Assembly (NCBI GenBank): GCA_028282885.1
Contig: JANQGX010000004.1
Location: 1-64,000 of the forward strand
Reading direction: 5' to 3'
DNA from: SAR324 cluster bacterium
GTDB taxonomy: Bacteria > SAR324 > XYD2-FULL-50-16
DNA: 64,000 nt
Part shown: piece after piece, positions 1 to 64,000 of the stretch
Layout of the letters: every line of letters begins with the position of its first letter
How positions within the stretch are numbered: position 1 is the first letter of the stretch
The notes under the pieces: model-generated
Databases searched by the model: none
What the model saw: the letters and a program-made list of their open reading frames with translations, nothing else
What the model was told of the DNA's origin: nothing
Made by a program: the position numbers and the translations under genes

Positions 1-1052
1 GAATCGATATGTCCATGGAGAACGGTGAAAGCCTGATGTTTGAAGTCTCCAACCGGAACAAAAGGAATATTTGCCTGGACATCAAAAAACCACAGGGAAG
101 GGAGATTTTTGATCGTCTGATTAAAGACGCAGACGTATTCATGACCAATCTACGGAAATCCACTAAGAAAAACCTAAAAATCGACTATGAATCAATCAGC
201 GAACTGAACTCAAAAATAATCCACGCCAGTGTTTCCGGATATGGTCCTGACGGTCCCATGGAGGATATAGGGGCCTTCGATCCCTTGGGGCAGGCATGCT
301 CCGGTATGATGTTTCTCACCGGTCAGGCTTTTCCGGCGCCGGTGCAAATCGGTGTTTTGGACCAGGCAACGGCGATTTCCCTGAGTCATGCCATCATCAC
401 TGCACTTCTGGCCAGGGAAAGGCAGGGGCATGGTCAGGCAGTCCAGGTTTCCCTCTATGGCACCGCCTTGTGGTTGCAACACCCGAACCTGATGCTTTCC
501 AATGCCCTGGCGGTCAACCCATGCCTGCCGCCCAGCAGAGAGATTCACTCCCCGTTGCGCAATACATTCTGTTGCAAGGATGACAGATGGTTAATGGCAA
601 CGCATCATCCCGAGGAGAAATACTGGAAAACCTTTTGCGAGGTAACCGGCCAGATGCAATTATTTGATGATCCCGAATTTACGGATGAGAAAGGGGCTCC
701 GAAAAACTATACCAAACTGGTTGAGATCTTTGATGCCGTATTTGCCGAGAAAACGGCATTTGAGTGGATGACGATCTTCCAGAAACACACATTGATGTTC
801 TGTCCTATTCAAAGGATAGAGGATGTGGCGAACGATCCCCAGGCACAGATTAATCAATACATCAAACCGCACCAGTATCGTGGAATTGGCGAAATCGATA
901 TTCCCGGGTATCCCATCCACTTCAGCGCCAATGAGGCGGGATTAAAATCCGAAGCTGCCCAGATGGGTGAGCACACGGATCAGATTATGGAAGCAGCCGG
1001 ATTCTCCAAAAGCGAAATCAAGAAACTGAAGGAAGAAAAAATCATCAGATAA
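1..1052 (+). CDS. CoA-transferase family III (CaiB/BaiF-like), 5' end truncated by the window
   Basis: 'EVSNRNKRNICLDIKKPQGREIFDRLIKDADVF' and 'IIHASVSGYGPDGPM' are typical of CaiB/BaiF proteins. The frame stays open to the left edge and the N-terminal Rossmann part is missing. Confidence 0.88.
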   Translation, partial: IDMSMENGESLMFEVSNRNKRNICLDIKKPQGREIFDRLIKDADVFMTNLRKSTKKNLKIDYESISELNSKIIHASVSGYGPDGPMEDIGAFDPLGQACSGMMFLTGQAFPAPVQIGVLDQATAISLSHAIITALLARERQGHGQAVQVSLYGTALWLQHPNLMLSNALAVNPCLPPSREIHSPLRNTFCCKDDRWLMATHHPEEKYWKTFCEVTGQMQLFDDPEFTDEKGAPKNYTKLVEIFDAVFAEKTAFEWMTIFQKHTLMFCPIQRIEDVANDPQAQINQYIKPHQYRGIGEIDIPGYPIHFSANEAGLKSEAAQMGEHTDQIMEAAGFSKSEIKKLKEEKIIR

Positions 1053-2504
1053 TCAAATCGAATAGGAAGATGATGTGGTACTCCCTCCTGTACCTGTCCA
1101 GTTCGTGTGGTGGGTCTCTTCCGACTCATCTCCCTTTTTTTGATACCTGTGAGCTCCAAAATAGTCGCGTTGAGCCTGAATCAGGTTGGCAGGAAGGTTG
1201 TTGCACCTGATTCCGTCAAAATAGGCCAGAGCCCCTGACAACGCCGGAATGGGAATTCCGGCGTTTACTGCCATGGCGATTGTTTCCCTCCAGCCGGATT
1301 GCGCACCGGTCAACTTCTCCATGAAATAACCATCCAGTATCAGGCTTTCCAATTGAGGATCAGCCTCATAAGCCTCAGCTATCTTGTCCAGAAAAACGGA
1401 CCGAATGATACATCCCCCTCTCCAGATCAGGGCAATATTACGATAATCCAGGGACCAGCGATTGGACTCCGAAACAGAGCGCATCAATGAAAAACCCTGC
1501 GCATAAGAGATGATTTTGGAAGCGAAAAGCGCTTTTTCCAGATTTATCAAAGCCTGCTTTTTATCCGGCGGGGCAGGAATCTCACTGGCCGGATAGGTTC
1601 CGGACAGTCTTTCACGCAGCCCTGTCAGGTTGGAAAGGAACCTCGAAAATACGGATTCACTTATCAGTGTCAACGGAGAGCCACATTCCAGAGCCGTATT
1701 AACCATCCACTTTCCGGTTCCCTTTTGTGCCGCGGAATCGAGAATCTGCTCCAGTATGATATTGCCCTCGGAATCTCTGTAGGACATAATATCGGCGGTT
1801 ATTTTGACCAGGTAACTATCCAGATCACCCCTGTTCCATTTGGCAAAAGTCTCGGCCATTTCATCGTGGGTCATCTTCAGCACTGATTTCATCAGATGAT
1901 ACACTTCACTGATCAATTGCATATCTCCATATTCGATGCCATTGTGCACCGTTTTGACAAAATGTCCCGCTCCTTCCGGTCCCATCCATTGACAACAGGG
2001 TTGTCCATCCTTTGCCTTGGCGGAAATGTCCTGAAAAATCGGTTTCAAATATGGCCATGCCTCACCGGCACCACCGGGCATAATCGAAGGCCCCTTCAGT
2101 GCCCCTTCTTCACCTCCGGATATACCTGTTCCCACAAACAGTATTCCTTTTGAATCGAGCTCGCTAAATCTCCGATTGGAGTCCGGGAAATTGGAATTTC
2201 CACCATCTATCAGAATATCCCCTTTCCGCAATAGGGGAATCAATCGCTCAATCAGGTCATCTACAGGTTTCCCGGCCTTTACCATCAGCATTATTTTTCT
2301 CGGACTTGCCAGCATATCCACGAAAGACTCCAGAGAATAGGCTGCCGTTACCTTTAGTCCCTTGCCACGATTTTTAACAAACAGTTCCGACTTTTCCGGG
2401 GTTCGATTATACACCGTCACGGTGTAACCCTTATGCAGCATATTCATGACCAGGTTTTCGCCCATGACTGCCAATCCGATTAATCCGAAATCCGATTTAT
2501 TCAT
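1053..2504 (-). CDS. gnd: 6-phosphogluconate dehydrogenase (decarboxylating)
   Basis: 'FGLIGLAVMGENLVMNM', 'GTGISGGEEGALKGPSIMPGG', 'KTVHNGIEYGDMQLI', C-terminal 'FGAHRY...HHTNWTG'. Confidence 0.96.
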   Translation of the reverse strand: MNKSDFGLIGLAVMGENLVMNMLHKGYTVTVYNRTPEKSELFVKNRGKGLKVTAAYSLESFVDMLASPRKIMLMVKAGKPVDDLIERLIPLLRKGDILIDGGNSNFPDSNRRFSELDSKGILFVGTGISGGEEGALKGPSIMPGGAGEAWPYLKPIFQDISAKAKDGQPCCQWMGPEGAGHFVKTVHNGIEYGDMQLISEVYHLMKSVLKMTHDEMAETFAKWNRGDLDSYLVKITADIMSYRDSEGNIILEQILDSAAQKGTGKWMVNTALECGSPLTLISESVFSRFLSNLTGLRERLSGTYPASEIPAPPDKKQALINLEKALFASKIISYAQGFSLMRSVSESNRWSLDYRNIALIWRGGCIIRSVFLDKIAEAYEADPQLESLILDGYFMEKLTGAQSGWRETIAMAVNAGIPIPALSGALAYFDGIRCNNLPANLIQAQRDYFGAHRYQKKGDESEETHHTNWTGTGGSTTSSSYSI

Positions 2505-2659
2505 TTTTATCTTTATATTCAGTGTTTTCGCCTGTTCTCTGCCCCACTTAAAGCTGACAGAGATGGTGTTTTCAGGTTTGAATGAGTTTTGGGGATAGTT
2601 GTCCCGAATATCGCATTTCCAGCGAGATTCTTAATCGTTGGTTACAAACTGATCCCGAT

Positions 2660-3172
2660 TTAAGGATCATCAGTAGACTGAATCACCTTCTTGATTTTTT
2701 CTACAATCTCTTCGGGCTCCGCCGAAATATCCACAGTCATTCCGCAGTTCGGTTCTTCCAAAGTATTCAACTGGCTGTCCAACAAATCATCCGCCATATA
2801 GGGGTGATTTCGGTCCAACAGCCTTCCTGCCAGAATCTTCTTTGTTCCTTTCAGGTACACCAGGAGAATACCTTCATGATTGACCCCCAGAATCTCCCGA
2901 TATGACTCCTTCAGCGCCGAGCAGGCCAAAATTGCTTTCTGCCCGGACGTTAACCATGACCGGATCATGTTTTTCAGGATGGTTAGCCAAGGCAATCTAT
3001 CCATATCATTCAGGGGAACAGCGTTTCTCATCTTCTCCACGTTCTCGGGAGGATGGAAGTCGTCCCCATCATAAAACGGCCAGTCCAGTTCTGCGGCCAG
3101 AATCTTTCCGACTGTAGACTTGCCGCATCCCATCGGCCCCATCAGCACAATCACACTTGTGGTATCAGCCAT
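2660..3172 (-). CDS. gntK: gluconokinase (GntK family)
   Basis: P-loop 'GPMGCGKST', 'YDGDDFHPPENVEKMRNAVPLNDMDRLPWL', 'ACSALKESYREIL'. Confidence 0.93.
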   Translation of the reverse strand: MADTTSVIVLMGPMGCGKSTVGKILAAELDWPFYDGDDFHPPENVEKMRNAVPLNDMDRLPWLTILKNMIRSWLTSGQKAILACSALKESYREILGVNHEGILLVYLKGTKKILAGRLLDRNHPYMADDLLDSQLNTLEEPNCGMTVDISAEPEEIVEKIKKVIQSTDDP

Positions 3173-3235
3173 CAGTCGCCGGTTTTAATAAGTACAATAT
3201 TTCCGTTGATTTGAACCGCACGCTTCATATTCCAA

Positions 3236-4561
3236 TTAGCGTTTCTTAATGTTTCGACAATCGAGTTCTCCTTTCTTCCAGCCGGAAGGATTTTTGAATT
3301 TATAAAGAATTTCACCTGCCTTTCTGACCAGTAGTATACCTTCCTCCTCTCTTCCCGCAAAATCATCGGGATTGATGGTCCGGTAATCCAGATAGCCAAG
3401 ATTCACTCTTTCACAGGTTTCTCTCGAAATGGAGGTGGCAAGAATAACATTCACATCCGGTACCTCCACATCTCCCGTCATCTGTCCGCCGCCTTTGACA
3501 TGTGTAGAGTGTGCCAGCACCCCCTTTGGAATATGTTGATACCGTTCCATCTTCTCCAGAAAGTAATCCCGGACATGAAACCCGATCTCCTCAATCTCCC
3601 TCTGCCAGGTTCTGGATAACTCGTTGATATGGGGAGCATAGATGATTAAACGTCCCCCCTTTTTCACCATCTGTTCCAGCTTGTACATAACCTTTCCGGC
3701 AGTCCAGATTTCATCGTACATTTCGGGCGCACATCCCAGAACTGTGTCGAACTGCCGATTGCGAACCTCTATATGAGTTTTTGCAGACAATTCGGTTGCC
3801 TCTGACCAGGAGTCATGGATATTTCCTCCGAAAACTCCCCGCAAGCTTCCATCCCTGTTCACCACCATGGAAAGATTCAGAACCGGAAGGTCGAAAAACT
3901 GCATAGCCCGATTGATAAGATCCCTGACTGGTGTATCTCGTTCTCCGATAATTTTTTTACAGGTCATTACTGCTCCCAACCAGTGGAAAAAATGCAGAAA
4001 CTCTCCACCGGAAATACCCGGAAAAAAGTATTTGGCACCCCCGGAAAAACCAACAACCTCGTGGGGAAACACCGGGCCCAGGACCAGAATCAAATCATAG
4101 TCGAAAACCGCCCGGTTAATCATCACCGGTACCGATTCTCTCATTTTGGAACGGGACAGACGATAGATCTCATCTTCCTGAATAACACCAATTTCTTTAA
4201 GGGTTTCCGGCAGATCCCAGCGATGATTCAGAAAATCGGATTTGTCAAAAAGTCCTTTCCTTGTGTCGTTATTGATACCATAAAGCTCCAGTATTTGCTC
4301 CTGATCAAGCGGAGTATGGGTACCCAGCGCCACCATGAAATCGAGTTTGGAACAAGATGATCCCAATACCTTGCTGATCAGTCGAATCATCATGGGGAGC
4401 GGACAGGTCCTGGTGGCATCAGGTGTCAATACCAGAATTCTTTTATTACGGCATAGGTCAGGATCCAAGGTCTGGTGAATGATCTCCTCGATCCCTGCTT
4501 CACCGGGATCATTTTCAGAAACGCTATAGACAGTCAAAACTTTTCCCTTATCAAAATCCAA
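3236..4561 (-). CDS. LarA-family (DUF2088) nickel-pincer hydroxyacid racemase/epimerase homologue
   Basis: 'TPDATRTCPLP', 'VALGTHTPLDQEQ' (His), 'FPHEVVGFSGGAKYFFPGISGGE' (His plus Lys equivalent to the cofactor-binding Lys). Confidence 0.85.
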   Translation of the reverse strand: MDFDKGKVLTVYSVSENDPGEAGIEEIIHQTLDPDLCRNKRILVLTPDATRTCPLPMMIRLISKVLGSSCSKLDFMVALGTHTPLDQEQILELYGINNDTRKGLFDKSDFLNHRWDLPETLKEIGVIQEDEIYRLSRSKMRESVPVMINRAVFDYDLILVLGPVFPHEVVGFSGGAKYFFPGISGGEFLHFFHWLGAVMTCKKIIGERDTPVRDLINRAMQFFDLPVLNLSMVVNRDGSLRGVFGGNIHDSWSEATELSAKTHIEVRNRQFDTVLGCAPEMYDEIWTAGKVMYKLEQMVKKGGRLIIYAPHINELSRTWQREIEEIGFHVRDYFLEKMERYQHIPKGVLAHSTHVKGGGQMTGDVEVPDVNVILATSISRETCERVNLGYLDYRTINPDDFAGREEEGILLVRKAGEILYKFKNPSGWKKGELDCRNIKKR

Positions 4562-4564
4562 ATC

Positions 4565-5383
4565 TCAAATATTATCGACTAAAAAACCACCATCAACCGG
4601 GATTGTCACCCCGGTTACAAAACCGGAAGCACAATTGCTGGCTAAGTACAGGGTGGCTCCTGCCAATTCATCTGTCTTACCAAACCTGCCAAAGGGTGTT
4701 CGTGATATCACTTCACTGCCCCTGGCAGTATACTCTCCCGTTTCCCTGTCAATTAACAGATCGCGATTTTGCTTACCCAGAAAAAAACCGGGTGCGATGG
4801 CGTTGACCCTGATTCCGGACTCCGCAAATTCTCTTGCGGCAGCCTGGGTAAGATTCATCACCGCCGCTTTGGCGGCATTGTATGCCCAAACGCCGGACAA
4901 AGGTTTATAAGAGGTCATAGACGCAAGATTGATTACCGCTCCTTGAATATCTCGGTCAATCCAATGCAAAGCCATCTGTTTTAATGGAACAACCAACCCG
5001 GCGAGCAAATTCAGGTTCATGACCTCTTCAAAGTTGGATCGGTCTATCTCCACAAATCTAGACCGTCCCTTGTTTCCGCCCACAGCGTTGATAAAAATCG
5101 AGGGTTGTCCCATTTCGTCCGCTACTTTGCGAATACCTTCACAGACCGCTTTCTCGTCTCCGGAATCAAGCTGTCGACCTTGCAGCTTTTTTCCGTAATG
5201 GCCAACCCTCCCCAGTTCATTGACAGCCTCCAATACGGATTGTTCGGTTCGACTCCAGATCATAACCCGGGCTCCTGCGTTCAATAAGGTTTCTGCCATC
5301 TTCCTGCCGATCACGCCAGCCCCTCCGGAAACAATGGCAGTTTGACCTTCCAAACCAAACATCTCATCCAGATAACGAGACAT
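4565..5383 (-). CDS. SDR-family oxidoreductase (gluconate/mannonate dehydrogenase-like)
   Basis: 'GQTAIVSGGAGVIGRKMAETLL', 'YNAAKAAVMNLTQAAAREFAESGIRVNAIAPGFF', 'TGVTIPVDGGF'. Confidence 0.85.
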   Translation of the reverse strand: MSRYLDEMFGLEGQTAIVSGGAGVIGRKMAETLLNAGARVMIWSRTEQSVLEAVNELGRVGHYGKKLQGRQLDSGDEKAVCEGIRKVADEMGQPSIFINAVGGNKGRSRFVEIDRSNFEEVMNLNLLAGLVVPLKQMALHWIDRDIQGAVINLASMTSYKPLSGVWAYNAAKAAVMNLTQAAAREFAESGIRVNAIAPGFFLGKQNRDLLIDRETGEYTARGSEVISRTPFGRFGKTDELAGATLYLASNCASGFVTGVTIPVDGGFLVDNI

Positions 5384-6098
5384 TATTCCACTCCTTAATT
5401 CGATTCATGTTTAAAAATACTTCCAATTCCATACTCCCTGCTTCACTGTACCCACTTTTCTGCCGAACCCGAGTTACGCTACAAACTCATTAAACGCCAG
5501 GAATATGCAGGATAAGCAATGAACAGGTTTGATTCACCCGGAGACTTGGTGCACTTTGACTATTCAAATCCGGATACGCTCTTGTTTCCCTGAAAACGAT
5601 GCATCGCGGATAGTGATTTGTTAAAATCCGGCAGTTATACCGTTCCTCTCTACCAGTTTAAATCAAGAAAATGTGAGTCTTGATTTGTTTACTTTATTCA
5701 ATGACTAAAGTAAGTATTTTAATCCGGAATGTCAAGCAGCGACACTTATCAACCAGGGCAGAATGCCTGTCTCGAAAATGAATAGTAAGCACCCGGTTCC
5801 AGGCAGAATATTCTTGTTATGGCTTTTGGATAGAGGATTTAAGTACTAAGATCAGGAATCGCTTCTTTCAAATGATTGAACCGGAACTGTCTCGTGTTAT
5901 TTTTCCGGTGGATGGGGAATATTCAAGACATTCGGGTTCTTTGATTGTTTACTGATGCCCGAGCTTGATATATACCCGTCAACCGGGGGTTTGGGATGAG
6001 GATATTAATCGATTCAAACCGACAAATTTGTTTTTACATGCTTCGATTGCGATTCCAAAGCGGTGTATTCTCTCAGTTTCCGGGCTGTTTAAATTAAA

Positions 6099-6329
6099 GT
6101 GGAGATCTGTGAGAGTATTCTTAAAGTGAATGACATCATTCAAGAGATTGCAGCCTCTTCCAAAAAGCAGAGTTCAGGCGTCGAGGAAATCAACAAAGAC
6201 TTGATGCAAGTGAATGAGGTCATTCAAAACAGCCCTTCCATTTCTGAAGAGACCGCTCACGCTTCTGATGAGCTTTCGAAACACTTAAGCGGATCAAAAC
6301 CAACCTCCCCGAAATTTGGATTTGCCTAA
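6099..6329 (+). pseudogene. remnant of the C-terminal signalling region of a methyl-accepting chemotaxis protein
   Basis: 'IIQEIAASSKKQSSGVEEINKDLMQVNEVIQNSPSISEETAHASDEL' resembles the MCP 'QxxGIxQIN..~.Q.D..TQQNA..AEE' segment; no sensor, TM or hairpin tip. Confidence 0.55.
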
Positions 6330-6397
6330 GAGCAGCACCTGATCTATCATTTTGATTTATGAGATGAAAACATCAATTCATAACGAGATTCCCCTGC

Positions 6398-7882
6398 TTG
6401 CCATTTTTGATGAATGATTACCAGCAATCATCAGATAAACCGCATCTGCCAGCATCTATTAAGGTTTATAGCAAATTTCACCTGATAACAATCATCCTGG
6501 CATTGCTCTCTTTTTCCTTGCTCCGGATCAGTCCGGGAATCATTCCTTTTCTGATTCTGTTGTACCTGCTCTTGATTCTAACCGCTCCCTATTTTCCCCG
6601 CTGGAATATGTTCCTACCCATCACCTGTAGAAAAAAGAATAGCCAGGGGAAAATCAGCCTCACCTTTGATGATGGACCGGATCCGCAAACAACGGAAGCA
6701 TTGCTGAAACTCCTCAAAAAATACCGGATCAAGGCAAGTTTTTTTGTGATTGGTGACCGAATAAGGCGATATCCCGAACTCGCCCGCTTGATTCTTGACG
6801 AGGGACATGAACTGGGCAATCATTCACAGCATCACGACAGCCTCCTGATGCTGAAAAGTAAAAGCCACCTTTTTCGGGAAATAGAGGACTGTCAAAAAGA
6901 ATTGAGATCGCTCGGTATTGAGGCATACGCTTTTCGACCTCCGGTTGGTATAACCAATCCCAAACTGTTCAGAATCCTGATCTCACTGGGAATGTACTGT
7001 GTTGCTTTTAACCGCCGTCCCCGGGACTTTGGCAATAGAAAAACCCGACATCTCAAAAAGCGAGTGCTTAAATCTTTGAAATCCGGTGATATCGTCTTGT
7101 TGCATGATAAGGCACCAAACGCCCATTTCGAGGTCAGGCAATGGTTAAAGGAGATAGAAGGGATAATCCTGGGGGCGGGAGAGAAGAAACTTCAGATCGT
7201 ACCTGTTTCGGAACTGACTGGCAGACCGGTAATGAGCAAATCCGTTACGGAACAAAGGTACGGAACTCAACCGTCCTTTTCCGTTTTCAACTATCTGGCT
7301 GAATCATACAGATCTGAAGGACTTGGTTATCCAATCCCAGAAAGCAGTCGCATTCCCGAAAACTTGAAGACCATGCTCAATAACACCAAATCAGTGCTTG
7401 AACTGGGACCGGGGGATGGACGTATGGGTCTGGAAGTGGCGAAGCAGGCCAATCATTTGACAGTCATCGATAATTCGCCTGCCATGTTGAAGCGGGTCGA
7501 GACAAACGCCGAAAAAGCCGGGATTAACAACTTGAAAACCGATTGTCAGGATCTCAGTAATCTAAAACTGCTTAACGAATTCGACCTGGTTTATGCCTAT
7601 TCCTGTCTGGAGTACGTCTCCGACCTTAAAACACTCTTCGGGACAGTATATCACCACCTTAACCATGGAGGAGTCTTTATTGGCTCTGTACCGGTAAAAT
7701 CAATCTCTGGCTTCAAACGAAAACTGAATCTCATGCTCAAACTTGGATTGGCCGTCAGCCTCTTTTCAAAATCTGATATAAAAAAACTGGTGCTGGAAGC
7801 CGGATTCAGTGATCTGATGTTTTACACCCCTGTTGATGATACCAGTGCCTCTTTTCTCGAGTTTTCAGTTAATAAGCATTAA
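6398..7882 (+). CDS. polysaccharide deacetylase (NodB) - SAM methyltransferase fusion, N-terminal membrane segment
   Basis: NodB: 'KISLTFDDGPDPQTTEALLKLL...FFVIGDRI...GHELGNHSQHH'; MT: 'SVLELGPGDGRMGLEVAKQANHLTVIDNS'. An alternative ATG lies at 6410. Confidence 0.85.
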   Translation: MPFLMNDYQQSSDKPHLPASIKVYSKFHLITIILALLSFSLLRISPGIIPFLILLYLLLILTAPYFPRWNMFLPITCRKKNSQGKISLTFDDGPDPQTTEALLKLLKKYRIKASFFVIGDRIRRYPELARLILDEGHELGNHSQHHDSLLMLKSKSHLFREIEDCQKELRSLGIEAYAFRPPVGITNPKLFRILISLGMYCVAFNRRPRDFGNRKTRHLKKRVLKSLKSGDIVLLHDKAPNAHFEVRQWLKEIEGIILGAGEKKLQIVPVSELTGRPVMSKSVTEQRYGTQPSFSVFNYLAESYRSEGLGYPIPESSRIPENLKTMLNNTKSVLELGPGDGRMGLEVAKQANHLTVIDNSPAMLKRVETNAEKAGINNLKTDCQDLSNLKLLNEFDLVYAYSCLEYVSDLKTLFGTVYHHLNHGGVFIGSVPVKSISGFKRKLNLMLKLGLAVSLFSKSDIKKLVLEAGFSDLMFYTPVDDTSASFLEFSVNKH

Positions 7883-7885
7883 GCC

Positions 7886-8278
7886 ATGTTTGTCCGGATA
7901 AGAATAAGGCTCGCCAGAATCGGCTTTGTAAAAAAACTGTTGGAAAATCCCACCGATTTGGAGATATTTAAACTAAAACCATCTCCCCGGTTTTTGGTCG
8001 GGCTCTCCCTGATAGGATTCAGTTACCTGATAGCCTGGCCGTTGATCACAGCTCTGGGAGTAGTCGCTGTTCATCTCAAGAATCCATTAATATTTGTTGT
8101 CGGTTCACCAGTCAGCTATGGAATTTCTCACCTGGTGTTCCTGCTGGGGGTTTTTGTTGCGGGAAAAAACACGGTGGTTTATATGAACACCTTTCTCAAA
8201 TGGAGCCTGGGCAGATTTCTTCGTAAAGTGTTAGGACAGGAGGCCATAGCAAGAGCAGGTCTGAGAATGGAGGAGTAA
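7886..8278 (+). CDS. hypothetical membrane protein
   Basis: ORF 4 nt downstream of the NodB-MT gene with about two hydrophobic helices. Confidence 0.55.
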   Translation: MFVRIRIRLARIGFVKKLLENPTDLEIFKLKPSPRFLVGLSLIGFSYLIAWPLITALGVVAVHLKNPLIFVVGSPVSYGISHLVFLLGVFVAGKNTVVYMNTFLKWSLGRFLRKVLGQEAIARAGLRMEE

Positions 8279-8449
8279 GCTCCGGAAGCATGACCCGGTT
8301 CTATATCCTGATGATGAACCGGGATGGAAATCGGGATTTGACTAATGTCCAATTTACAACTATATCCTTTACAGAAAACGTAGGGAAAATAAATTTAAAC
8401 AGTAACTTCATTATAATACAGTTTTCAGAATAATTTACCGGGACGCAAA

Positions 8450-9859
8450 ATGAAAAAAATTGTATTAAGCACCGTATTGTTCCTTCTAGCTGCAGGTTCA
8501 GGCTTGTCTGATTGCTATCTTGTCAGCGAGGAGCAAAATCTTTTTGAGAAACAAGTAATTACGCCTATAGCTTTGATGGAAATCTCCCGTTATGTGGAAC
8601 CGGTTTCCGAGATGCCTGCAACGGGTATTGCTTCCGGTGAGTGTCAGTACCAGTTAATGATAACCGAAACCCAAGACGGTCTGTTGATGCTGATCAAAGG
8701 GCCAAAGTTAAACTCATATGCCCAGGCAGAGTCCGGTAAACTGGCAGGATTTCAACAGGCACTCTTCAGGGTGATTCTCAAAGAGTTTCCCGAGCATAAA
8801 GAGGAAATCTGCCGGCGAAATCCGGTTATCATGGAAGCCGAATGCGATAAAGCAGACTCTTCCCAGGTACCGCCCCGGACCGATGAAATATTCACCGATC
8901 CGGCAACCGGGTTGAGCTGGCAGAGAACCGAAGCCGGCAAAATGAACTGGAAACAGGCCAATGCCTATTGCGACCGTTTGGCGCTGGGAAAGCTTGAGGA
9001 CTGGCGACTGCCTGATGAAACTGAAATAAAATCGACAAACCTTATTGACTATAATTTTCCAAATCTGGTCCAGGGCTACTACTGGTCATCAACACCTGAC
9101 ACCGGAGACGAGGATTATGCCATGGGATACGATGTCCAGGGAGGAAACACATTCAGTGATTGGATAAAAAATCGCTATCATGTGAGATGTGTTCGCGGTG
9201 AACGAAAAATGCAGGTACCGGCACTGGTTACCGCCCCTGAACATCAAGAGGATGAACAGGCTGTAATTATCGAGACACCTCCCGAAGAAACCGGGGATCC
9301 GACAGGTATCCGTTGGGTGGTCGGCCCTGCATACATCTCGGGATACGGTGATGTCGTTGATATTTATATTCACAATCTGGAGGAGTTGGGGTACTCCAAA
9401 GAGGAAGGAGCCACAGGCTATCCCGTTGGAGCAACTTTCACTCCTTATTGGCAAATGGAATCCGGATTTCGATTTGGTGCCGGCGTCGGCCCTTTGATGA
9501 GCCTGTTGGTTGAAGCGGGCAACGAAGAATACAGTTTTATCGCCTTGCCGATCAACATCAATGCAGGGTACACCCTCAGCAATGGATTGTTTTTAAAGGG
9601 AGGCCTCTCCCTTCTAAATGCATCAGGCGAATTTGTCGCATCGGAAAACCTGGGTTTAATGGGCTCCGCCGGAATGGAGTTCAACGGAAAAAGAGCCGTA
9701 GCTTTCGGATTTGAAATGGGGTTCAATAGTGCTTCCGTAAAACTGGACAAATATGATTGCTCAAACGCCACCAATCCGACATCTTTGTCATCATGCGAAA
9801 AAGATGAAGAATCGGTACAAGCTGTTGGGTATACAGCCAGTTTTATTGTTGTCTTCTAA
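8450..9859 (+). CDS. secreted DUF1566 (Lcl-like) protein with probable C-terminal outer-membrane beta-barrel
   Basis: N-terminal signal peptide; 'FTDPATGLSWQRT...MNWKQANAYCDRL...DWRLPDETE...YYWSSTPD...VRCVRG'; C-terminal alternating Gly/aromatic strands ending in '...VGYTASFIVVF'. Confidence 0.78.
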   Translation: MKKIVLSTVLFLLAAGSGLSDCYLVSEEQNLFEKQVITPIALMEISRYVEPVSEMPATGIASGECQYQLMITETQDGLLMLIKGPKLNSYAQAESGKLAGFQQALFRVILKEFPEHKEEICRRNPVIMEAECDKADSSQVPPRTDEIFTDPATGLSWQRTEAGKMNWKQANAYCDRLALGKLEDWRLPDETEIKSTNLIDYNFPNLVQGYYWSSTPDTGDEDYAMGYDVQGGNTFSDWIKNRYHVRCVRGERKMQVPALVTAPEHQEDEQAVIIETPPEETGDPTGIRWVVGPAYISGYGDVVDIYIHNLEELGYSKEEGATGYPVGATFTPYWQMESGFRFGAGVGPLMSLLVEAGNEEYSFIALPININAGYTLSNGLFLKGGLSLLNASGEFVASENLGLMGSAGMEFNGKRAVAFGFEMGFNSASVKLDKYDCSNATNPTSLSSCEKDEESVQAVGYTASFIVVF

Positions 9860-10027
9860 ACCTCCTGAAGGCTCTCCCCAACTCGCTGAAACCATCGATC
9901 AGTTGAAACTAAATTGAGCATTGACAGAGCAATACAGGGGCAAATATTCTTATAAATCGTCCTCAAACAAGGGGGAGGACCAATTATTGACGATTGATGC
10001 CCGCGGCATCGGAAACAGGGTGAGATA

Positions 10028-10753
10028 ATGAAATGTGCTTTGGTAACAGGCGGTTCCAGGGGAATCGGCAGATCGATCTGTCAGAAACTGGCAAATGCCG
10101 GGTTTCATGTCCTGATCAATTATCGATCCAACACGGCGGAAGCAGAGAAAACCCTGGGTTCCATTGCCGATACTAACGGTAGCGCAGAATTATTGGCATT
10201 CGATATCTCAAATCCTGAAGAGGTGAAATCAGAACTTGGAGACTGGATAGACTCTCATCAGTCCCACGTTGAAGTATTGGTTAACAATGCCGGAATCAGC
10301 AGCGATAACCTGCTTATCTGGATGAAATCCAGTGAGTGGGATTCGGTGCTGGATACCAATCTTAACTCCTTTTTCCATGTCACCAAGATGGTGTTGAAGG
10401 ACATGCTGGCCAACAAATACGGCAGGATTATTAACATCGTCTCTCTTTCGGGACAGAAAGGGATGTCCGGTCAGGTCAATTATTCCGCTGCCAAAGCAGG
10501 CATCATCGGAGCAACCAAAGCGCTGGCCCAGGAGGTCGGAAAACGAAAGGTCACCGTCAATGCTGTCGCTCCCGGATTCATCAAAACGGATATGACCCAT
10601 GATTTGCCGGAGAAAGACCTGAAGAAGCTAATTCCGCTGAATCGGTTTGGAGACCCGGAAGAGGTGGCAAACGTCGTAGAGTTTCTGGCATCTGATAAAT
10701 CATCATATATAACCGGCGAAACCATCTCCGTGAACGGTGGTCTTTATACTTGA
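10028..10753 (+). CDS. 3-oxoacyl-ACP reductase, FabG-like
   Basis: 'ALVTGGSRGIGRSI', 'VNNAGISSDNLL', 'NYSAAKAGIIGATKALAQE', 'VTVNAVAPGFIKTDMT', 'TGETISVNGGLYT'. Confidence 0.92.
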   Translation: MKCALVTGGSRGIGRSICQKLANAGFHVLINYRSNTAEAEKTLGSIADTNGSAELLAFDISNPEEVKSELGDWIDSHQSHVEVLVNNAGISSDNLLIWMKSSEWDSVLDTNLNSFFHVTKMVLKDMLANKYGRIINIVSLSGQKGMSGQVNYSAAKAGIIGATKALAQEVGKRKVTVNAVAPGFIKTDMTHDLPEKDLKKLIPLNRFGDPEEVANVVEFLASDKSSYITGETISVNGGLYT

Positions 10754-10796
10754 GTCGTCAACCACTCCTTTGAGATCCTTTATAACCGGAGTCGTC

Positions 10797-12023
10797 ATGA
10801 ACAGAGTTGTTATCACCGGAATAGGAATCTACTCCTGCCTCGGAAAAACTGTTGAGGAGGTCAAAACTTCACTACGCCGGGGTAAATCAGGAATTGTTTT
10901 CGACCCGGAACGGAAAGAGATCGGATTTCGTTCGGCATTGACAGGATGGGTTGAACGTCCGCAGCTCAAGGGAGTGCTGAAAAGAAGAGACCGGATCGGT
11001 CTTGCGGAAGAAGGGGAATATGCATACGTGGCGACTGTTGAAGCCCTGGAAAATGCCGGTATGGATATGGACTTCCTGGCCAACCGTGAAGTAGGTATTC
11101 TATACGGCAACGATAGCTCGGCAAAAGCGGTGATCGAGGCTTCGGAAATCATCAAGGAAAAGAAGGACACAACCATGTTGGGTTCAGCTTCTGTCTTCCA
11201 ATCGATGAATTCGACCATCACCATGAACCTGGCCACAATCTTCAAATTGAAGGGTGTCAATTTCACAATCAGCGGCGCCTGTGCCAGTGGTTCTCATTCT
11301 ATCGGTATGGGCTACTTCCTCATCAAGCATGGCTTACAGGAGCAAATTATTTGTGGGGGCGCACAGGAAATCAACGCTTTCTCCATGGCCAGTTTCGATG
11401 GTTTGAGCGCGTTCTCAACACGTGAAGCAGAACCCGAGAAGGCTTCCCGACCTTTTGACAGCAGCAGGGATGGTCTGGTACCCAGCGGCGGCGGAGCGAC
11501 CGTGATCCTGGAAAGTCTTGACTCGGCAAAAAAGAGAGGAGCAAACATTCTCTGTGAAGTGATAGGTTATGGATTTTCCTCCAATGGGGACCATATCTCC
11601 GTTCCCAATGTCGAAGGGCCGGTCCGGGCTCTGCAGATGTGCCTGAAGGATGCGGAGCTGGAACCTACGAAGATTGATTATATCAATGCTCATGCCACTT
11701 CAACCCCTGTTGGGGATATGAACGAGGCCAAGGCCATAGACCAAGTCTTTGGAAGTCATAAACCTTATGTTACTTCAACCAAATCAATGACCGGTCACGA
11801 GTGTTGGATGGCTGGATCAAGTGAAGTGATCTACTCCATAATCATGATGCAAGACTCTTTCGTGGCCCCCAATATCAATCTGGAGAATCCGGATGAGGAA
11901 GCAGCGGAACTGAATATCCCGAGTGAGACTGTTGCTGCCGATTTGAATGTTTTTCTTTCCAACTCTTTTGGATTCGGAGGAACCAATGCTTCCCTGATCA
12001 TAAAAAAATATTCGGGAGATTGA
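10797..12023 (+). CDS. beta-ketoacyl-ACP synthase, FabB-like
   Basis: 'MNRVVITGIGIYSCLGKT' (ATG at 10797; the ORF track starts earlier), Cys 'SGACASGSHSIG', His 'NAHATSTPVGD' and 'MTGHECWMAG', 'LSNSFGFGGTNASLI'. Confidence 0.93.
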   Translation: MNRVVITGIGIYSCLGKTVEEVKTSLRRGKSGIVFDPERKEIGFRSALTGWVERPQLKGVLKRRDRIGLAEEGEYAYVATVEALENAGMDMDFLANREVGILYGNDSSAKAVIEASEIIKEKKDTTMLGSASVFQSMNSTITMNLATIFKLKGVNFTISGACASGSHSIGMGYFLIKHGLQEQIICGGAQEINAFSMASFDGLSAFSTREAEPEKASRPFDSSRDGLVPSGGGATVILESLDSAKKRGANILCEVIGYGFSSNGDHISVPNVEGPVRALQMCLKDAELEPTKIDYINAHATSTPVGDMNEAKAIDQVFGSHKPYVTSTKSMTGHECWMAGSSEVIYSIIMMQDSFVAPNINLENPDEEAAELNIPSETVAADLNVFLSNSFGFGGTNASLIIKKYSGD

Positions 12024-12051
12024 CCAGCACCGCCTTCAGTATGGAGAACAC

Positions 12052-12294
12052 ATGCAGAAAGAAGAAGTAATTGAAACCATTAACCGTTTATTAATTGAAG
12101 AGTTCGAAATCGAAGAGGATCAGCTTCAACCGGAAGAGAACCTGATGGAAACATTGGAAATCGATAGCCTCGATCTTGTGGACCTGGTGGTTGTGATCGA
12201 AAAGAATTTCGGATTTAAAGTTGTCCCTGAAGAGATGGTCGATGTTGAAACACTCCAGGATTTTTATGATTTCGTAGCTGTCAGAACCAGGTAA
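12052..12294 (+). CDS. acyl carrier protein
   Basis: 80 aa, acidic, phosphopantetheine site 'LEIDSLDLVDLVVVIEKNFG'. Confidence 0.93.
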   Translation: MQKEEVIETINRLLIEEFEIEEDQLQPEENLMETLEIDSLDLVDLVVVIEKNFGFKVVPEEMVDVETLQDFYDFVAVRTR

Positions 12295-12320
12295 AGATCC
12301 GATCAAGGGGAACAGATACC

Positions 12321-13217
12321 ATGTCATCGTGGAAAGGCAGCAGCCGTGGAGGCGTAATTGGTCATCTGTTCTTCGTGTTCATCCTTAAATATCTACACAT
12401 ATCCATCGCCTATTTCGTTCTCGGATTCGTCGCCTTTTACTTCCTGTTTTTCTCACCCAAAGCCTTTAAATCGCTTTATTTTTTTTTTCGTCATATCCTG
12501 AACCGGGGGATCATCAAATCTGTTATCGGCATTTACGGAAACTTCTATAGATTCGGGCAGGTACAACTGGACAAGATATCCATCACGGCAGGTTTTATAA
12601 AAGGCTATAAGCATACTGCGGAAGGAGTGCCCTATCTGCAAACCATGATGAAAAACGGCAAGGGTGGATTTCTGATCAGTTCACACCTGGGCGGTTGGGA
12701 GATTTCAGGATACTTTCTGGAACAGTTTGATTTGAAGCCGAAGATTCTAATGCTCGAAGCTGAACATGAGGCCGTAAAGTCATTTCTGGAGAATATCTCT
12801 ACCCTAAGCAAGCCTGACATTATTCCTCTGAAAAATGATTTGTCCCATGTTATCAGAATCACAAAAGCTCTAAAAAACAATCAAATAGTAGCTTTGCAGG
12901 GAGATCGATTTCTGCCGGGCAGCAGAACCATGGAACTTGAGTTCCTAGGAAAGCCGGCGAAATTTCCAGTTGGTCCTTTTGCCCTGGCTGTGAAATTAGA
13001 TGTGCCCGTTTCATTTGTGTTTTCCACCCGGGAAAAAGGCAGGGAGTACAGGTGTATTGCATCTCCGCTGGTTCAAGCATCCGAAGCTCCGCAGGGGAAA
13101 AACAGGGATGAGAAAGTCCGTTATCTGGCTACCCAGTATGTAAAACGGTTGGAAGAGTTCACTACACGGTATCCTGATCAGTGGTTTAATTATTATGATT
13201 TCTGGCAGATCCGATAA
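12321..13217 (+). CDS. LpxL/HtrB-like acyltransferase
   Basis: HX4E motif 'SSHLGGWEISGYFLEQF', 'VALQGDRFLPGSRTMELEFLGKPAKFPVGPFALA'. Confidence 0.85.
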   Translation: MSSWKGSSRGGVIGHLFFVFILKYLHISIAYFVLGFVAFYFLFFSPKAFKSLYFFFRHILNRGIIKSVIGIYGNFYRFGQVQLDKISITAGFIKGYKHTAEGVPYLQTMMKNGKGGFLISSHLGGWEISGYFLEQFDLKPKILMLEAEHEAVKSFLENISTLSKPDIIPLKNDLSHVIRITKALKNNQIVALQGDRFLPGSRTMELEFLGKPAKFPVGPFALAVKLDVPVSFVFSTREKGREYRCIASPLVQASEAPQGKNRDEKVRYLATQYVKRLEEFTTRYPDQWFNYYDFWQIR

Positions 13218-14574
13218 ACAGATCAAAAGGGTGCTTCTCGTATCCACCAATTGTTTCAAAGACCCATCGCCGGTATTCCCACTTGCGCTTTCTTATCTTT
13301 CGGCCACCATCAAAAAGAAATTCACTGAGATCGAAACCAAGCTTTTTGATTTTAATCTAAAGTCAAAAGGTCAACTCCGCAGTTTTTTGCAGGAATTTCA
13401 ACCCGATCTGATCGGCATCTCAATCCGTAATATCGATACGGTCAATTATTTTGATGACCGCCATTTTATCGAAGAAAACCGCCTTTTGATCAAAGAGATC
13501 AGGGAGTCAAGCGAATCGTTTATTGTATTGGGAGGGGCAGGATTTTCCATCTTTCCCGAGATCATCTTCGAGCGACTAGAACCGGATTTTGGAATATTTG
13601 GAGAAGGCGAAGAGAGTCTGTCGCGTCTTATTGAAACCATAAACAAAAATGAAGACTTTTCCCAAATCCGGGGGCTGATCTTTAATGAGACAGGTAAAAC
13701 GATTTTCAATAGACGTAACACCTTCCTCTCAGAAACCGACCTCAGTTTTGACAAAGAGTTGATCGACTATTGTTGGAGGGAGGCCGGGACGTTGAATATT
13801 CAAACCAAGAGAGGGTGCCCTTATCAATGCGTATACTGCACTTACCCCCTGATTGAGGGACGAAAGGTTCGAACCAATAACCCGAAACGGATCGTCGACA
13901 GGATGGTGTCTCTTTACCATGATCATGGAGTGAACTATTTCTTCTTCACCGATTCTGTGTTCAATATCGATAATGAATACAATTGTGAGTTGGCAAAACG
14001 CATCATATCATCAAAAATGGAGATCCGCTGGGGGGCTTATTTTTCTCCTCACCATCTAAGCGAATCCCATCTGAAATTGCTGCGTCAGTCCGGTCTGACG
14101 CATATTGAATTCGGTACCGAATCGCTTTCAAATTCCACGCTGAACTCCTATAATAAAAACTTTGATGTGGAAGATGTGGTGGCATCGTCGAACTCGGCAA
14201 CAAAGCTGGGAGTTCACACAGCTCATTTCCTGATTCTGGGTGGATGCGGGGAAACGGAAGCCAGCATTAATGAAACTTTGGAAAACTCCGACAGGTTTGA
14301 GCGAACGGTCTTCTTTCCCTATTTCGGAATGAGAATCTATCCGGGAACCAGGCTTCGGGAAATAGCCGTGAAAGAAGGGAAAATCAAAGAGGATGATGAT
14401 CTAATCACTCCAACATTCTATCACGCGGATAATATGGATTACGATTCCATAAAAAAAAGGGCAGGCTCATCTCGAAACCGCTGGATTTTTCCGGACAGAG
14501 ATCTGAGCAAGCCCATACAGATGATGCGTGCCAAAGGAATCAAAGGCCCTCTATGGGAAATGCTGATCAAATAA
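13195..14574 (+). CDS. B12-binding-domain radical SAM enzyme
   Basis: N-terminal cobalamin-like fold ('DLIGISIRNIDT', 'FIVLGGAGFSIFPE', 'FGEGEESL'), radical-SAM 'KRGCPYQCVYCTYP' (CX3CX2C). Overlaps the upstream gene by 23 nt. Confidence 0.88.
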   Translation: MISGRSDKQIKRVLLVSTNCFKDPSPVFPLALSYLSATIKKKFTEIETKLFDFNLKSKGQLRSFLQEFQPDLIGISIRNIDTVNYFDDRHFIEENRLLIKEIRESSESFIVLGGAGFSIFPEIIFERLEPDFGIFGEGEESLSRLIETINKNEDFSQIRGLIFNETGKTIFNRRNTFLSETDLSFDKELIDYCWREAGTLNIQTKRGCPYQCVYCTYPLIEGRKVRTNNPKRIVDRMVSLYHDHGVNYFFFTDSVFNIDNEYNCELAKRIISSKMEIRWGAYFSPHHLSESHLKLLRQSGLTHIEFGTESLSNSTLNSYNKNFDVEDVVASSNSATKLGVHTAHFLILGGCGETEASINETLENSDRFERTVFFPYFGMRIYPGTRLREIAVKEGKIKEDDDLITPTFYHADNMDYDSIKKRAGSSRNRWIFPDRDLSKPIQMMRAKGIKGPLWEMLIK

Positions 14575-14990
14575 TTGCTGATGGAGATAATCTACTGGGA
14601 TTGATTCCCCAGTCGTTTCCCATGGTCATGATAGACCAGCTAATCATCTCCGAAGAAAAGCTTTCCAAAACCAGGTTTCAGATCAGGGAGGATAACGTTT
14701 TTCTGGAGAAGGGAAAGCTGGGTGAACCCGGTTTGATTGAAAATATAGCACAAACTGCCGCAGCGGGTATCGGCTATCAGTATCGATCTAAAAACGAACC
14801 CATACCTGTAGGGTTCATTGGTGCGGTACAGAAGCTAAAGATTGTTAAACTGCCTCCTGTTGGAGCGGTTATTGAGACAACCATCCTGGAAACGCACTCT
14901 GTCATCAATGTATCAGTCATTGAAGGTTCAATTTCTGTTGACGATTCTGAAATTGCACACTGTGAGATGAAATTGTTCCTGAAAAAATAG
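14553..14990 (+). CDS. hotdog-fold dehydratase-like protein (ApeP/FabZ superfamily)
   Basis: 'LGLIPQSFPMVMIDQLIISEE...GEPGLIENIAQTAAAGIGYQY'. Confidence 0.75.
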   Translation: MGNADQIIADGDNLLGLIPQSFPMVMIDQLIISEEKLSKTRFQIREDNVFLEKGKLGEPGLIENIAQTAAAGIGYQYRSKNEPIPVGFIGAVQKLKIVKLPPVGAVIETTILETHSVINVSVIEGSISVDDSEIAHCEMKLFLKK

Positions 14991-15003
14991 GGAATTGCCG
15001 AAC

Positions 15004-15420
15004 ATGGAACTGGTAACCAAAACCGAAGTGCGAATCCGATTCAGTGAAATTGACCCCCTGGGAATTGTCTGGCACGGAACATATGTAAAGTACTTCGAAG
15101 ACGGCAGGGAGGATTTTGGCAGGAAGTATGATTTGAATTATCTGGATTATTTTAAGGCAGGGTTGATCACCCCTATTGTCAAACTGGACGTAAACTATAA
15201 AAAAGATCTGAAATACGGAGAATCAATCATTGTGGAAACGCGCTACGTCGATTCGCCAGCAGCCAAAATCATATTCAAATACAGGCTGTATCGAGCTTCA
15301 GACAACGAACTTGTAACGACAGGATCCAGCACGCAGGTATTTCTAAATGAAAAACGACAATTGCTACTCACCATCCCCCCTATGTTTGAAGCGTGGAAGC
15401 TCAAATGGGGTATTACCTGA
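15004..15420 (+). CDS. 4HBT-family acyl thioesterase
   Basis: 'IRFSEIDPLGIVWHGTYVKYFEDGREDFGRKY' hotdog thioesterase signature. ATG at 15004 preferred over TTG at 14995. Confidence 0.85.
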   Translation: MELVTKTEVRIRFSEIDPLGIVWHGTYVKYFEDGREDFGRKYDLNYLDYFKAGLITPIVKLDVNYKKDLKYGESIIVETRYVDSPAAKIIFKYRLYRASDNELVTTGSSTQVFLNEKRQLLLTIPPMFEAWKLKWGIT

Positions 15421-15439
15421 AACATGCGAGTAGAAGGAT

Positions 15440-16597
15440 ATGAAAACCTACATCGCCGGTGATAACATGATCACCTCCCTCGGTTTCTCTACACTCGAGA
15501 ATTTCTCCCAGATGAAAGAGGGAATAACGGGAATAAAAAAACTGAAAGAGAACAACAATCGGGTCTATCTGAAAAGTTGTGTCTCCCTGGTCGATGTTGA
15601 GCGCCTTGACACGATTTTCACGGATTTTGCCGATACCTCCCACTACACATTGCTGGAAAGGATGGCAATCACATCTGTCAGATATGCGGTTGAAAAAACC
15701 GATCTGGATCTGGCCAGTCCGAAAACCCTTTTTATCCTATCCACAACCAAAGGCAACATCGAGTTTATCGGGAAGAGAGGTCAGCTCAATTCCGAAAATC
15801 GGTTACATCTCTGGCATACCGGCAGAGTGATATCCAGTTTTTTTGATAATCCCAACCAGCCGCTGGTCATATCCAACGCCTGTATTTCAGGGCTATTAGC
15901 TATCCTTACCGGGCACAGGTTGTTAACCCTGGGCAGATTTGAAAATATTGTCGTGATCGGGGCAGATCTTGCCACCGAGTTTGTGGTAGCGGGCTTTCAA
16001 TCCCTGAAAGCAATGAGCAAAACGATCTGCAAACCATTTGATAAACATCGAAGCGGATTATCCCTCGGCGAAGGATGCGGTACCCTGTTGTTAACCTCCA
16101 ATCCTAACCTGGCAGCCGATGAAAAAATAGTTGTCAGGGGAGGCGCCAGCGCCAATGATGCCAATCACATTTCAGGACCATCCCGGAACGGCGAGGGCCT
16201 ATTCAATGTAATAGAGCAGACCCTCTCCTCAACAAGCGAATCCGGGGATCACATTGATGTCATCTCCGCCCACGGAACCGCTACTGTTTTTAACGATGAT
16301 ATGGAGTCCATTGCTCTGGATCGCGCATGTTTGAATTCTATTCCTACCAACAGCCTGAAAGGTTATATCGGGCACACCCTGGGAGCGGCCGGTGTCCTGG
16401 AATCCATCATTACAATTCAAGCCATGAGAGAAAGTCTGTTTCCGGCCACCAAAGGACTTCGCACCAGGGGAACTGTTAAAAAAATCAATGTACTCAAAAC
16501 CAATTTAAGAGGGCCTTTGAATCATAGCCTGAAGCTGGCTGCGGGATTTGGAGGCTGTAACGCCGGGATTCTGATTTCGAAAAATGAAACGTTCTGA
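15440..16597 (+). CDS. beta-ketoacyl synthase
   Basis: Cys 'ISNACISGLLAI', His 'ISAHGTATVFNDDMES', His 'GYIGHTLGAAGVLESI'. Confidence 0.88.
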   Translation: MKTYIAGDNMITSLGFSTLENFSQMKEGITGIKKLKENNNRVYLKSCVSLVDVERLDTIFTDFADTSHYTLLERMAITSVRYAVEKTDLDLASPKTLFILSTTKGNIEFIGKRGQLNSENRLHLWHTGRVISSFFDNPNQPLVISNACISGLLAILTGHRLLTLGRFENIVVIGADLATEFVVAGFQSLKAMSKTICKPFDKHRSGLSLGEGCGTLLLTSNPNLAADEKIVVRGGASANDANHISGPSRNGEGLFNVIEQTLSSTSESGDHIDVISAHGTATVFNDDMESIALDRACLNSIPTNSLKGYIGHTLGAAGVLESIITIQAMRESLFPATKGLRTRGTVKKINVLKTNLRGPLNHSLKLAAGFGGCNAGILISKNETF

Positions 16598-17267
16598 ACA
16601 AAGAATAAGTCGCTATTGTCTGATACGAAATCGTAAAATCGTATTGAACGAGAAAACTCTGATTGAGGAGGAGCCCGGAGCTGACCTGTCCACCTTCCTC
16701 TCCTCCATCTATAAAACCTTCAGGCCGGAGTATTCAAAATTTTACAAGATGGACCTGCTGAGCAAACTGGGATTCCTGACCGCTGATTTTCTACTCGATG
16801 GTGACCATGTTCAAAATACATACGGGGCGAATGAAGTTGCCATCCTTATCAGCAACTCCCAATCCTCCCTGGAGACCGACAATCGCTTCCAGCAGACCAT
16901 TGCCGACCGGGACGCTTACTATCCGAATCCGGCGCTCTTTGTTTATACCCTGCCTAGTATTCTTATCGGAGAAATCAGTATCAAACACCAAATCAAGGGA
17001 GAAAGCGCGTTTTTTATATCCGCCTTGCCCGATTTTGACTTCATGCATCAATACGCGGATACCCTGTTTCAAACCACTCCAACCAAAGCCGTCATAACCG
17101 GTTGGATTGATCTTAACATCAATGCCGAATATGAAGCGGCGCTGTTCCTGATCGAGAACAGAAAACAAATGGAGAAAAGAAAGCGTTCCTGGACCTTCGC
17201 AGCAGGATCCTTTTCCGATCTCTTTTATGAACGTAACCTAGAAAAAGATGAGTTATTCCATGGATGA
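16584..17267 (+). CDS. truncated KS N-terminal-like protein (possibly Ketoacyl-synt_2 type), no nucleophilic Cys motif
   Basis: 'AILISNSQSSLETDNRFQQTI...NPALFVYTLPSILIGEISIKHQIKGESAFFIS' resembles the KS N-terminal half without the Cys elbow and without the His half. Confidence 0.68.
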   Translation: MKRSEQRISRYCLIRNRKIVLNEKTLIEEEPGADLSTFLSSIYKTFRPEYSKFYKMDLLSKLGFLTADFLLDGDHVQNTYGANEVAILISNSQSSLETDNRFQQTIADRDAYYPNPALFVYTLPSILIGEISIKHQIKGESAFFISALPDFDFMHQYADTLFQTTPTKAVITGWIDLNINAEYEAALFLIENRKQMEKRKRSWTFAAGSFSDLFYERNLEKDELFHG

Positions 17268-17511
17268 ACTGATTGCAAAACTGAAAGCACAAATCATCGA
17301 AGAACTGTCCCTGGAGGATTTGTCACCTGAAGAACTGGAGGATGATGAACCGTTGTTTGGTGAGGGTCTGGGACTGGATTCCATTGATGCGCTTTCACTT
17401 GTCGTTGTTCTTGATCGTGATTATGGCATACAGATAGAAGATCCCGAACAGGGAAAAGATATCCTCTTCTCCGTCAAAACCATCGCCGAGTACATAACCA
17501 AAAACAAATGA
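17260..17511 (+). CDS. acyl carrier protein
   Basis: 'GEGLGLDSIDALSLVVVLDRDYGI' DSI phosphopantetheine site; probable start M at 17260. Confidence 0.92.
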   Translation: MDELIAKLKAQIIEELSLEDLSPEELEDDEPLFGEGLGLDSIDALSLVVVLDRDYGIQIEDPEQGKDILFSVKTIAEYITKNK

Positions 17512-18713
17512 CAAACAGGGTATTTGTAACCGGTTTGGGATTAATCACTGCGATCGGAAACAGTGTCTCTGAAACCCTGACTTCACTTAAAGCTTCCGAA
17601 TCGGGATTGCCCAATCTCACCCCATTTGAAACGGATATTGAAAACTCTCCACCGGTTTGCAGAATAGATCTGACCAACGGTGAACTGCAAAAACGCCTGG
17701 GTATCAACCCTGCGAAAGAGATATCGAGAACAGCCCTGCTGGGTTTGGTTGCGGCCAAAGAGGCCGTTCAAGCGACGAAATTAAAAGGTAACGATCTGGA
17801 ATCCTGCGGCCTGATCTCCGCAAACTCCGTGGGAGGGATGGACAGGAGTGAGAACTTTTATCCCGAGTTCCTGGACAATCCAAAAAAAGGAAAGCTCAGG
17901 CAGGTAATCGGACACACCTGTGCCTTCAGCACTAATTTGATTGCCGATCAACTGGGACTGAAATCGATGGTAACAACAATCAGCACAGCCTGTTCTTCTT
18001 CTGCCAATGCTATAATGTTCGGATCCCGCTTGATCAGGCACGGAAAGGTGGACCGTGTCATTGCCGGAGGTTGCGATGCTCTTACCCGTTTCACCGTTAA
18101 TGGTTTTGGTGCTTTAAAAATACTGGATAATGAACGCTGTAAACCGTTTGACGAAAAAAGAGCCGGCCTCAACCTGGGAGAAGGAGCCGGCTACCTGGTT
18201 CTGGAATCCGAGACCTCGGCAATGTCAGGCAACAGGAAACCCATTTGTGAAGTGACCGGATTTGCCAACACCTGTGACGCATTTCACCAAACAGCCTCAT
18301 CTCCCGAAGGAGAAGGTTCCTTTCTGGCCATGCAGCAGGCATTGAACATGGCCGGTTTGACTCCTTCAAATGTAGATTACATCAATGCCCATGGCACCGG
18401 AACACGAAATAACGACCTTTCGGAAGGAATAGCAATATCCCGACTTTTTGCTCCGGACCATCCTCCGGTCAGCTCAACCAAACCCTTCACCGGTCATACC
18501 TTGGGCGCAGCCGGTGGGATTGAAGCGGTTCTTTCTTGTCTTTCAATCCGCAATAACCTGGTCTATCCCAACCTGTGCCGGCAGCATCCCATGCCGGAAC
18601 TGGACTTTGAACCTGTCAGAACTTTGAAAAGCGACAGGGAAACTCATCACGTTGTCTCCAACTCTTTCGGATTCGGCGGTAACGATTCCACTCTGGTTTT
18701 TTCCCGGTACTGA
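17508..18713 (+). CDS. beta-ketoacyl synthase (FabF-like)
   Basis: 'STACSSSANAI', 'INAHGTGTRNNDLSE', 'PFTGHTLGAAGGIEA', 'VSNSFGFGGNDST'; 4-nt ATGA overlap with the ACP. Confidence 0.93.
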   Translation: MTNRVFVTGLGLITAIGNSVSETLTSLKASESGLPNLTPFETDIENSPPVCRIDLTNGELQKRLGINPAKEISRTALLGLVAAKEAVQATKLKGNDLESCGLISANSVGGMDRSENFYPEFLDNPKKGKLRQVIGHTCAFSTNLIADQLGLKSMVTTISTACSSSANAIMFGSRLIRHGKVDRVIAGGCDALTRFTVNGFGALKILDNERCKPFDEKRAGLNLGEGAGYLVLESETSAMSGNRKPICEVTGFANTCDAFHQTASSPEGEGSFLAMQQALNMAGLTPSNVDYINAHGTGTRNNDLSEGIAISRLFAPDHPPVSSTKPFTGHTLGAAGGIEAVLSCLSIRNNLVYPNLCRQHPMPELDFEPVRTLKSDRETHHVVSNSFGFGGNDSTLVFSRY

Positions 18714-18715
18714 TA

Positions 18716-19744
18716 ATGGGACTGTATATCAATGGGGCATGTGCAATTTCAGCGCGGGAGACACATTTTGGTGATTTCCCCGGGGATAAAGGAACTGATA
18801 ACGGATTATGGCTAAAAACCACCACCCCGGATTTCAAACAGTTCATCGAAGCCAAATCCGCCAGACGACTCAGCAGAATCATCAAGATGGGGGTCGTTTC
18901 ATCTCTTCTGGCCATGAACGAAGCTGACGCGGCCATGCCGGATGCCATTATTGCAGGAACTGCCTACGGTTGCATGAGTGATACCAAGAAGTTTCTTAAA
19001 GCCATGATTGAAAATGACGGCAAATTTCTGAATCCGACGCCCTTTATCTATTCGACCCACAACACGCTAAGCTCCCAGGTCGCACTGCAACTGAAATGCA
19101 AGGGATACAACCAGACCTACTCCCAAAATTCCGTTTCGTTTGAGTCAGCCTTAATAGACGGGCAAATGCTTTTGACAGAGGAGGGATTCAATACCGTACT
19201 TACAGGCGGTATCGACGAAATGACGGATAACCTGTACACCATAACAAAAAGACTCGGACTTTGGAGAAGACTTGGTGAAGGAGTACAGCCCGGTGAAGGA
19301 GCCGCTTTTTTTATCCTGGAATCGCAACAAACACCTTCCTCGCTCGCCAGGATACTCGATGTTGCAACCCTGCACGGTGCAAAAACAGAAACCGAAATAG
19401 AAAACTGGATCCGGGAAATCATCCGCAAACACCATCTTGAACTGAACAGCCTGGATCTTTGTCTTCTTGGGAAAAACGGAGACAGAACCTACGACGATGT
19501 CTACCACCATTTGGAAACAGGGCTTTTGAATAATAGTGTCTGCGCCGCATACAAGCATATTTGCGGAGAGTATCCGACTTCCTCCTCCTTCGCTTGTTGG
19601 CTTGCTGCAAAGATTCTGAAAAAGCAGATCATTCCGAATGGCCTTCATCAGCAACGGTCCGCTTCAACGCCAATAAATAACGTACTAATCTACCATCAGC
19701 ATCGCAACCGGGAGCACGGCCTGATACTTCTTCAATCCTGCTAG
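18716..19744 (+). CDS. degenerate KS / chain-length-factor-like protein
   Basis: KS-like fold ('PDAIIAGTAYGCMSDTKKFL', 'VLTGGIDEMT', 'GEGAAFFILES') but 'YSQNSVSFESAL' where the Cys elbow is expected; no HGT/GHxxGAAG. Confidence 0.75.
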   Translation: MGLYINGACAISARETHFGDFPGDKGTDNGLWLKTTTPDFKQFIEAKSARRLSRIIKMGVVSSLLAMNEADAAMPDAIIAGTAYGCMSDTKKFLKAMIENDGKFLNPTPFIYSTHNTLSSQVALQLKCKGYNQTYSQNSVSFESALIDGQMLLTEEGFNTVLTGGIDEMTDNLYTITKRLGLWRRLGEGVQPGEGAAFFILESQQTPSSLARILDVATLHGAKTETEIENWIREIIRKHHLELNSLDLCLLGKNGDRTYDDVYHHLETGLLNNSVCAAYKHICGEYPTSSSFACWLAAKILKKQIIPNGLHQQRSASTPINNVLIYHQHRNREHGLILLQSC

Positions 19745-19776
19745 ACAATAAGATGCAGGATTAACAGCAGCTAAAA

Positions 19777-21087
19777 ATGAAAAATAAAGATCATAAGATA
19801 AAAACCGATCCGGACCTGGCTTTCCAACAACCCGATGCCATCAAAGCCTTTCAGTTGGAATGCCTGAAAGACCATTTGCAGTACTGTTATGACAACTCGC
19901 CCTATTATCACAGACTGATAGAGAGTCAAAACATCAGGATCGACACGGTTACGAGCGAAACCCTTGGTTCCTTTCCCCTGACGTCAAAGGCAGATATCGA
20001 AGCCTGTAACGATGATTTCCAGGGTGCGCACGACGACAGGATTGTCGATATAGTCATGTCATCCGGAACAACCGGCAAACCGACCCGGATCTTGTATACC
20101 GACTCGGATCTGCAACGGCTGGCTTACAATGAAGAAACCAGTTTGAGAAGCTGTGGACTTACAGCCGCAGATAAAGTGTTGCTGACCTGCACCATTGATC
20201 GATGTTTTATTGCCGGACTCGCCTACTTCTCAGGTCTCAGAAACATAGGAGCAGCCGCAATCCGTAACGGGCAGAATACCTTGGAAAGTCATACAGAGGT
20301 GATTCGCCGTTTACAACCTACAGCGATCATCGGTGTCCCCAGCTTTTTAAAAAAACTGGGGGAATTCATCAGTAAGGAAGACCGGGGCCTTGTTGCTCCC
20401 ATCAAAAAACTGATCTGCATCGGCGAACCGATCAGGGACCGGAAACTCGAAAATCTTGATATTGCCGGACGGCTTGAAACTGAATGGCAGGCTCATTTGT
20501 ATTCGACCTATGCCTCCTCGGAAACCATCACTTCATTTTGCGAATGTTCCGCCGGAGCTGGTGGTCATTTACTAGCCGATCTGGCTATGGTTGAAATCGT
20601 CGATGATCATGGCAAGGTTTCGCCTCCGGGGCAAACCGGGGAAATAGTGGTCACACCGCTTGGAATCACAGGGATGCCGTTGATTCGATTCAAAACAGGC
20701 GATATTAGCTTTCTGGTTGATGAATCCTGCTCATGTGGCAGATATACCCCCAGGTTGGGCCCAATCCTGGGTAGAAAAGCACAAATGCTGAAAATCAGGG
20801 GAACCACACTCTATCCCCAGTCAATCGTGTCGGTTATGGAGGGAATTGAGGACATTACAGATTTTTATATCCAATGTACGAAAGAGAATGAGTTATCCGA
20901 CCTGGTAACCATTCATGCCGCCACTGATAGTGACAGGCTGACAGCAGCGGACATAGAAAAAAGACTTCAGGCCTCACTCAGGGTTAAACCAAAAGTTGTG
21001 ATCGAATCCGGAGCAGAAGTAAGACAGCAGATCTTTAATCCCAGTTATCGTAAACCCGTTCGCTTTTTTGATAAACGGAACCAGTAG
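19777..21087 (+). CDS. AMP-forming ligase, phenylacetate-CoA ligase (PaaK)-like
   Basis: 'IVMSSGTTGKPTRILYTDSDL', 'LYSTYASSETITSFCEC', 'GTTLYPQSIVSVMEGIEDITDF'. Confidence 0.85.
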   Translation: MKNKDHKIKTDPDLAFQQPDAIKAFQLECLKDHLQYCYDNSPYYHRLIESQNIRIDTVTSETLGSFPLTSKADIEACNDDFQGAHDDRIVDIVMSSGTTGKPTRILYTDSDLQRLAYNEETSLRSCGLTAADKVLLTCTIDRCFIAGLAYFSGLRNIGAAAIRNGQNTLESHTEVIRRLQPTAIIGVPSFLKKLGEFISKEDRGLVAPIKKLICIGEPIRDRKLENLDIAGRLETEWQAHLYSTYASSETITSFCECSAGAGGHLLADLAMVEIVDDHGKVSPPGQTGEIVVTPLGITGMPLIRFKTGDISFLVDESCSCGRYTPRLGPILGRKAQMLKIRGTTLYPQSIVSVMEGIEDITDFYIQCTKENELSDLVTIHAATDSDRLTAADIEKRLQASLRVKPKVVIESGAEVRQQIFNPSYRKPVRFFDKRNQ

Positions 21088-21097
21088 AGCAGTTTTT

Positions 21098-22210
21098 ATG
21101 TCTTTTTGCAGTTTTGATATCGCGAATTTTGAATTCCCGACTGAGGAGATTGAGAGGACCCGCAAAGTTTCCGGGCTTCTCTCCATGGAGATTGAACTCA
21201 GCCAGCGCTGTAATTTTAAATGCCCGTACTGTTATGTTGAAGGTGCAGAGGACTATTCCGACGAGCTGACGCTGTCTGAAATCAAAAATGTCATCGTACA
21301 GGCCAGGGACCTTGGAGCCAGAAAAATCATTCTCCTGGGAGGAGAACCCATGATCCATCCTCACCTGCCGGAGTTGGTCCGCTTTATTTCGGAAAACAAA
21401 CTGGAAACAGAGATGTTTACCAACGGATCCAAAATCACTAGTGAAGTAGCAGAGGAGCTATTTAGAAACAGGGTCCGGGTCGTATTGAAAATGAACACCT
21501 TTGACAAGGATTTGCAAAATACCCTATGCGGAACCAATAACGCCTACCAGGTGATTCATGCTGCATTTGATAACCTGAAAAAAGCGGGTTATCCGGGGAA
21601 GAATTCACTGCTGGCAATAAGTACGATCATTTGCCAACAAAACATTGACCAGCTTCCCGAGTTCTGGACCTGGTTGAGGGATCAAAACATCCTGCCCTAT
21701 TTCGAAATGATCACCCCACAGGCCAGCGCCAGGCAGAACGAGTGGCTGGTGGTGGAACCGACGAGAATTAAACTGCTGTTCGATGAACTCTCCCGAATCG
21801 ACCATGAAAAATATGGAATTGAATGGTCTCCTCAACCTCCACTGGCCGGGAATAAATGTCTCAGGCACCAGTTTTCCTGCGTGGTAAATTCTGTTGGAGA
21901 TGTTCTGCCCTGTGTGGGCGTTACCAAATCGGCCGGAAACATAAGAAATGATGAATTGAGAACCATCCTCAGACAAAGCAAGGTTTTTGAAGATCTGCGG
22001 AATTTTAGAACTTCAATCTCCGGCCCCTGCAGTGTTTGTGAAAAATCCGATTTTTGCTATGGATGTCGGGGAGCTGCTTTTCAATTAACGGGTGACCACC
22101 TGGCATCGGATCCCTTATGCTGGAAAAACTACAAAGGACGATCCAAGGGAACTTCGGATGGGGATTTATCTAACGGATGCCATCGCAATCCGGACTCATC
22201 CGTGGCCTGA
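21098..22210 (+). CDS. radical SAM protein with SPASM-like C-terminal Cys cluster
   Basis: 'ELSQRCNFKCPYCYVEG' CX3CX2C, 'IILLGGEPMIHPHL', C-terminal Cys-rich 'CVVNSVGDVLPCVGV...CSVCEKSDFCYGCRG...CW'. Start uncertain (21068 or 21098). Confidence 0.87.
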   Translation: MSFCSFDIANFEFPTEEIERTRKVSGLLSMEIELSQRCNFKCPYCYVEGAEDYSDELTLSEIKNVIVQARDLGARKIILLGGEPMIHPHLPELVRFISENKLETEMFTNGSKITSEVAEELFRNRVRVVLKMNTFDKDLQNTLCGTNNAYQVIHAAFDNLKKAGYPGKNSLLAISTIICQQNIDQLPEFWTWLRDQNILPYFEMITPQASARQNEWLVVEPTRIKLLFDELSRIDHEKYGIEWSPQPPLAGNKCLRHQFSCVVNSVGDVLPCVGVTKSAGNIRNDELRTILRQSKVFEDLRNFRTSISGPCSVCEKSDFCYGCRGAAFQLTGDHLASDPLCWKNYKGRSKGTSDGDLSNGCHRNPDSSVA

Positions 22211-22251
22211 AGCGATTGACTCAAAACACCATGAACTAGCCATTAACCTTT

Positions 22252-22866
22252 ATGAACAACATTGTCCGTTTTTCAGCCTTGCTTTCAATCATGCTCTGCT
22301 TTACCCCTTCGGTTTTGGCTTGGACAAATGATTGGCAAAGCATTCGAGAAGCTACTGATGGAATTCACACCATCAAATCGGAATTCATTCAGGAAAAGCA
22401 CCTGCCGATCCTGAAAAAGCCGCTTGTTTCCCGGGGATTGATCTGCTTCCATAAACCCGGTTCCCTGCGGTGGGAATATCAAACCCCCGTTTCATCGGTG
22501 CTTATAACGCACAAGGGTGATATCAAAAGATTCATCAAACACGAAGGATCATTTCAGGAAGATGCGGGAGCCCATCTGGAAGCCATGCAGATTGTACTTG
22601 AAGAGATCAGCTTCTGGCTGGCGGGTCAGTTTGACAAAAGTCCCGGTTTCAGGGCAACACTGGAGCAGGCAGGACAGATTGTCCTGATCCCGAAAAACAG
22701 TCAGATAACCAAATTCATAACCCGAATCGAACTGGATCTCGCTGATCAGCCTGGAATGATTAAAACGGTGACCATTTTTGAAAGCAAGACATCTTTCACC
22801 CGGTTGACATTTGAAAATACTATTTTGAATGAATCCATACCTCCCGAAGTTTTTCAAAAGCCCTAA
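22252..22866 (+). CDS. LolA-like periplasmic lipoprotein/lipid carrier
   Basis: Signal peptide 'IVRFSALLSIMLCFTPSVLAW'; 'DGIHTIKSEFIQEKHLPILKKPLVSRGLICFHKPGSLRWEYQTP'. Confidence 0.85.
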   Translation: MNNIVRFSALLSIMLCFTPSVLAWTNDWQSIREATDGIHTIKSEFIQEKHLPILKKPLVSRGLICFHKPGSLRWEYQTPVSSVLITHKGDIKRFIKHEGSFQEDAGAHLEAMQIVLEEISFWLAGQFDKSPGFRATLEQAGQIVLIPKNSQITKFITRIELDLADQPGMIKTVTIFESKTSFTRLTFENTILNESIPPEVFQKP

Positions 22867-23560
22867 AGTCATTCTTGGACTTACACTGATCGTATTAGCG
22901 CTTGGATCCTGCACAACAGCGCAATTAGTGTCTGATTCGGGTTTTCCGGCACACCAGGACAGTTCGATTGAAAAAATCTGCCTGAGTCCCTTTGTGCAAA
23001 ACAAAGTTCAGTTCATTCATTCCCTTCACGTATCCCTTCCCGGATCAAACAGCAGCAAAGTCCTGGGCGTTACCAACATTAATCCCGAAAACGAATCCTT
23101 TGAGAGTATTATTATGTCCCTTGAAGGTCTTGTGCTGTTTCATGTCGATTTCCGGGATGGAAAAAACGAGATCAAGAAAAGCGTGGATCCCTTCTCTTCA
23201 AAGGCCTTTCAGGATGGATTGATAAAGGATATTCAATTGATTTTTCTGGTGCCCGATGGTAAGTTGGCAAAAGCAGGTCGAATCGGGGATGACACCGATT
23301 CAGCGGCTTGCAGATATCGATCTGCTAACGACAATCTGATCGATATCGCTGTGCTCCCAAATCAAGGTTGGAGCATAAAAAAGTACGGCGCAACCGGTAA
23401 GCTGATCAAATCAATCCAAGCTATCGAAAACAGCAGACTACACGGTGAATCGCAGTGGCAGTATCCGAATCGGGTTATTCTCAAGGGGGAGGGGCTTTTC
23501 GGATACTCATTAACCATGGATTTAATTGAGTTTAACGATCTTGAGGAATCCATACCATAA
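22829..23560 (+). CDS. lipoprotein, DUF3261-like (aryl-polyene cluster associated)
   Basis: Lipobox 'LALGSC', size and position directly after LolA as in aryl-polyene clusters; family call is by context and weak resemblance. Confidence 0.6.
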   Translation: MNPYLPKFFKSPKVILGLTLIVLALGSCTTAQLVSDSGFPAHQDSSIEKICLSPFVQNKVQFIHSLHVSLPGSNSSKVLGVTNINPENESFESIIMSLEGLVLFHVDFRDGKNEIKKSVDPFSSKAFQDGLIKDIQLIFLVPDGKLAKAGRIGDDTDSAACRYRSANDNLIDIAVLPNQGWSIKKYGATGKLIKSIQAIENSRLHGESQWQYPNRVILKGEGLFGYSLTMDLIEFNDLEESIP

Positions 23561-23747
23561 GACCTTGAAATACAACAATTAATAAGTCCCACTTTGACGA
23601 ATACCGGTGAGACGCCAGTAACAACTGCCGGCTGCCCAATTTGATGTTTCGGGATTTTGGAATCTGTTATCACGGTATTTCTGAAAATCTTTGATTTGAA
23701 CTAACCGATCTGTCGAGTTTCACAGAATGAACGATTCAAAAACTTAA

Positions 23748-25481
23748 GTGCTCATGGAACAGAGTCTGCAGAATGCCATTATTTCAGGTGTCGACCGTAT
23801 CGCTGCCTGGTCCGACCTTCTGGATGATATCAACGTTTTCCCCATAGCGGACGGCGATACCGGCAGAAACCTGATTGCCAGTCTTACACCCCTGAGACAA
23901 CTCAACGGCAACAGGGAAGATACCATTCAGCAACTGCTGATGGCAGCCAGGGGGAACTCCGGAAACATAGCCACCCGATTTCTTTCAGGGCTGTTGACTG
24001 CAGATTCTACAGCGATCCTGGGAAAAGCATTCAAACTGGGGAGAGATGCGGCCTGGAAGGCGGTTAACGACCCTGTTCCCGGTACCATGCTGACGGTGTT
24101 TGATGCACTGGTTGAGTTCATCGAGAATGAAACCTTCAAGAGCGATGAGGACTACATTTCCCGCATCACAAAACACCTGGAGGAAATTGTACAATCCACC
24201 CCGAATCAGCTCCCCCTGCTAAAATCGGCTGGTGTCGTTGACTCCGGTGCCTTGGGAATGTATGTCTTTCTGGAAGGTTTCTTCAACAGTCTGATCGATC
24301 AAGCTGAAAACTGTGTTCCCATCACCGCCCGTTTTAAGGGATTACTGCAAATTAAACCCACCTTCAAGGAACAACAGGAAGAGGGCTATTGCGTGGATTT
24401 TGTGGTCAGGGTGGAAGGCAATGCTGAAGACAAAATGGCTGAACTGGCTGACCTGGGGGAAAGTACCGTTATTATTCCCCATAACGACTATCTGAAAGTC
24501 CATCTTCATACCGGTGAACCGATTGCGGTGAGAGAGAAGATTGAGCAGATCGGTACCATTGTCACCTGGGAAAATGATGATCTGACAAAGCAGATTAAAT
24601 CCTTCATGCAGACCCGGAAACAGGGCAAGATTCACATCATGACCGACGCGGCCGGTTCGCTGACACGAACTGATGCACAGAATATGGGATTCACCCTGCT
24701 GGACAGCTATATCGTCACCAGTGAGAAATCTCTTCCGGAAACCCTGTTTTCACCCGATGAAATATATCGGATGATGCGTGATCAACAGAAAATTTCCACC
24801 TCCCAGGCTTCCGATTTCGAACGCCACCAATCCTACCAGAGTGTGCTGGAACAGTATGAAAGCATACTTTATCTCTGCGTGGGTTCCGTTTTCACCGGCA
24901 ACTACCAGGTTGCCTGTAATTGGAAAAAGGAACACGATCCGGAGAACCGGTTTATCGTTCTTGATACCACTGCCGCTTCGGGAAGACTGGCTATTATTGT
25001 GATGGCAGTAAGCCGTTTCGCTGCGAGTACGGATGATCCCTCACAAGTGGTGGAGTTCGCAAGAAAGACCATCGAGCAGGCGGAAGAGTATGTTTTTCTG
25101 GATAAGCTTAAATATCTCGCTGCAGGAGGAAGACTGTCCAAATCCAGTGCTTTCTTTGGTGATATGTTGAGCATGAAACCGATTGTCAGCCCTTTGGCAG
25201 AAGGAGCCAAGAAAGTGGGAATTGCCCGCAATCAGCGTGCTCAATTGAAGTTTGCCTGTGAAAAACTGGAAACCGGTCTAACCGGCGACTCCAAAGCTCT
25301 GATTCTACTGGAGTATTCCGACAATTTATCCTGGGTGGATGCGGTTCCCAAAAAAGAAATCGCCAAACGTTTTCCTTCCGCTGAGATCATCCTGCAACCT
25401 CTTTCCCTGACCTCCGGTGTACACATGGGTCCCGGTACTTGGGCATTGGCATTTCTGCCTGACGCAAAACAGGCTGAATAG
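23748..25481 (+). CDS. DAK2 (FakA-like) - DegV (FakB-like) fusion, putative fatty acid kinase
   Basis: 'INVFPIADGDTGRNLIASL', 'AARGNSGNI', 'LKVHLHTGEP' (DAK2 and middle domain); 'IHIMTDAAGSLT', 'ISTSQAS', 'SVFTGNYQVA', 'LKYLAAGGRLSKSSAFFGDMLSMKPI' (DegV). Confidence 0.88.
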   Translation: MLMEQSLQNAIISGVDRIAAWSDLLDDINVFPIADGDTGRNLIASLTPLRQLNGNREDTIQQLLMAARGNSGNIATRFLSGLLTADSTAILGKAFKLGRDAAWKAVNDPVPGTMLTVFDALVEFIENETFKSDEDYISRITKHLEEIVQSTPNQLPLLKSAGVVDSGALGMYVFLEGFFNSLIDQAENCVPITARFKGLLQIKPTFKEQQEEGYCVDFVVRVEGNAEDKMAELADLGESTVIIPHNDYLKVHLHTGEPIAVREKIEQIGTIVTWENDDLTKQIKSFMQTRKQGKIHIMTDAAGSLTRTDAQNMGFTLLDSYIVTSEKSLPETLFSPDEIYRMMRDQQKISTSQASDFERHQSYQSVLEQYESILYLCVGSVFTGNYQVACNWKKEHDPENRFIVLDTTAASGRLAIIVMAVSRFAASTDDPSQVVEFARKTIEQAEEYVFLDKLKYLAAGGRLSKSSAFFGDMLSMKPIVSPLAEGAKKVGIARNQRAQLKFACEKLETGLTGDSKALILLEYSDNLSWVDAVPKKEIAKRFPSAEIILQPLSLTSGVHMGPGTWALAFLPDAKQAE

Positions 25482-25495
25482 GCTCTTTTCTCGAA

Positions 25496-26245
25496 ATGTT
25501 ATCCCCCAAAAGACCGGTGAATCGATTTGCATACGTGATACCCGTCTATAACCATGAAGAGATGGTGGCTAAGGTTGTGGAACAGGCATTGGAAGAGGGA
25601 TATCCGGTCATTATCGTTAATGATGGTTCCACCGATCGATCAATGGAACATCTCAAAAACGTCGAAGGGCTTACGATTCTGCACCATGAAACCAACCTTG
25701 GCAAAGGTGCCGCCCTTAAAACCGGTTTTAAGGAGGCGGTCAAAATTGCAGACTGGGCCATTACCATTGACGCTGACGGACAGCACGATCCGCGGGAGAC
25801 TGCTCGTTTGATTTCCGCAACTCGAGAACAGGATCGGCCCATAGTTGTGGGATTGAGAAGCAATATGGACGGCAAGGACGTTCCCTGGACAAGCCGCTTC
25901 GGACGCATGTTTTCCAATTTCTGGGTCTATGCATCCGGGGGAGCCTGGTTGAGAGACACTCAAAGCGGGTTCCGTACTTATCCCCTGCCGGAGATCAACC
26001 GTATAAAGACAAGGGGAAACCGCTATCAATACGAAGTGGAGATTCTGGCTAAAGCCGGATGGGCCGGTATTCCTGTGGTGGAAACCCCGATCAGCGTCTA
26101 TTATCATCCCGGTGACAAACGGATTTCACATTTTAAACCGTTTTTGGATTTCATGCGAAATTCGATTATATTTACGATCCTGATCGCACAGCGGATTTTG
26201 ATTCCTTCATCGGTTCGCAGGAAAATAATTCAAAATCCCGATTGA
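25496..26245 (+). CDS. family 2 glycosyltransferase (DPM-like)
   Basis: 'AYVIPVYNHEEMVAKVV', 'IIVNDGSTDRSME', 'NLGKGAALKTGF', 'ITIDADGQHDP', 'DTQSGFRTY'. Confidence 0.9.
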   Translation: MLSPKRPVNRFAYVIPVYNHEEMVAKVVEQALEEGYPVIIVNDGSTDRSMEHLKNVEGLTILHHETNLGKGAALKTGFKEAVKIADWAITIDADGQHDPRETARLISATREQDRPIVVGLRSNMDGKDVPWTSRFGRMFSNFWVYASGGAWLRDTQSGFRTYPLPEINRIKTRGNRYQYEVEILAKAGWAGIPVVETPISVYYHPGDKRISHFKPFLDFMRNSIIFTILIAQRILIPSSVRRKIIQNPD

Positions 26246-26324
26246 TTCCCTGACCGGATCAGCTTTCGGATTCCGGTATTCGCCTGAAATCCGACAGCAT
26301 CCGTCAATCAATAAAACCTTCAAC

Positions 26325-29300
26325 ATGCCGGCAAAAGAGCCTTCACCCATTGTCAACCTGCGTTTGCTAATCCTGACTGTAGTCTGCGTTTCTGCGCTCT
26401 TTCTCATCGGCCTGAATAGAATCCATATTGATTTTGATGTCATGAGTTCATTGCCGGATAGCGATCCGGTTGTTTCCGATGCAATTTATGTATTGACCCA
26501 TCATCCTTTTCAGGATCGGGTTGTTATCGATCTGACTTCGGAAAAGGCTGAACTCGACGAACTTATCGAAACTGCCCGTTTCATCGAACAGAGATTAAAG
26601 CAAAGTCTGCTTTTTGATCGGGTTGGATTTGGTGAAATTCAAACTCGGCTACCCGAACTCCTGGTCCATATTTCAGATCAACTGCCCTTTCTTTTCAGTC
26701 AAACTGACTTGGAGAAGCAGGTTACTCCAATGTTATCGACCCAAGCCCTCAACTCCCGCTTGATGTCTCTGATCGATCAACTCTCAAGCTTTGATGTCAT
26801 CGGTCAGGCGGATCTGATAGCCAGAGATCCCCTTAATCTTCGCAATATCATTTTGGGGAGACTCTCAGGGCTCATGCCTGTAAAAGGGACAGAATTCAAA
26901 ATGGGATATCCTATCTCCCCCGATGGCAGACATGTATTGATCCTGGCAACACCAAAACATTCCGGCACCAATACGGAAAATTCCAGAAAAATTACAGAGA
27001 CGATTGAAAACATCACCGGTGAATTGCAGAGTAAAGATTTCACAAGTCAAACTGATCCTCGCTTAACCACGGCAGGATCTTTTCGTGCGGCTCTGGACAA
27101 TGAAATGATTGTCAGAAATGACACCCGGAAGGCGATTCTGTTCGCCACAATTGGTATTGCCCTGATGCTGATGCTTGCTTTTCCTAGACCCTATTTAGGG
27201 TTGCTTTCCCTTGTTCCCGCTTTTGTCGGAACCGTCGTATCGTTTTTCGTATGCGCCCTGGTTCACGAATCAATGTCCATTTTGGCACTCGGGTTTGGAG
27301 GAGCGGTTATTTCCATCACCGTGGATCACAGTATTGCCTATCTGTTGTTTTTGGACCGTCAACAAAAAATAGATGTTCATCAATCAGCCCATGAAATCAG
27401 GTCCATAGGAATGATTGCCGTGATGACAACTGTTGGCGCTTTTCTCGTGCTGACCTTCAGCGGATTTAAGATTCTGGCACAAATAGGACAATTCGCCGCC
27501 ATGGGCATCGCCTTCTCTTTTCTGTTTATTCATACGGTTTTTCCAAAGATCGTGCCGATAATGCCACCTGCCGGTAAGATCAAAACACCACTGCTTCAGC
27601 GTCTGGTTAACATCACCGGCAAACCGGCCCGCTCTATTCCCGCACTCCTGGCTTTGATTGTAATGATGTTCATGCTGGTTCATGTCAAGACCGATTTTAA
27701 TGTCAATCTGCAGCAGATGAATACTGTCAGCAAAGAAACCCTGGCAGCAGAAGAGAAAATACAGCAGACCTGGGGTAACGTTTTCACCCGGGTATTTCTG
27801 CTGGTGGAATCTGATACTTTACCCGGTCTGCAGGACAAATCCGACAAACTGACAACACTTCTCGAATCTTTGGAAGAAGACGAACGGTTGGAATCACCTT
27901 TCACCCCGTCTTTGCTGTTTCCGGGCAAGAACAGAGCGGAAAGGAACCTGTCAGCCTGGCGGGCATTTTGGAAAGATGATCGTATTCGACAACTCAAGCT
28001 TGACCTGATTTCCGCATCATCGGCACTGGGATTTACAGAAGATGCCTTCAACCCTTTCTTCGAGGCACTGGATAACCGGGATTCCGCTGAAATTGTTGTA
28101 CCGGATTCCTTACAGGAGATGATGGGAATCTCTCATGATCGGGAATCAGGTCTGTGGCGACTCTTTATCTCGTTGACTCCGAGACCTGACTTCAGAAGCC
28201 GGGAACTGTTCTCCGTGACAGAAAATGACCCTGCCATCAGAGTATTCGACGCCGGTTTGTTCTCGGATAGTTTCGGGCGGTTGCTCTCCGATACATTCCT
28301 GAAAATGCTGGGGATAATTGCCGTAGCTGTCATTGTTCTTATTTTCGTATTTCTGCTGGATTGGAAGCTGACCCTGGTTTCACTGGTTCCCATCGCATTT
28401 GCCCTGGTATGCACCCTGGGAACCCTCAACATCCTGGATCATCCCCTGGATATACCCGGATTGATGCTGGCTATTGTCGTCGCCGGAATGGGCGTTGATT
28501 ACTCATTATTCATGGTCCGCTCCTACCAGAGATATGGAGATGAAGCTCACCAGTCCCACAGATTGGTTCGCACGGCTATCCTGTTGGCCGCATTATCCAC
28601 CATGATTGGTTTCGGTATTCTCGTTACTGCAGATCATTACTTGCTGCATAGCGCAGGATTGGTTTCCTTGCTCGGTATCGGCTATTCTTTACTGGGTGCT
28701 TACACCCTGCTTCCGCCTCTCCTGCGCAGGTACTGCATCGGTTTTAAAATCGACAGCGATTTCAAACCGAGAGGAAAAACCAGAATGAAGAGGGTGCTTT
28801 ATCGCTTCTCCCGGATGGAGGCCTATCACCGTATGTTTGCCAGGTTCAAAATGCTGATGGATCCCTTGTTTCAGGAGTTGGATCAGTTTCTGGACCAACC
28901 CTCACATATCATAGATATCGGGACAGGTATCGGGGTTCCGGCGGCCTGGATACTTGACAGATGGCCATCTGCCAGAATCTATGGGTTGGACCCGGATCCC
29001 GAAAGAGTCAGGGTGGCAAACCGCATACTCGGTTCGGACAACATCGTCAATCCGGGCGGGGCACCGGATATACCGAGGCCGCCGGTTGCCGCAGACACAG
29101 CCATAATGCTTGATATGCTTCATTACCTGGACAACAAAGAGCTGTTACAAACGCTTAAAACACTTTATCAATATCTGGATAATAGCGGCAGACTTATCAT
29201 TCGGGTAACCCTTCCTTTGAAAGATCGGCCTCCCTGGTATCGCTGGATCGAATCGAGACAGATCGAAATGCGCGGTGGCAGGCACCACTACAGGCCGCTT

Positions 29301-29423
29301 GCCGAAATCACTCCGATCCTGAAAGAGGCGGGTTACCACAGAATCACCAGCAAAGAATCGGGGAAAGGCAGGGAAGAAACCTGGATTACAGCCCGGAAAA
29401 AACCACTTGGACAAATGGAATGA
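26325..29423 (+). CDS. MMPL/RND-family exporter with C-terminal SAM methyltransferase domain
   Basis: Two RND repeats with TM bundles ('GFGGAVISITVDHSIAYLLF', 'VVAGMGVDYSLFMVRSY'); C-terminal 'IIDIGTGIGVPAAWILDRWPSARIYGLDPDPERV'. Confidence 0.9.
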   Translation: MPAKEPSPIVNLRLLILTVVCVSALFLIGLNRIHIDFDVMSSLPDSDPVVSDAIYVLTHHPFQDRVVIDLTSEKAELDELIETARFIEQRLKQSLLFDRVGFGEIQTRLPELLVHISDQLPFLFSQTDLEKQVTPMLSTQALNSRLMSLIDQLSSFDVIGQADLIARDPLNLRNIILGRLSGLMPVKGTEFKMGYPISPDGRHVLILATPKHSGTNTENSRKITETIENITGELQSKDFTSQTDPRLTTAGSFRAALDNEMIVRNDTRKAILFATIGIALMLMLAFPRPYLGLLSLVPAFVGTVVSFFVCALVHESMSILALGFGGAVISITVDHSIAYLLFLDRQQKIDVHQSAHEIRSIGMIAVMTTVGAFLVLTFSGFKILAQIGQFAAMGIAFSFLFIHTVFPKIVPIMPPAGKIKTPLLQRLVNITGKPARSIPALLALIVMMFMLVHVKTDFNVNLQQMNTVSKETLAAEEKIQQTWGNVFTRVFLLVESDTLPGLQDKSDKLTTLLESLEEDERLESPFTPSLLFPGKNRAERNLSAWRAFWKDDRIRQLKLDLISASSALGFTEDAFNPFFEALDNRDSAEIVVPDSLQEMMGISHDRESGLWRLFISLTPRPDFRSRELFSVTENDPAIRVFDAGLFSDSFGRLLSDTFLKMLGIIAVAVIVLIFVFLLDWKLTLVSLVPIAFALVCTLGTLNILDHPLDIPGLMLAIVVAGMGVDYSLFMVRSYQRYGDEAHQSHRLVRTAILLAALSTMIGFGILVTADHYLLHSAGLVSLLGIGYSLLGAYTLLPPLLRRYCIGFKIDSDFKPRGKTRMKRVLYRFSRMEAYHRMFARFKMLMDPLFQELDQFLDQPSHIIDIGTGIGVPAAWILDRWPSARIYGLDPDPERVRVANRILGSDNIVNPGGAPDIPRPPVAADTAIMLDMLHYLDNKELLQTLKTLYQYLDNSGRLIIRVTLPLKDRPPWYRWIESRQIEMRGGRHHYRPLAEITPILKEAGYHRITSKESGKGREETWITARKKPLGQME

Positions 29424-30295
29424 AACAACTCTTTTATAAAATCAGTCTATTCATATCCCGTTTCCTGGGAAGCTGGTTTTTTCTGGTTATTGCCAAGTGC
29501 ATTGCCCTGGGTTATTTTATCTTTTTTCCCGGCAGAGTTGGAAATTCCGTTAGATTTTACAGGGCTCTGTTTCCCGAAAGAAAACCGATCTATCACATAT
29601 GGTGTGCCTGGCTACAATATCAAAGCTTTACCAGGGTGTTTATTGATCGGTTTTTATTGCTGGAGAAAGGGAAAGTCACCCACACCTCCTCAGGTTGGGA
29701 ACATCTCGAAAAATGCATAAAGGACAAAACAGGGGGAATTATCCTGATGTCACACCTGGGTAACTGGGAAATAGCTGCCCACCTGCTGAAACAGAACCAT
29801 CAGGAGTTAAAATTGCTGCTTTATCTTGGCGTCAAACATAAGGAACAGATTGAAAAGATGCAGAAGGAAAGCCTGGTACAGAGCGGAACCCGAATCATTG
29901 CAGTCGATCAGGGCGGCGGTTCCCCCTTTCTGCTGCTGGAGAGTATCAAATGGATGAACGAAGGCGGACTGGTTTCTTTGACAGGCGATATTATCTGGAC
30001 ACGCGATCAGAAATCCGTTCCCGTGAATGTGCTGAGTCATCAGGCAAAAGTGCCTGAAACACCGCATATGCTGGCCTTGCTTTCGGGAAAACCCCTGTTT
30101 TTCCTGTTTATAACCCCGGCGGGAAAAAATCATTTTCATGTAGAAATCAGCGAACCGGTTTTTGTTAAAGCGGCCAACAGAAAAGAACGGAAAAATGCGG
30201 TGGCACAGTCCGCTCAACTATATGCTGACCGACTAATGGAAACTGTGAGAAAACACCCGTTTCAGTGGTTTCATTTCGAATCCTTTATCGATTAA
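29420..30295 (+). CDS. LpxL/HtrB-like acyltransferase
   Basis: 'ILMSHLGNWEIAAHLL', 'GLVSLTGDIIWT'; ATGA overlap with the exporter. Confidence 0.85.
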   Translation: MKQLFYKISLFISRFLGSWFFLVIAKCIALGYFIFFPGRVGNSVRFYRALFPERKPIYHIWCAWLQYQSFTRVFIDRFLLLEKGKVTHTSSGWEHLEKCIKDKTGGIILMSHLGNWEIAAHLLKQNHQELKLLLYLGVKHKEQIEKMQKESLVQSGTRIIAVDQGGGSPFLLLESIKWMNEGGLVSLTGDIIWTRDQKSVPVNVLSHQAKVPETPHMLALLSGKPLFFLFITPAGKNHFHVEISEPVFVKAANRKERKNAVAQSAQLYADRLMETVRKHPFQWFHFESFID

Positions 30296-30309
30296 GCAAT
30301 TGCAGGATC

Positions 30310-31089
30310 ATGCCGACCAGACTTGTTCAAAAATTCATCGATTTTGTTATTACAGCCCTGTTGTGGGTTTATTTTACCCTTGGTTTCCTGATCATGTTTG
30401 CTCCCTATTTCGTCTGGAAAACCATCCGGTCAGATATGAATGAGAAAGCATACCAGCGGTTGTTTCATCTCTTTTTCAGGGGCTTCTTCTCCATCCTGGT
30501 TTTCCTTTCGCCCCGTTTGAACATCCAAATCGACCCGGCTATTCGGTCGTTACGATCCTCGGTTATCGTCAGTAATCACCTGTCCTACCTGGATCCGTTA
30601 TTGATGATTGCCACTTTCGAGCAACAGAAAACCATTGTCAAAAATACGTTCTACAAAGTTCCCATTTTCGGTTGGTTGCTGAAAAAAGTCGGATATGTCC
30701 CCTCTGTCGCACAGGGAAAAAGTATGGCCCTGGTCATAAGACATGTCGGAGGTATGAAGGAGTACCTTAAAAGCGGTGGTAACCTGTTTGTTTTCCCGGA
30801 AGGAACGCGTAGCAGGAATGGGGAATTGGCTGAATTCAGCAAAGGCGCCTTCAGTATCGCCAACCAGTGTCAGGCACCGGTTCATATTGTATATATAAAA
30901 AATACGGGAAGTATCTTCAAACCGGGCAGCTATCTTTTCAATACCGGAAGAAAAACCACAATTGAAATGGAACTCCTGGGAACTTTGCAAAGCCGGAAAG
31001 GTAACGAACTGGATTCTGCTCTGGAAATGCTGGAGGCTTCCAAAAAACTGTTGAACAACAGGCTCTTGCAGGATAAATACAAAAGTTGA
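30310..31089 (+). CDS. 1-acyl-glycerol-3-phosphate acyltransferase (PlsC family)
   Basis: 'IVSNHLSYLDPLLM' (NHX4D), 'FVFPEGTRSRNGELAEFSKGAF'; ATG at 30310 preferred. Confidence 0.9.
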   Translation: MPTRLVQKFIDFVITALLWVYFTLGFLIMFAPYFVWKTIRSDMNEKAYQRLFHLFFRGFFSILVFLSPRLNIQIDPAIRSLRSSVIVSNHLSYLDPLLMIATFEQQKTIVKNTFYKVPIFGWLLKKVGYVPSVAQGKSMALVIRHVGGMKEYLKSGGNLFVFPEGTRSRNGELAEFSKGAFSIANQCQAPVHIVYIKNTGSIFKPGSYLFNTGRKTTIEMELLGTLQSRKGNELDSALEMLEASKKLLNNRLLQDKYKS

Positions 31090-31174
31090 TTCAACATTAC
31101 ATTTCACATAAACTGGGAGAGAATTTCCCGGTTTCATAGAATCCGATTCTTTATCGTATTCATACGATGTTCCT

Positions 31175-31765
31175 ATGATACAGACAATTACTATCTTGCT
31201 TCTCACAGCCTATCTGCTTGGATCCATTAACTTCTCCATTCTGTTGTTTGGATTACTGGGTAAATCCGATCCCAGAAACAGTCACAGTGGTAATCCAGGA
31301 GCGACAAATGTTTACCGACAGGCGGGACTTTTCTGGGCTGTGGTCGTCTTGTTATTGGATATCGGCAGATCTGTCGCTGTTGCCTTTGCCGCCATCACTT
31401 TCGGAGAAATCGATTTTGTCTCCTGGATTGGTCTCGCTTTGATTATCGGAAATCGCTTCCCCTGCTTTCACGGCTTCAAGGGGGGTAAAGGGGTTGCGAA
31501 TTTTCTGGGATTCTCAGCAGTATTGTCTCTTTACAGTGCCATCCTTTCAGGTATAGGCTGGCTCGCGGTTAATTACCTGACAAAACAACCTTTTCTGGCC
31601 TCTTTTACCATGATCGGTGTGTTGACCGCGGGAACCATCGTCACCTTACAAATGTCTCCGCTAGCCGCTTCCGGAACGATAGTAACCGCTGTGATGATCA
31701 TCTGGGGCCATCGGCGCAATATCACAGAATTCAGGAGGGAACAAATAGCAAAGAGAATGCAATGA
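31175..31765 (+). CDS. plsY: acyl-phosphate:glycerol-3-phosphate acyltransferase (PlsY family)
   Basis: 'YLLGSINFSILLFGLLGKSDPRNSHSGNPGATNVYR', 'GNRFPCFHGFKGGKGVANFLG'. Confidence 0.93.
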   Translation: MIQTITILLLTAYLLGSINFSILLFGLLGKSDPRNSHSGNPGATNVYRQAGLFWAVVVLLLDIGRSVAVAFAAITFGEIDFVSWIGLALIIGNRFPCFHGFKGGKGVANFLGFSAVLSLYSAILSGIGWLAVNYLTKQPFLASFTMIGVLTAGTIVTLQMSPLAASGTIVTAVMIIWGHRRNITEFRREQIAKRMQ

Positions 31766-33387
31766 ACAAACCCTGGCTAAAGCTTTATGATAAAGGTGTT
31801 CCCGAGTCTCTTGCTTATCCGGATCTGACCTTGCCCGAGATTCTGGATCGAACCGCGGAACGCCATCCCGATTTCAACGCTGTTACTCTTAATGAGAACA
31901 CCCTCAGTTACAGTGAATTAAACGACAGGGTTAAGGCATTGGCCCTCGGACTAAAAGAGCTCGGGATCAAAAAAGGTGATCGCATCGCGTTACTCATCCC
32001 CAATTCTCCTACCTATGTCATTGCACATTATGCAGTTGTCAGACTGGGCGCTATCGTTTGTAATATCAACGTTACTACCCAGGGCAGTGAGCTGACCCGG
32101 GTTCTCAACCATTCCGGATCAACCCTGTTAATCACGCTTGATCTGTTCCTGAAAACTATTATCGGCGCCACCGTGGAAACGCCGGTGGAGAACATATTGT
32201 TCCACTCCGTCTTCGGACTTGAAAAGGAGGTGGAAAAAAATCCCGATTTTCCAAAAACACACCGTGTGAATGAACTGATCGACCAATTCATGTCACATAA
32301 TTGCCCCATTGAGTGTTTGCCGGATGACACGGCAGTTCTGCAATTCACCAGCGGCGTGACGGGCCTTCCCAAAGCGGCTGTTCTTACCCATCGCACCATT
32401 ACTTCCAATATTCTGCAAATCGACTCCTGGAATCCAGTTCACGGAAAAGGTAATCGGGCGAATCTCTGTATTATTCCTTTTTTCCATGTTTTCGGAATGA
32501 CCGTCTGCATGCACGTTTCCATTCTACGCGCCTACCGGATGATTCTCTTCCCCATGTTCGACTGGTCGTCCCTGATCGAAATACTGGATGCTATCAGGAT
32601 TCACAAACCGATTTCATTCCCCGCCGTTCCAGCACTTTGGGCAGCGCTGGTCTCTTATGCCGACATAGAGAGAATTGACCTTTCCTCTATTGAAATAGCC
32701 AGCGGCGGCGGATCAAATCTACAGCCCTGGATCCAGGAGAAATATCATCATTTGACCGGCAGGTTTATCTCCCAGGCATACGGTCAGTCAGAAGCTTCCT
32801 CCACAATCCTGATTACGCCATTCTATAGCGGTCAGGTATCCGAAAGCGTCGGAATTCCACTGCCCGACACCGATGTGAAAATCGTTGATGTGGAGACCGG
32901 AGAAGCGGCGTGTAAAACAGGTGAAATCGGTGAGCTTATTGTATCCGGTCCCCAAATCATGAAAGGCTATTGGCACGACGATGAGAAAACAAAGGAAGCT
33001 CTCCGGGAAAACTGGCTCTATACCGGTGATCTTGGTTATATGGATGAACAAGGAAGGTTTTATCTGGTTGACCGAAAGGACGATCTGATTATATCCAGCG
33101 GATTCAACATTTATCCCAGCCGGATTGAAGAGGTGATAAAAGCTCACCCGGATGTAAAGGAAGTTGCTGTCGTCGGATTGCCGGACAAGCTGAGAGGAGA
33201 GGTTATTGCTGCCTTTATTGTTAAAGAAACGGACAAGAAGGTAGACTGGCGAATACTAAAAGCCCATTGCAGGGATCATTTACCCGACTATAAAATCCCC
33301 CGATTCTTCAAGTTCAGAAAGGATATTCCCAAGAACAGGATCGGAAAACCTTTGAGAAGACTGTTAAAATCAGAGCAACTCGATTGA
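31762..33387 (+). CDS. AMP-forming acyl-CoA/acyl-ACP ligase
   Basis: 'LQFTSGVTGLPKAAVLTHRTITSN', 'YGQSEAS', 'WLYTGDLGYMDEQGRFYLVDRKDDLIISSGFNIYPSRIEEV'. Confidence 0.93.
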   Translation: MNKPWLKLYDKGVPESLAYPDLTLPEILDRTAERHPDFNAVTLNENTLSYSELNDRVKALALGLKELGIKKGDRIALLIPNSPTYVIAHYAVVRLGAIVCNINVTTQGSELTRVLNHSGSTLLITLDLFLKTIIGATVETPVENILFHSVFGLEKEVEKNPDFPKTHRVNELIDQFMSHNCPIECLPDDTAVLQFTSGVTGLPKAAVLTHRTITSNILQIDSWNPVHGKGNRANLCIIPFFHVFGMTVCMHVSILRAYRMILFPMFDWSSLIEILDAIRIHKPISFPAVPALWAALVSYADIERIDLSSIEIASGGGSNLQPWIQEKYHHLTGRFISQAYGQSEASSTILITPFYSGQVSESVGIPLPDTDVKIVDVETGEAACKTGEIGELIVSGPQIMKGYWHDDEKTKEALRENWLYTGDLGYMDEQGRFYLVDRKDDLIISSGFNIYPSRIEEVIKAHPDVKEVAVVGLPDKLRGEVIAAFIVKETDKKVDWRILKAHCRDHLPDYKIPRFFKFRKDIPKNRIGKPLRRLLKSEQLD

Positions 33388-33546
33388 CCCAAACACAAAA
33401 ACCGAAAACAGATTTTCCACAGGGGTTTAAACATTGAATGCAAGCATTGCAGTATTCCACTTTTTCCCTGTTGAATTGAAAAACCGAACTGAGCTTACAG
33501 CAGCGCCTGAAATCTGAAACGCAGAATTAACCCGGCAGGAATCTAC

Positions 33547-34812
33547 ATGAAGTTTAGATTGATTTACCCCAAATGGAAAAAACTTGAAGGTCAGACAACT
33601 TTTCATCTTCCCCCCCATGGTCCGGTTGTTTTTGGAGCTGCCGTGCCTGAAGATATCGATATCCGTTTCACCGATGAAAACGTGGAAGAGATTGATTTTG
33701 ATGAATCAGTCGATTTTGTCGGTATCTCCATGATGCTGACGATTCAAGTGAAACGAGGATGGGAAATAGCGGCAGAATTCAGAAGTCGCGGGATTCCTGT
33801 TATTTGCGGCGGTATTGCAACGACGCTGCATGCCGAAGAGTGTGGCCAACACACTGATTCCGTTTTTCTGGGAGAAGCGGAGGGGAGAATGGAAGAGGTT
33901 TTTTCCGATTTCAAAAACAATGCGTTAAAGAAGGTGTACAACTTCCGGAATCAACTGCCCCCCATTGAAACCGTGGGGACAGCCCGCAGGGATCTTCTCA
34001 ATCGTGATCTATACAATCACAAGGGCGTACAGATGGTGGATCTGGTTCACGCATCCAGGGGGTGTCGGTTTCATTGTTATCCTTGTGCCGTTGCCTACCT
34101 GGGAGGGAAAAAGTTCCGACCCAGACCCATTGAGAAAACGATTGAAGAGATGGCCAGCATTGACAACAATCGCCTTTTTATTGTGGACAACTCCCTGGCC
34201 CAGGACAAACAGTGGGAAATGGATCTGTTCAGGGAGATGATCCCTCTCAAAAAGAAATGGTGCTGTCATCCCATCGAAGATGATCCGAAAGTTTTGGATC
34301 TGGCAGCTCAAGCCGGTGCCTGGTATGTTTACCAGGCAGTATTTGATACCTCCGATTATATCAAGGAACGCATCAAACGATACCATGACCATGGTATAGG
34401 AGTTGAGGGGACTATTCTGCTGGGATTGGATAATCACACCGAAGATTATATCAAAGAGCTGATCGATTTTCTCCTTGAAATCAACCTGGATCTCGCGGAA
34501 TTCACTGTTCTAACTCCTTTTCCGCATACAACCGCTTACGAAGAACTCCAGGCTCAAGACAGGATTATATCCGATAACTGGGATGACTACTCTGCCGACA
34601 AAGTGGTTTATCAACCCAGGCATATGAGTGTCGACAGGTTGCAGGAGCTTCTGCAATACGCATGGGACACGTTTTATAAGGATGAATCCCAGCAGATGAA
34701 GATGTTCAAGCTGATTTATAAAGTAATGCAGAAAGAGAAAGCGGACAATACGTTCCGTCCCAGGAAGAGAAACCTGGCCAATCGTACTTTTGGACGCAAA
34801 GCTGCTGTTTGA
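33547..34812 (+). CDS. radical SAM enzyme with B12-binding-like N-terminus (HpnJ/HpnP-like architecture)
   Basis: 'DFVGISMMLTIQVKRGWEIAAEFRSRGIPVICGGIATTL', 'FLGEAEG', 'ASRGCRFHCYPCAV' (CX3CX2C), 'GVEGTILLGLDNH'. Confidence 0.88.
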   Translation: MKFRLIYPKWKKLEGQTTFHLPPHGPVVFGAAVPEDIDIRFTDENVEEIDFDESVDFVGISMMLTIQVKRGWEIAAEFRSRGIPVICGGIATTLHAEECGQHTDSVFLGEAEGRMEEVFSDFKNNALKKVYNFRNQLPPIETVGTARRDLLNRDLYNHKGVQMVDLVHASRGCRFHCYPCAVAYLGGKKFRPRPIEKTIEEMASIDNNRLFIVDNSLAQDKQWEMDLFREMIPLKKKWCCHPIEDDPKVLDLAAQAGAWYVYQAVFDTSDYIKERIKRYHDHGIGVEGTILLGLDNHTEDYIKELIDFLLEINLDLAEFTVLTPFPHTTAYEELQAQDRIISDNWDDYSADKVVYQPRHMSVDRLQELLQYAWDTFYKDESQQMKMFKLIYKVMQKEKADNTFRPRKRNLANRTFGRKAAV

Positions 34813-34833
34813 TCCTTTTTTATGGTATTTTCT

Positions 34834-35196
34834 ATGTTGAAAGGAACCTTTTTCAACACAAAAAATTTTGAGCGGCAGGACAAGCAGGCCATGATCGGGA
34901 TAACACTGAATCCGCTTCATAAAATTTACGAAGGGCATTTTCCGGGTGATCCGGTAACCCCTGGCGTGTGCCAAATTCAGATGGTCAAGGAAGTGATACG
35001 TGAGATAATCGGACAGGACCTTTTTCTACAGGAGGCCAAGAGTATCAAATTTCTCAACATCCTGACACCGGATTGCGAAAACCTGAACCTGGAAATGGAA
35101 TGGGATGAAAATGATTCCGTGGTTGACGTCACGGCCCGCCTAAGTTCAGGAGATCAGATTTTCCTCAAGTTTTCGGGCAGGTTTCTGATACGTTGA
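34834..35196 (+). CDS. FabZ/hotdog dehydratase-like protein
   Basis: 'IGITLNPLHKIYEGHFPGDPVTPGVCQIQMVKEV' hotdog with GHFP; Gln where FabZ has the catalytic Glu. Confidence 0.82.
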   Translation: MLKGTFFNTKNFERQDKQAMIGITLNPLHKIYEGHFPGDPVTPGVCQIQMVKEVIREIIGQDLFLQEAKSIKFLNILTPDCENLNLEMEWDENDSVVDVTARLSSGDQIFLKFSGRFLIR

Positions 35197-35355
35197 ACCG
35201 CCCTTCTTCCAAAACATTTCCTTTTTAGCAGACTTCCCCATCATGTCATTGCATTTGCCAATCTTCAGTTACCGATTTACAGATCCTAACGTTCCCCCAA
35301 CCAGGCCCACCAATTCTGATGAAATGGGGACCAGCTTTCTGCCAGGGCAACGGGT

Positions 35356-37089
35356 ATGGTGTTGACTGGCTACCTGCTTTTGGTATTTATACTTCTCTGT
35401 CTCCTGTTTCAAAGGCCGGAGCAGCCTTTGATGGTCATCGTTCCTCTGGCTGCCGCATTGAACCTATGGATTTATGATGTCGGTTTTTTCGGAATCAATC
35501 TGCAAAAAACACAAGTATTTCTATTGGTGTTAATGCCATTGTTGCTGGCCGGATACATAAAAATTGCCTTTCATCGCAAGTATTATCGGTTTTTTCCCAA
35601 ACCATTGATTTACCTGCTACTGTTAATGGGAGTCCTCGTCTCCATCAGCTCTTATTTTAATCCGGATCACGCCGGAGGAGTTTTTCAGTATTCCAGTCTC
35701 GTCCTTTATACCCTCGCGGGAATTCCCTTAACAGCACATTTCCTTTTTCATAACCGGGCAAACCGGGGCAAAGCACCTCGAACCCTGGAAACCATAATCA
35801 ACAGTGTCATCGCCTATATTCTGTTTATCACGGGGTGTCTGATGCTAACCCTTCTGGGAGTTTTTCTATTTGTGCTCATCCCCGGTCACCGCAATGGTAA
35901 AAAACGCAGACTGCTTTATCATCACATCATCAGAAACTTCTGTCGCTTTTTGATCTTCGCGACGGTGCGCAAGCATAAGACTATAAATCTGACCAACAAC
36001 ACCTTTACCCGACCGTCGATTGTTATCGCCAATCATCAATCGTTTATAGATCTGATTGTCATTCTCAGCCTGAATCCAAACCTGGTTCTTTTGACAAACG
36101 ATTGGGTGTGGAACTCTCCTCTCTTTGGACGGATTGTTCGTTGGGCGGATTACTACCCGGTCTCATCCGGTATTGAAAACAGCCTTGTCAGATTAAAAAA
36201 TAAAGTGGACCAGGGTTTCTCCATTGTTGTTTTTCCCGAAGGTACCCGCTCCGAGAACGGAAAAATCAAGCGGTTTAAGAAAGGGGCGTTTTATCTCGCC
36301 GAAAAACTGGGACTCGACATTTTGCCTGTTTTTCTCCACGGTACCGGAATCGGCATCACCAAAGGAGAATTCCTGCTTAAAAAAACTTTTTTAACCACCA
36401 TGGTTTCGGATGGTATTACACAAGAAGACCGACGATTCTCAAACTCCTATTCACAGCGTACGAAAGAAGTTACCACCTGGTTCAGAAAAGAATACACAAA
36501 GTTTCAAAAGCGCTGCATGACTCCCAGTCTCATGGAAGGACAGATGAAACATGCTTTTGCCTTTCGAGGAAGGTTGCTCAACCGTAAATTAAAGAGCCTC
36601 TTTGTCCGGGAAAACTATCTCCTTAAACTGGCGCTTGAACTGGAACAGGCTGAACAGATTCTGCATTTGGGTTGCGGTGCCGGCGAGATCGGTCGCCTGC
36701 TGAATATGCAATTAACCAACTTTCAGTTTATCGGTCTCGACAGCAGAAAAACATCCATCGAAATTGCAGCAGACATGGCTGCTCATGACGAACACATGAC
36801 GTTTATGAAACCTTCCGACTTCAATCCCGACCGGGTTGAATTTGATGCCTGCCTGGTAGATGTCGGTAGAATACGAAATGACAATGAAATCACCCATGAG
36901 TTTTTGCAGAATCTTCTTGAGCGATTAAAAAAGCCCGGGAAACTGATCCTGTATAATTTTGACCGAGACGATCGACAGGAGATGTCATACCTGTTTAGTT
37001 TAAATGATTTCGACAATCGTGGCTGGCAAAGAAAAAGCGCAAACTCGGAACGGAACCCGATCCTCATTTTCAGGAAACTTCATGCATAA
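35356..37089 (+). CDS. fusion: hydrophobic N-terminus (possible MMPL remnant) - PlsC acyltransferase - SAM methyltransferase
   Basis: PlsC: 'VIANHQSFIDLIVIL', 'VVFPEGTRSENGKIKRFKKGAF'; MT: 'QILHLGCGAGEIGRLL...FIGLDSR'; N-terminal ~140 aa hydrophobic. Confidence 0.83.
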   Translation: MVLTGYLLLVFILLCLLFQRPEQPLMVIVPLAAALNLWIYDVGFFGINLQKTQVFLLVLMPLLLAGYIKIAFHRKYYRFFPKPLIYLLLLMGVLVSISSYFNPDHAGGVFQYSSLVLYTLAGIPLTAHFLFHNRANRGKAPRTLETIINSVIAYILFITGCLMLTLLGVFLFVLIPGHRNGKKRRLLYHHIIRNFCRFLIFATVRKHKTINLTNNTFTRPSIVIANHQSFIDLIVILSLNPNLVLLTNDWVWNSPLFGRIVRWADYYPVSSGIENSLVRLKNKVDQGFSIVVFPEGTRSENGKIKRFKKGAFYLAEKLGLDILPVFLHGTGIGITKGEFLLKKTFLTTMVSDGITQEDRRFSNSYSQRTKEVTTWFRKEYTKFQKRCMTPSLMEGQMKHAFAFRGRLLNRKLKSLFVRENYLLKLALELEQAEQILHLGCGAGEIGRLLNMQLTNFQFIGLDSRKTSIEIAADMAAHDEHMTFMKPSDFNPDRVEFDACLVDVGRIRNDNEITHEFLQNLLERLKKPGKLILYNFDRDDRQEMSYLFSLNDFDNRGWQRKSANSERNPILIFRKLHA

Positions 37090-38587
37090 GTACGATTTTG
37101 TTATTATCGGTGCCGGCCTGGGCGGTCTGCTTTGCGGCCTGATATTGAGCAGGGAGGGTTTCAAGGTTTGCATTCTGGAAAAGAATCTCCAGATTGGTGG
37201 TTGCCTGCAGACCTTCAAGCGAAACGGATCCATTTTTGATACCGGCGTTCACTATATCGGTAGCCTGGATGAGGGGCAGATCACAAACCGGCTCTTCAGG
37301 TATTTCGGGATCATGGACAGGCTGAAACTAAAGAGACTTGATACGGAAGGATTTGATATTCTGGACTTCAAAGACGCCCGCTTTCAATATCCCATTGGAA
37401 TGAAACGCTTTGTCGATCAATTCTCCAATCAGTTCCCGAAAGAAAAAAAAGCCATATCGCGGTATGCCGGTAAACTGGAAGAGGTAATCGCCTCACTTGA
37501 TCTATATAATCTTAAAACTCCCGAAGCAGCGGCCGGATTTAATTCTCACTATACCAGCAACGCGGCAGATTACATATCGTCCATCACGGATAACAGGATC
37601 CTTCAAAAAGGACTGGCCGGATTGAACATTCTTTATGCCGGAACTGCTGAGAAAACATCACTCTACCTGCACTCTGTGGTCAGTCACTCTTTTATTAGCA
37701 GTGCCTGGCGAACTATAGACGGAAGCGAACAGATAGCTGATCTATTGGCTGAAGAGATTCGAAGTAACGGCGGCGTTATCCGAACCGAACACGAGGTATC
37801 CGCTTTCGAGTATATAGGTAAGCGGATTAGTGCCGCACGGCTTAAAAATGGGGATACGATCCATGGGAAAAGATTTATCTCGAACGTGCATCCTTCGGCA
37901 ACCCTGCGCATGATTGACGAGGGCAGGATCACCAAACCCTACCGCGAACGAATTCACAACCTGGAGAATACCATCTCTGCATTCACCGTCTATGTCTGTC
38001 TAAAGGAGAACAGTTTCCCTTACGAGAACTTCAACTACTACAAAATCAACACCGATTCAGCGTGGGGAATACGGGATCTCAAAGATACCAACTGGCCATC
38101 GGGTTACATGTTTTTAACCCCGGCAACATCGAAATCGGAGATCTATGCTGATTGCGCGATTATTATGACTTTCATGGATTTCAGAGAGGTCGATAAATGG
38201 AAAGACACCGAAACTAACCAAAGGGGAGAGGAGTACCTGGCTTTCAAACAGGAAAAGGCCGAGTTGCTGCTGAACGAGGTTGAAAAAAGCCGACCAGGAT
38301 TTCGCAACCGTATCAAAACTTATTATACTTCAACTCCGCTTACCTACAGAGACTACACCGGAACCAAGGATGGTTCGATATACGGTATCAGCAGGGACTG
38401 CAATGATCCTATCCGTTCCTATATTCCATCCCGCACCAAAATGCCCAATCTCTTTTTCACGGGTCAGAACATCAGTATGCATGGCGTACTGGGTGTTGCC
38501 ATCGGATCAATCCTGACCTGCTCGGAATTTCTGGGGATGGAGTACCTGGTGAATAAGATTAATGAAATCGAAATAAGGGGAACATAA
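37082..38587 (+). CDS. CrtI/phytoene-desaturase-like FAD oxidoreductase
   Basis: 'YDFVIIGAGLGGLLCGLILSREGFKVCILEKNLQIGGCLQTF', C-terminal 'MPNLFFTGQNISMHGVLGVAIGSI'; ATG at 37082 gives an 8-nt overlap with the upstream gene. Confidence 0.88.
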   Translation: MHKYDFVIIGAGLGGLLCGLILSREGFKVCILEKNLQIGGCLQTFKRNGSIFDTGVHYIGSLDEGQITNRLFRYFGIMDRLKLKRLDTEGFDILDFKDARFQYPIGMKRFVDQFSNQFPKEKKAISRYAGKLEEVIASLDLYNLKTPEAAAGFNSHYTSNAADYISSITDNRILQKGLAGLNILYAGTAEKTSLYLHSVVSHSFISSAWRTIDGSEQIADLLAEEIRSNGGVIRTEHEVSAFEYIGKRISAARLKNGDTIHGKRFISNVHPSATLRMIDEGRITKPYRERIHNLENTISAFTVYVCLKENSFPYENFNYYKINTDSAWGIRDLKDTNWPSGYMFLTPATSKSEIYADCAIIMTFMDFREVDKWKDTETNQRGEEYLAFKQEKAELLLNEVEKSRPGFRNRIKTYYTSTPLTYRDYTGTKDGSIYGISRDCNDPIRSYIPSRTKMPNLFFTGQNISMHGVLGVAIGSILTCSEFLGMEYLVNKINEIEIRGT

Positions 38588-38665
38588 GACCTATTTAACT
38601 GAACTTAACTTTGCCCAAAGGGCAAGGTTGGTTTGTCGCCTGATAAGCGACCGCCCAAATGGGCA

Positions 38666-39727
38666 TCATTCAAATAAAATTTCTAAAGCCTTTAAGTTTT
38701 GATTGTTAACAAACGAACCTCTATTAATGCTTATCTTTCCTTTCGTTTTTTCAGGGAGCATTGTATTAAAAGCTATTATAGCTTTAGTTCTATTGTCAGA
38801 ATATTTTATCTCATAATCAATATTTGTAGGAGAAGATATTCTAATACTGTATGAAGTTATGCCCTTTTCTGAAAAAGCATTATCAAATTCTATTTCGATC
38901 TTTGACCCATTATTATTGATCTCTTCTATTGTACTGCTAGGTGAAATGCTTACAACATTTGCAAACATTTTATCTAGTCCCGTAGTTAAATACATACCAA
39001 TTACTACAAGAACTCCAATGGGTAACAGCGAAACAAGACCAATAGATATTCCATTGTTTTTGAAATTACATTTTGGACAACATATATCCGATTTCAAGAC
39101 CTTCGATATACTAAGTTTTGTTGTATTTTTATAAACAATCATGAACACTATTCCAACAATTGTTGCCACTAAATGATTGTCGTTTGAAGTATTTGAACCT
39201 AAGAAATCCACTATTGTTACAAAAATCCACATAAAAAAAAGCTCAAATACCATTAAAAAAAACATTTTCTCTTTTATAACTTGTTTATTAAACCTATATA
39301 TCTGTAATAATATCATGAGCGCCAGTGGGGCGTAAGACCATACTATTACTGAAATACCATTAAACGTTGAATGTTCATGATTCATACGATTGACGAAAAA
39401 ATATATCAATCCTATGCAACCAGAGAGGAAATTTAGTAATAAATATTTTTTTGTGCCAATAATTCTCTCAATCATTACTCCAAACAATACAATAACTGAT
39501 ATATTGCTTACAAAATGAATGGTGTAAAACCATTTTGGGGAAAAACTATGCTGAAAAAGTCCAGAAAAATATTGCCAGAAGTATATTGGGTGGGAGTGAG
39601 TTGCAAAAACAACCCATAGGTTGTTATCTGTTAAAGTCGCAACCCATACAGCAAAACACGTTAGTATTAACAAAATTGATATCCATGGTATTCCAAGCTT
39701 TTTCTTATAATATAAGTCAAATAACAT
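38666..39727 (-). CDS. rhomboid-like multi-pass membrane protein
   Basis: 'LFQHSFSPKWFYTIHFVSNISVIVLFGVMIERIIGTKKYLLLNFLSGC', 'STFNGISVIVWSY' (GxS), 'DNHLVATIVGIVFMIVY' (His). Confidence 0.7.
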   Translation of the reverse strand: MLFDLYYKKKLGIPWISILLILTCFAVWVATLTDNNLWVVFATHSHPIYFWQYFSGLFQHSFSPKWFYTIHFVSNISVIVLFGVMIERIIGTKKYLLLNFLSGCIGLIYFFVNRMNHEHSTFNGISVIVWSYAPLALMILLQIYRFNKQVIKEKMFFLMVFELFFMWIFVTIVDFLGSNTSNDNHLVATIVGIVFMIVYKNTTKLSISKVLKSDICCPKCNFKNNGISIGLVSLLPIGVLVVIGMYLTTGLDKMFANVVSISPSSTIEEINNNGSKIEIEFDNAFSEKGITSYSIRISSPTNIDYEIKYSDNRTKAIIAFNTMLPEKTKGKISINRGSFVNNQNLKALEILFE

Positions 39728-40108
39728 TCGTACCTCTTTTTTTCATTGCTTCTATTTTGTACATAACGACCGATGTTGAGCGAGCCGCCGGTCGGCATTT
39801 TAGCCGACTGGCGGTATGTATCACATAGCTCGAACGACATTGATAGGCAGACCCTTGCAGGGCCTTTCGGTCCAGGGTCATTATTAAAACAGATCAACAT
39901 CGTGATTCCTCCAGATTCGGACTCCCGTTACCGGGCTTACCCGTGGAGTTCAATACCGACCTGCCGGCTACGCTTTTATTGGGTGGGACTTTCCAGGCCA
40001 AAAGCCTGAATCACTTACTGGATGATGATAACCAATTTCATGGGTTATCACCCAATTCCAATGTTTCGGGCTTACCTTGGCACGAGAATGCACTTGTTAA
40101 CCAGTGGA

Positions 40109-40480
40109 TTATATTTCAAACACAGAGCCGATCTTTTTATAGCCTTTTTTATGATAGTAGTCGTCTTCATCAGATAAGGCATAAACAGTAAAATCTGAAA
40201 AGTCATTTTTAATTCGCTCAATCAATGCCTGACCAATCTTGTTTTTTCGCCATTTTGGCAATACATATAGTTCACTGATGTAAACAAAGTTCTCAATATC
40301 TTGTATTGCCCGAATGTATCCACAGAACTCTTCATTGTTGTAGCAGGTAAAGGTAATACTGTTTTGAAGATATTTCTTGTAGACGTTTTTGTTTTCAATG
40401 AACCATTTCCAATCAGGATCCTTACCAATTGCGACGAAAAGATCTTTTTCGTGTTTTAGATTATACTTTACAATCTTCAT
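40109..40480 (-). CDS. GNAT-family N-acetyltransferase
   Basis: 'VYISELYVLPKWRKNKIGQALIERI', 'DDYYHKKGYKKIG'. Confidence 0.85.
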   Translation of the reverse strand: MKIVKYNLKHEKDLFVAIGKDPDWKWFIENKNVYKKYLQNSITFTCYNNEEFCGYIRAIQDIENFVYISELYVLPKWRKNKIGQALIERIKNDFSDFTVYALSDEDDYYHKKGYKKIGSVFEI

Positions 40481-40542
40481 TTGTTTTAGTGGTGTAAATC
40501 AGCGGCTGCATTAGCAGTCCGCTGTGTTTGTTAGTGAATTAA

Positions 40543-40650
40543 TTACCAGCAGATAATGAAACTGGAATTTCTTTTCTTAAAATAAAAATCAGTAGTTTTT
40601 CCTTTAAAGAAATAGGCTTCCCGAAGCACTCCTTCTTTTTTATAACCGCA
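40543..40650 (-). pseudogene. C-terminal remnant of a second GNAT acetyltransferase
   Basis: Minus-strand translation 'GYKKEGVLREAYFFKGKTTDFYFKKRNSSFIICW*' matches the typical RimJ/RimL C-terminus ('GFxxEGxLRExxxxxGxxxDxxxxxxL'); no upstream body. Confidence 0.55.
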
Positions 40651-40765
40651 ACACTAGGCCAAGCCGCAAATATAGTCGCATTAGCGGCGATTAAATTCTG
40701 TCATCAGCCATTTGTCATAATGGGCTTCGAGTAAACTAAATCGGATAAAAAGCATTGTGTGGCTT

Positions 40766-42319
40766 TCACAAAGAAGGTTTCAGCATTTTCTGTAAAGAAC
40801 TGTTTGAATACCAAACTCCTGCTGCCATAACTCCTATTTTATCGTGAATATTTCTCACATCAGTGAGCGGATTTTTATGTAGTAAAATAAAATCAGCACG
40901 CTTTCCTATTTCTATTGTTCCAAAATCATTTGCTTTTCCCATCAACTCAACAACTTCAGCTGCATTTTTAGTGCTGGTAGATATTGCTTCAAAAGGTGTG
41001 AGCCCTGCATTGACAAGGATCTCAAGTTCATCAAGAACTGTGAATCCTGGTATTATTCCAAGATAACCACCTCCTGCATCTGTTCCCAAAACTATCCTAA
41101 CCCCGGCTTCATGCAAACCAATTAATAATTTCTTAAAAATCTTATTCCACCTAACCAATAAATGTTCGTAGCCTTTAAACATGCTTTGCCGAATGCTTTT
41201 ACCTGCAGCTATAGTCTCTTTTATTTTTTCGGGAACATACTCAATGCCTGAACGCGAAAAGTATTTATCAGGGTTTGTTGATTGCTGCTCTAATATTTCA
41301 TCGAAGACAAGCGTTGTGCAAACCGTGATATCGCTGTCACGGAGTTTTTGTATAGCTTGAGTGAGATTTTTTTCAATCTCAGCATCGCTGATTTCTTGCG
41401 CCATATCGAGCATACATTTAAAAGTCATGCGGTCATTAGGTAAATCCCCGCATAACTTTTGAACGTCCCCCATTGAGTTGTATAGAATTTCTTCTAAGTG
41501 AGCGATTTCATTCATCCCTTTGTAAAGAACACCATCGATTCCGACTGCATATGGAATGTGGCCAACAACATACATTTCCAGGTCATTTGCAGCATCCATT
41601 ATGTGATTAAATTGTCCCTCGCTCAAATGAGAATAGACTTTTAAGAAATCATATGTTTTTTCTTTTTGTTCCGAAACCAATTGCTTTGCATTGTCTTTTG
41701 AATATAAAAAAACATTCCGAAAGAATGGCTTTAATACCAACTCGTTGGCAAAAAAACGATATATCGCAGTGGATTTTATATATGATGTTTTTCGACTTGG
41801 TAAAATAGCAGTGCCATCAATAATGGGACCTGATGTAAAAATTCTAGGTCCAACACGATGACCACGACTTATTTCATTTCTCCATTTAACTTCATAGGCC
41901 GTTCCCAAAATGGGCTCGTTAGCCCAAAGAGAACGTACAGTCGTGATGCCATTTACCAGGTATAAGTTCAGTTGAGGGATTGGCCAATCGTCTCTTAAAT
42001 GTATGTGCATATCTGCCAAACCAGGCAACAGGTACCCATTTTCACCCTCGACAACTCTTGCATTTTTAGGAATTTTTATCGACTGGGAAGGACCGATCTC
42101 AATTATTTCATTATTCTTGATAACTACAGACTGATCTTTGATAACTCTGTTATCAGTCATGGGCACAAGATTGACTCCTTTTATCACTTGAATTACCGAG
42201 TCAGTTTCTCTATGCGCTTCACTTTTTCCAGTATAACTCTGGGTTAATCCGTTGCTGCAACTCACCACCACCACAATATGGGCGATTACGACAGTAGAAA
42301 AAAAAACGTATCTATTCAT
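40766..42319 (-). CDS. amidohydrolase-family lipoprotein (imidazolonepropionase-like)
   Basis: 'LPGLADMHIHLRDDW', 'GTDAGGGYLG', 'GLTPFEAISTSTKNAAEVVEL', 'GTIEIGKRADFILLHKNPL'; lipobox-like 'VVVSCSN'. Confidence 0.9.
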   Translation of the reverse strand: MNRYVFFSTVVIAHIVVVVSCSNGLTQSYTGKSEAHRETDSVIQVIKGVNLVPMTDNRVIKDQSVVIKNNEIIEIGPSQSIKIPKNARVVEGENGYLLPGLADMHIHLRDDWPIPQLNLYLVNGITTVRSLWANEPILGTAYEVKWRNEISRGHRVGPRIFTSGPIIDGTAILPSRKTSYIKSTAIYRFFANELVLKPFFRNVFLYSKDNAKQLVSEQKEKTYDFLKVYSHLSEGQFNHIMDAANDLEMYVVGHIPYAVGIDGVLYKGMNEIAHLEEILYNSMGDVQKLCGDLPNDRMTFKCMLDMAQEISDAEIEKNLTQAIQKLRDSDITVCTTLVFDEILEQQSTNPDKYFSRSGIEYVPEKIKETIAAGKSIRQSMFKGYEHLLVRWNKIFKKLLIGLHEAGVRIVLGTDAGGGYLGIIPGFTVLDELEILVNAGLTPFEAISTSTKNAAEVVELMGKANDFGTIEIGKRADFILLHKNPLTDVRNIHDKIGVMAAGVWYSNSSLQKMLKPSL

Positions 42320-42803
42320 AGTATACCTCCCGGGTACCCCAATTGGTCACACATAAAAACGCATCGTAGAATCTCTCCATCAATTTCAGAGGATCACCTT
42401 TGAAATCTCCGAAATTGTATTGGTTTGTGGGCTTGTCGGTGTGATATGTGCCCTGGATGAAAGATCACGCATATATTTCTGAGCTTTCTTGTCAAGGGGG
42501 TTATCTATGGCGAGAAACTCATAATATTGATATTCGCTTATTTTCTCACATGAAAAAAATTGTGGATGATTTTCAATTCATAATCGGATTATCCGGGTGA
42601 TTACATAACAATTTCACACAAATGAAAATCAATCATTATGTTTTTATGAATTTCATTCGATTCAATCAATATCGCCCCCCAATCCCAAAACCACATCATA
42701 TCACAATGTGCGGTGACGTAATGATAACTCTGCCAAACGATATCAGGCAGGTATATGACTCCGATTTTTAGTTTACTGAACGATGTGGGAGTGAGAGTCA
42801 AAC

Positions 42804-44648
42804 CTAGCGCATCACCGGGCCGTCTTTCAGAAGGAAAGCGTCGAAGTGTTCCAAGTGCTGGATTGAAGAGAAATCCCCTACATCGTTGAAACGGAGATCG
42901 AGTCTTTTCAGGTTGACCAGAGTTTTCAAGGGGTCGATACTGCGAATCCCGTTTCGCCTGAGATGCAGATCTTTCAAACCTGTTAATTCCTGCAAAGGCG
43001 AAAGATCGATTACCTCATTATTGTTCAGTTTCAAGGCCGTCAGATTCTTCAGATTAGCAAGAGGGGAAATATCCGCAATAGCGTTATTGTGGAGCGAAAG
43101 GGAGGTAAGCAGGTGCAATCGTTTCAGGGCGCTGATGTCACGAATCCGATTGTCATGCAATGACAGGGTTGCCAGATTTCTCAATTTACCCAGGGCGGTA
43201 ATATCTTCAATCCGATTATGGTTTAATCCCAGGGAACTCAAGCGGGTCAATCCCGACAAAGGGCCGATATCTTCAATCCGGTTGTTATAAAGAAACAACC
43301 AGTTCAGATTCGTGAGTGTACTCAGCGGACTGATGTCCACAAGAGCCTGTCCCTGGATGATCAACATCACCAGCTTGTTCAAACGTTTGTAGAGATCGGT
43401 GCAATTATCCCTTGAATACTCAGTGCCCACCTTTTTTGCCAGCGCACTCAATGTATACGCCTGATCCGCATTTGGATTCTTACAAAGCTGGGGATAGATC
43501 TCACCAACGAAATAGCCGGGTACCCGGATTTCCTCCTCTTCAATTCTGACATTTTCGCCCATGCTGGCCACCAGGGTTGATTGAATATCCCCGGGTTCTT
43601 CAGAAGGCGCTGGTTCCACCGGCGCATCTTTCCCTGCGGCTATACCGGTCTGGGATTCGACGGGAGCCGGAGCCGTTTTTTTATCTGATAAGGCATTCGT
43701 TTGGCCCGGTTTGCGGTCAACACCATTGTTGTTTGAAGGTGAAGGTATGTCCTCTTTTTTGGTTTCCGGTGATAGTGCGGATTTCTTGCTGACAATGGGG
43801 TTGTGGTCGCTCTTCCCTGTTTTTATAGGTTTCCGGGAAGCCTTCGTTTTGGCTTCAGGGTGAGGTCTTTTTTCAGCTTTTGAATCCACAGGTGGTTTTG
43901 ACGTCACTGCCTGTTTGACAACCGGTTTCGCCGGAGTCTCGACCGGCTTCTTCTTCAGAGAGATATTCCCGGGCAATCTGAATTTCCGAAAACCGGGAAA
44001 ATGGGCGATTGAACCTGCATATTCAAGGGGGTTGCCGGTGGCATCCAGTCTCCTGATATATTTCAAACGTCTTAGCGGGGAGATATCATCAATTTGGTTA
44101 TGATCGATGAAAAGCCAGGTCAGGTGATAGGAATGTCTCAGTGGTTTAAGATCCGATACCCGGTTCCGGCTGAGGTAAAGGTATTTCAACTTCTTCAGTT
44201 TAAACAGAACGCTAATATCTTCGATTCGGTTATCATTGAGATAGAGATAGGTCAGGTCTTTTAAAGAAGCCAGCGGCGCAATATCAGTAATCTTGTTGTT
44301 CCCCAGGAATAACTTTTCCAGATTAACCAACCCTGAAAGCTCCGAAATATCCTCGATCCGGTTGTTATCCAGGATCAGTTTGCGCAGGTTGATCATTCCT
44401 GCCAGGGGGGAGAGATCGCTGATTCTTTTTCTTTCCAGATTCAACTCGTCCAACGAATTGAGGTGTCGGAACAGCGAATCGCAGGTTTCAGGACTGTACT
44501 CCATGCCTGACACCGCAGCAAGAGCTTTCAAAGTACGAAACTGCCCGGGGTTCGGGGAGATACAGGAAAATTCATCAGCGAATCCGTCCCCTGAGATGAA
44601 AATGAGCAAGAAAAACAGCCCAAAACAGATGGCTCCGGGTGATTTCAT
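42804..44648 (-). CDS. secreted leucine-rich-repeat protein with two LRR blocks and a Pro/Lys-rich linker
   Basis: SDS22-type ~22-aa repeats 'LxxLxLxxNxIxDIxxLxxL' in both halves; signal peptide 'MKSPGAICFGLFFLLIFISGDGFA' gives start 44648. Confidence 0.9.
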   Translation of the reverse strand: MKSPGAICFGLFFLLIFISGDGFADEFSCISPNPGQFRTLKALAAVSGMEYSPETCDSLFRHLNSLDELNLERKRISDLSPLAGMINLRKLILDNNRIEDISELSGLVNLEKLFLGNNKITDIAPLASLKDLTYLYLNDNRIEDISVLFKLKKLKYLYLSRNRVSDLKPLRHSYHLTWLFIDHNQIDDISPLRRLKYIRRLDATGNPLEYAGSIAHFPGFRKFRLPGNISLKKKPVETPAKPVVKQAVTSKPPVDSKAEKRPHPEAKTKASRKPIKTGKSDHNPIVSKKSALSPETKKEDIPSPSNNNGVDRKPGQTNALSDKKTAPAPVESQTGIAAGKDAPVEPAPSEEPGDIQSTLVASMGENVRIEEEEIRVPGYFVGEIYPQLCKNPNADQAYTLSALAKKVGTEYSRDNCTDLYKRLNKLVMLIIQGQALVDISPLSTLTNLNWLFLYNNRIEDIGPLSGLTRLSSLGLNHNRIEDITALGKLRNLATLSLHDNRIRDISALKRLHLLTSLSLHNNAIADISPLANLKNLTALKLNNNEVIDLSPLQELTGLKDLHLRRNGIRSIDPLKTLVNLKRLDLRFNDVGDFSSIQHLEHFDAFLLKDGPVMR

Positions 44649-44975
44649 ACATTTGGTCCAAACGCGATGGCAGCAATTGCCAGGGAATTGGGAGTTTGCG
44701 GTTAATGCTTCTGTTTCGGGCAGATGTTTCATACTTCTTGAACCCATTTTGAGATTGTCATCAAGCCCTCTGCCGCTATTTGAAGATAGATTATAACAGG
44801 GCTTTACTGTAGAATTAGTCTGCAATGTCATCAACGATGGTATTCCCATCAGAAAGGGGATGGGCCGGCAAACGTGATGTGTCCGGTTTCAGGCAAATGA
44901 AATCGAACCAAGTTTAAGTTTACGAATAGAATAGGGAATAGCCAACACAATTTTTGAATGGCAAGGAGGGTAGTT

Positions 44976-45767
44976 ATGACCATTTTGAAAAACTCACACA
45001 GTTTTAACAAAGCCATGGTGCGCAGACCCGGAAAATCCCTGGTCAACGGCATCACCACCGCCGGACTGGGACAGCCTGATTACCACCTGGCTTGTCAACA
45101 ACACGAGAGGTATATTGAAATGCTGCATAACTGTGGTTTGGAAATCACCGTTCTTGACACCGAAGAGGCCTTTCCGGATTCCGTTTTCATTGAGGACACG
45201 GCCGTTCTGACTCCTGAATTTGCCGTTGTTTGCAGGCCTCAACCGGCAAGTCGATCAGGAGAAACCGAATCTGTCTCTATCCGACTGGGTGACTTCTATT
45301 CAGAAACCCACGCTATCCAAGATCCTGGAACCATTGAAGGAGGAGATGTCATGCAGATTGAAGACTCCTTCTATATCGGCATTTCCGATCGAACCAATGA
45401 AGCAGGGGCTGATCAATTTATACGTATCATTCAGGATTACGGTTACAAGGGATTCAAGATTGCTTTTGGTGACTTGCTCCACCTCAAAACAGGGATTTCC
45501 TACCTGGGAGAAAACACTGTTCTAACTTGCACCGAACTGGCTGCAGAAAGCTGTTTTCATCGATTTGAAAAGATTCTGGTTAATACCAGTGAAACCTATG
45601 CCGCCAACTGTATTCGGGTTAACGAAACGGTTATCTTCCCTTCAGGATTTCCAGAGACCCGTGACATGCTTACGAGGAGAGGCTTTCGGGTTTTGGAAAC
45701 TGACATGTCTGAGTTTAGAAAACTGGATGGAGGATTGAGCTGTCTGTCCCTGAGGTTTTTCCGGTAA
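44976..45767 (+). CDS. dimethylarginine dimethylaminohydrolase (DDAH)-like amidinotransferase-fold protein
   Basis: 'AMVRRPGKSLVNGIT', 'FPDSVFIEDTAVLTPEFAVVCRP', 'GTIEGGDVM', 'DGGLSCLSLRF'; AAGGAGG a few nt upstream of ATG 44976. Confidence 0.85.
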   Translation: MTILKNSHSFNKAMVRRPGKSLVNGITTAGLGQPDYHLACQQHERYIEMLHNCGLEITVLDTEEAFPDSVFIEDTAVLTPEFAVVCRPQPASRSGETESVSIRLGDFYSETHAIQDPGTIEGGDVMQIEDSFYIGISDRTNEAGADQFIRIIQDYGYKGFKIAFGDLLHLKTGISYLGENTVLTCTELAAESCFHRFEKILVNTSETYAANCIRVNETVIFPSGFPETRDMLTRRGFRVLETDMSEFRKLDGGLSCLSLRFFR

Positions 45768-45861
45768 CCACCGCACTGGAGTTGACTTTTTCAGTTGAGC
45801 GGGTTAGAAATTGCAGGGAATTGGGAGGATTAAACGATTGCAATACAGGGGAAATCAACAC

Positions 45862-46998
45862 ATGACAGAAACCGAATCAAAAAACGGATTAATATACGAA
45901 GGTATCATCATGGGGTTTTTCTACGCTGTCTGGGTGATGCGCCAACGTCCCCAGATCAAGGGTGTGGAGTATTTGAAAAACCTTCCCAACCAGGTGGTTT
46001 TCACCATCACCCATGACAGCTACTTCGAGATTCCTTCCCTCTCCCGCATATACAAAGCGATTAACCCCAGACCGGTTTTTACGGTGATGGGAAAGGAGGA
46101 TTTTTTGAGTGGACGTTATCTCTCTACCAATTTCTTTAAGGATAACGCCCTTGGACGTAATATTCTCAAAATGGCAGATATGACCGGTATCCCTAAAAAA
46201 GTGTTCGAGAAGCTGAATGTCATCTCTATTCCCCGACCTTTTGCGGATATCCACGAGCCGAAATGTAAGAACGTTAAAAATCAAATATCTTCTCAACTTA
46301 ATCAGTTCAAAGAGAAAATTGGAGACGGTTTTTCCACTCTCATATTTCCCGAAGGTACCACTTGGGGTTATGGTGGTTTGAGAAAGATCCGCAGCTCCGT
46401 TTATCAATTGGTTTCAACCTCCTTCGAGCAGTACGGGAAAAAGGTCTACATTCTTCCGATTAACGTTAAAGTCGATAAACTGGTCAAAGGATGGAAAGAT
46501 GTGTTTATCAACGTCGGCAAACCCCAGTTCTTTATCAAATCCCGGGAGGAGTTTAATCAGCAGGTCCATGATGTACTGGAAAAACTACACACCATAACCT
46601 TTAGCCAGGTAGCGGCATACTACCTGAAAGCTCTGGCGGAGAAAAGCGAGCAATCCAAATCTGATATCAGGCTTGCCAAGGAACAATTGATAGAAAATGT
46701 AGATAAAGCCATCTCCAGTTTGCAGAACAAGGTCAAGGATGAGATTCTCCCTGCCATCGATACAAAGTTGACGGATAATGACTATTGCATGGATAAGATT
46801 CAACGGTTTATCCGATACTGTGAAAAAAACAGGTATCTCTCCAAACTTTCGGATCCCAACAGTTACAAACTAAATATTTCGAAAATTCTTTCACAGCACT
46901 CCAAAAGACGATTTCGCAAAAGAAATCCACTGGCTTTCCACGCCAATGAACTGGCTTCTCTAGGAGATTCCAAAATCCGATCCTCTTTTGAGATATAA
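45862..46998 (+). CDS. PlsC-like acyltransferase domain protein
   Basis: 'VVFTITHDSYFEIPSL' (HX4E), 'TLIFPEGTTWGYGGLRKIRSSVYQL'; C-terminal helical extension. Confidence 0.7.
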   Translation: MTETESKNGLIYEGIIMGFFYAVWVMRQRPQIKGVEYLKNLPNQVVFTITHDSYFEIPSLSRIYKAINPRPVFTVMGKEDFLSGRYLSTNFFKDNALGRNILKMADMTGIPKKVFEKLNVISIPRPFADIHEPKCKNVKNQISSQLNQFKEKIGDGFSTLIFPEGTTWGYGGLRKIRSSVYQLVSTSFEQYGKKVYILPINVKVDKLVKGWKDVFINVGKPQFFIKSREEFNQQVHDVLEKLHTITFSQVAAYYLKALAEKSEQSKSDIRLAKEQLIENVDKAISSLQNKVKDEILPAIDTKLTDNDYCMDKIQRFIRYCEKNRYLSKLSDPNSYKLNISKILSQHSKRRFRKRNPLAFHANELASLGDSKIRSSFEI

Positions 46999-47018
46999 CT
47001 CTTAACGGACAGGGAAAA

Positions 47019-47498
47019 ATGAACAGTAAAAGAAACAAAATCAGGCACATGCATGAACTTGAACCCAGGGAAAGAAAATGGCTTGCCAAGGCCATTGTGA
47101 CCGTTATCCTGGCAGACAATATCGTTGAAGAGAGTCAGGTTCAGTACATGAAAAAGCTGAGTGCTGTCTTTATGGAAGAGGATACCAAAGCGACCATTGC
47201 CGAAATAGCCCGTTCACTTAAAGAGAAGGAACTTCCCGAATTGGAAAAGCTTGATGTGGACAATCCGGAGCATCTGATATTTATGCTCAACACGCTGGTG
47301 ACCTCTATCTTTATCAATGATAAAAAACTGGCCAGTGAAGTCAAAGCTTATTTCAATGCAGGGTTGAAACTGGGGGTCAGTTATGAAGTGCTGATGTTGA
47401 AGCTGACCTATCAAAAAGAGAGATTCCGCATTAAAAAAGCCCAAAAAGAGGTAGACGAAACCATCAGGGAGATCGTGGCAGCCAGAAAAAAAGGGTGA
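47019..47498 (+). CDS. TerB-like small protein
   Basis: 'RKWLAKAIVTVILADNIVEESQVQYMKKLSAVF' and all-helical acidic composition. Confidence 0.55.
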   Translation: MNSKRNKIRHMHELEPRERKWLAKAIVTVILADNIVEESQVQYMKKLSAVFMEEDTKATIAEIARSLKEKELPELEKLDVDNPEHLIFMLNTLVTSIFINDKKLASEVKAYFNAGLKLGVSYEVLMLKLTYQKERFRIKKAQKEVDETIREIVAARKKG

Positions 47499-47504
47499 GA
47501 AGCG

Positions 47505-48155
47505 TCAGTCATCAATAAAATTTCCCTCTTTATCAAGTTCCGGCAGGGGCAGGTGATTGCTCCGATATTTTTTAGCGGTGTTGGGGTACGCCCAATCCAG
47601 TGGAATCCTGATTTCAGAATCTTCCGGCAAATCATTGTTATACATTCCCTTTTCCTCACGCTGTCTCTGGGCTTCAAACAGGATTAAAGCTGTCGCCACC
47701 GAGACATTGAGTGATTGTGACATTCCCATCATGGGAATTACGATACTGCCATCCGCCTTTTCGGCAGCCTCTTCCGACAGACCTTCAAGTTCCGCTCCCA
47801 CAACGATGACCGTAGGTTTCGTATAGTCGATATGTCGGAAATTAACCGCCTTGTCCGAAAAGTGTGCGGCCAGAATTTTGAATCCCTGATCCCGTAAACT
47901 CTGATAGGCAGCATCCAGAGACGGATGTGTAATCGTTTCGATCCATTTCTTGCACCCTCCGGCTGCTTTGGCATTGAGAAAATGTCTTCTGGGTATCGGA
48001 GAGACCTGGTGGATTACCGGGATACCAACAGCATCGCAGGTTCTGGCTATGGCGGCCATATTCCGCGGCTTATGGACATCTTCCATAAGCACGGTCAGAT
48101 CCGGTTGCCTGGACTTGAGAACCTGTTTGATTTTTTCAAGGCGATCAGGTGACAT
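47505..48155 (-). CDS. trmH: tRNA (guanosine(18)-2'-O)-methyltransferase
   Basis: 'MSPDRLEKIKQVLKSRQPDLTVLMEDVHKPRNMAAIARTCDAVGI', 'VVGAELEGLSEEA', 'VIPMMGMSQSLNVSVATALILFEAQRQR'. Confidence 0.95.
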   Translation of the reverse strand: MSPDRLEKIKQVLKSRQPDLTVLMEDVHKPRNMAAIARTCDAVGIPVIHQVSPIPRRHFLNAKAAGGCKKWIETITHPSLDAAYQSLRDQGFKILAAHFSDKAVNFRHIDYTKPTVIVVGAELEGLSEEAAEKADGSIVIPMMGMSQSLNVSVATALILFEAQRQREEKGMYNNDLPEDSEIRIPLDWAYPNTAKKYRSNHLPLPELDKEGNFIDD

Positions 48156-48481
48156 AGCTGGATATTCCTGGTTTGTAGGTCAATTGTTGATACCAAATTC
48201 AATACATAGAAAAGGAGGTACGGTAAACACGCCATCATCATAAAATATTACATCAGTTTTTGCACTGTGCCTTCCTCCCGATTCAAAAAGAATCAATTCC
48301 AAGAGCCTTCACCCCGTAGTAAGCGATTCAGGTAATGCTCATCCACAGTCAGATGAGACGGATCAGTAACCAAAGCTTTTGATATTGAAATAATTAGGGA
48401 ATTTTACTTATATTGAAATATACACATTTTTGGAGAAATTGTCTCTCTCGTCGCTGTAACCGGAAATTAACAAGGTATCTC

Positions 48482-49744
48482 ATGAATTCAAAGTCATTAT
48501 CCTTCGATAAACAGAAGCTGGAAGAAGTTGTCAGCAAGTTCCCGACCCCGTTTCACCTATATGATGAGGCTGCCATCATTGCCAACGCCAAACACTTTAA
48601 CCGGGCGTTCTCCTGGAATGAGGGGTTTAAAGAGTACTTTGCAGTTAAAGCCACCCCAAATCCGTTTCTGATGAAAATACTGCAAAGGGAAGGCTTTGGT
48701 TCGGATTGCAGCTCCCTCCCCGAGCTGGTTCTTTCGGAGAAATGCGGGATCACAGGTGAGGAAATCATGTTCTCTTCCAATGACACACCACCGGAAGAGT
48801 TTGCCAAGGCATCGGAACTGGGGGCAATTATCAACTTGGATGACTTCAGCCACATCGCATTTCTGGAGCAGATAACGGGAATTCCGGAAATCATCTCCTT
48901 CAGATATAATCCCGGAAAAACCGGAACCAGCAACCTGTACATCGGTAATCCGGAAGAAGCTAAATACGGATTTACCAAGGAGCAGATATTCGAAGGATTT
49001 AAAATCGTTCGGGACAAGGGAGCCAAACGATTCGGTCTGCACATGTTTATTGCGTCCAACGAACTGGATGGGCAGTTTTTTGTTTACACAGCCGAAACCT
49101 TGTTCCAACTGGCTGTGGAGCTTTATAGAGAGATCGGTATCCGGCTGGAATTTGTTAACATGAGCGGAGGCATTGGAATTCCGTACCACCCGGATCAGAA
49201 AGCAGTGAATTTGGAATATGTGGGGGAGAAGATTCGAGAATCATATGAAAAATATATCACACCCGACGATTTGCATCCCATGAAGATCTTTATGGAATGC
49301 GGGCGCATGGTGACGGGTCCATACGGCTATCTCGTTTCCAAAGTACTTCACATAAAGAATATCTATAAAAAATATGTCGGATTGGATTCCTGCATGGCTA
49401 ACTTGATGCGCCCCGCCTTGTATGGCGCTTATCACCATATCACAGTGATGGGAAAAGAGAACCTGCCTGCCGATCAAACCTACGATGTTACGGGTTCACT
49501 TTGTGAAAATAACGACAAATTTGCCATTGATCGGAAGCTACCAAAAATAGATGTCGGCGACCTGATTGTTATCCACGATGCGGGTGCCCATGGACATGCC
49601 ATGGGATTTAACTATAACGGTAAATTACGCTCATCCGAATTGCTCCTGAAATCTGACGGAGAAATCATAGAGATCAGAAGGGCCGAGACTTTGGAAGATT
49701 ATTTTGCCACCCTTGACTTTGAAAAACTCCAGAGTTTTCAATGA
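48482..49744 (+). CDS. lysA: diaminopimelate decarboxylase family (PLP)
   Basis: 'PTPFHLYDEAAI', 'YFAVKATPNPFLMKIL', 'GSDCSSLPEL', 'ECGRMVTGPYGYLVSKVLHIK', 'GAHGHAMGFNYNGK'. Closely related decarboxylases are not excluded. Confidence 0.85.
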   Translation: MNSKSLSFDKQKLEEVVSKFPTPFHLYDEAAIIANAKHFNRAFSWNEGFKEYFAVKATPNPFLMKILQREGFGSDCSSLPELVLSEKCGITGEEIMFSSNDTPPEEFAKASELGAIINLDDFSHIAFLEQITGIPEIISFRYNPGKTGTSNLYIGNPEEAKYGFTKEQIFEGFKIVRDKGAKRFGLHMFIASNELDGQFFVYTAETLFQLAVELYREIGIRLEFVNMSGGIGIPYHPDQKAVNLEYVGEKIRESYEKYITPDDLHPMKIFMECGRMVTGPYGYLVSKVLHIKNIYKKYVGLDSCMANLMRPALYGAYHHITVMGKENLPADQTYDVTGSLCENNDKFAIDRKLPKIDVGDLIVIHDAGAHGHAMGFNYNGKLRSSELLLKSDGEIIEIRRAETLEDYFATLDFEKLQSFQ

Positions 49745-49747
49745 TAA

Positions 49748-49771
49748 GGGCAGCTTAAATTTGAACTGCCC
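49748..49771. terminator. hairpin between convergent genes
   Basis: GGGCAG...CTGCCC inverted repeat right after the lysA-like stop, followed by A-rich DNA. Confidence 0.5.
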
Positions 49772-49790
49772 ACATTAAAAACCCCGAATA

Positions 49791-51272
49791 TCAGCGGGTT
49801 GTCTTCTTTCCCTGGCTAACCAGGAGCCATTTGTACAGTTTCATGGGGATGATCCGCATCCAGTCGGGCCCGGCATAAGAAATCTTGCGATTAACCGTAA
49901 AAAACCTGGTAAAATCATTGGACTCCCCGACCATCAGATCGGCAATGATTCTTCCTGCGGTTTGGGCGAACGCCACCCCTTCCCCACAATAGGCAACGCC
50001 ATAATAGATATTCCCATAATCTCCCATACGACCTACCGAGGGTGCAAAATCGATATTAAACCCCATACTGCCGCCCCAGGCGTGATCTATCTTCAAACCA
50101 GTCAATTGTGGAAAGGTCGTGAAAAGACTTTGCGTCAGTTTACCGATTACGGGTTTATAGTTGCCCGCACTGAGTTTATCGTTCGCAAAATAGGGGTAGT
50201 CCGAACCGCCAATCACAATCCGTCCGTCTGCCGTCGGTCTCATATAATCGAACAACACCCGGGAATCTGCTATTCCCTGACGATTCTGCCAGCCGATGGA
50301 TTGCCATTGATCCGCTGAAAGTGGCTCTGTGGCGATGACATAGGAATTCAGCGGAATCACCCTGTTGCGGAAAAAATTCAACTTGTGGGAGTAACCATTC
50401 AATCCCAGGACAAGATTTGGAGCTGATATCTCGCCCATCTCCGTCTCAATTCTGATATTCTTGCCGGGCGTCACCTTCATAACCACGGTTTTTTCGCGAA
50501 CCTCCACACCCAGACCTTCTACCACTTTTTTCATACCGCAAGCCAGCTTGGCCGGGTCTACAATCCCTCCATACGGTAAGTTGAGGGCTGCCACATATCG
50601 AGGTGACTTGATATCCGATTCCATCTCCCGACCATGAAGCAGGTTCGCTTCCAACCCCATTGCCTGATATCTTTCCAGATGATGTTCAAGACCTTCCGCC
50701 TCTTCTTCCGTCATAGCCGCATGGATATGACCGGTCTCTTCGAAATCACAATCCACTCCATAATCTTTTATGAGATCTTTGATGACCTGAATCCCATACA
50801 ACGTCAGATCAAAAGCGTGACGACCTTTCTCGGGCCCGGCTTCTTCAGTGTAGCCATCAAGACCGGAAATACCGGCATCGACAAACCCTCCATTTCTTCC
50901 GCTTGCCCCATATCCACAGCATGCCCCCTCCAGCAGGACAATATGCTTTTTGGGGAATCTTTTAATCAGATGATAAGCAGCGGATAAACCGGTGTATCCT
51001 CCCCCGAGAATGACAATATCCGCTTGATGACTTCCTTTTAAGGGATCATTTATTTTCTGATCGGCCAGATTTGCTGTTTTGAACCAGTAGTTATCCAGGG
51101 CATATTCATACAGGTCCGGAGGCCTGTTCGGATCATCTCCCAACCGGTCAATCCAGCGAGATGCACCGGCAACACCGACTGCTCCGATCGCTATTCCGGC
51201 GAGTAAGGACCGGCGGTTGAACTTTCTCTTTTTCCCGACCTTTTTTCCGTCAAGCTCCTTCGAATTGTTCAT
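49791..51272 (-). CDS. Tat-exported FAD-dependent oxidoreductase (DadA/PuuB-like)
   Basis: Twin-Arg 'FNRRSLLAGIAIGAVGVAG', 'DIVILGGGYTGLSAAYHLIKRFPKKHIVLLEGACCGYGASGRNGGF'. Confidence 0.88.
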   Translation of the reverse strand: MNNSKELDGKKVGKKRKFNRRSLLAGIAIGAVGVAGASRWIDRLGDDPNRPPDLYEYALDNYWFKTANLADQKINDPLKGSHQADIVILGGGYTGLSAAYHLIKRFPKKHIVLLEGACCGYGASGRNGGFVDAGISGLDGYTEEAGPEKGRHAFDLTLYGIQVIKDLIKDYGVDCDFEETGHIHAAMTEEEAEGLEHHLERYQAMGLEANLLHGREMESDIKSPRYVAALNLPYGGIVDPAKLACGMKKVVEGLGVEVREKTVVMKVTPGKNIRIETEMGEISAPNLVLGLNGYSHKLNFFRNRVIPLNSYVIATEPLSADQWQSIGWQNRQGIADSRVLFDYMRPTADGRIVIGGSDYPYFANDKLSAGNYKPVIGKLTQSLFTTFPQLTGLKIDHAWGGSMGFNIDFAPSVGRMGDYGNIYYGVAYCGEGVAFAQTAGRIIADLMVGESNDFTRFFTVNRKISYAGPDWMRIIPMKLYKWLLVSQGKKTTR

Positions 51273-51311
51273 GATCTCTCCTTTTGATGTACTGTTTATT
51301 AAAAGGTATCA

Positions 51312-51854
51312 TTAGTGAGCCTGTTTGTTTTGCAGATACTGCAGAAACATGTTCTGCATCTCTCTACCCATGCTTTCCAGATCCGTGGAATCCGGATCAA
51401 TCAACCAGAGCGATACGGCCCCTTCCAAGCTCCCGAAAATCAAATTGGCGACTGTGGAAGCATCAATATTCCGCAACTCTCCCGACGCGATCCCCTCTTC
51501 CAGATGCTCAACCAGGAGTTTTTTACCTGACAGGAAAAACTGCTTGAGAGCTTCCGCAACCTTCCTGTTGGTACGACCCAGCGATCTGAATTCGCTTAAG
51601 TTCAGAAACCATTTCAAATCGAATGAATCAATCTCGGTGTACCAGGCAATGACAAATCGAATACGCTCCGATACCGAATCATATTTGGAAAATTCCACCT
51701 GAAGCTGCCGGATATATTTCCTCACTGTATAATCCACAACTCCCAGGATCATCGCCTCCTTATTGGCAAAGTAGTGATGAAGCATTCCCAGGCTACATCC
51801 TACCGATTCCGCAATTTGTCGTGTCGTGGTTTTAGCGAGACCCTTTTCCGCCAC
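51312..51854 (-). CDS. TetR-family regulator (annotated start probably too short)
   Basis: 'TTTRQIAESVGCSLGMLHHYFANKEAMILGVVDY'; the frame extends upstream as 'ARKRISDIRREEIIEAFYNVVAEKG'. Confidence 0.88.
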   Translation of the reverse strand: MAEKGLAKTTTRQIAESVGCSLGMLHHYFANKEAMILGVVDYTVRKYIRQLQVEFSKYDSVSERIRFVIAWYTEIDSFDLKWFLNLSEFRSLGRTNRKVAEALKQFFLSGKKLLVEHLEEGIASGELRNIDASTVANLIFGSLEGAVSLWLIDPDSTDLESMGREMQNMFLQYLQNKQAH

Positions 51855-52081
51855 AACATTGTAAAAGGCCTCAATGATCTCTTCCCGTCTGATATCGGAA
51901 ATCCGTTTTCTTGCGATATTCTACCTCCCTATGAAATCAAACAAATCAAGTGATATTTAAATTGATCAATTGACCAGTTTTTAACTGACACTTTAACTCT
52001 TGTCAAGTTAAACTACGGATTAAAACTATCGGTAAAGAAAGGATTTTAAGTTAAACTGGCAGCAGGCAGAAAAAGGGATAA

Positions 52082-52540
52082 TCAGATGGGACCAACCCTT
52101 TTTTTCAGGATGGGGGAGGACAGCACAATAGAGGTCTTGGTTTCTCCGAATTCACTCAATCTGGCTACCAAGCTGTCCAATTGCGAGATAGAACGGGCAA
52201 CGACCCTCAGGATTAGGGACTCAACTCCACTGATATGATGACATTCGATGATTTCGTTCTCCTTTTCTGCAAAAGAGTAGATTTTTTGATATCTTTCCGG
52301 CTGTGTTGTCAGACTGATGAAGGCTGTAATTTCATGACCATAAATCACCGGGTTGATATCTGCGTGGTATCCGTTGATGATCCCCGTTTCTTCCATCTTG
52401 TAGACCCGTTCCGCGACAGCCGGTGACGACAGGCCAACCCGTCTGCCGATTTCACTGAAGGTGGATCGTGCATTTTTCTGGAGTTCACAAAGAATCTTCA
52501 CGCCCATTTCATCGATTGCTTTGTCGAATTTATCGTCCAT
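52082..52540 (-). CDS. Lrp/AsnC-family regulator
   Basis: 'GVKILCELQKNARSTFSEIGRRVGLSSPAVAERVYKMEETGIINGYHADINP', RAM-like C-terminus. Confidence 0.94.
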   Translation of the reverse strand: MDDKFDKAIDEMGVKILCELQKNARSTFSEIGRRVGLSSPAVAERVYKMEETGIINGYHADINPVIYGHEITAFISLTTQPERYQKIYSFAEKENEIIECHHISGVESLILRVVARSISQLDSLVARLSEFGETKTSIVLSSPILKKRVGPI

Positions 52541-52747
52541 TGTGCATTTTTCCTTTAAATATTAAGGGAAAACATCAATTTACCTTGGATCGGCCATTCT
52601 CTCACTTTATGATTTCAGATATTATGATGATCACTAATGCGGCTTAACCGGGTGTAGCTGAGGATATGGGGAATGTATCATGAAGAAGTTAAGAATCACA
52701 GTACCGACTCAAAAAACATCTGATAATTCAATATTTATAGATAGTTA

Positions 52748-53374
52748 ATGAAAGCTCTAGGCAATGGTATGCTTACCGGACTGCTTCTGCAACTGGCCGT
52801 GGGTCCGGTTTTCTTTTATATTATGGGTATCACTATCGATAGCAACTACCTGAACGGGCTGGCAGCCATCATTGCCGTTACGCTTGCTGACTATATTTAC
52901 ATTGTTTTGTCACTGGTCGGTCTGGGTCGGTTGCTTCAGAAAGGGAGAATCAGAACCGCTTTCGGGCTGGTGGGATCGGTAGTCCTGGTGTTGTTCGGAT
53001 TGATGGTTCTCTATAAAGGTCTGGCGTTTATCGATGCTACTGATCAAACGGGGGTGATTAATTGGACTCCTCTCAACAGTTTCACCAGCGCTTTCATCCT
53101 CACTATTTCCAGCCCCCTGACCATCGTATTCTGGAGCAGTGTTTTCTCTGCCAAAGCAATTGAGATGGATTACAAAAGAAAGGAGCTGATCATTTTCGGG
53201 TTCGGAACAGGTCTATCCACTTTGTTCTTCATGTCCTCAACCATGGCTGTTTTATCTCTTTTGAAATCGGATATTCCCACCCTGGCGATTCAGATTCTCA
53301 ACTGTCTGGTCGGCCTGGTTTTGATCTACTACGGTATCTCAAGAACGGTCAAAACTCTGAGAGGACCATTTTAA
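52748..53374 (+). CDS. LysE/RhtB-family amino-acid exporter
   Basis: 'GLLLQLAVGPVFFYIMGITIDSNYLNGLAAIIAVTLADYIYI', 'SPLTIVFWSSVF'; divergent from the Lrp gene. Confidence 0.85.
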   Translation: MKALGNGMLTGLLLQLAVGPVFFYIMGITIDSNYLNGLAAIIAVTLADYIYIVLSLVGLGRLLQKGRIRTAFGLVGSVVLVLFGLMVLYKGLAFIDATDQTGVINWTPLNSFTSAFILTISSPLTIVFWSSVFSAKAIEMDYKRKELIIFGFGTGLSTLFFMSSTMAVLSLLKSDIPTLAIQILNCLVGLVLIYYGISRTVKTLRGPF

Positions 53375-53507
53375 CCACATTGAGAGACATCGCACTTGAT
53401 TGCCGTAATATTTGGTTGACAAGTTTGATGTTTCGCTTACCCTCGCCACTTGTTTCCGATTTTTGCCTTGAGCTTGAATCATCACCTTTTGAATGCCCCG
53501 GGTCAGT

Positions 53508-54734
53508 TCATTTTGCTATATTGGTCTGGTTTTTCCTTATTTGGAAGGTGACGTCCTGGTTAACACTTTCAAGCGCGCTCAGGGAATTATCGACGCTGAG
53601 AACATCAAATTTTTTTGCTGCTGTTTTCAACTCCTGACCGATGTCTTTCAACATGTCGAACTCGTGTTTGTTACCGGCTTCTATAACGGTATCTCCCAAT
53701 TTATTGATAATCGCCATTCTTTTGATCTTTCTCTGTTCCTCCAGAACCGGCATCACATCGCGATCAAGCAATACTCCGAGGGTTTCAATATCCTGGATTT
53801 CCTCAATATCCACCTGATCAGAATTCGACGGATCAGTTTCCTCAGTCACTTTCCTGGTCTGGTTTAAATCCTCTTCAGTTTCTTTCTGGCGAGTCACATC
53901 GTGCAAAATCACCACGGTTCCCCTGAACTTTTCACCGGGATCCAGCATCTTATGCATGCTGATCAAAAAACAGGAGGCAGCATTATCGTGGTTCGGGGTA
54001 ATTTCAAATGAATCCTGATGACCATCGCCGGAGATAAATTCTTCCAGGGGAGAATTCAACCAGGAGGGAAGCTTGAGCTCAGTCTCTTCCCAACTGCAAC
54101 AAGTCTTCCCCGGCAGTATCGATACTCCCAGCAATCGACCGGCAGCACTGTTCAGGTATACCACCATATTGTCCGGATTCAGTAACAATACCGGATTATA
54201 GTCGCTTTCAACAATCGTCAGGATTTTGTTTGTCTCATTGGTCATGCGACGATTGGTTTCCTTCAATTCCGTTTGAATCGCTTCTCCTGTCACGGATGTC
54301 CAGGCTGTTACAACACCAATTTCTATCCGATTAAAAACACGGGTTACAAACCCGACACACTTCTCTTTATAGTCTTTTTCAAAATCCGCTTCATTCAGCA
54401 GATCCAAAAAGGTCTGAAGGTAGTATTTATACAGCCCCAGAAAATGACTCAGTTCAACACCTCTTTCCCTTTGCCGTTTGGCTTCCGGTATAGCGAAGGC
54501 AGATATTGGATCTTTGGTATAATCTTCATCGGGATTCGGTCCCGGAACAACTTCATAGATTTCCGTGGCTTTAATGATTGCCTTGGACAGCTCCTGAACA
54601 GAGATCCGCCAGGCTTCGATCAATGATGAAGGGTAGATAGTATATCCCTGCTTTTTTGCATACATCAACACCCGCTCCATCAACCACGCTTCGCTCTTTT
54701 GGAGTATATCCACCAACAGTTTGAACCGATCCAT
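53508..54734 (-). CDS. PAS-domain sensor-like protein without recognisable output domain
   Basis: 'TNKILTIVESDYNPVLLLNPDNMVVYLNSAAGRLLGV...GTVVILHDVTRQKETEEDL' PAS; helical N- and C-terminal regions. Confidence 0.7.
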   Translation of the reverse strand: MDRFKLLVDILQKSEAWLMERVLMYAKKQGYTIYPSSLIEAWRISVQELSKAIIKATEIYEVVPGPNPDEDYTKDPISAFAIPEAKRQRERGVELSHFLGLYKYYLQTFLDLLNEADFEKDYKEKCVGFVTRVFNRIEIGVVTAWTSVTGEAIQTELKETNRRMTNETNKILTIVESDYNPVLLLNPDNMVVYLNSAAGRLLGVSILPGKTCCSWEETELKLPSWLNSPLEEFISGDGHQDSFEITPNHDNAASCFLISMHKMLDPGEKFRGTVVILHDVTRQKETEEDLNQTRKVTEETDPSNSDQVDIEEIQDIETLGVLLDRDVMPVLEEQRKIKRMAIINKLGDTVIEAGNKHEFDMLKDIGQELKTAAKKFDVLSVDNSLSALESVNQDVTFQIRKNQTNIAK

Positions 54735-55120
54735 CTTGTACCTGTGTCTGTCTGTTTTATCCCCTATCCTTCCATATGCAGGTATCTATATCCAAATCCT
54801 ATCGAAATTTTCCCTTTTAATATACGGTATCCTGCACCGCTTTACAACAATTGGAAAAACTGTGTAACAGGCCAACTTGAAGCTGAAACACAAATCAGTT
54901 CCTGCCTTTGACTCATGTGCCTACTTTAAAGACCCAACCGAGTCTTGACTTCCGATGGATCAAGAGAAGGTTAATTCGTTTTTAAAGGCAATAGATTTCC
55001 AATGATGTGAGTAATTCAGACAGGTTTCAGATGGACCGTCTGTTGATTCGGGCTGTTAAACGAAATTTAAAACATGTAGGTCAAACTTTACTTCCCGTGG
55101 GATAAAATGGGGTTGAAGGT

Positions 55121-55795
55121 TTATTTTCCCCGATTGGCGATCCCTGAAAAAATCAGTTCACAAAGGTCATCGGTGAGAACATCAGGTTCAATCTCCCTTC
55201 CAAACACCACACGGGTGAGGCAGATATGTTCGATTCCTCCCAGGATTCCCTGTCGGATCATTTTTGCAGGTATGTCGCTCCGGATTTCGCCATTCTCCAT
55301 CCCCTCCTCCACGATGTCGAGAATCATATCAGCATACTTCTTCACGAATTTATGGGTCTCGCTGGCGTAGTAATCCTGGTGATTACGAACCTCTATGAGA
55401 AGAATTCTGGCAAATACGCGATTGGAAGAATAGGTATGAAAATGAACCCAGATCAGTTTTCTGAGTTTATTAAGTGAACCCTTGATTCCCTTTAAATCCA
55501 ATCCGAAACGCACCATGTACTCCTCCAGATATTCTCTCAAGACCTGGTGAAGTAAATCTCTTTTGTCATTAAAATACTTATATATCAACGCCTCCGTGAC
55601 ACCTGCAGTTTTGGCAATCTCTGCTGTGGTGATTGCCCCAAATTCTTTAGTCTCCAGCAAACTCCTCAGAGAATCCATAATTTTTAACTTACCGGCCGGA
55701 GGTGTTTTTTTTCTTTTTTGCAGGTTGTTTTCGTTCATAGGAGTATAATTCCGGTTACTCGATTCAGAACAGGCGATATCATGACAATCAATCAC
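55121..55795 (-). CDS. TetR-family regulator
   Basis: 'FGAITTAEIAKTAGVTEALIYKYFNDKRDLLHQVLREYL'; likely start at the internal Met of 'MNENNLQ' or the annotated Met. Confidence 0.92.
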   Translation of the reverse strand: MIDCHDIACSESSNRNYTPMNENNLQKRKKTPPAGKLKIMDSLRSLLETKEFGAITTAEIAKTAGVTEALIYKYFNDKRDLLHQVLREYLEEYMVRFGLDLKGIKGSLNKLRKLIWVHFHTYSSNRVFARILLIEVRNHQDYYASETHKFVKKYADMILDIVEEGMENGEIRSDIPAKMIRQGILGGIEHICLTRVVFGREIEPDVLTDDLCELIFSGIANRGK

Positions 55796-56327
55796 TAGAC
55801 CATCTTCCTCAATCCAAGGATTAGCAACATTAATCTTCGATCCGGGAAATGATATCTTCCTGTTTACCCTAGTGTAAAACTAAACCATCTCACCAGGGAT
55901 GTATAGTAACAGCGTCAAGAAAAATCGGATCTCATCAGACAAAATTCCAAAAACCAATACCCGTGTATGAAACAGTGTTTTGATTTAGTTTAGGTTATTA
56001 AAACTCACTTGATCTTTTTTTATTACATTATATTGTAATTATGTTGTTTTCAGCATCATATATCTCATAATTACTTGACGGGTTTCTAAATTGTTAGTAA
56101 TGCTAACCTGACAGGTAAGATCTGTCAATTAATGTCGACCGTGCTGCACCATATACAAATCCCTTACTTGAACCGGGATGAGGTTGTTCCGGATCTCCGA
56201 ATACGGAACACTGCTATCAATCCCGATGATCTGAAATATGATTCAATATGCTCAAATGGTCAGGTCCGGGTGATCAGCATGGTTATACTCTGGCTTTTTA
56301 CCCCTTATGGAAAAGGAGAGGCGGAAA

Positions 56328-57308
56328 ATGACAAGGGAATTCAAAACAAAAATCACCCAAATGCTCGGAACCCGCTACCCCATACTCTGTGGTGGCATGC
56401 AGTGGGTCAGTCGAGCGGAGTTTGTCGCAAATGTCTGCAATACCGGTGCAATCGGCTTTATTACGGCAGAAACGTTTGAATCAGCGGAAGACCTGAGAAA
56501 TGAAATCAGAAAAATACGAACACTGACAGACCAGCCCTTTGGGGTAAATATCTCCATGCTTCCCGAACTGCCAATGACTGACAGAACCCTGGAATTCTGC
56601 CATGTCATCTGCGAAGAGGGTGTGAAATTCGTGGAAACGGCAGGGGCGAGCCCGCATAAAATTCTACCGATTCTCAAAAAAGAAAACATTAAAATCATCC
56701 ATAAACTGACCAGCATCCGGCATGCCCTCAAAGCCCAGTCCCTGGGTGTTGATGCAGTTACTATTCTCGGGTACGGATCAGGTGGTCATGTGGGCATGGG
56801 CAATGTGGCGCTTTTTATTCTGCTGCCCCTTGCTGTTAAAACACTTGATATTCCGGTCATTGCGGGAGGTAGTGTTGCAACGGGCTCCGGCTTCTTAGGG
56901 GCTTTGTCCATGGGAGCCGAAGGTGTGCTGATGGGCACTGCGTTTTTCGCTTCAGAAGAGTCTCCCATCCATCCTAATTTCAAACAGAAACTGTTGCATG
57001 CCAAGGAGACCGATACAGAGCTGGTGATGGAATCGATATTCAATCCCTTGAGGGTAGTAAAGAACGAACTTTCGGCCAAGGTTCTGGAAATGGAAGCTGG
57101 CGGGGCAACCCTGGAAGACATCATCAATCAACTTGCCGGCGGCAAGGGCAAACTGGCCTATGACAATGGTAACACCGAGATCAGCCCCATTGCCGGCGGA
57201 CAGGTTGTCGGCCTGATCGACGAGATCAAGCCTGTTCAACAGATAGTTGATGATATTATCAGGGATGCCAGTGACCTGATGGATCGCCTGGAACAGATCA
57301 CCGGTTAA
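56328..57308 (+). CDS. nitronate monooxygenase / FabK-like FMN enzyme
   Basis: 'ITQMLGTRYPILCGGMQWVSRAEFVANVCNTGAIGFITA', 'GSGGHVGMGNVALFILLPLAV', 'IPVIAGGSVATGSGFLGALSMGAEGVLMGTAF'. Confidence 0.88.
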   Translation: MTREFKTKITQMLGTRYPILCGGMQWVSRAEFVANVCNTGAIGFITAETFESAEDLRNEIRKIRTLTDQPFGVNISMLPELPMTDRTLEFCHVICEEGVKFVETAGASPHKILPILKKENIKIIHKLTSIRHALKAQSLGVDAVTILGYGSGGHVGMGNVALFILLPLAVKTLDIPVIAGGSVATGSGFLGALSMGAEGVLMGTAFFASEESPIHPNFKQKLLHAKETDTELVMESIFNPLRVVKNELSAKVLEMEAGGATLEDIINQLAGGKGKLAYDNGNTEISPIAGGQVVGLIDEIKPVQQIVDDIIRDASDLMDRLEQITG

Positions 57309-57339
57309 TTAAACTTATAGGGGAGTACCAAAGGGATAA

Positions 57340-57362
57340 AAGCCAGGGGATTTCCCCGGCTT
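57340..57362 (+). terminator. intergenic stem-loop followed by short T-rich tract (terminator/attenuator-like)
   Basis: AAGCC-a-GGGGA-tt-TCCCC-GGCTT followed by 'ccttttgg'. Confidence 0.5.
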
Positions 57363-57391
57363 CCTTTTGGGAATTCATCGAGGAACAAACC

Positions 57392-58906
57392 ATGACTGAT
57401 TATGATGCGATTGTAATAGGTGCAGGAAACGGAGGTTTGACAGCCGCCGCTTCGTTAGCAAAGGCAGGCGCCTCCGTACTTCTTCTGGAGAGACATAACA
57501 TACCGGGAGGTGCAGCGACCAGTTTCTGCAGGGGAAGATTTGAATTCGAAGTGGCTCTCCATCAATTGAGCGGAATCGGATCATCCGAATATCCCGGCCC
57601 CCTGAGAGGTCTGTTGGACCGGATTGGGGTTATGGACAAACTCGAGTTTGTCGAAATGGATGACCTCTACAGAATCGTTGTTCAATCGGAAAACTTCGAC
57701 CTCACCCTGAGACCGGATATCAAGGAGGTAGTTAGGGAGTTACAGTTGCGGTTTCCGTCTGAAAAGGAAGCTATTGCCGACTTCTTTAATTTCGTTTATC
57801 GCTTCTTCTCGGAGGTTATCGGGGTGTATTACATGCAGGATCCGGAAACCAGCCCTGAGAAATACCCGCTTTACTTTAAATATGCCCTTAAAAGCACGCA
57901 ACAGGTTCTGGACGAGTTTTTCAAAGAACCCCTGCTAAAAACGGCTGTTTCTCCCTACTGGACCTATATCGGCCTTCCCCCGAAGAAAATGAACTTCAGC
58001 GACATGGCAGCGATGTTTTTTGGTTTTTGTGAGTTCAAGCCCTACCACCTGAAGGGAGGCTCCATGGCACTTTCATCGGCATTAGCTGAGGTTGTCACCG
58101 AAAACGGAGGGACGATTCAGTATAATTGCGGAGCCAGGAAAATCATAATCGAAGAAGGTCGTGTTCGCGGGGTTGTCACCGATATGGGTGAAGAGATCAC
58201 CTGTCGTTATATCGTTTCCAATGCTTCCAAAATCACCACCTATGTCGATTTAATCGGCTCGGAGCACATCCCGGAGTCGACCATGAAAGAGCTGAAGCAA
58301 AGTCGTATATCCCAAGCCGGATTTATACTTTATATGGGACTGGACTGTGAACCCGAAACTGTGGGGATTACAGAGTCCACCAATTTTCTCATGGGAAATA
58401 CCGATGAGGATGCAGCTTTCGAGAGGATGAAAGAGCTTGACATTAGTTCACAGGATGCCCTGGTTCTAAGTTGTTATGATTTGAGAGACAAGGAGTTTTC
58501 TCCGGAAGGCGCCAGCCAGGTGGCATTGGTCACTCTGAAATACGGACAGCCCTGGTTGAAGATCCCCCCGGATGAGTATTATGACACAAAATTCAAATGT
58601 GCGGATCAGATGCTGAAAGTCATTGAACCGCTCTATCCTGACTTGCGAAAACACATTGAAGAGATTGAGGTTGCCACCCCCATCACTTGTATGCGCTATC
58701 TTGGTCATCCGACAGGAGCCATTTACGGATTCGAGCATCATATCAAAGACTCCGATCACTTTATTGCCAATAGGTCTGAAATTAAGGGACTGTACGGTGC
58801 GGGAGGATGGGTCGGGCTTTGTGGTTTTCAACCCACGCTTGAATCAGGCGTTAAGGCGGCTCGCAGCATTAAAAGGGAAATCAAAAAGGCAGAGGAGGTT
58901 GCATGA
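57392..58906 (+). CDS. CrtI/phytoene-desaturase-like FAD oxidoreductase
   Basis: 'YDAIVIGAGNGGLTAAASLAKAGASVLLLERHNIPGGAATSF', 'GGSMALSSALAEVVTENGGTIQYN', 'GLYGAGGWVG'. Confidence 0.88.
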   Translation: MTDYDAIVIGAGNGGLTAAASLAKAGASVLLLERHNIPGGAATSFCRGRFEFEVALHQLSGIGSSEYPGPLRGLLDRIGVMDKLEFVEMDDLYRIVVQSENFDLTLRPDIKEVVRELQLRFPSEKEAIADFFNFVYRFFSEVIGVYYMQDPETSPEKYPLYFKYALKSTQQVLDEFFKEPLLKTAVSPYWTYIGLPPKKMNFSDMAAMFFGFCEFKPYHLKGGSMALSSALAEVVTENGGTIQYNCGARKIIIEEGRVRGVVTDMGEEITCRYIVSNASKITTYVDLIGSEHIPESTMKELKQSRISQAGFILYMGLDCEPETVGITESTNFLMGNTDEDAAFERMKELDISSQDALVLSCYDLRDKEFSPEGASQVALVTLKYGQPWLKIPPDEYYDTKFKCADQMLKVIEPLYPDLRKHIEEIEVATPITCMRYLGHPTGAIYGFEHHIKDSDHFIANRSEIKGLYGAGGWVGLCGFQPTLESGVKAARSIKREIKKAEEVA

Positions 58907-60060
58907 AACGGGAATTGATGGAGCAATTGGAAGGCTACGCGGATGTCACTGCCGAAATTGAGAACAGTCTCAAATCCGGAACGGATTTTAACGAACATGA
59001 AGGGGAGGTTTTCCGTTATGTTAATGCCATTCACCCTTCCCTAGTTGAACTAAAGGTTGCAGAGATTATTGAAGAGACCCACGTCACCAAAACCTTGCGC
59101 CTTAAGCCGGTTGAAGGGATTCTCCCTCCATTTCAGGCAGGCCAGTACATCGCTCTTCACGTGGACACCGGAAAGATCAAAACGTCCAGACCTTACAGCA
59201 TCTCTTCGTCACCTACGGAGAAGTCTTATTGGGATATCACCGTTCAAAGAGTGGAGCAGGGTCTGGTCTCCAACTTCCTGCTGGATGAAATCACGCCCGG
59301 GAATCGGTTGTTCAGCTCCGGTCCCCAGGGCGTATTCTGTTACAACCCCCTGATACACGATGATACCATTGTGTGCCTTGCCGGCGGTAGCGGTGTGACA
59401 CCTTTTCTGAGCATGATCCGCAATACCATTGCCAGAGGACTGAATCAAAAGATTATTCTGCTCTACGGAGCGAAAGAGATTAGGGATGCTATCTTTTTTG
59501 AGGTGTTATCTGAGCTTTCTGTCGTAAATGAAAATATCGACTTCTTTCCGGTCTTCGAAAATCCACCCGAAGGCTTCAAAGGTCCTTCAGGTTATCTGAC
59601 TGCGGACATTATAACACGCCTGGCCGGCAACTTGAAAGATCGAACTCTTTTTGTATGCGGTCCCCAGGCAATGTACGATTTCATTCTGGAACAGCTATCA
59701 ACCTTGAATGTCCCCGGTCGAAAGATCCGCAGGGAGATGTACGGCGCGCCGGCTCAACCCTGGAATTGCGAAGGTTGGCCATCGGAGATATCAGGAGATG
59801 AGACGGTTACCATTAGAGTAAACGGTGAGAAAAGCTTCACCTCCAGATCCGGTATTTCCCTGATGAACGCAATGGAAAATAACGGTTTGCTGGTCCCGGC
59901 CGTATGTCGTTCCGGAGAATGTAGTATGTGCAGGGTAAAACTATTGGAGGGAAAGGTCTTTCAACCCAAGGGAACCCTGCTACGCAAATCGGACCGAATG
60001 TTCGGATTCATTCACTCCTGTGTTTCCTACCCCCTGACCGATTTGGAGATCAGAACCTAG
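58903..60060 (+). CDS. ferredoxin-NAD(P)H reductase-type flavoprotein with C-terminal [2Fe-2S] domain
   Basis: 'SRPYSISSSP', 'CLAGGSGVTPFLSMIR', 'LFVCGPQAMYDFI', C-terminal 'CRSGECSMCRVKLL...HSC'; ATGA overlap with the upstream gene. Confidence 0.92.
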   Translation: MKRELMEQLEGYADVTAEIENSLKSGTDFNEHEGEVFRYVNAIHPSLVELKVAEIIEETHVTKTLRLKPVEGILPPFQAGQYIALHVDTGKIKTSRPYSISSSPTEKSYWDITVQRVEQGLVSNFLLDEITPGNRLFSSGPQGVFCYNPLIHDDTIVCLAGGSGVTPFLSMIRNTIARGLNQKIILLYGAKEIRDAIFFEVLSELSVVNENIDFFPVFENPPEGFKGPSGYLTADIITRLAGNLKDRTLFVCGPQAMYDFILEQLSTLNVPGRKIRREMYGAPAQPWNCEGWPSEISGDETVTIRVNGEKSFTSRSGISLMNAMENNGLLVPAVCRSGECSMCRVKLLEGKVFQPKGTLLRKSDRMFGFIHSCVSYPLTDLEIRT

Positions 60061-60082
60061 CCTCTCTCAACAACAGTGACCA

Positions 60083-60120
60083 GGTGGGAGCGTGATCAAC
60101 GCTCCCTTGACCACCGTTTT
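60083..60120. terminator. bidirectional terminator hairpin between convergent genes
   Basis: GGGAGCG-tgatcaa-CGCTCCC with outer GGT/ACC pairing and 'gttttta' on the + side. Confidence 0.7.
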
Positions 60121-60947
60121 TATTCTCTCCAGTAAACTTTGGGATTTTTTCTTTCCGGTAGTCTGTGATAGCGAAATTTAGGATACCCCAGCATCATGGG
60201 GTAGTGACTTGCGTGACCTTCCGGCAGATCGATAAATTCCTGCAACGGCTGTGAATGAAGCAACGCCAATTGTGCAAGCCCGGCCCAACAGGTGCCCATC
60301 CCATTGGTGCTCGCAGCCAGTTCCAGGTAGGAAAGGGCTATTGTCAGATCCACCAAGCCGTTTCCTGCCTCACCCGGGGCGGATGCCACCACCAGCACCG
60401 GGGCTTCTCTCAGAATTACATCTATCCCGAAATCCCATCCGGCTACAATCATGGGAAAATATGATGGCATGGTATCCTTAATAGGACCATCCAGAACCTT
60501 TCTTAACCAATCGATAGTCAGTTCAGAAACCTTCCTCAAATCCTCTTTTTTGGTAAACACGGTCCATTCTACTTCCTGAGCATTGCTGCCGGTTGGAGCA
60601 TAGCGTGCGATTTCTATCAGTTCCTGAATGGCCTGCTTTTCAACGGGTTTGTTTTTGAACTTACGGGCGGAACGACGTGATCGCAGAAACTGGATTGCCT
60701 GTTGATGGTCAATGACGTTTTCTTTGATGATTGAGGGAGAGGATTCCAATGGCACGGAAGCGTGATCCAGCGCTCCCTGGGGACAAACAGCCACACAATG
60801 ACCACAGGCGATACAGAGATCATTTCCACCGGGGACCACAACCGGGCAGAGTTCTTCGCTCTCCTGGCTGATTATCACAACAGGGCACTCCTGGACACAA
60901 ATACCATCCTTCTTACACAAATCCTCGTTAATCCGGATCAGGCTCAT
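60120..60947 (-). CDS. nitroreductase-family protein with N-terminal ferredoxin domain
   Basis: 'INEDLCKKDGICVQECP', 'CIACGHCVAVCPQGAL', then 'FLRSRRSARKFKNKPVEKQAIQELIEIARYAPTGSNAQ'. Confidence 0.92.
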   Translation of the reverse strand: MSLIRINEDLCKKDGICVQECPVVIISQESEELCPVVVPGGNDLCIACGHCVAVCPQGALDHASVPLESSPSIIKENVIDHQQAIQFLRSRRSARKFKNKPVEKQAIQELIEIARYAPTGSNAQEVEWTVFTKKEDLRKVSELTIDWLRKVLDGPIKDTMPSYFPMIVAGWDFGIDVILREAPVLVVASAPGEAGNGLVDLTIALSYLELAASTNGMGTCWAGLAQLALLHSQPLQEFIDLPEGHASHYPMMLGYPKFRYHRLPERKNPKVYWRE

Positions 60948-61027
60948 AAAAGCTCCTCTTAACAGATTATCTGTTGTTTGGATTGATCGATTTCAGGCAA
61001 TCTCAATCCGTTTCCAACTCAGTCAAC

Positions 61028-61450
61028 CTAATCAATAAATTTCGATACGATGCTGATATCCTTACGGACAGACCAACCGACGGACTCCCAGAATTTGAGC
61101 CCGTTCTCGTTTTGATTAAAAATAAAAATATGGCACTTCAAAATTCCGGCATTTTTCAGACTCTTCAGACAGTTTTCCACCAATATCCTGCCAACTCCCT
61201 TTCTTCTCCGGTCCGGTAGAACCGCCAAGTGATGAATATAGCCTCTCCTACCATCGTGACCTGCCATAACGGCACCCAGCAATATCTTTTCAGATTCGAC
61301 TACGAAGCTCATGCCCGGGTTCCTTTCCAGGAAAAGGGCGATGTTTTCTCTTGAATCGGAATCGCCCAGTCCGATCCCTTCACACTGCTGCCAAAGTTCC
61401 AGGACCCGGTCATATAATGCCATGGTGAAGGGTAAAACTCTCAAGTTCAT
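61028..61450 (-). CDS. GNAT-family N-acetyltransferase
   Basis: 'GYIHHLAVLPDRRRKGVGRILVENCLKSLKNAG', 'FIFNQNENGLKFWESVGW'. Confidence 0.9.
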   Translation of the reverse strand: MNLRVLPFTMALYDRVLELWQQCEGIGLGDSDSRENIALFLERNPGMSFVVESEKILLGAVMAGHDGRRGYIHHLAVLPDRRRKGVGRILVENCLKSLKNAGILKCHIFIFNQNENGLKFWESVGWSVRKDISIVSKFID

Positions 61451-61486
61451 TCGTTACAAATCCAATAAGTGGTGATTTGTTTCAAA

Positions 61487-62056
61487 CTACTTTTTTCCGA
61501 ATATATCTTTGACCGAATCGCCGCTACCCAGCCATTCGAAACCTCCATCGAGTCGATCCGCAATTTCACTTTTGCAGGCTCTGCAGCGCTGTGCTCCTCT
61601 GAATAAGGGTTCACCGCATTCGGGACAATGATAGCGTTCGCACTCGGATCGGGCCCAGTCGACACTCCCTTCTTCATCGCCCCGGGCCGCCACCTTTTCC
61701 CGCCAGATGGGGATGGTTCTCTTGATAACCCGGTTTCCGGTACTAATGGGAAAGTTGTCTGTCAGTTTGCAGGGCCACTCCTCACATTGGTGGCAAGAGT
61801 ATAAATTTTTTGATTTGACACAGTCCCTGATTTCACAAAGCTGGCAAGCACCATATAACTTTTGATTTGATCCCGACTGCATACATCCGAGACATTCCGT
61901 TTCCTCCGGTTTGGAACCGTAAAGCCCTCCCATAATCCCTTTCAGCTTTTCATTTTTATCCCGGGTGGCGATATAAACGGCGCATACGCCGCAATATAAA
62001 CCGCAAGGTGCCATTAACTCCCTGTTTTTAAACTCATCCTCGCTCCATCCTTTCAT
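61487..62056 (-). CDS. DUF3795 family Cys-rich protein with C-terminal zinc-ribbon
   Basis: 'MAPCGLYCGVCAVYIATRDK', 'CLGC..C.LC..CV....CHQCEEWPC', 'CPECGEPLFRGAQRCRACK'. Confidence 0.8.
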   Translation of the reverse strand: MKGWSEDEFKNRELMAPCGLYCGVCAVYIATRDKNEKLKGIMGGLYGSKPEETECLGCMQSGSNQKLYGACQLCEIRDCVKSKNLYSCHQCEEWPCKLTDNFPISTGNRVIKRTIPIWREKVAARGDEEGSVDWARSECERYHCPECGEPLFRGAQRCRACKSEIADRLDGGFEWLGSGDSVKDIFGKK

Positions 62057-62564
62057 AAAGACCTCGTTTGATGATTAACAATCTCAATTCCCTGACTTGC
62101 GAACCAATTTAGTTCCTTACACTTGTACAGGGGTTTGTTCACCATGACAACAACGGATTATCATTACCCCCTTTCAAGTTATTATCAATCTCCGCTTATT
62201 CGAAACACAACTTCGGGCTTGCTAATCATAAATCGATCCTGTCCGTTACATTTACCGTTTTACTAATAAAGAAATTGCTGATCGATCAATGAGCCCATAT
62301 CGGACAACTTCGGCAATACTCCCATCCAAATCAGGTACAAAGCAGCATAAGCAGATTAGATGCGGTTAAAAGCAGATGGAGCGTCAATAACAAACTCAAA
62401 CTCAGATAGTCTTTCATACTCCATTAAATATACAGCTTAGAGAAACTGGGAAAAGAACGGAGCTAAATCATCCCGACAACTCCAAATCTGCAACCAGAAT
62501 GCTCTTTAAGGAGTTGTAATAATCCGAACCTTTTCGATTTCCATAAGTGATTCATCAAAACAGC

Positions 62565-62602
62565 TTAACAATCTAACCCGGTTAACCGGGTTAGATTGTT
62601 AA
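62565..62602. repeat. perfect 38-bp palindrome TTAACAATCTAACCCGGTTAACCGGGTTAGATTGTTAA
   Basis: 19-bp arms, no spacer, checked base by base. Confidence 0.97.
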
Positions 62603-62803
62603 CTTTTTCAATTTATTTTTGTTTTATTCATATATTCAGATAATTACAAGTGTGCCAATTGATTGACAATTGGGCTTTTAACTACTATATTATTATACAT
62701 ATTCACTTAACCGGGTTAACTAATTTATTCCGGTTAAGCGGTTAAATTGACTAAAACCAGTTGGTTTTAGTAATTAGGTAACAGACATCAGTCGGAGGTA
62801 GTC

Positions 62804-63010
62804 ATGATGAACTGGCATGCACTGGAAGTGGAAGCAGAGTACAGACAGAGAGACTTTCTCAATAAAGCGGAAGTAGAAAGGCTGTTAAGACCGATGGAAA
62901 AGAGAGAGAGCAGGGAAACCAGCGTGATTTGCCTGGCCCTGGATAATCTCGGCAAGCTCCTGATCGGTTTGGGTTCCGGTCTTCGAACTCGTTACGGTAC
63001 ACTGGCTTAA
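62804..63010 (+). CDS. small protein of unknown function (68 aa)
   Basis: Starts shortly after 'cggaggtagtc' (RBS-like); amphipathic 'LDNLGKLLIGLGSGLRTRYG'; same strand and directly upstream of the HTH gene. Confidence 0.65.
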   Translation: MMNWHALEVEAEYRQRDFLNKAEVERLLRPMEKRESRETSVICLALDNLGKLLIGLGSGLRTRYGTLA

Positions 63011-63029
63011 ACTATAAAAAGGTAAATAA

Positions 63030-64000
63030 ATGCAAATCGATCCCGTCGTTGTTCCCCAAAAGGCATCCGTTTCCGTATCCCTGAAACCGGTTCAGAACTT
63101 TTTTGCCAGTCTGATTTTGCTGAAAAAACCGGATCAGTATCCCGGCCTGAATAGCTGGATGATCGATACGTTCAGATCGATGACCGAAGAGGAGAAACTG
63201 AATAACAGAATAGCCCTGTTCGGGTTGTATTATTGCATTCTGACGGATGACGACTACGCGAGCGTCCCTGAATATCTGGCGGATTTGGAGACTTGGGAGC
63301 CGGAAGCATTCAGGGATAACCTTTTTAAACGATATTCATTTATTGTTCTGCTGGAAAAAAGCAACGGAGATCCGGCATCTCATGAGCCGATTTCGGTCGA
63401 TCATGAAAGTATTCTGAAAAGCGAAGAGACCTATCTGGAATTTATCAGGGATAATTTTGACGTTCGTTATTCGGATTTTGAGGTTGAAGCCTTGAGTTAT
63501 CCGTATTTAAAAGATCCGCCAAAGCTGAAGAGGTTTCTGATTTCCCATCTGACCCATATGTGGGAAAGATATCTCTCAAAAGAGTGGGAGAAAAACAAAT
63601 TGATGCTCGAAGAATCCGCATCTGCGTTCAACCAATTGGATTTAACCGGAATGGACCGAATTGATGCTGTGAGGATGGTCACCAACCATGAATTTGCGGA
63701 AGAGTGGCGGGAGTGGCCTTGGAAACTCGAGTGGATCAAGCGAGTGGGCAAGATTGTTTTTGTCCCTTCGGTTCATATTGGACCTTATGTGGTGAAGATT
63801 ATCACCGGCAGAACGGTTATAATCTTCTATGGCGCCCGTCTTCCGGAAGGCAATCAGGAGAAAACCTCGGATTTGAACCGAAATGACATTAATGTACGCA
63901 TGAATGCGCTGGCCGATGACACTCGCTTGCGGATGCTGCAGGTCATATCCCAACAGGGTGAGCTCTCATCCCAGGAGATAATGAATCTGCTGGATCTAAG
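63030..64000 (+). CDS. protein with large N-terminal domain and C-terminal ArsR-like HTH, truncated by the window end
   Basis: Open frame from ATG 63030 (absent from the ORF track because there is no stop); C-terminal 'VRMNALADDTRLRMLQVISQQGELSSQEIMNLLDL' is a winged-HTH ArsR signature. Confidence 0.8.
   Translation, partial: MQIDPVVVPQKASVSVSLKPVQNFFASLILLKKPDQYPGLNSWMIDTFRSMTEEEKLNNRIALFGLYYCILTDDDYASVPEYLADLETWEPEAFRDNLFKRYSFIVLLEKSNGDPASHEPISVDHESILKSEETYLEFIRDNFDVRYSDFEVEALSYPYLKDPPKLKRFLISHLTHMWERYLSKEWEKNKLMLEESASAFNQLDLTGMDRIDAVRMVTNHEFAEEWREWPWKLEWIKRVGKIVFVPSVHIGPYVVKIITGRTVIIFYGARLPEGNQEKTSDLNRNDINVRMNALADDTRLRMLQVISQQGELSSQEIMNLLDL

Follow-up and report, generated by a model that had tools for sequence, protein, structure and literature searches.

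A putative one-piece FakA-FakB fatty acid kinase beside cluster-specific PlsY and PlsC in an aryl-polyene-type gene cluster of a SAR324 bacterium

The window, i.e. the whole 64,000-nucleotide stretch of contig JANQGX010000004.1 analysed here, carries a biosynthetic gene cluster in which a putative fatty acid kinase is accompanied by polyketide-type, acyltransferase and export genes. The features, all on the forward strand, are as follows.

10028-10753, +: FlxB-type ketoreductase of flexirubin/aryl-polyene clusters (NF053542 FlxB, 388.3 bits, cut-off 340)
10737-12023, +: ketosynthase (PF00109 E 9.5e-30, PF02801 E 2.7e-30)
12052-12294, +: acyl carrier protein (PF00550 E 3e-10)
14995-15420, +: 4HBT thioesterase of the YbgC/FadM/MenI type, candidate acid releaser (PF13279, 4HBT_2, E 1.5e-16)
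15440-19744, +: ketosynthase (KS) 15440-16597, small chain-length-factor (CLF)-like protein 16584-17267, acyl carrier protein (ACP) 17248-17511, KS 17508-18713, CLF-like protein 18716-19744
19777-21087, +: PaaK/FlxY-type AMP ligase (NF053551 FlxY, 438.2 bits, cut-off of 520 unreached)
22252-22866, +: LolA-like chaperone (PF03548 E 1.3e-11; LolA2_flexi 90.9 bits, below cut-off)
22829-23560, +: lipoprotein-like ORF, DUF3261/LolB-like by position only
23754-25481, +: FakA(N)-FakA(L/M)-FakB(DegV) fusion, putative one-piece fatty acid kinase (Pfam Dak2, FakA-like_M and DegV; PDB matches to FakA and FakB1)
25496-26245, +: GT2 glycosyltransferase, possible sugar step, corresponding to the glycosyltransferase half of ApeJ (PF00535 E 9.9e-22)
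26325-29423, +: MMPL/RND exporter fused to a methyltransferase, ApeM-like (PF03176 E 1.1e-14, PF13489 E 3.7e-11)
29420-30295, +: LpxL-like acyltransferase (PF03279 E 4.1e-13), close to the fusion at each of 10 loci
30265-31089, +: PlsC-like lysophosphatidate acyltransferase of a cluster-specific lineage (PF01553 E 1.2e-22)
31175-31765, +: PlsY (PF02660 E 4.8e-36)
31762-33387, +: FadD-like acyl-CoA ligase, candidate acyl donor maker for PlsC, overlapping PlsY by 4 bp (PF00501 E 1.4e-81)
34822-35196, +: ApeI-type dehydratase (PF22818 ApeI-like, 32.7 bits, cut-off 28.5)
35356-37089, +: second PlsC-type acyltransferase fused to a methyltransferase (PF01553 E 5e-20)

The run from the fusion to the acyl-CoA ligase is tightly packed, with successive intergenic gaps of 14, 79, -4, -31, 85 and -4 bp and a gap of 193 bp upstream of the fusion. 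An earlier sequence-only reading had placed PlsY and PlsC after the fusion in one transcription unit. Promoter and terminator sites were no more numerous than in shuffled sequences, so the scan gives no operon limits. Four genes between or beside those of the fusion, PlsC and PlsY were not mentioned in that reading, namely GT2, MMPL-methyltransferase, the LpxL-like acyltransferase and the acyl-CoA ligase. The thioesterase that it had proposed at 15004-15420 is borne out by the ORF 14995-15420 with its 4HBT_2 domain, located 8.3 kb from the fusion; the best NCBIfam match of this protein is NF047424 MenI_Staph (E 1.9e-24, below cut-off).

The set of ketoreductase, dehydratase, KS-CLF, ACP and exporter genes assigns the cluster to the predicted aryl-polyene/flexirubin type, as does the lack of a separate gene for an enoyl reductase in the cluster ORFs scanned. 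The CLF roles of 16584-17267 and 18716-19744 are suggested by gene order; the former had no family match, and the latter also has a Ser at the position of the active-site Cys. The PaaK/FlxY-type ligase may activate an aryl starter. Shared with the ape/flx clusters are the FlxB ketoreductase (over its cut-off), ApeI-like dehydratase, KS/CLF pairs, ACPs, FlxY-like ligase and thioesterase, as well as LolA, the MMPL exporter, the GT2 and LpxL-like acyltransferase pair and a PlsC-like enzyme. The cluster described here goes beyond them in its B12/radical SAM enzymes and its acyl-CoA ligase, and FakA, DegV and PlsY are absent from the E. coli ape gene table (PMC8253772).

The fusion gene was annotated as an ORF with a GTG start (23748-25481), whereas the alignment of homologues places the start at the ATG at 23754, giving a protein of 575 aa. 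In the annotated ORF, Pfam domains Dak2 (residues 32-178, E 6.7e-18), FakA-like_M (213-284, E 3.2e-12) and DegV (294-571, E 9.5e-45, covering positions 1-279 of the 280 in PF02645) follow one another, and the motifs DGDTG, RGNSG, VHLHT, STSQ, SVFTGNYQ and GGRL are all found in the translation, confirming the earlier claim that a DAK2/FakA-like kinase and a full DegV domain are joined in one ORF. The DegV domain exceeds the cut-off of TIGR00762 (151.9 against 99.7 bits), while the protein stays below those of the whole-length FakA/YloV models TIGR03599 (190.9 against 396.1 bits) and NF038248 (116.3 against 975 bits), both matches stopping at residue 294-295.

The Mg/nucleotide ligands N29, D35, D37, T38, N70 and D165 (N32, D38, D40, T41, N82 and D185 in S. 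aureus FakA) are invariant in 10 homologues from SAR324 and Desulfobacterota, as are C215, H252 and H254, which correspond to the catalytic Cys240, His282 and His284 of the S. aureus FakA linker domain, and R462, which aligns without gaps with the catalytic R173 of FakB1. The AlphaFold2 model has a mean pLDDT of 76, with values below 50 at residues 454-492. Family profile searches gave no match to the FakA C-terminal-domain family in the fusion. The DegV part could have been merely FakA's own C-terminal domain, which has a FakB-related fold, and this was ruled out by the whole-length DegV/FakB1 match, the R173 counterpart and the lack of a FakA-C family match. Judged by these sequence features, a genuine FakB forms the C-terminal part, in place of the FakB-docking domain of FakA. 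FakA_C serves this docking function in the two-protein system, and FakA_NL retains Fak activity when FakB is high (PMC9136124). The fusion is the sole DegV protein of the genome.

The genome has no PlsY besides that of the cluster, which scores 108.6 bits against TIGR00023, below the cut-off of 137.2, so it is considered a divergent PlsY. It falls into a clade with 100/100 support, which has one member from Desulfobacterota and to which none of 20 canonical PlsYs belongs; relatives without the cluster possess another, canonical PlsY. The glycerol-3-phosphate (G3P) clamp residues S38, R48, K105 and N182 together with H179 (Ser35, Arg45, Lys104, Asn180 and His177 in A. aeolicus PlsY) are conserved in 25 of 25 PlsYs. 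In the acyl-phosphate site Thr41 is kept, and the position of A. aeolicus His92 is occupied by Asn93; Asn is present there in all five cluster PlsYs and His in all 20 others. His92 binds acyl-phosphate and is found in 97.8% of PlsYs, with Asn in 0.5%, and the A. aeolicus H92N variant has 7% of activity left with acyl-phosphate (PMC5700162). Canonical acyl-phosphate use is therefore not to be assumed, and the protein is best described as a PlsY-family variant and putative acyl-phosphate user. The cluster PlsC shares 44-54% identity with PlsCs of other clusters and no more than about 30% with the remaining PlsC-type proteins of its own genome. Both PlsY and PlsC are, by these comparisons, cluster-specific lineages.

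The sequence-only reading had suggested a genome search for housekeeping plsY and plsX and had regarded these genes being the only plsY/plsC as a sign of a housekeeping role. The search revealed no other PlsY, a fab locus from which plsX is gone, and a PlsB, which is full length in this and the three other cluster-bearing SAR324 genomes. PlsY is indeed single, but PlsC is not, with 12 PF01553 matches in the genome, and the single PlsY carries little weight in this respect since PlsB can take the housekeeping role. plsX is absent between fabG and rpmF in an otherwise intact fab locus, while it is present at the syntenic position in sister genomes G045, G046 and G047. An assembly gap was ruled out as the cause: contig C93 runs unbroken through fabF-acpP-fabG-rpmF-DUF177-scpA-gltB, 816 bp stand at the place of 1754 bp, plsX among them, in G046, and tblastn detected no plsX remnant. 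With plsX lost, no acyl-phosphate source other than the fusion was found in the genome.

A role of the cluster PlsY and PlsC in starting ordinary phospholipid synthesis, with their location near polyene genes a matter of chance, would fit the sole PlsY of the genome. It was nevertheless rejected as highly improbable on account of the full-length PlsB, a PlsY clade specific to the cluster in two phyla, the loss of plsX, the different canonical PlsY of cluster-less relatives and the synteny with cluster genes.

Of 52 genomes of the class, the four with the cluster are the only ones to encode DegV, in each case as part of a fusion situated about 6 kb upstream of the single PlsY gene, and the block is syntenic in all four. 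The three sister genomes retain PlsX, so their PlsY could be fed by it. The GT2 gene is present in all four SAR324 clusters and in loci L030 and L031. In Desulfobacterota the fusion occurs in a compact thioesterase-fusion-LpxL-ACP-KS-PlsC unit without PlsY, ketoreductase or dehydratase, the thioesterase gene adjoining the fusion on its upstream side at about 0-27 bp; hence the link of the fusion with polyene synthesis is not a strict one. Five Desulfobacterota genomes have such a unit without PlsY, two of the five contigs ending inside it, and a canonical PlsY elsewhere. In another, G056, PlsB is present and the only PlsY lies in the cluster beside PlsC. Overall, PlsY is found in the cluster at 5 of 10 loci.

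The usual acyl-phosphate source is lost and the cluster has its own kinase and PlsY variant, which argues for a private lipid-building route separate from everyday membrane synthesis. The claim of a dedicated acyl-phosphate route thus stood in its main part, with the only DegV, the only PlsY, PlsB, the missing plsX, the cluster-specific PlsY and PlsC and the synteny in four SAR324 genomes in its favour, and a dedicated kinase-to-PlsY route beside bulk synthesis is considered probable. The part naming the polyene as the phosphorylated acid is weakened by the compact units without ketoreductase, dehydratase and PlsY and by the His-to-Asn change in PlsY; that the acid is the cluster's polyene has slightly less than an even chance.

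What we infer for the following scheme is which reactions the enzymes carry out, in which order, and that the acid is a (poly)enoic acid of the cluster and not an ordinary fatty acid; as a whole the scheme is the best explanation and reasonably likely. The 4HBT thioesterase would free the acid from its carrier protein; the fusion would hold it in its own DegV domain, tethering substituting for the FakB-docking domain of FakA, and phosphorylate it with ATP. PlsY would then transfer the acyl group to the 1-position of G3P and PlsC would fill the 2-position, probably with acyl-CoA made by the adjoining acyl-CoA ligase or with acyl-ACP. The GT2, LpxL-like, MMPL and LolA-type proteins may decorate and export the lipid, and PlsB would separately start bulk phospholipid. 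The thioesterase next to the fusion in the Desulfobacterota loci speaks for this scheme, the 8.3 kb between the two in the window against it. In vitro, PlsY alone uses the product of FakAB, and PlsC alone that of FadD (PMC13400652). The cluster holds both types of activator, the Fak fusion and a FadD-like ligase.

Another scheme, possible though not favoured, is that the kinase, PlsY and PlsC use ordinary fatty acids, released or salvaged, to build nothing more than a glycerophospholipid anchor, and the GT2 and LpxL-like pair puts the polyene on a sugar or headgroup, as proposed for E. coli ApeJ. This scheme draws support from the ordinary nature of the fatty acids known as FakB ligands, from the presence and conservation of the GT2 and LpxL-like genes, from the lack of polyene genes in the compact Desulfobacterota unit, and from the loss of lipid attachment of the polyene acid when apeD or apeJ is deleted in E. 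coli (PMC8253772). However, an ordinary fatty acid would not need an altered acyl-donor site in a dedicated PlsY, and ordinary lysophosphatidate is already supplied by PlsB.

It is unlikely that the LpxL-like acyltransferase is the main beneficiary of the fusion, or that the fusion returns acyl groups to ACP via PlsX, with PlsY secondary in the SAR324 cluster. The constant presence of the LpxL-like gene near the fusion, against PlsY in only half of the loci, and the PlsX kept in three sister genomes are consistent with this, but the reverse reaction lacks PlsX in this genome and, to our knowledge, no LpxL-family enzyme uses acyl-phosphate. Quite unlikely, too, is that the cluster PlsY no longer uses acyl-phosphate, the fusion product going elsewhere or the fusion being vestigial. 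The residual activity of H92N and the rarity of Asn among PlsYs (PMC5700162), and its fixation in the five cluster PlsYs, point that way; on the other hand, Thr41 and all clamp residues are retained, H92N does not raise the Km for G3P, and the five sequences are otherwise unchanged in the active site and remain clustered with the fusion. The same substitution allows a bolder conjecture within the dedicated route, put forward tentatively: the single-chain kinase may convert a polyene acid of the polyketide type into a mixed acyl-phosphate anhydride, and PlsY, neofunctionalised and specialised for polyenoyl-phosphate, may lead to pigment glycerophospholipids without PlsX. As far as found, no other specialised-metabolite lipid has acyl-phosphate chemistry of its own, so that this, if true, would be a first.

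Among the closest known systems is the FakA plus FakB to PlsY pathway of Firmicutes (S. aureus, E. faecalis, S. pneumoniae), with which the cluster shares Dak2 and the catalytic linker Cys-His-His, a FakB/DegV acid carrier with the catalytic Arg, and PlsY as the putative acyl-phosphate user. It differs in being built on a single polypeptide with FakB in place of the FakA C-terminal docking domain, in its occurrence in SAR324 and Desulfobacterota within a biosynthetic cluster, and in the availability of PlsB for housekeeping. A thioesterase-Fak bypass of PlsX has a precedent in S. pneumoniae and E. faecalis, where acyl-ACP thioesterases take part, as cited in PMC13245860; removal of the acid from ACP, its phosphorylation by Fak and use by PlsY without PlsX would be common to both, whereas this genome naturally lacks plsX and has the enzymes encoded in a cluster. 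The window thioesterase resembles the staphylococcal MenI-type model best, and in the rescue by S. aureus FadM the thioesterase activity itself was judged dispensable (PMC13245860). With the housekeeping PlsX-PlsY-PlsC pathway the cluster shares the PlsY and PlsC families and the G3P-clamp residues, but it has no PlsX, a separate PlsY clade with His92 replaced by Asn, and PlsB alongside.

In the literature covered, neither a FakA-DegV fusion nor Fak in biosynthetic clusters was found. Fak-dependent acyl-phosphate chemistry has been described as a Gram-positive strategy (PMC10146087), and here it would be carried by a one-chain enzyme in SAR324 and Desulfobacterota, linked to a pigment/lipid cluster. 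The outer-membrane anchor molecule of E. coli aryl polyenes was still unknown in a 2021 study (PMC8253772), which cites one solved structure, from Xenorhabdus doucetiae; the SAR324 cluster offers a testable mode of attachment. Since the assembled Fak active site was unseen in a 2022 study of the two-protein system (PMC9136124), it is also of interest that a covalent FakA-FakB enzyme could ease crystallisation of the Fak catalytic complex.

The open reading frame at 23748-25481, the most likely true start of which is the ATG at 23754, encodes Dak2, FakA-like_M and complete DegV domains in one chain, confirming the sequence-only reading that a FakA-like kinase is joined here to a full DegV protein. 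Among PDB sequences, the N-terminal part matches S. aureus FakA and the C-terminal part FakB1/DegV proteins. In an alignment of 10 fusion homologues, nine of which share 44-79% identity with the window protein, the positions of the FakA Mg/nucleotide ligands, of its catalytic Cys240-His282-His284 and of FakB1 Arg173 are invariant, the latter being assigned by an alignment without gaps between fusion residues 448-480 and FakB1 159-191. The Fak active site is built from Cys-His-His and FakB Arg173, FakB is bound by FakA_C, and the FakA_NL piece by itself keeps Fak activity at high FakB (PMC9136124). The fusion retains FakA N and L and has dropped C, with FakB tethered in its place, and the sequence evidence suggests that it acts as a one-chain kinase. 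Its AlphaFold2 model has a mean pLDDT of 76 and a pTM of 0.75, with residues 454-492 below 50.

Upstream of the fusion lies a type II polyketide set including an FlxB-type ketoreductase (above the NCBIfam cut-off), ketosynthases, CLF-like proteins, ACPs, an FlxY-like ligase, a FabZ-like dehydratase, a 4HBT thioesterase and LolA. The fusion gene is followed on the same strand, with short gaps or with overlaps, by genes coding for GT2, an MMPL-methyltransferase, an LpxL-like acyltransferase, PlsC, PlsY and a FadD-like ligase, and an ApeI-like dehydratase is also found downstream. The gene set is an aryl-polyene/flexirubin-type cluster. Its features discussed here are:
13195-14574 and 21068-22210, two further radical SAM enzymes (B12-type, SPASM-type) within the polyene gene set
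23754-25481, the fusion
30265-31089, PlsC
31175-31765, PlsY, same strand as the fusion
33547-34812 (6603-7859 in the Desulfobacterota locus L030), B12-binding radical SAM protein, best match HpnJ, weak
35356-37089, PlsC-type acyltransferase fused to a methyltransferase domain
37004-38587, CrtD/CrtI-like FAD oxidoreductase, following the latter

The window genome is a draft of 95 contigs (93.6% complete) from the SAR324 group, placed in NCBI in Deltaproteobacteria incertae sedis. Its named relatives are MAGs, namely OS_PC_MetaG.mb.69 and PL25a_bin.53 from the same genus and OS_PC_MetaG.mb.142 from the same family; the Desulfobacterota genome HGW-Deltaproteobacteria-19 serves as a further comparison. 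Draft status and MAG origin both limit the conclusions below. DegV was found in four of the 52 genomes of the class, each time as the fusion, and in all four the only PlsY lies about 6 kb downstream of it. These PlsYs score 115-125 bits against PF02660, with other full-length PlsYs of the class at about 143-182. In a maximum-likelihood tree, in which long branches were flagged, they form one clade (support 100/100) with the PlsY of HGW-Deltaproteobacteria-19, outside the canonical PlsYs (15 from SAR324 and five from Desulfobacterota). The sole PlsY of HGW-Deltaproteobacteria-19 adjoins PlsC and shares a contig with the fusion, from which it is separated by about 26 kb; the cluster that contains them spans about 40 kb. 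Cluster PlsCs likewise form their own lineage, sharing 44-54% identity between clusters and at most about 30% with other PlsC-type proteins of the genome.

The sequence-only reading had regarded a sole plsY as a sign of a housekeeping role. The cluster copy is indeed the only one, but this is rendered harmless by PlsB: each of the four SAR324 cluster genomes has it at full length, and it was also found in HGW-Deltaproteobacteria-19; most relatives that lack the cluster carry a canonical PlsY and are without a full-length PlsB. The central idea of that reading, a dedicated acyl-phosphate route, is supported more strongly than the window by itself could reveal; the acid that it uses may be the cluster's polyene. 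A second PlsB-like protein of about 490 aa with a partial GPAT_C match (contig C68, 139880-140863) is encoded in addition to the full-length PlsB, and is also present in OS_PC_MetaG.mb.142 and OS_PC_MetaG.mb.69. In ten SAR324-class genomes of one family (up to 97% complete), neither PlsY (PF02660) nor the PlsB C-terminal domain (PF19277) was detected; eight of them have PlsX.

A PF02504 search found PlsX in the three SAR324 relatives but not in the window genome. In the former, plsX is flanked by fabG and rpmF/DUF177; in the window genome this locus is continuous on a 175-kb contig with no N, a short non-coding stretch separates rpmF and fabG, the fabG to DUF177 distance is 816 bp vs 1754 bp with plsX in OS_PC_MetaG.mb.69, and no plsX remnant was detected, so the loss is real at that locus. 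It is possible but unlikely that plsX moved to the unassembled few percent of the genome. With plsX lost, the fusion is the only acyl-phosphate source found. The retention of PlsX by the sister genomes limits the dedicated-route reading.

In A. aeolicus PlsY, the phosphate of acyl-phosphate is bound with the help of His92, which is 97.8% conserved; the H92N variant retained 7% activity, with no rise in the G3P Km (PMC5700162). This position is Asn in all five cluster PlsYs and His in the 20 others, a further limit on that reading. The G3P clamp is intact in the cluster PlsYs, and the pattern fits either an altered donor or poor use of acyl-phosphate. In vitro, acyl-phosphate from FakAB serves only PlsY and acyl-CoA from FadD only PlsC (PMC13400652). 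As the cluster encodes both activators, the fusion and the FadD-like ligase, beside both acyltransferases, each glycerol position might receive a different acid.

All six Desulfobacterota loci have a 4HBT thioesterase gene immediately ahead of the fusion, at a distance of about 0-50 bp when measured from match or ORF ends; in L028, L029 and L031 the two genes are 2 bp apart or overlap. Downstream of the fusion comes a gene for an LpxL-like acyltransferase, accompanied by ACP, KS and PlsC where the contig permits. Firmicutes are known to bypass PlsX by means of an acyl-ACP thioesterase and Fak (reviewed in PMC13245860), but the precedent is only partial because in S. aureus the thioesterase activity of FadM itself was argued not to be what mattered (PMC13245860). 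Apart from HGW-Deltaproteobacteria-19, the Desulfobacterota genomes have a canonical PlsY as their sole copy, and it was not seen in the unit that carries the fusion, which also limits the dedicated-route reading. Loci L026, L028 and L029 carry a compact thioesterase-fusion-LpxL-ACP-KS-PlsC unit adjoining an NAD(P)H-hydrate repair gene. No ketoreductase or dehydratase was found in the compact unit, and therefore the fusion is not confined to making polyenes; the unit's product is possibly a dedicated long-chain acyl lipid.

The KS-CLF pairs and the FlxY-like ligase are missing from the cluster version of OS_PC_MetaG.mb.142, and so are counterparts of the radical SAM enzymes encoded at 13195-14574 and 21068-22210. 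The B12-binding radical SAM protein at 33547-34812 is among the most conserved cluster products, with 70-85% identity including the Desulfobacterota copy, vs 52% for the fusion of that locus.
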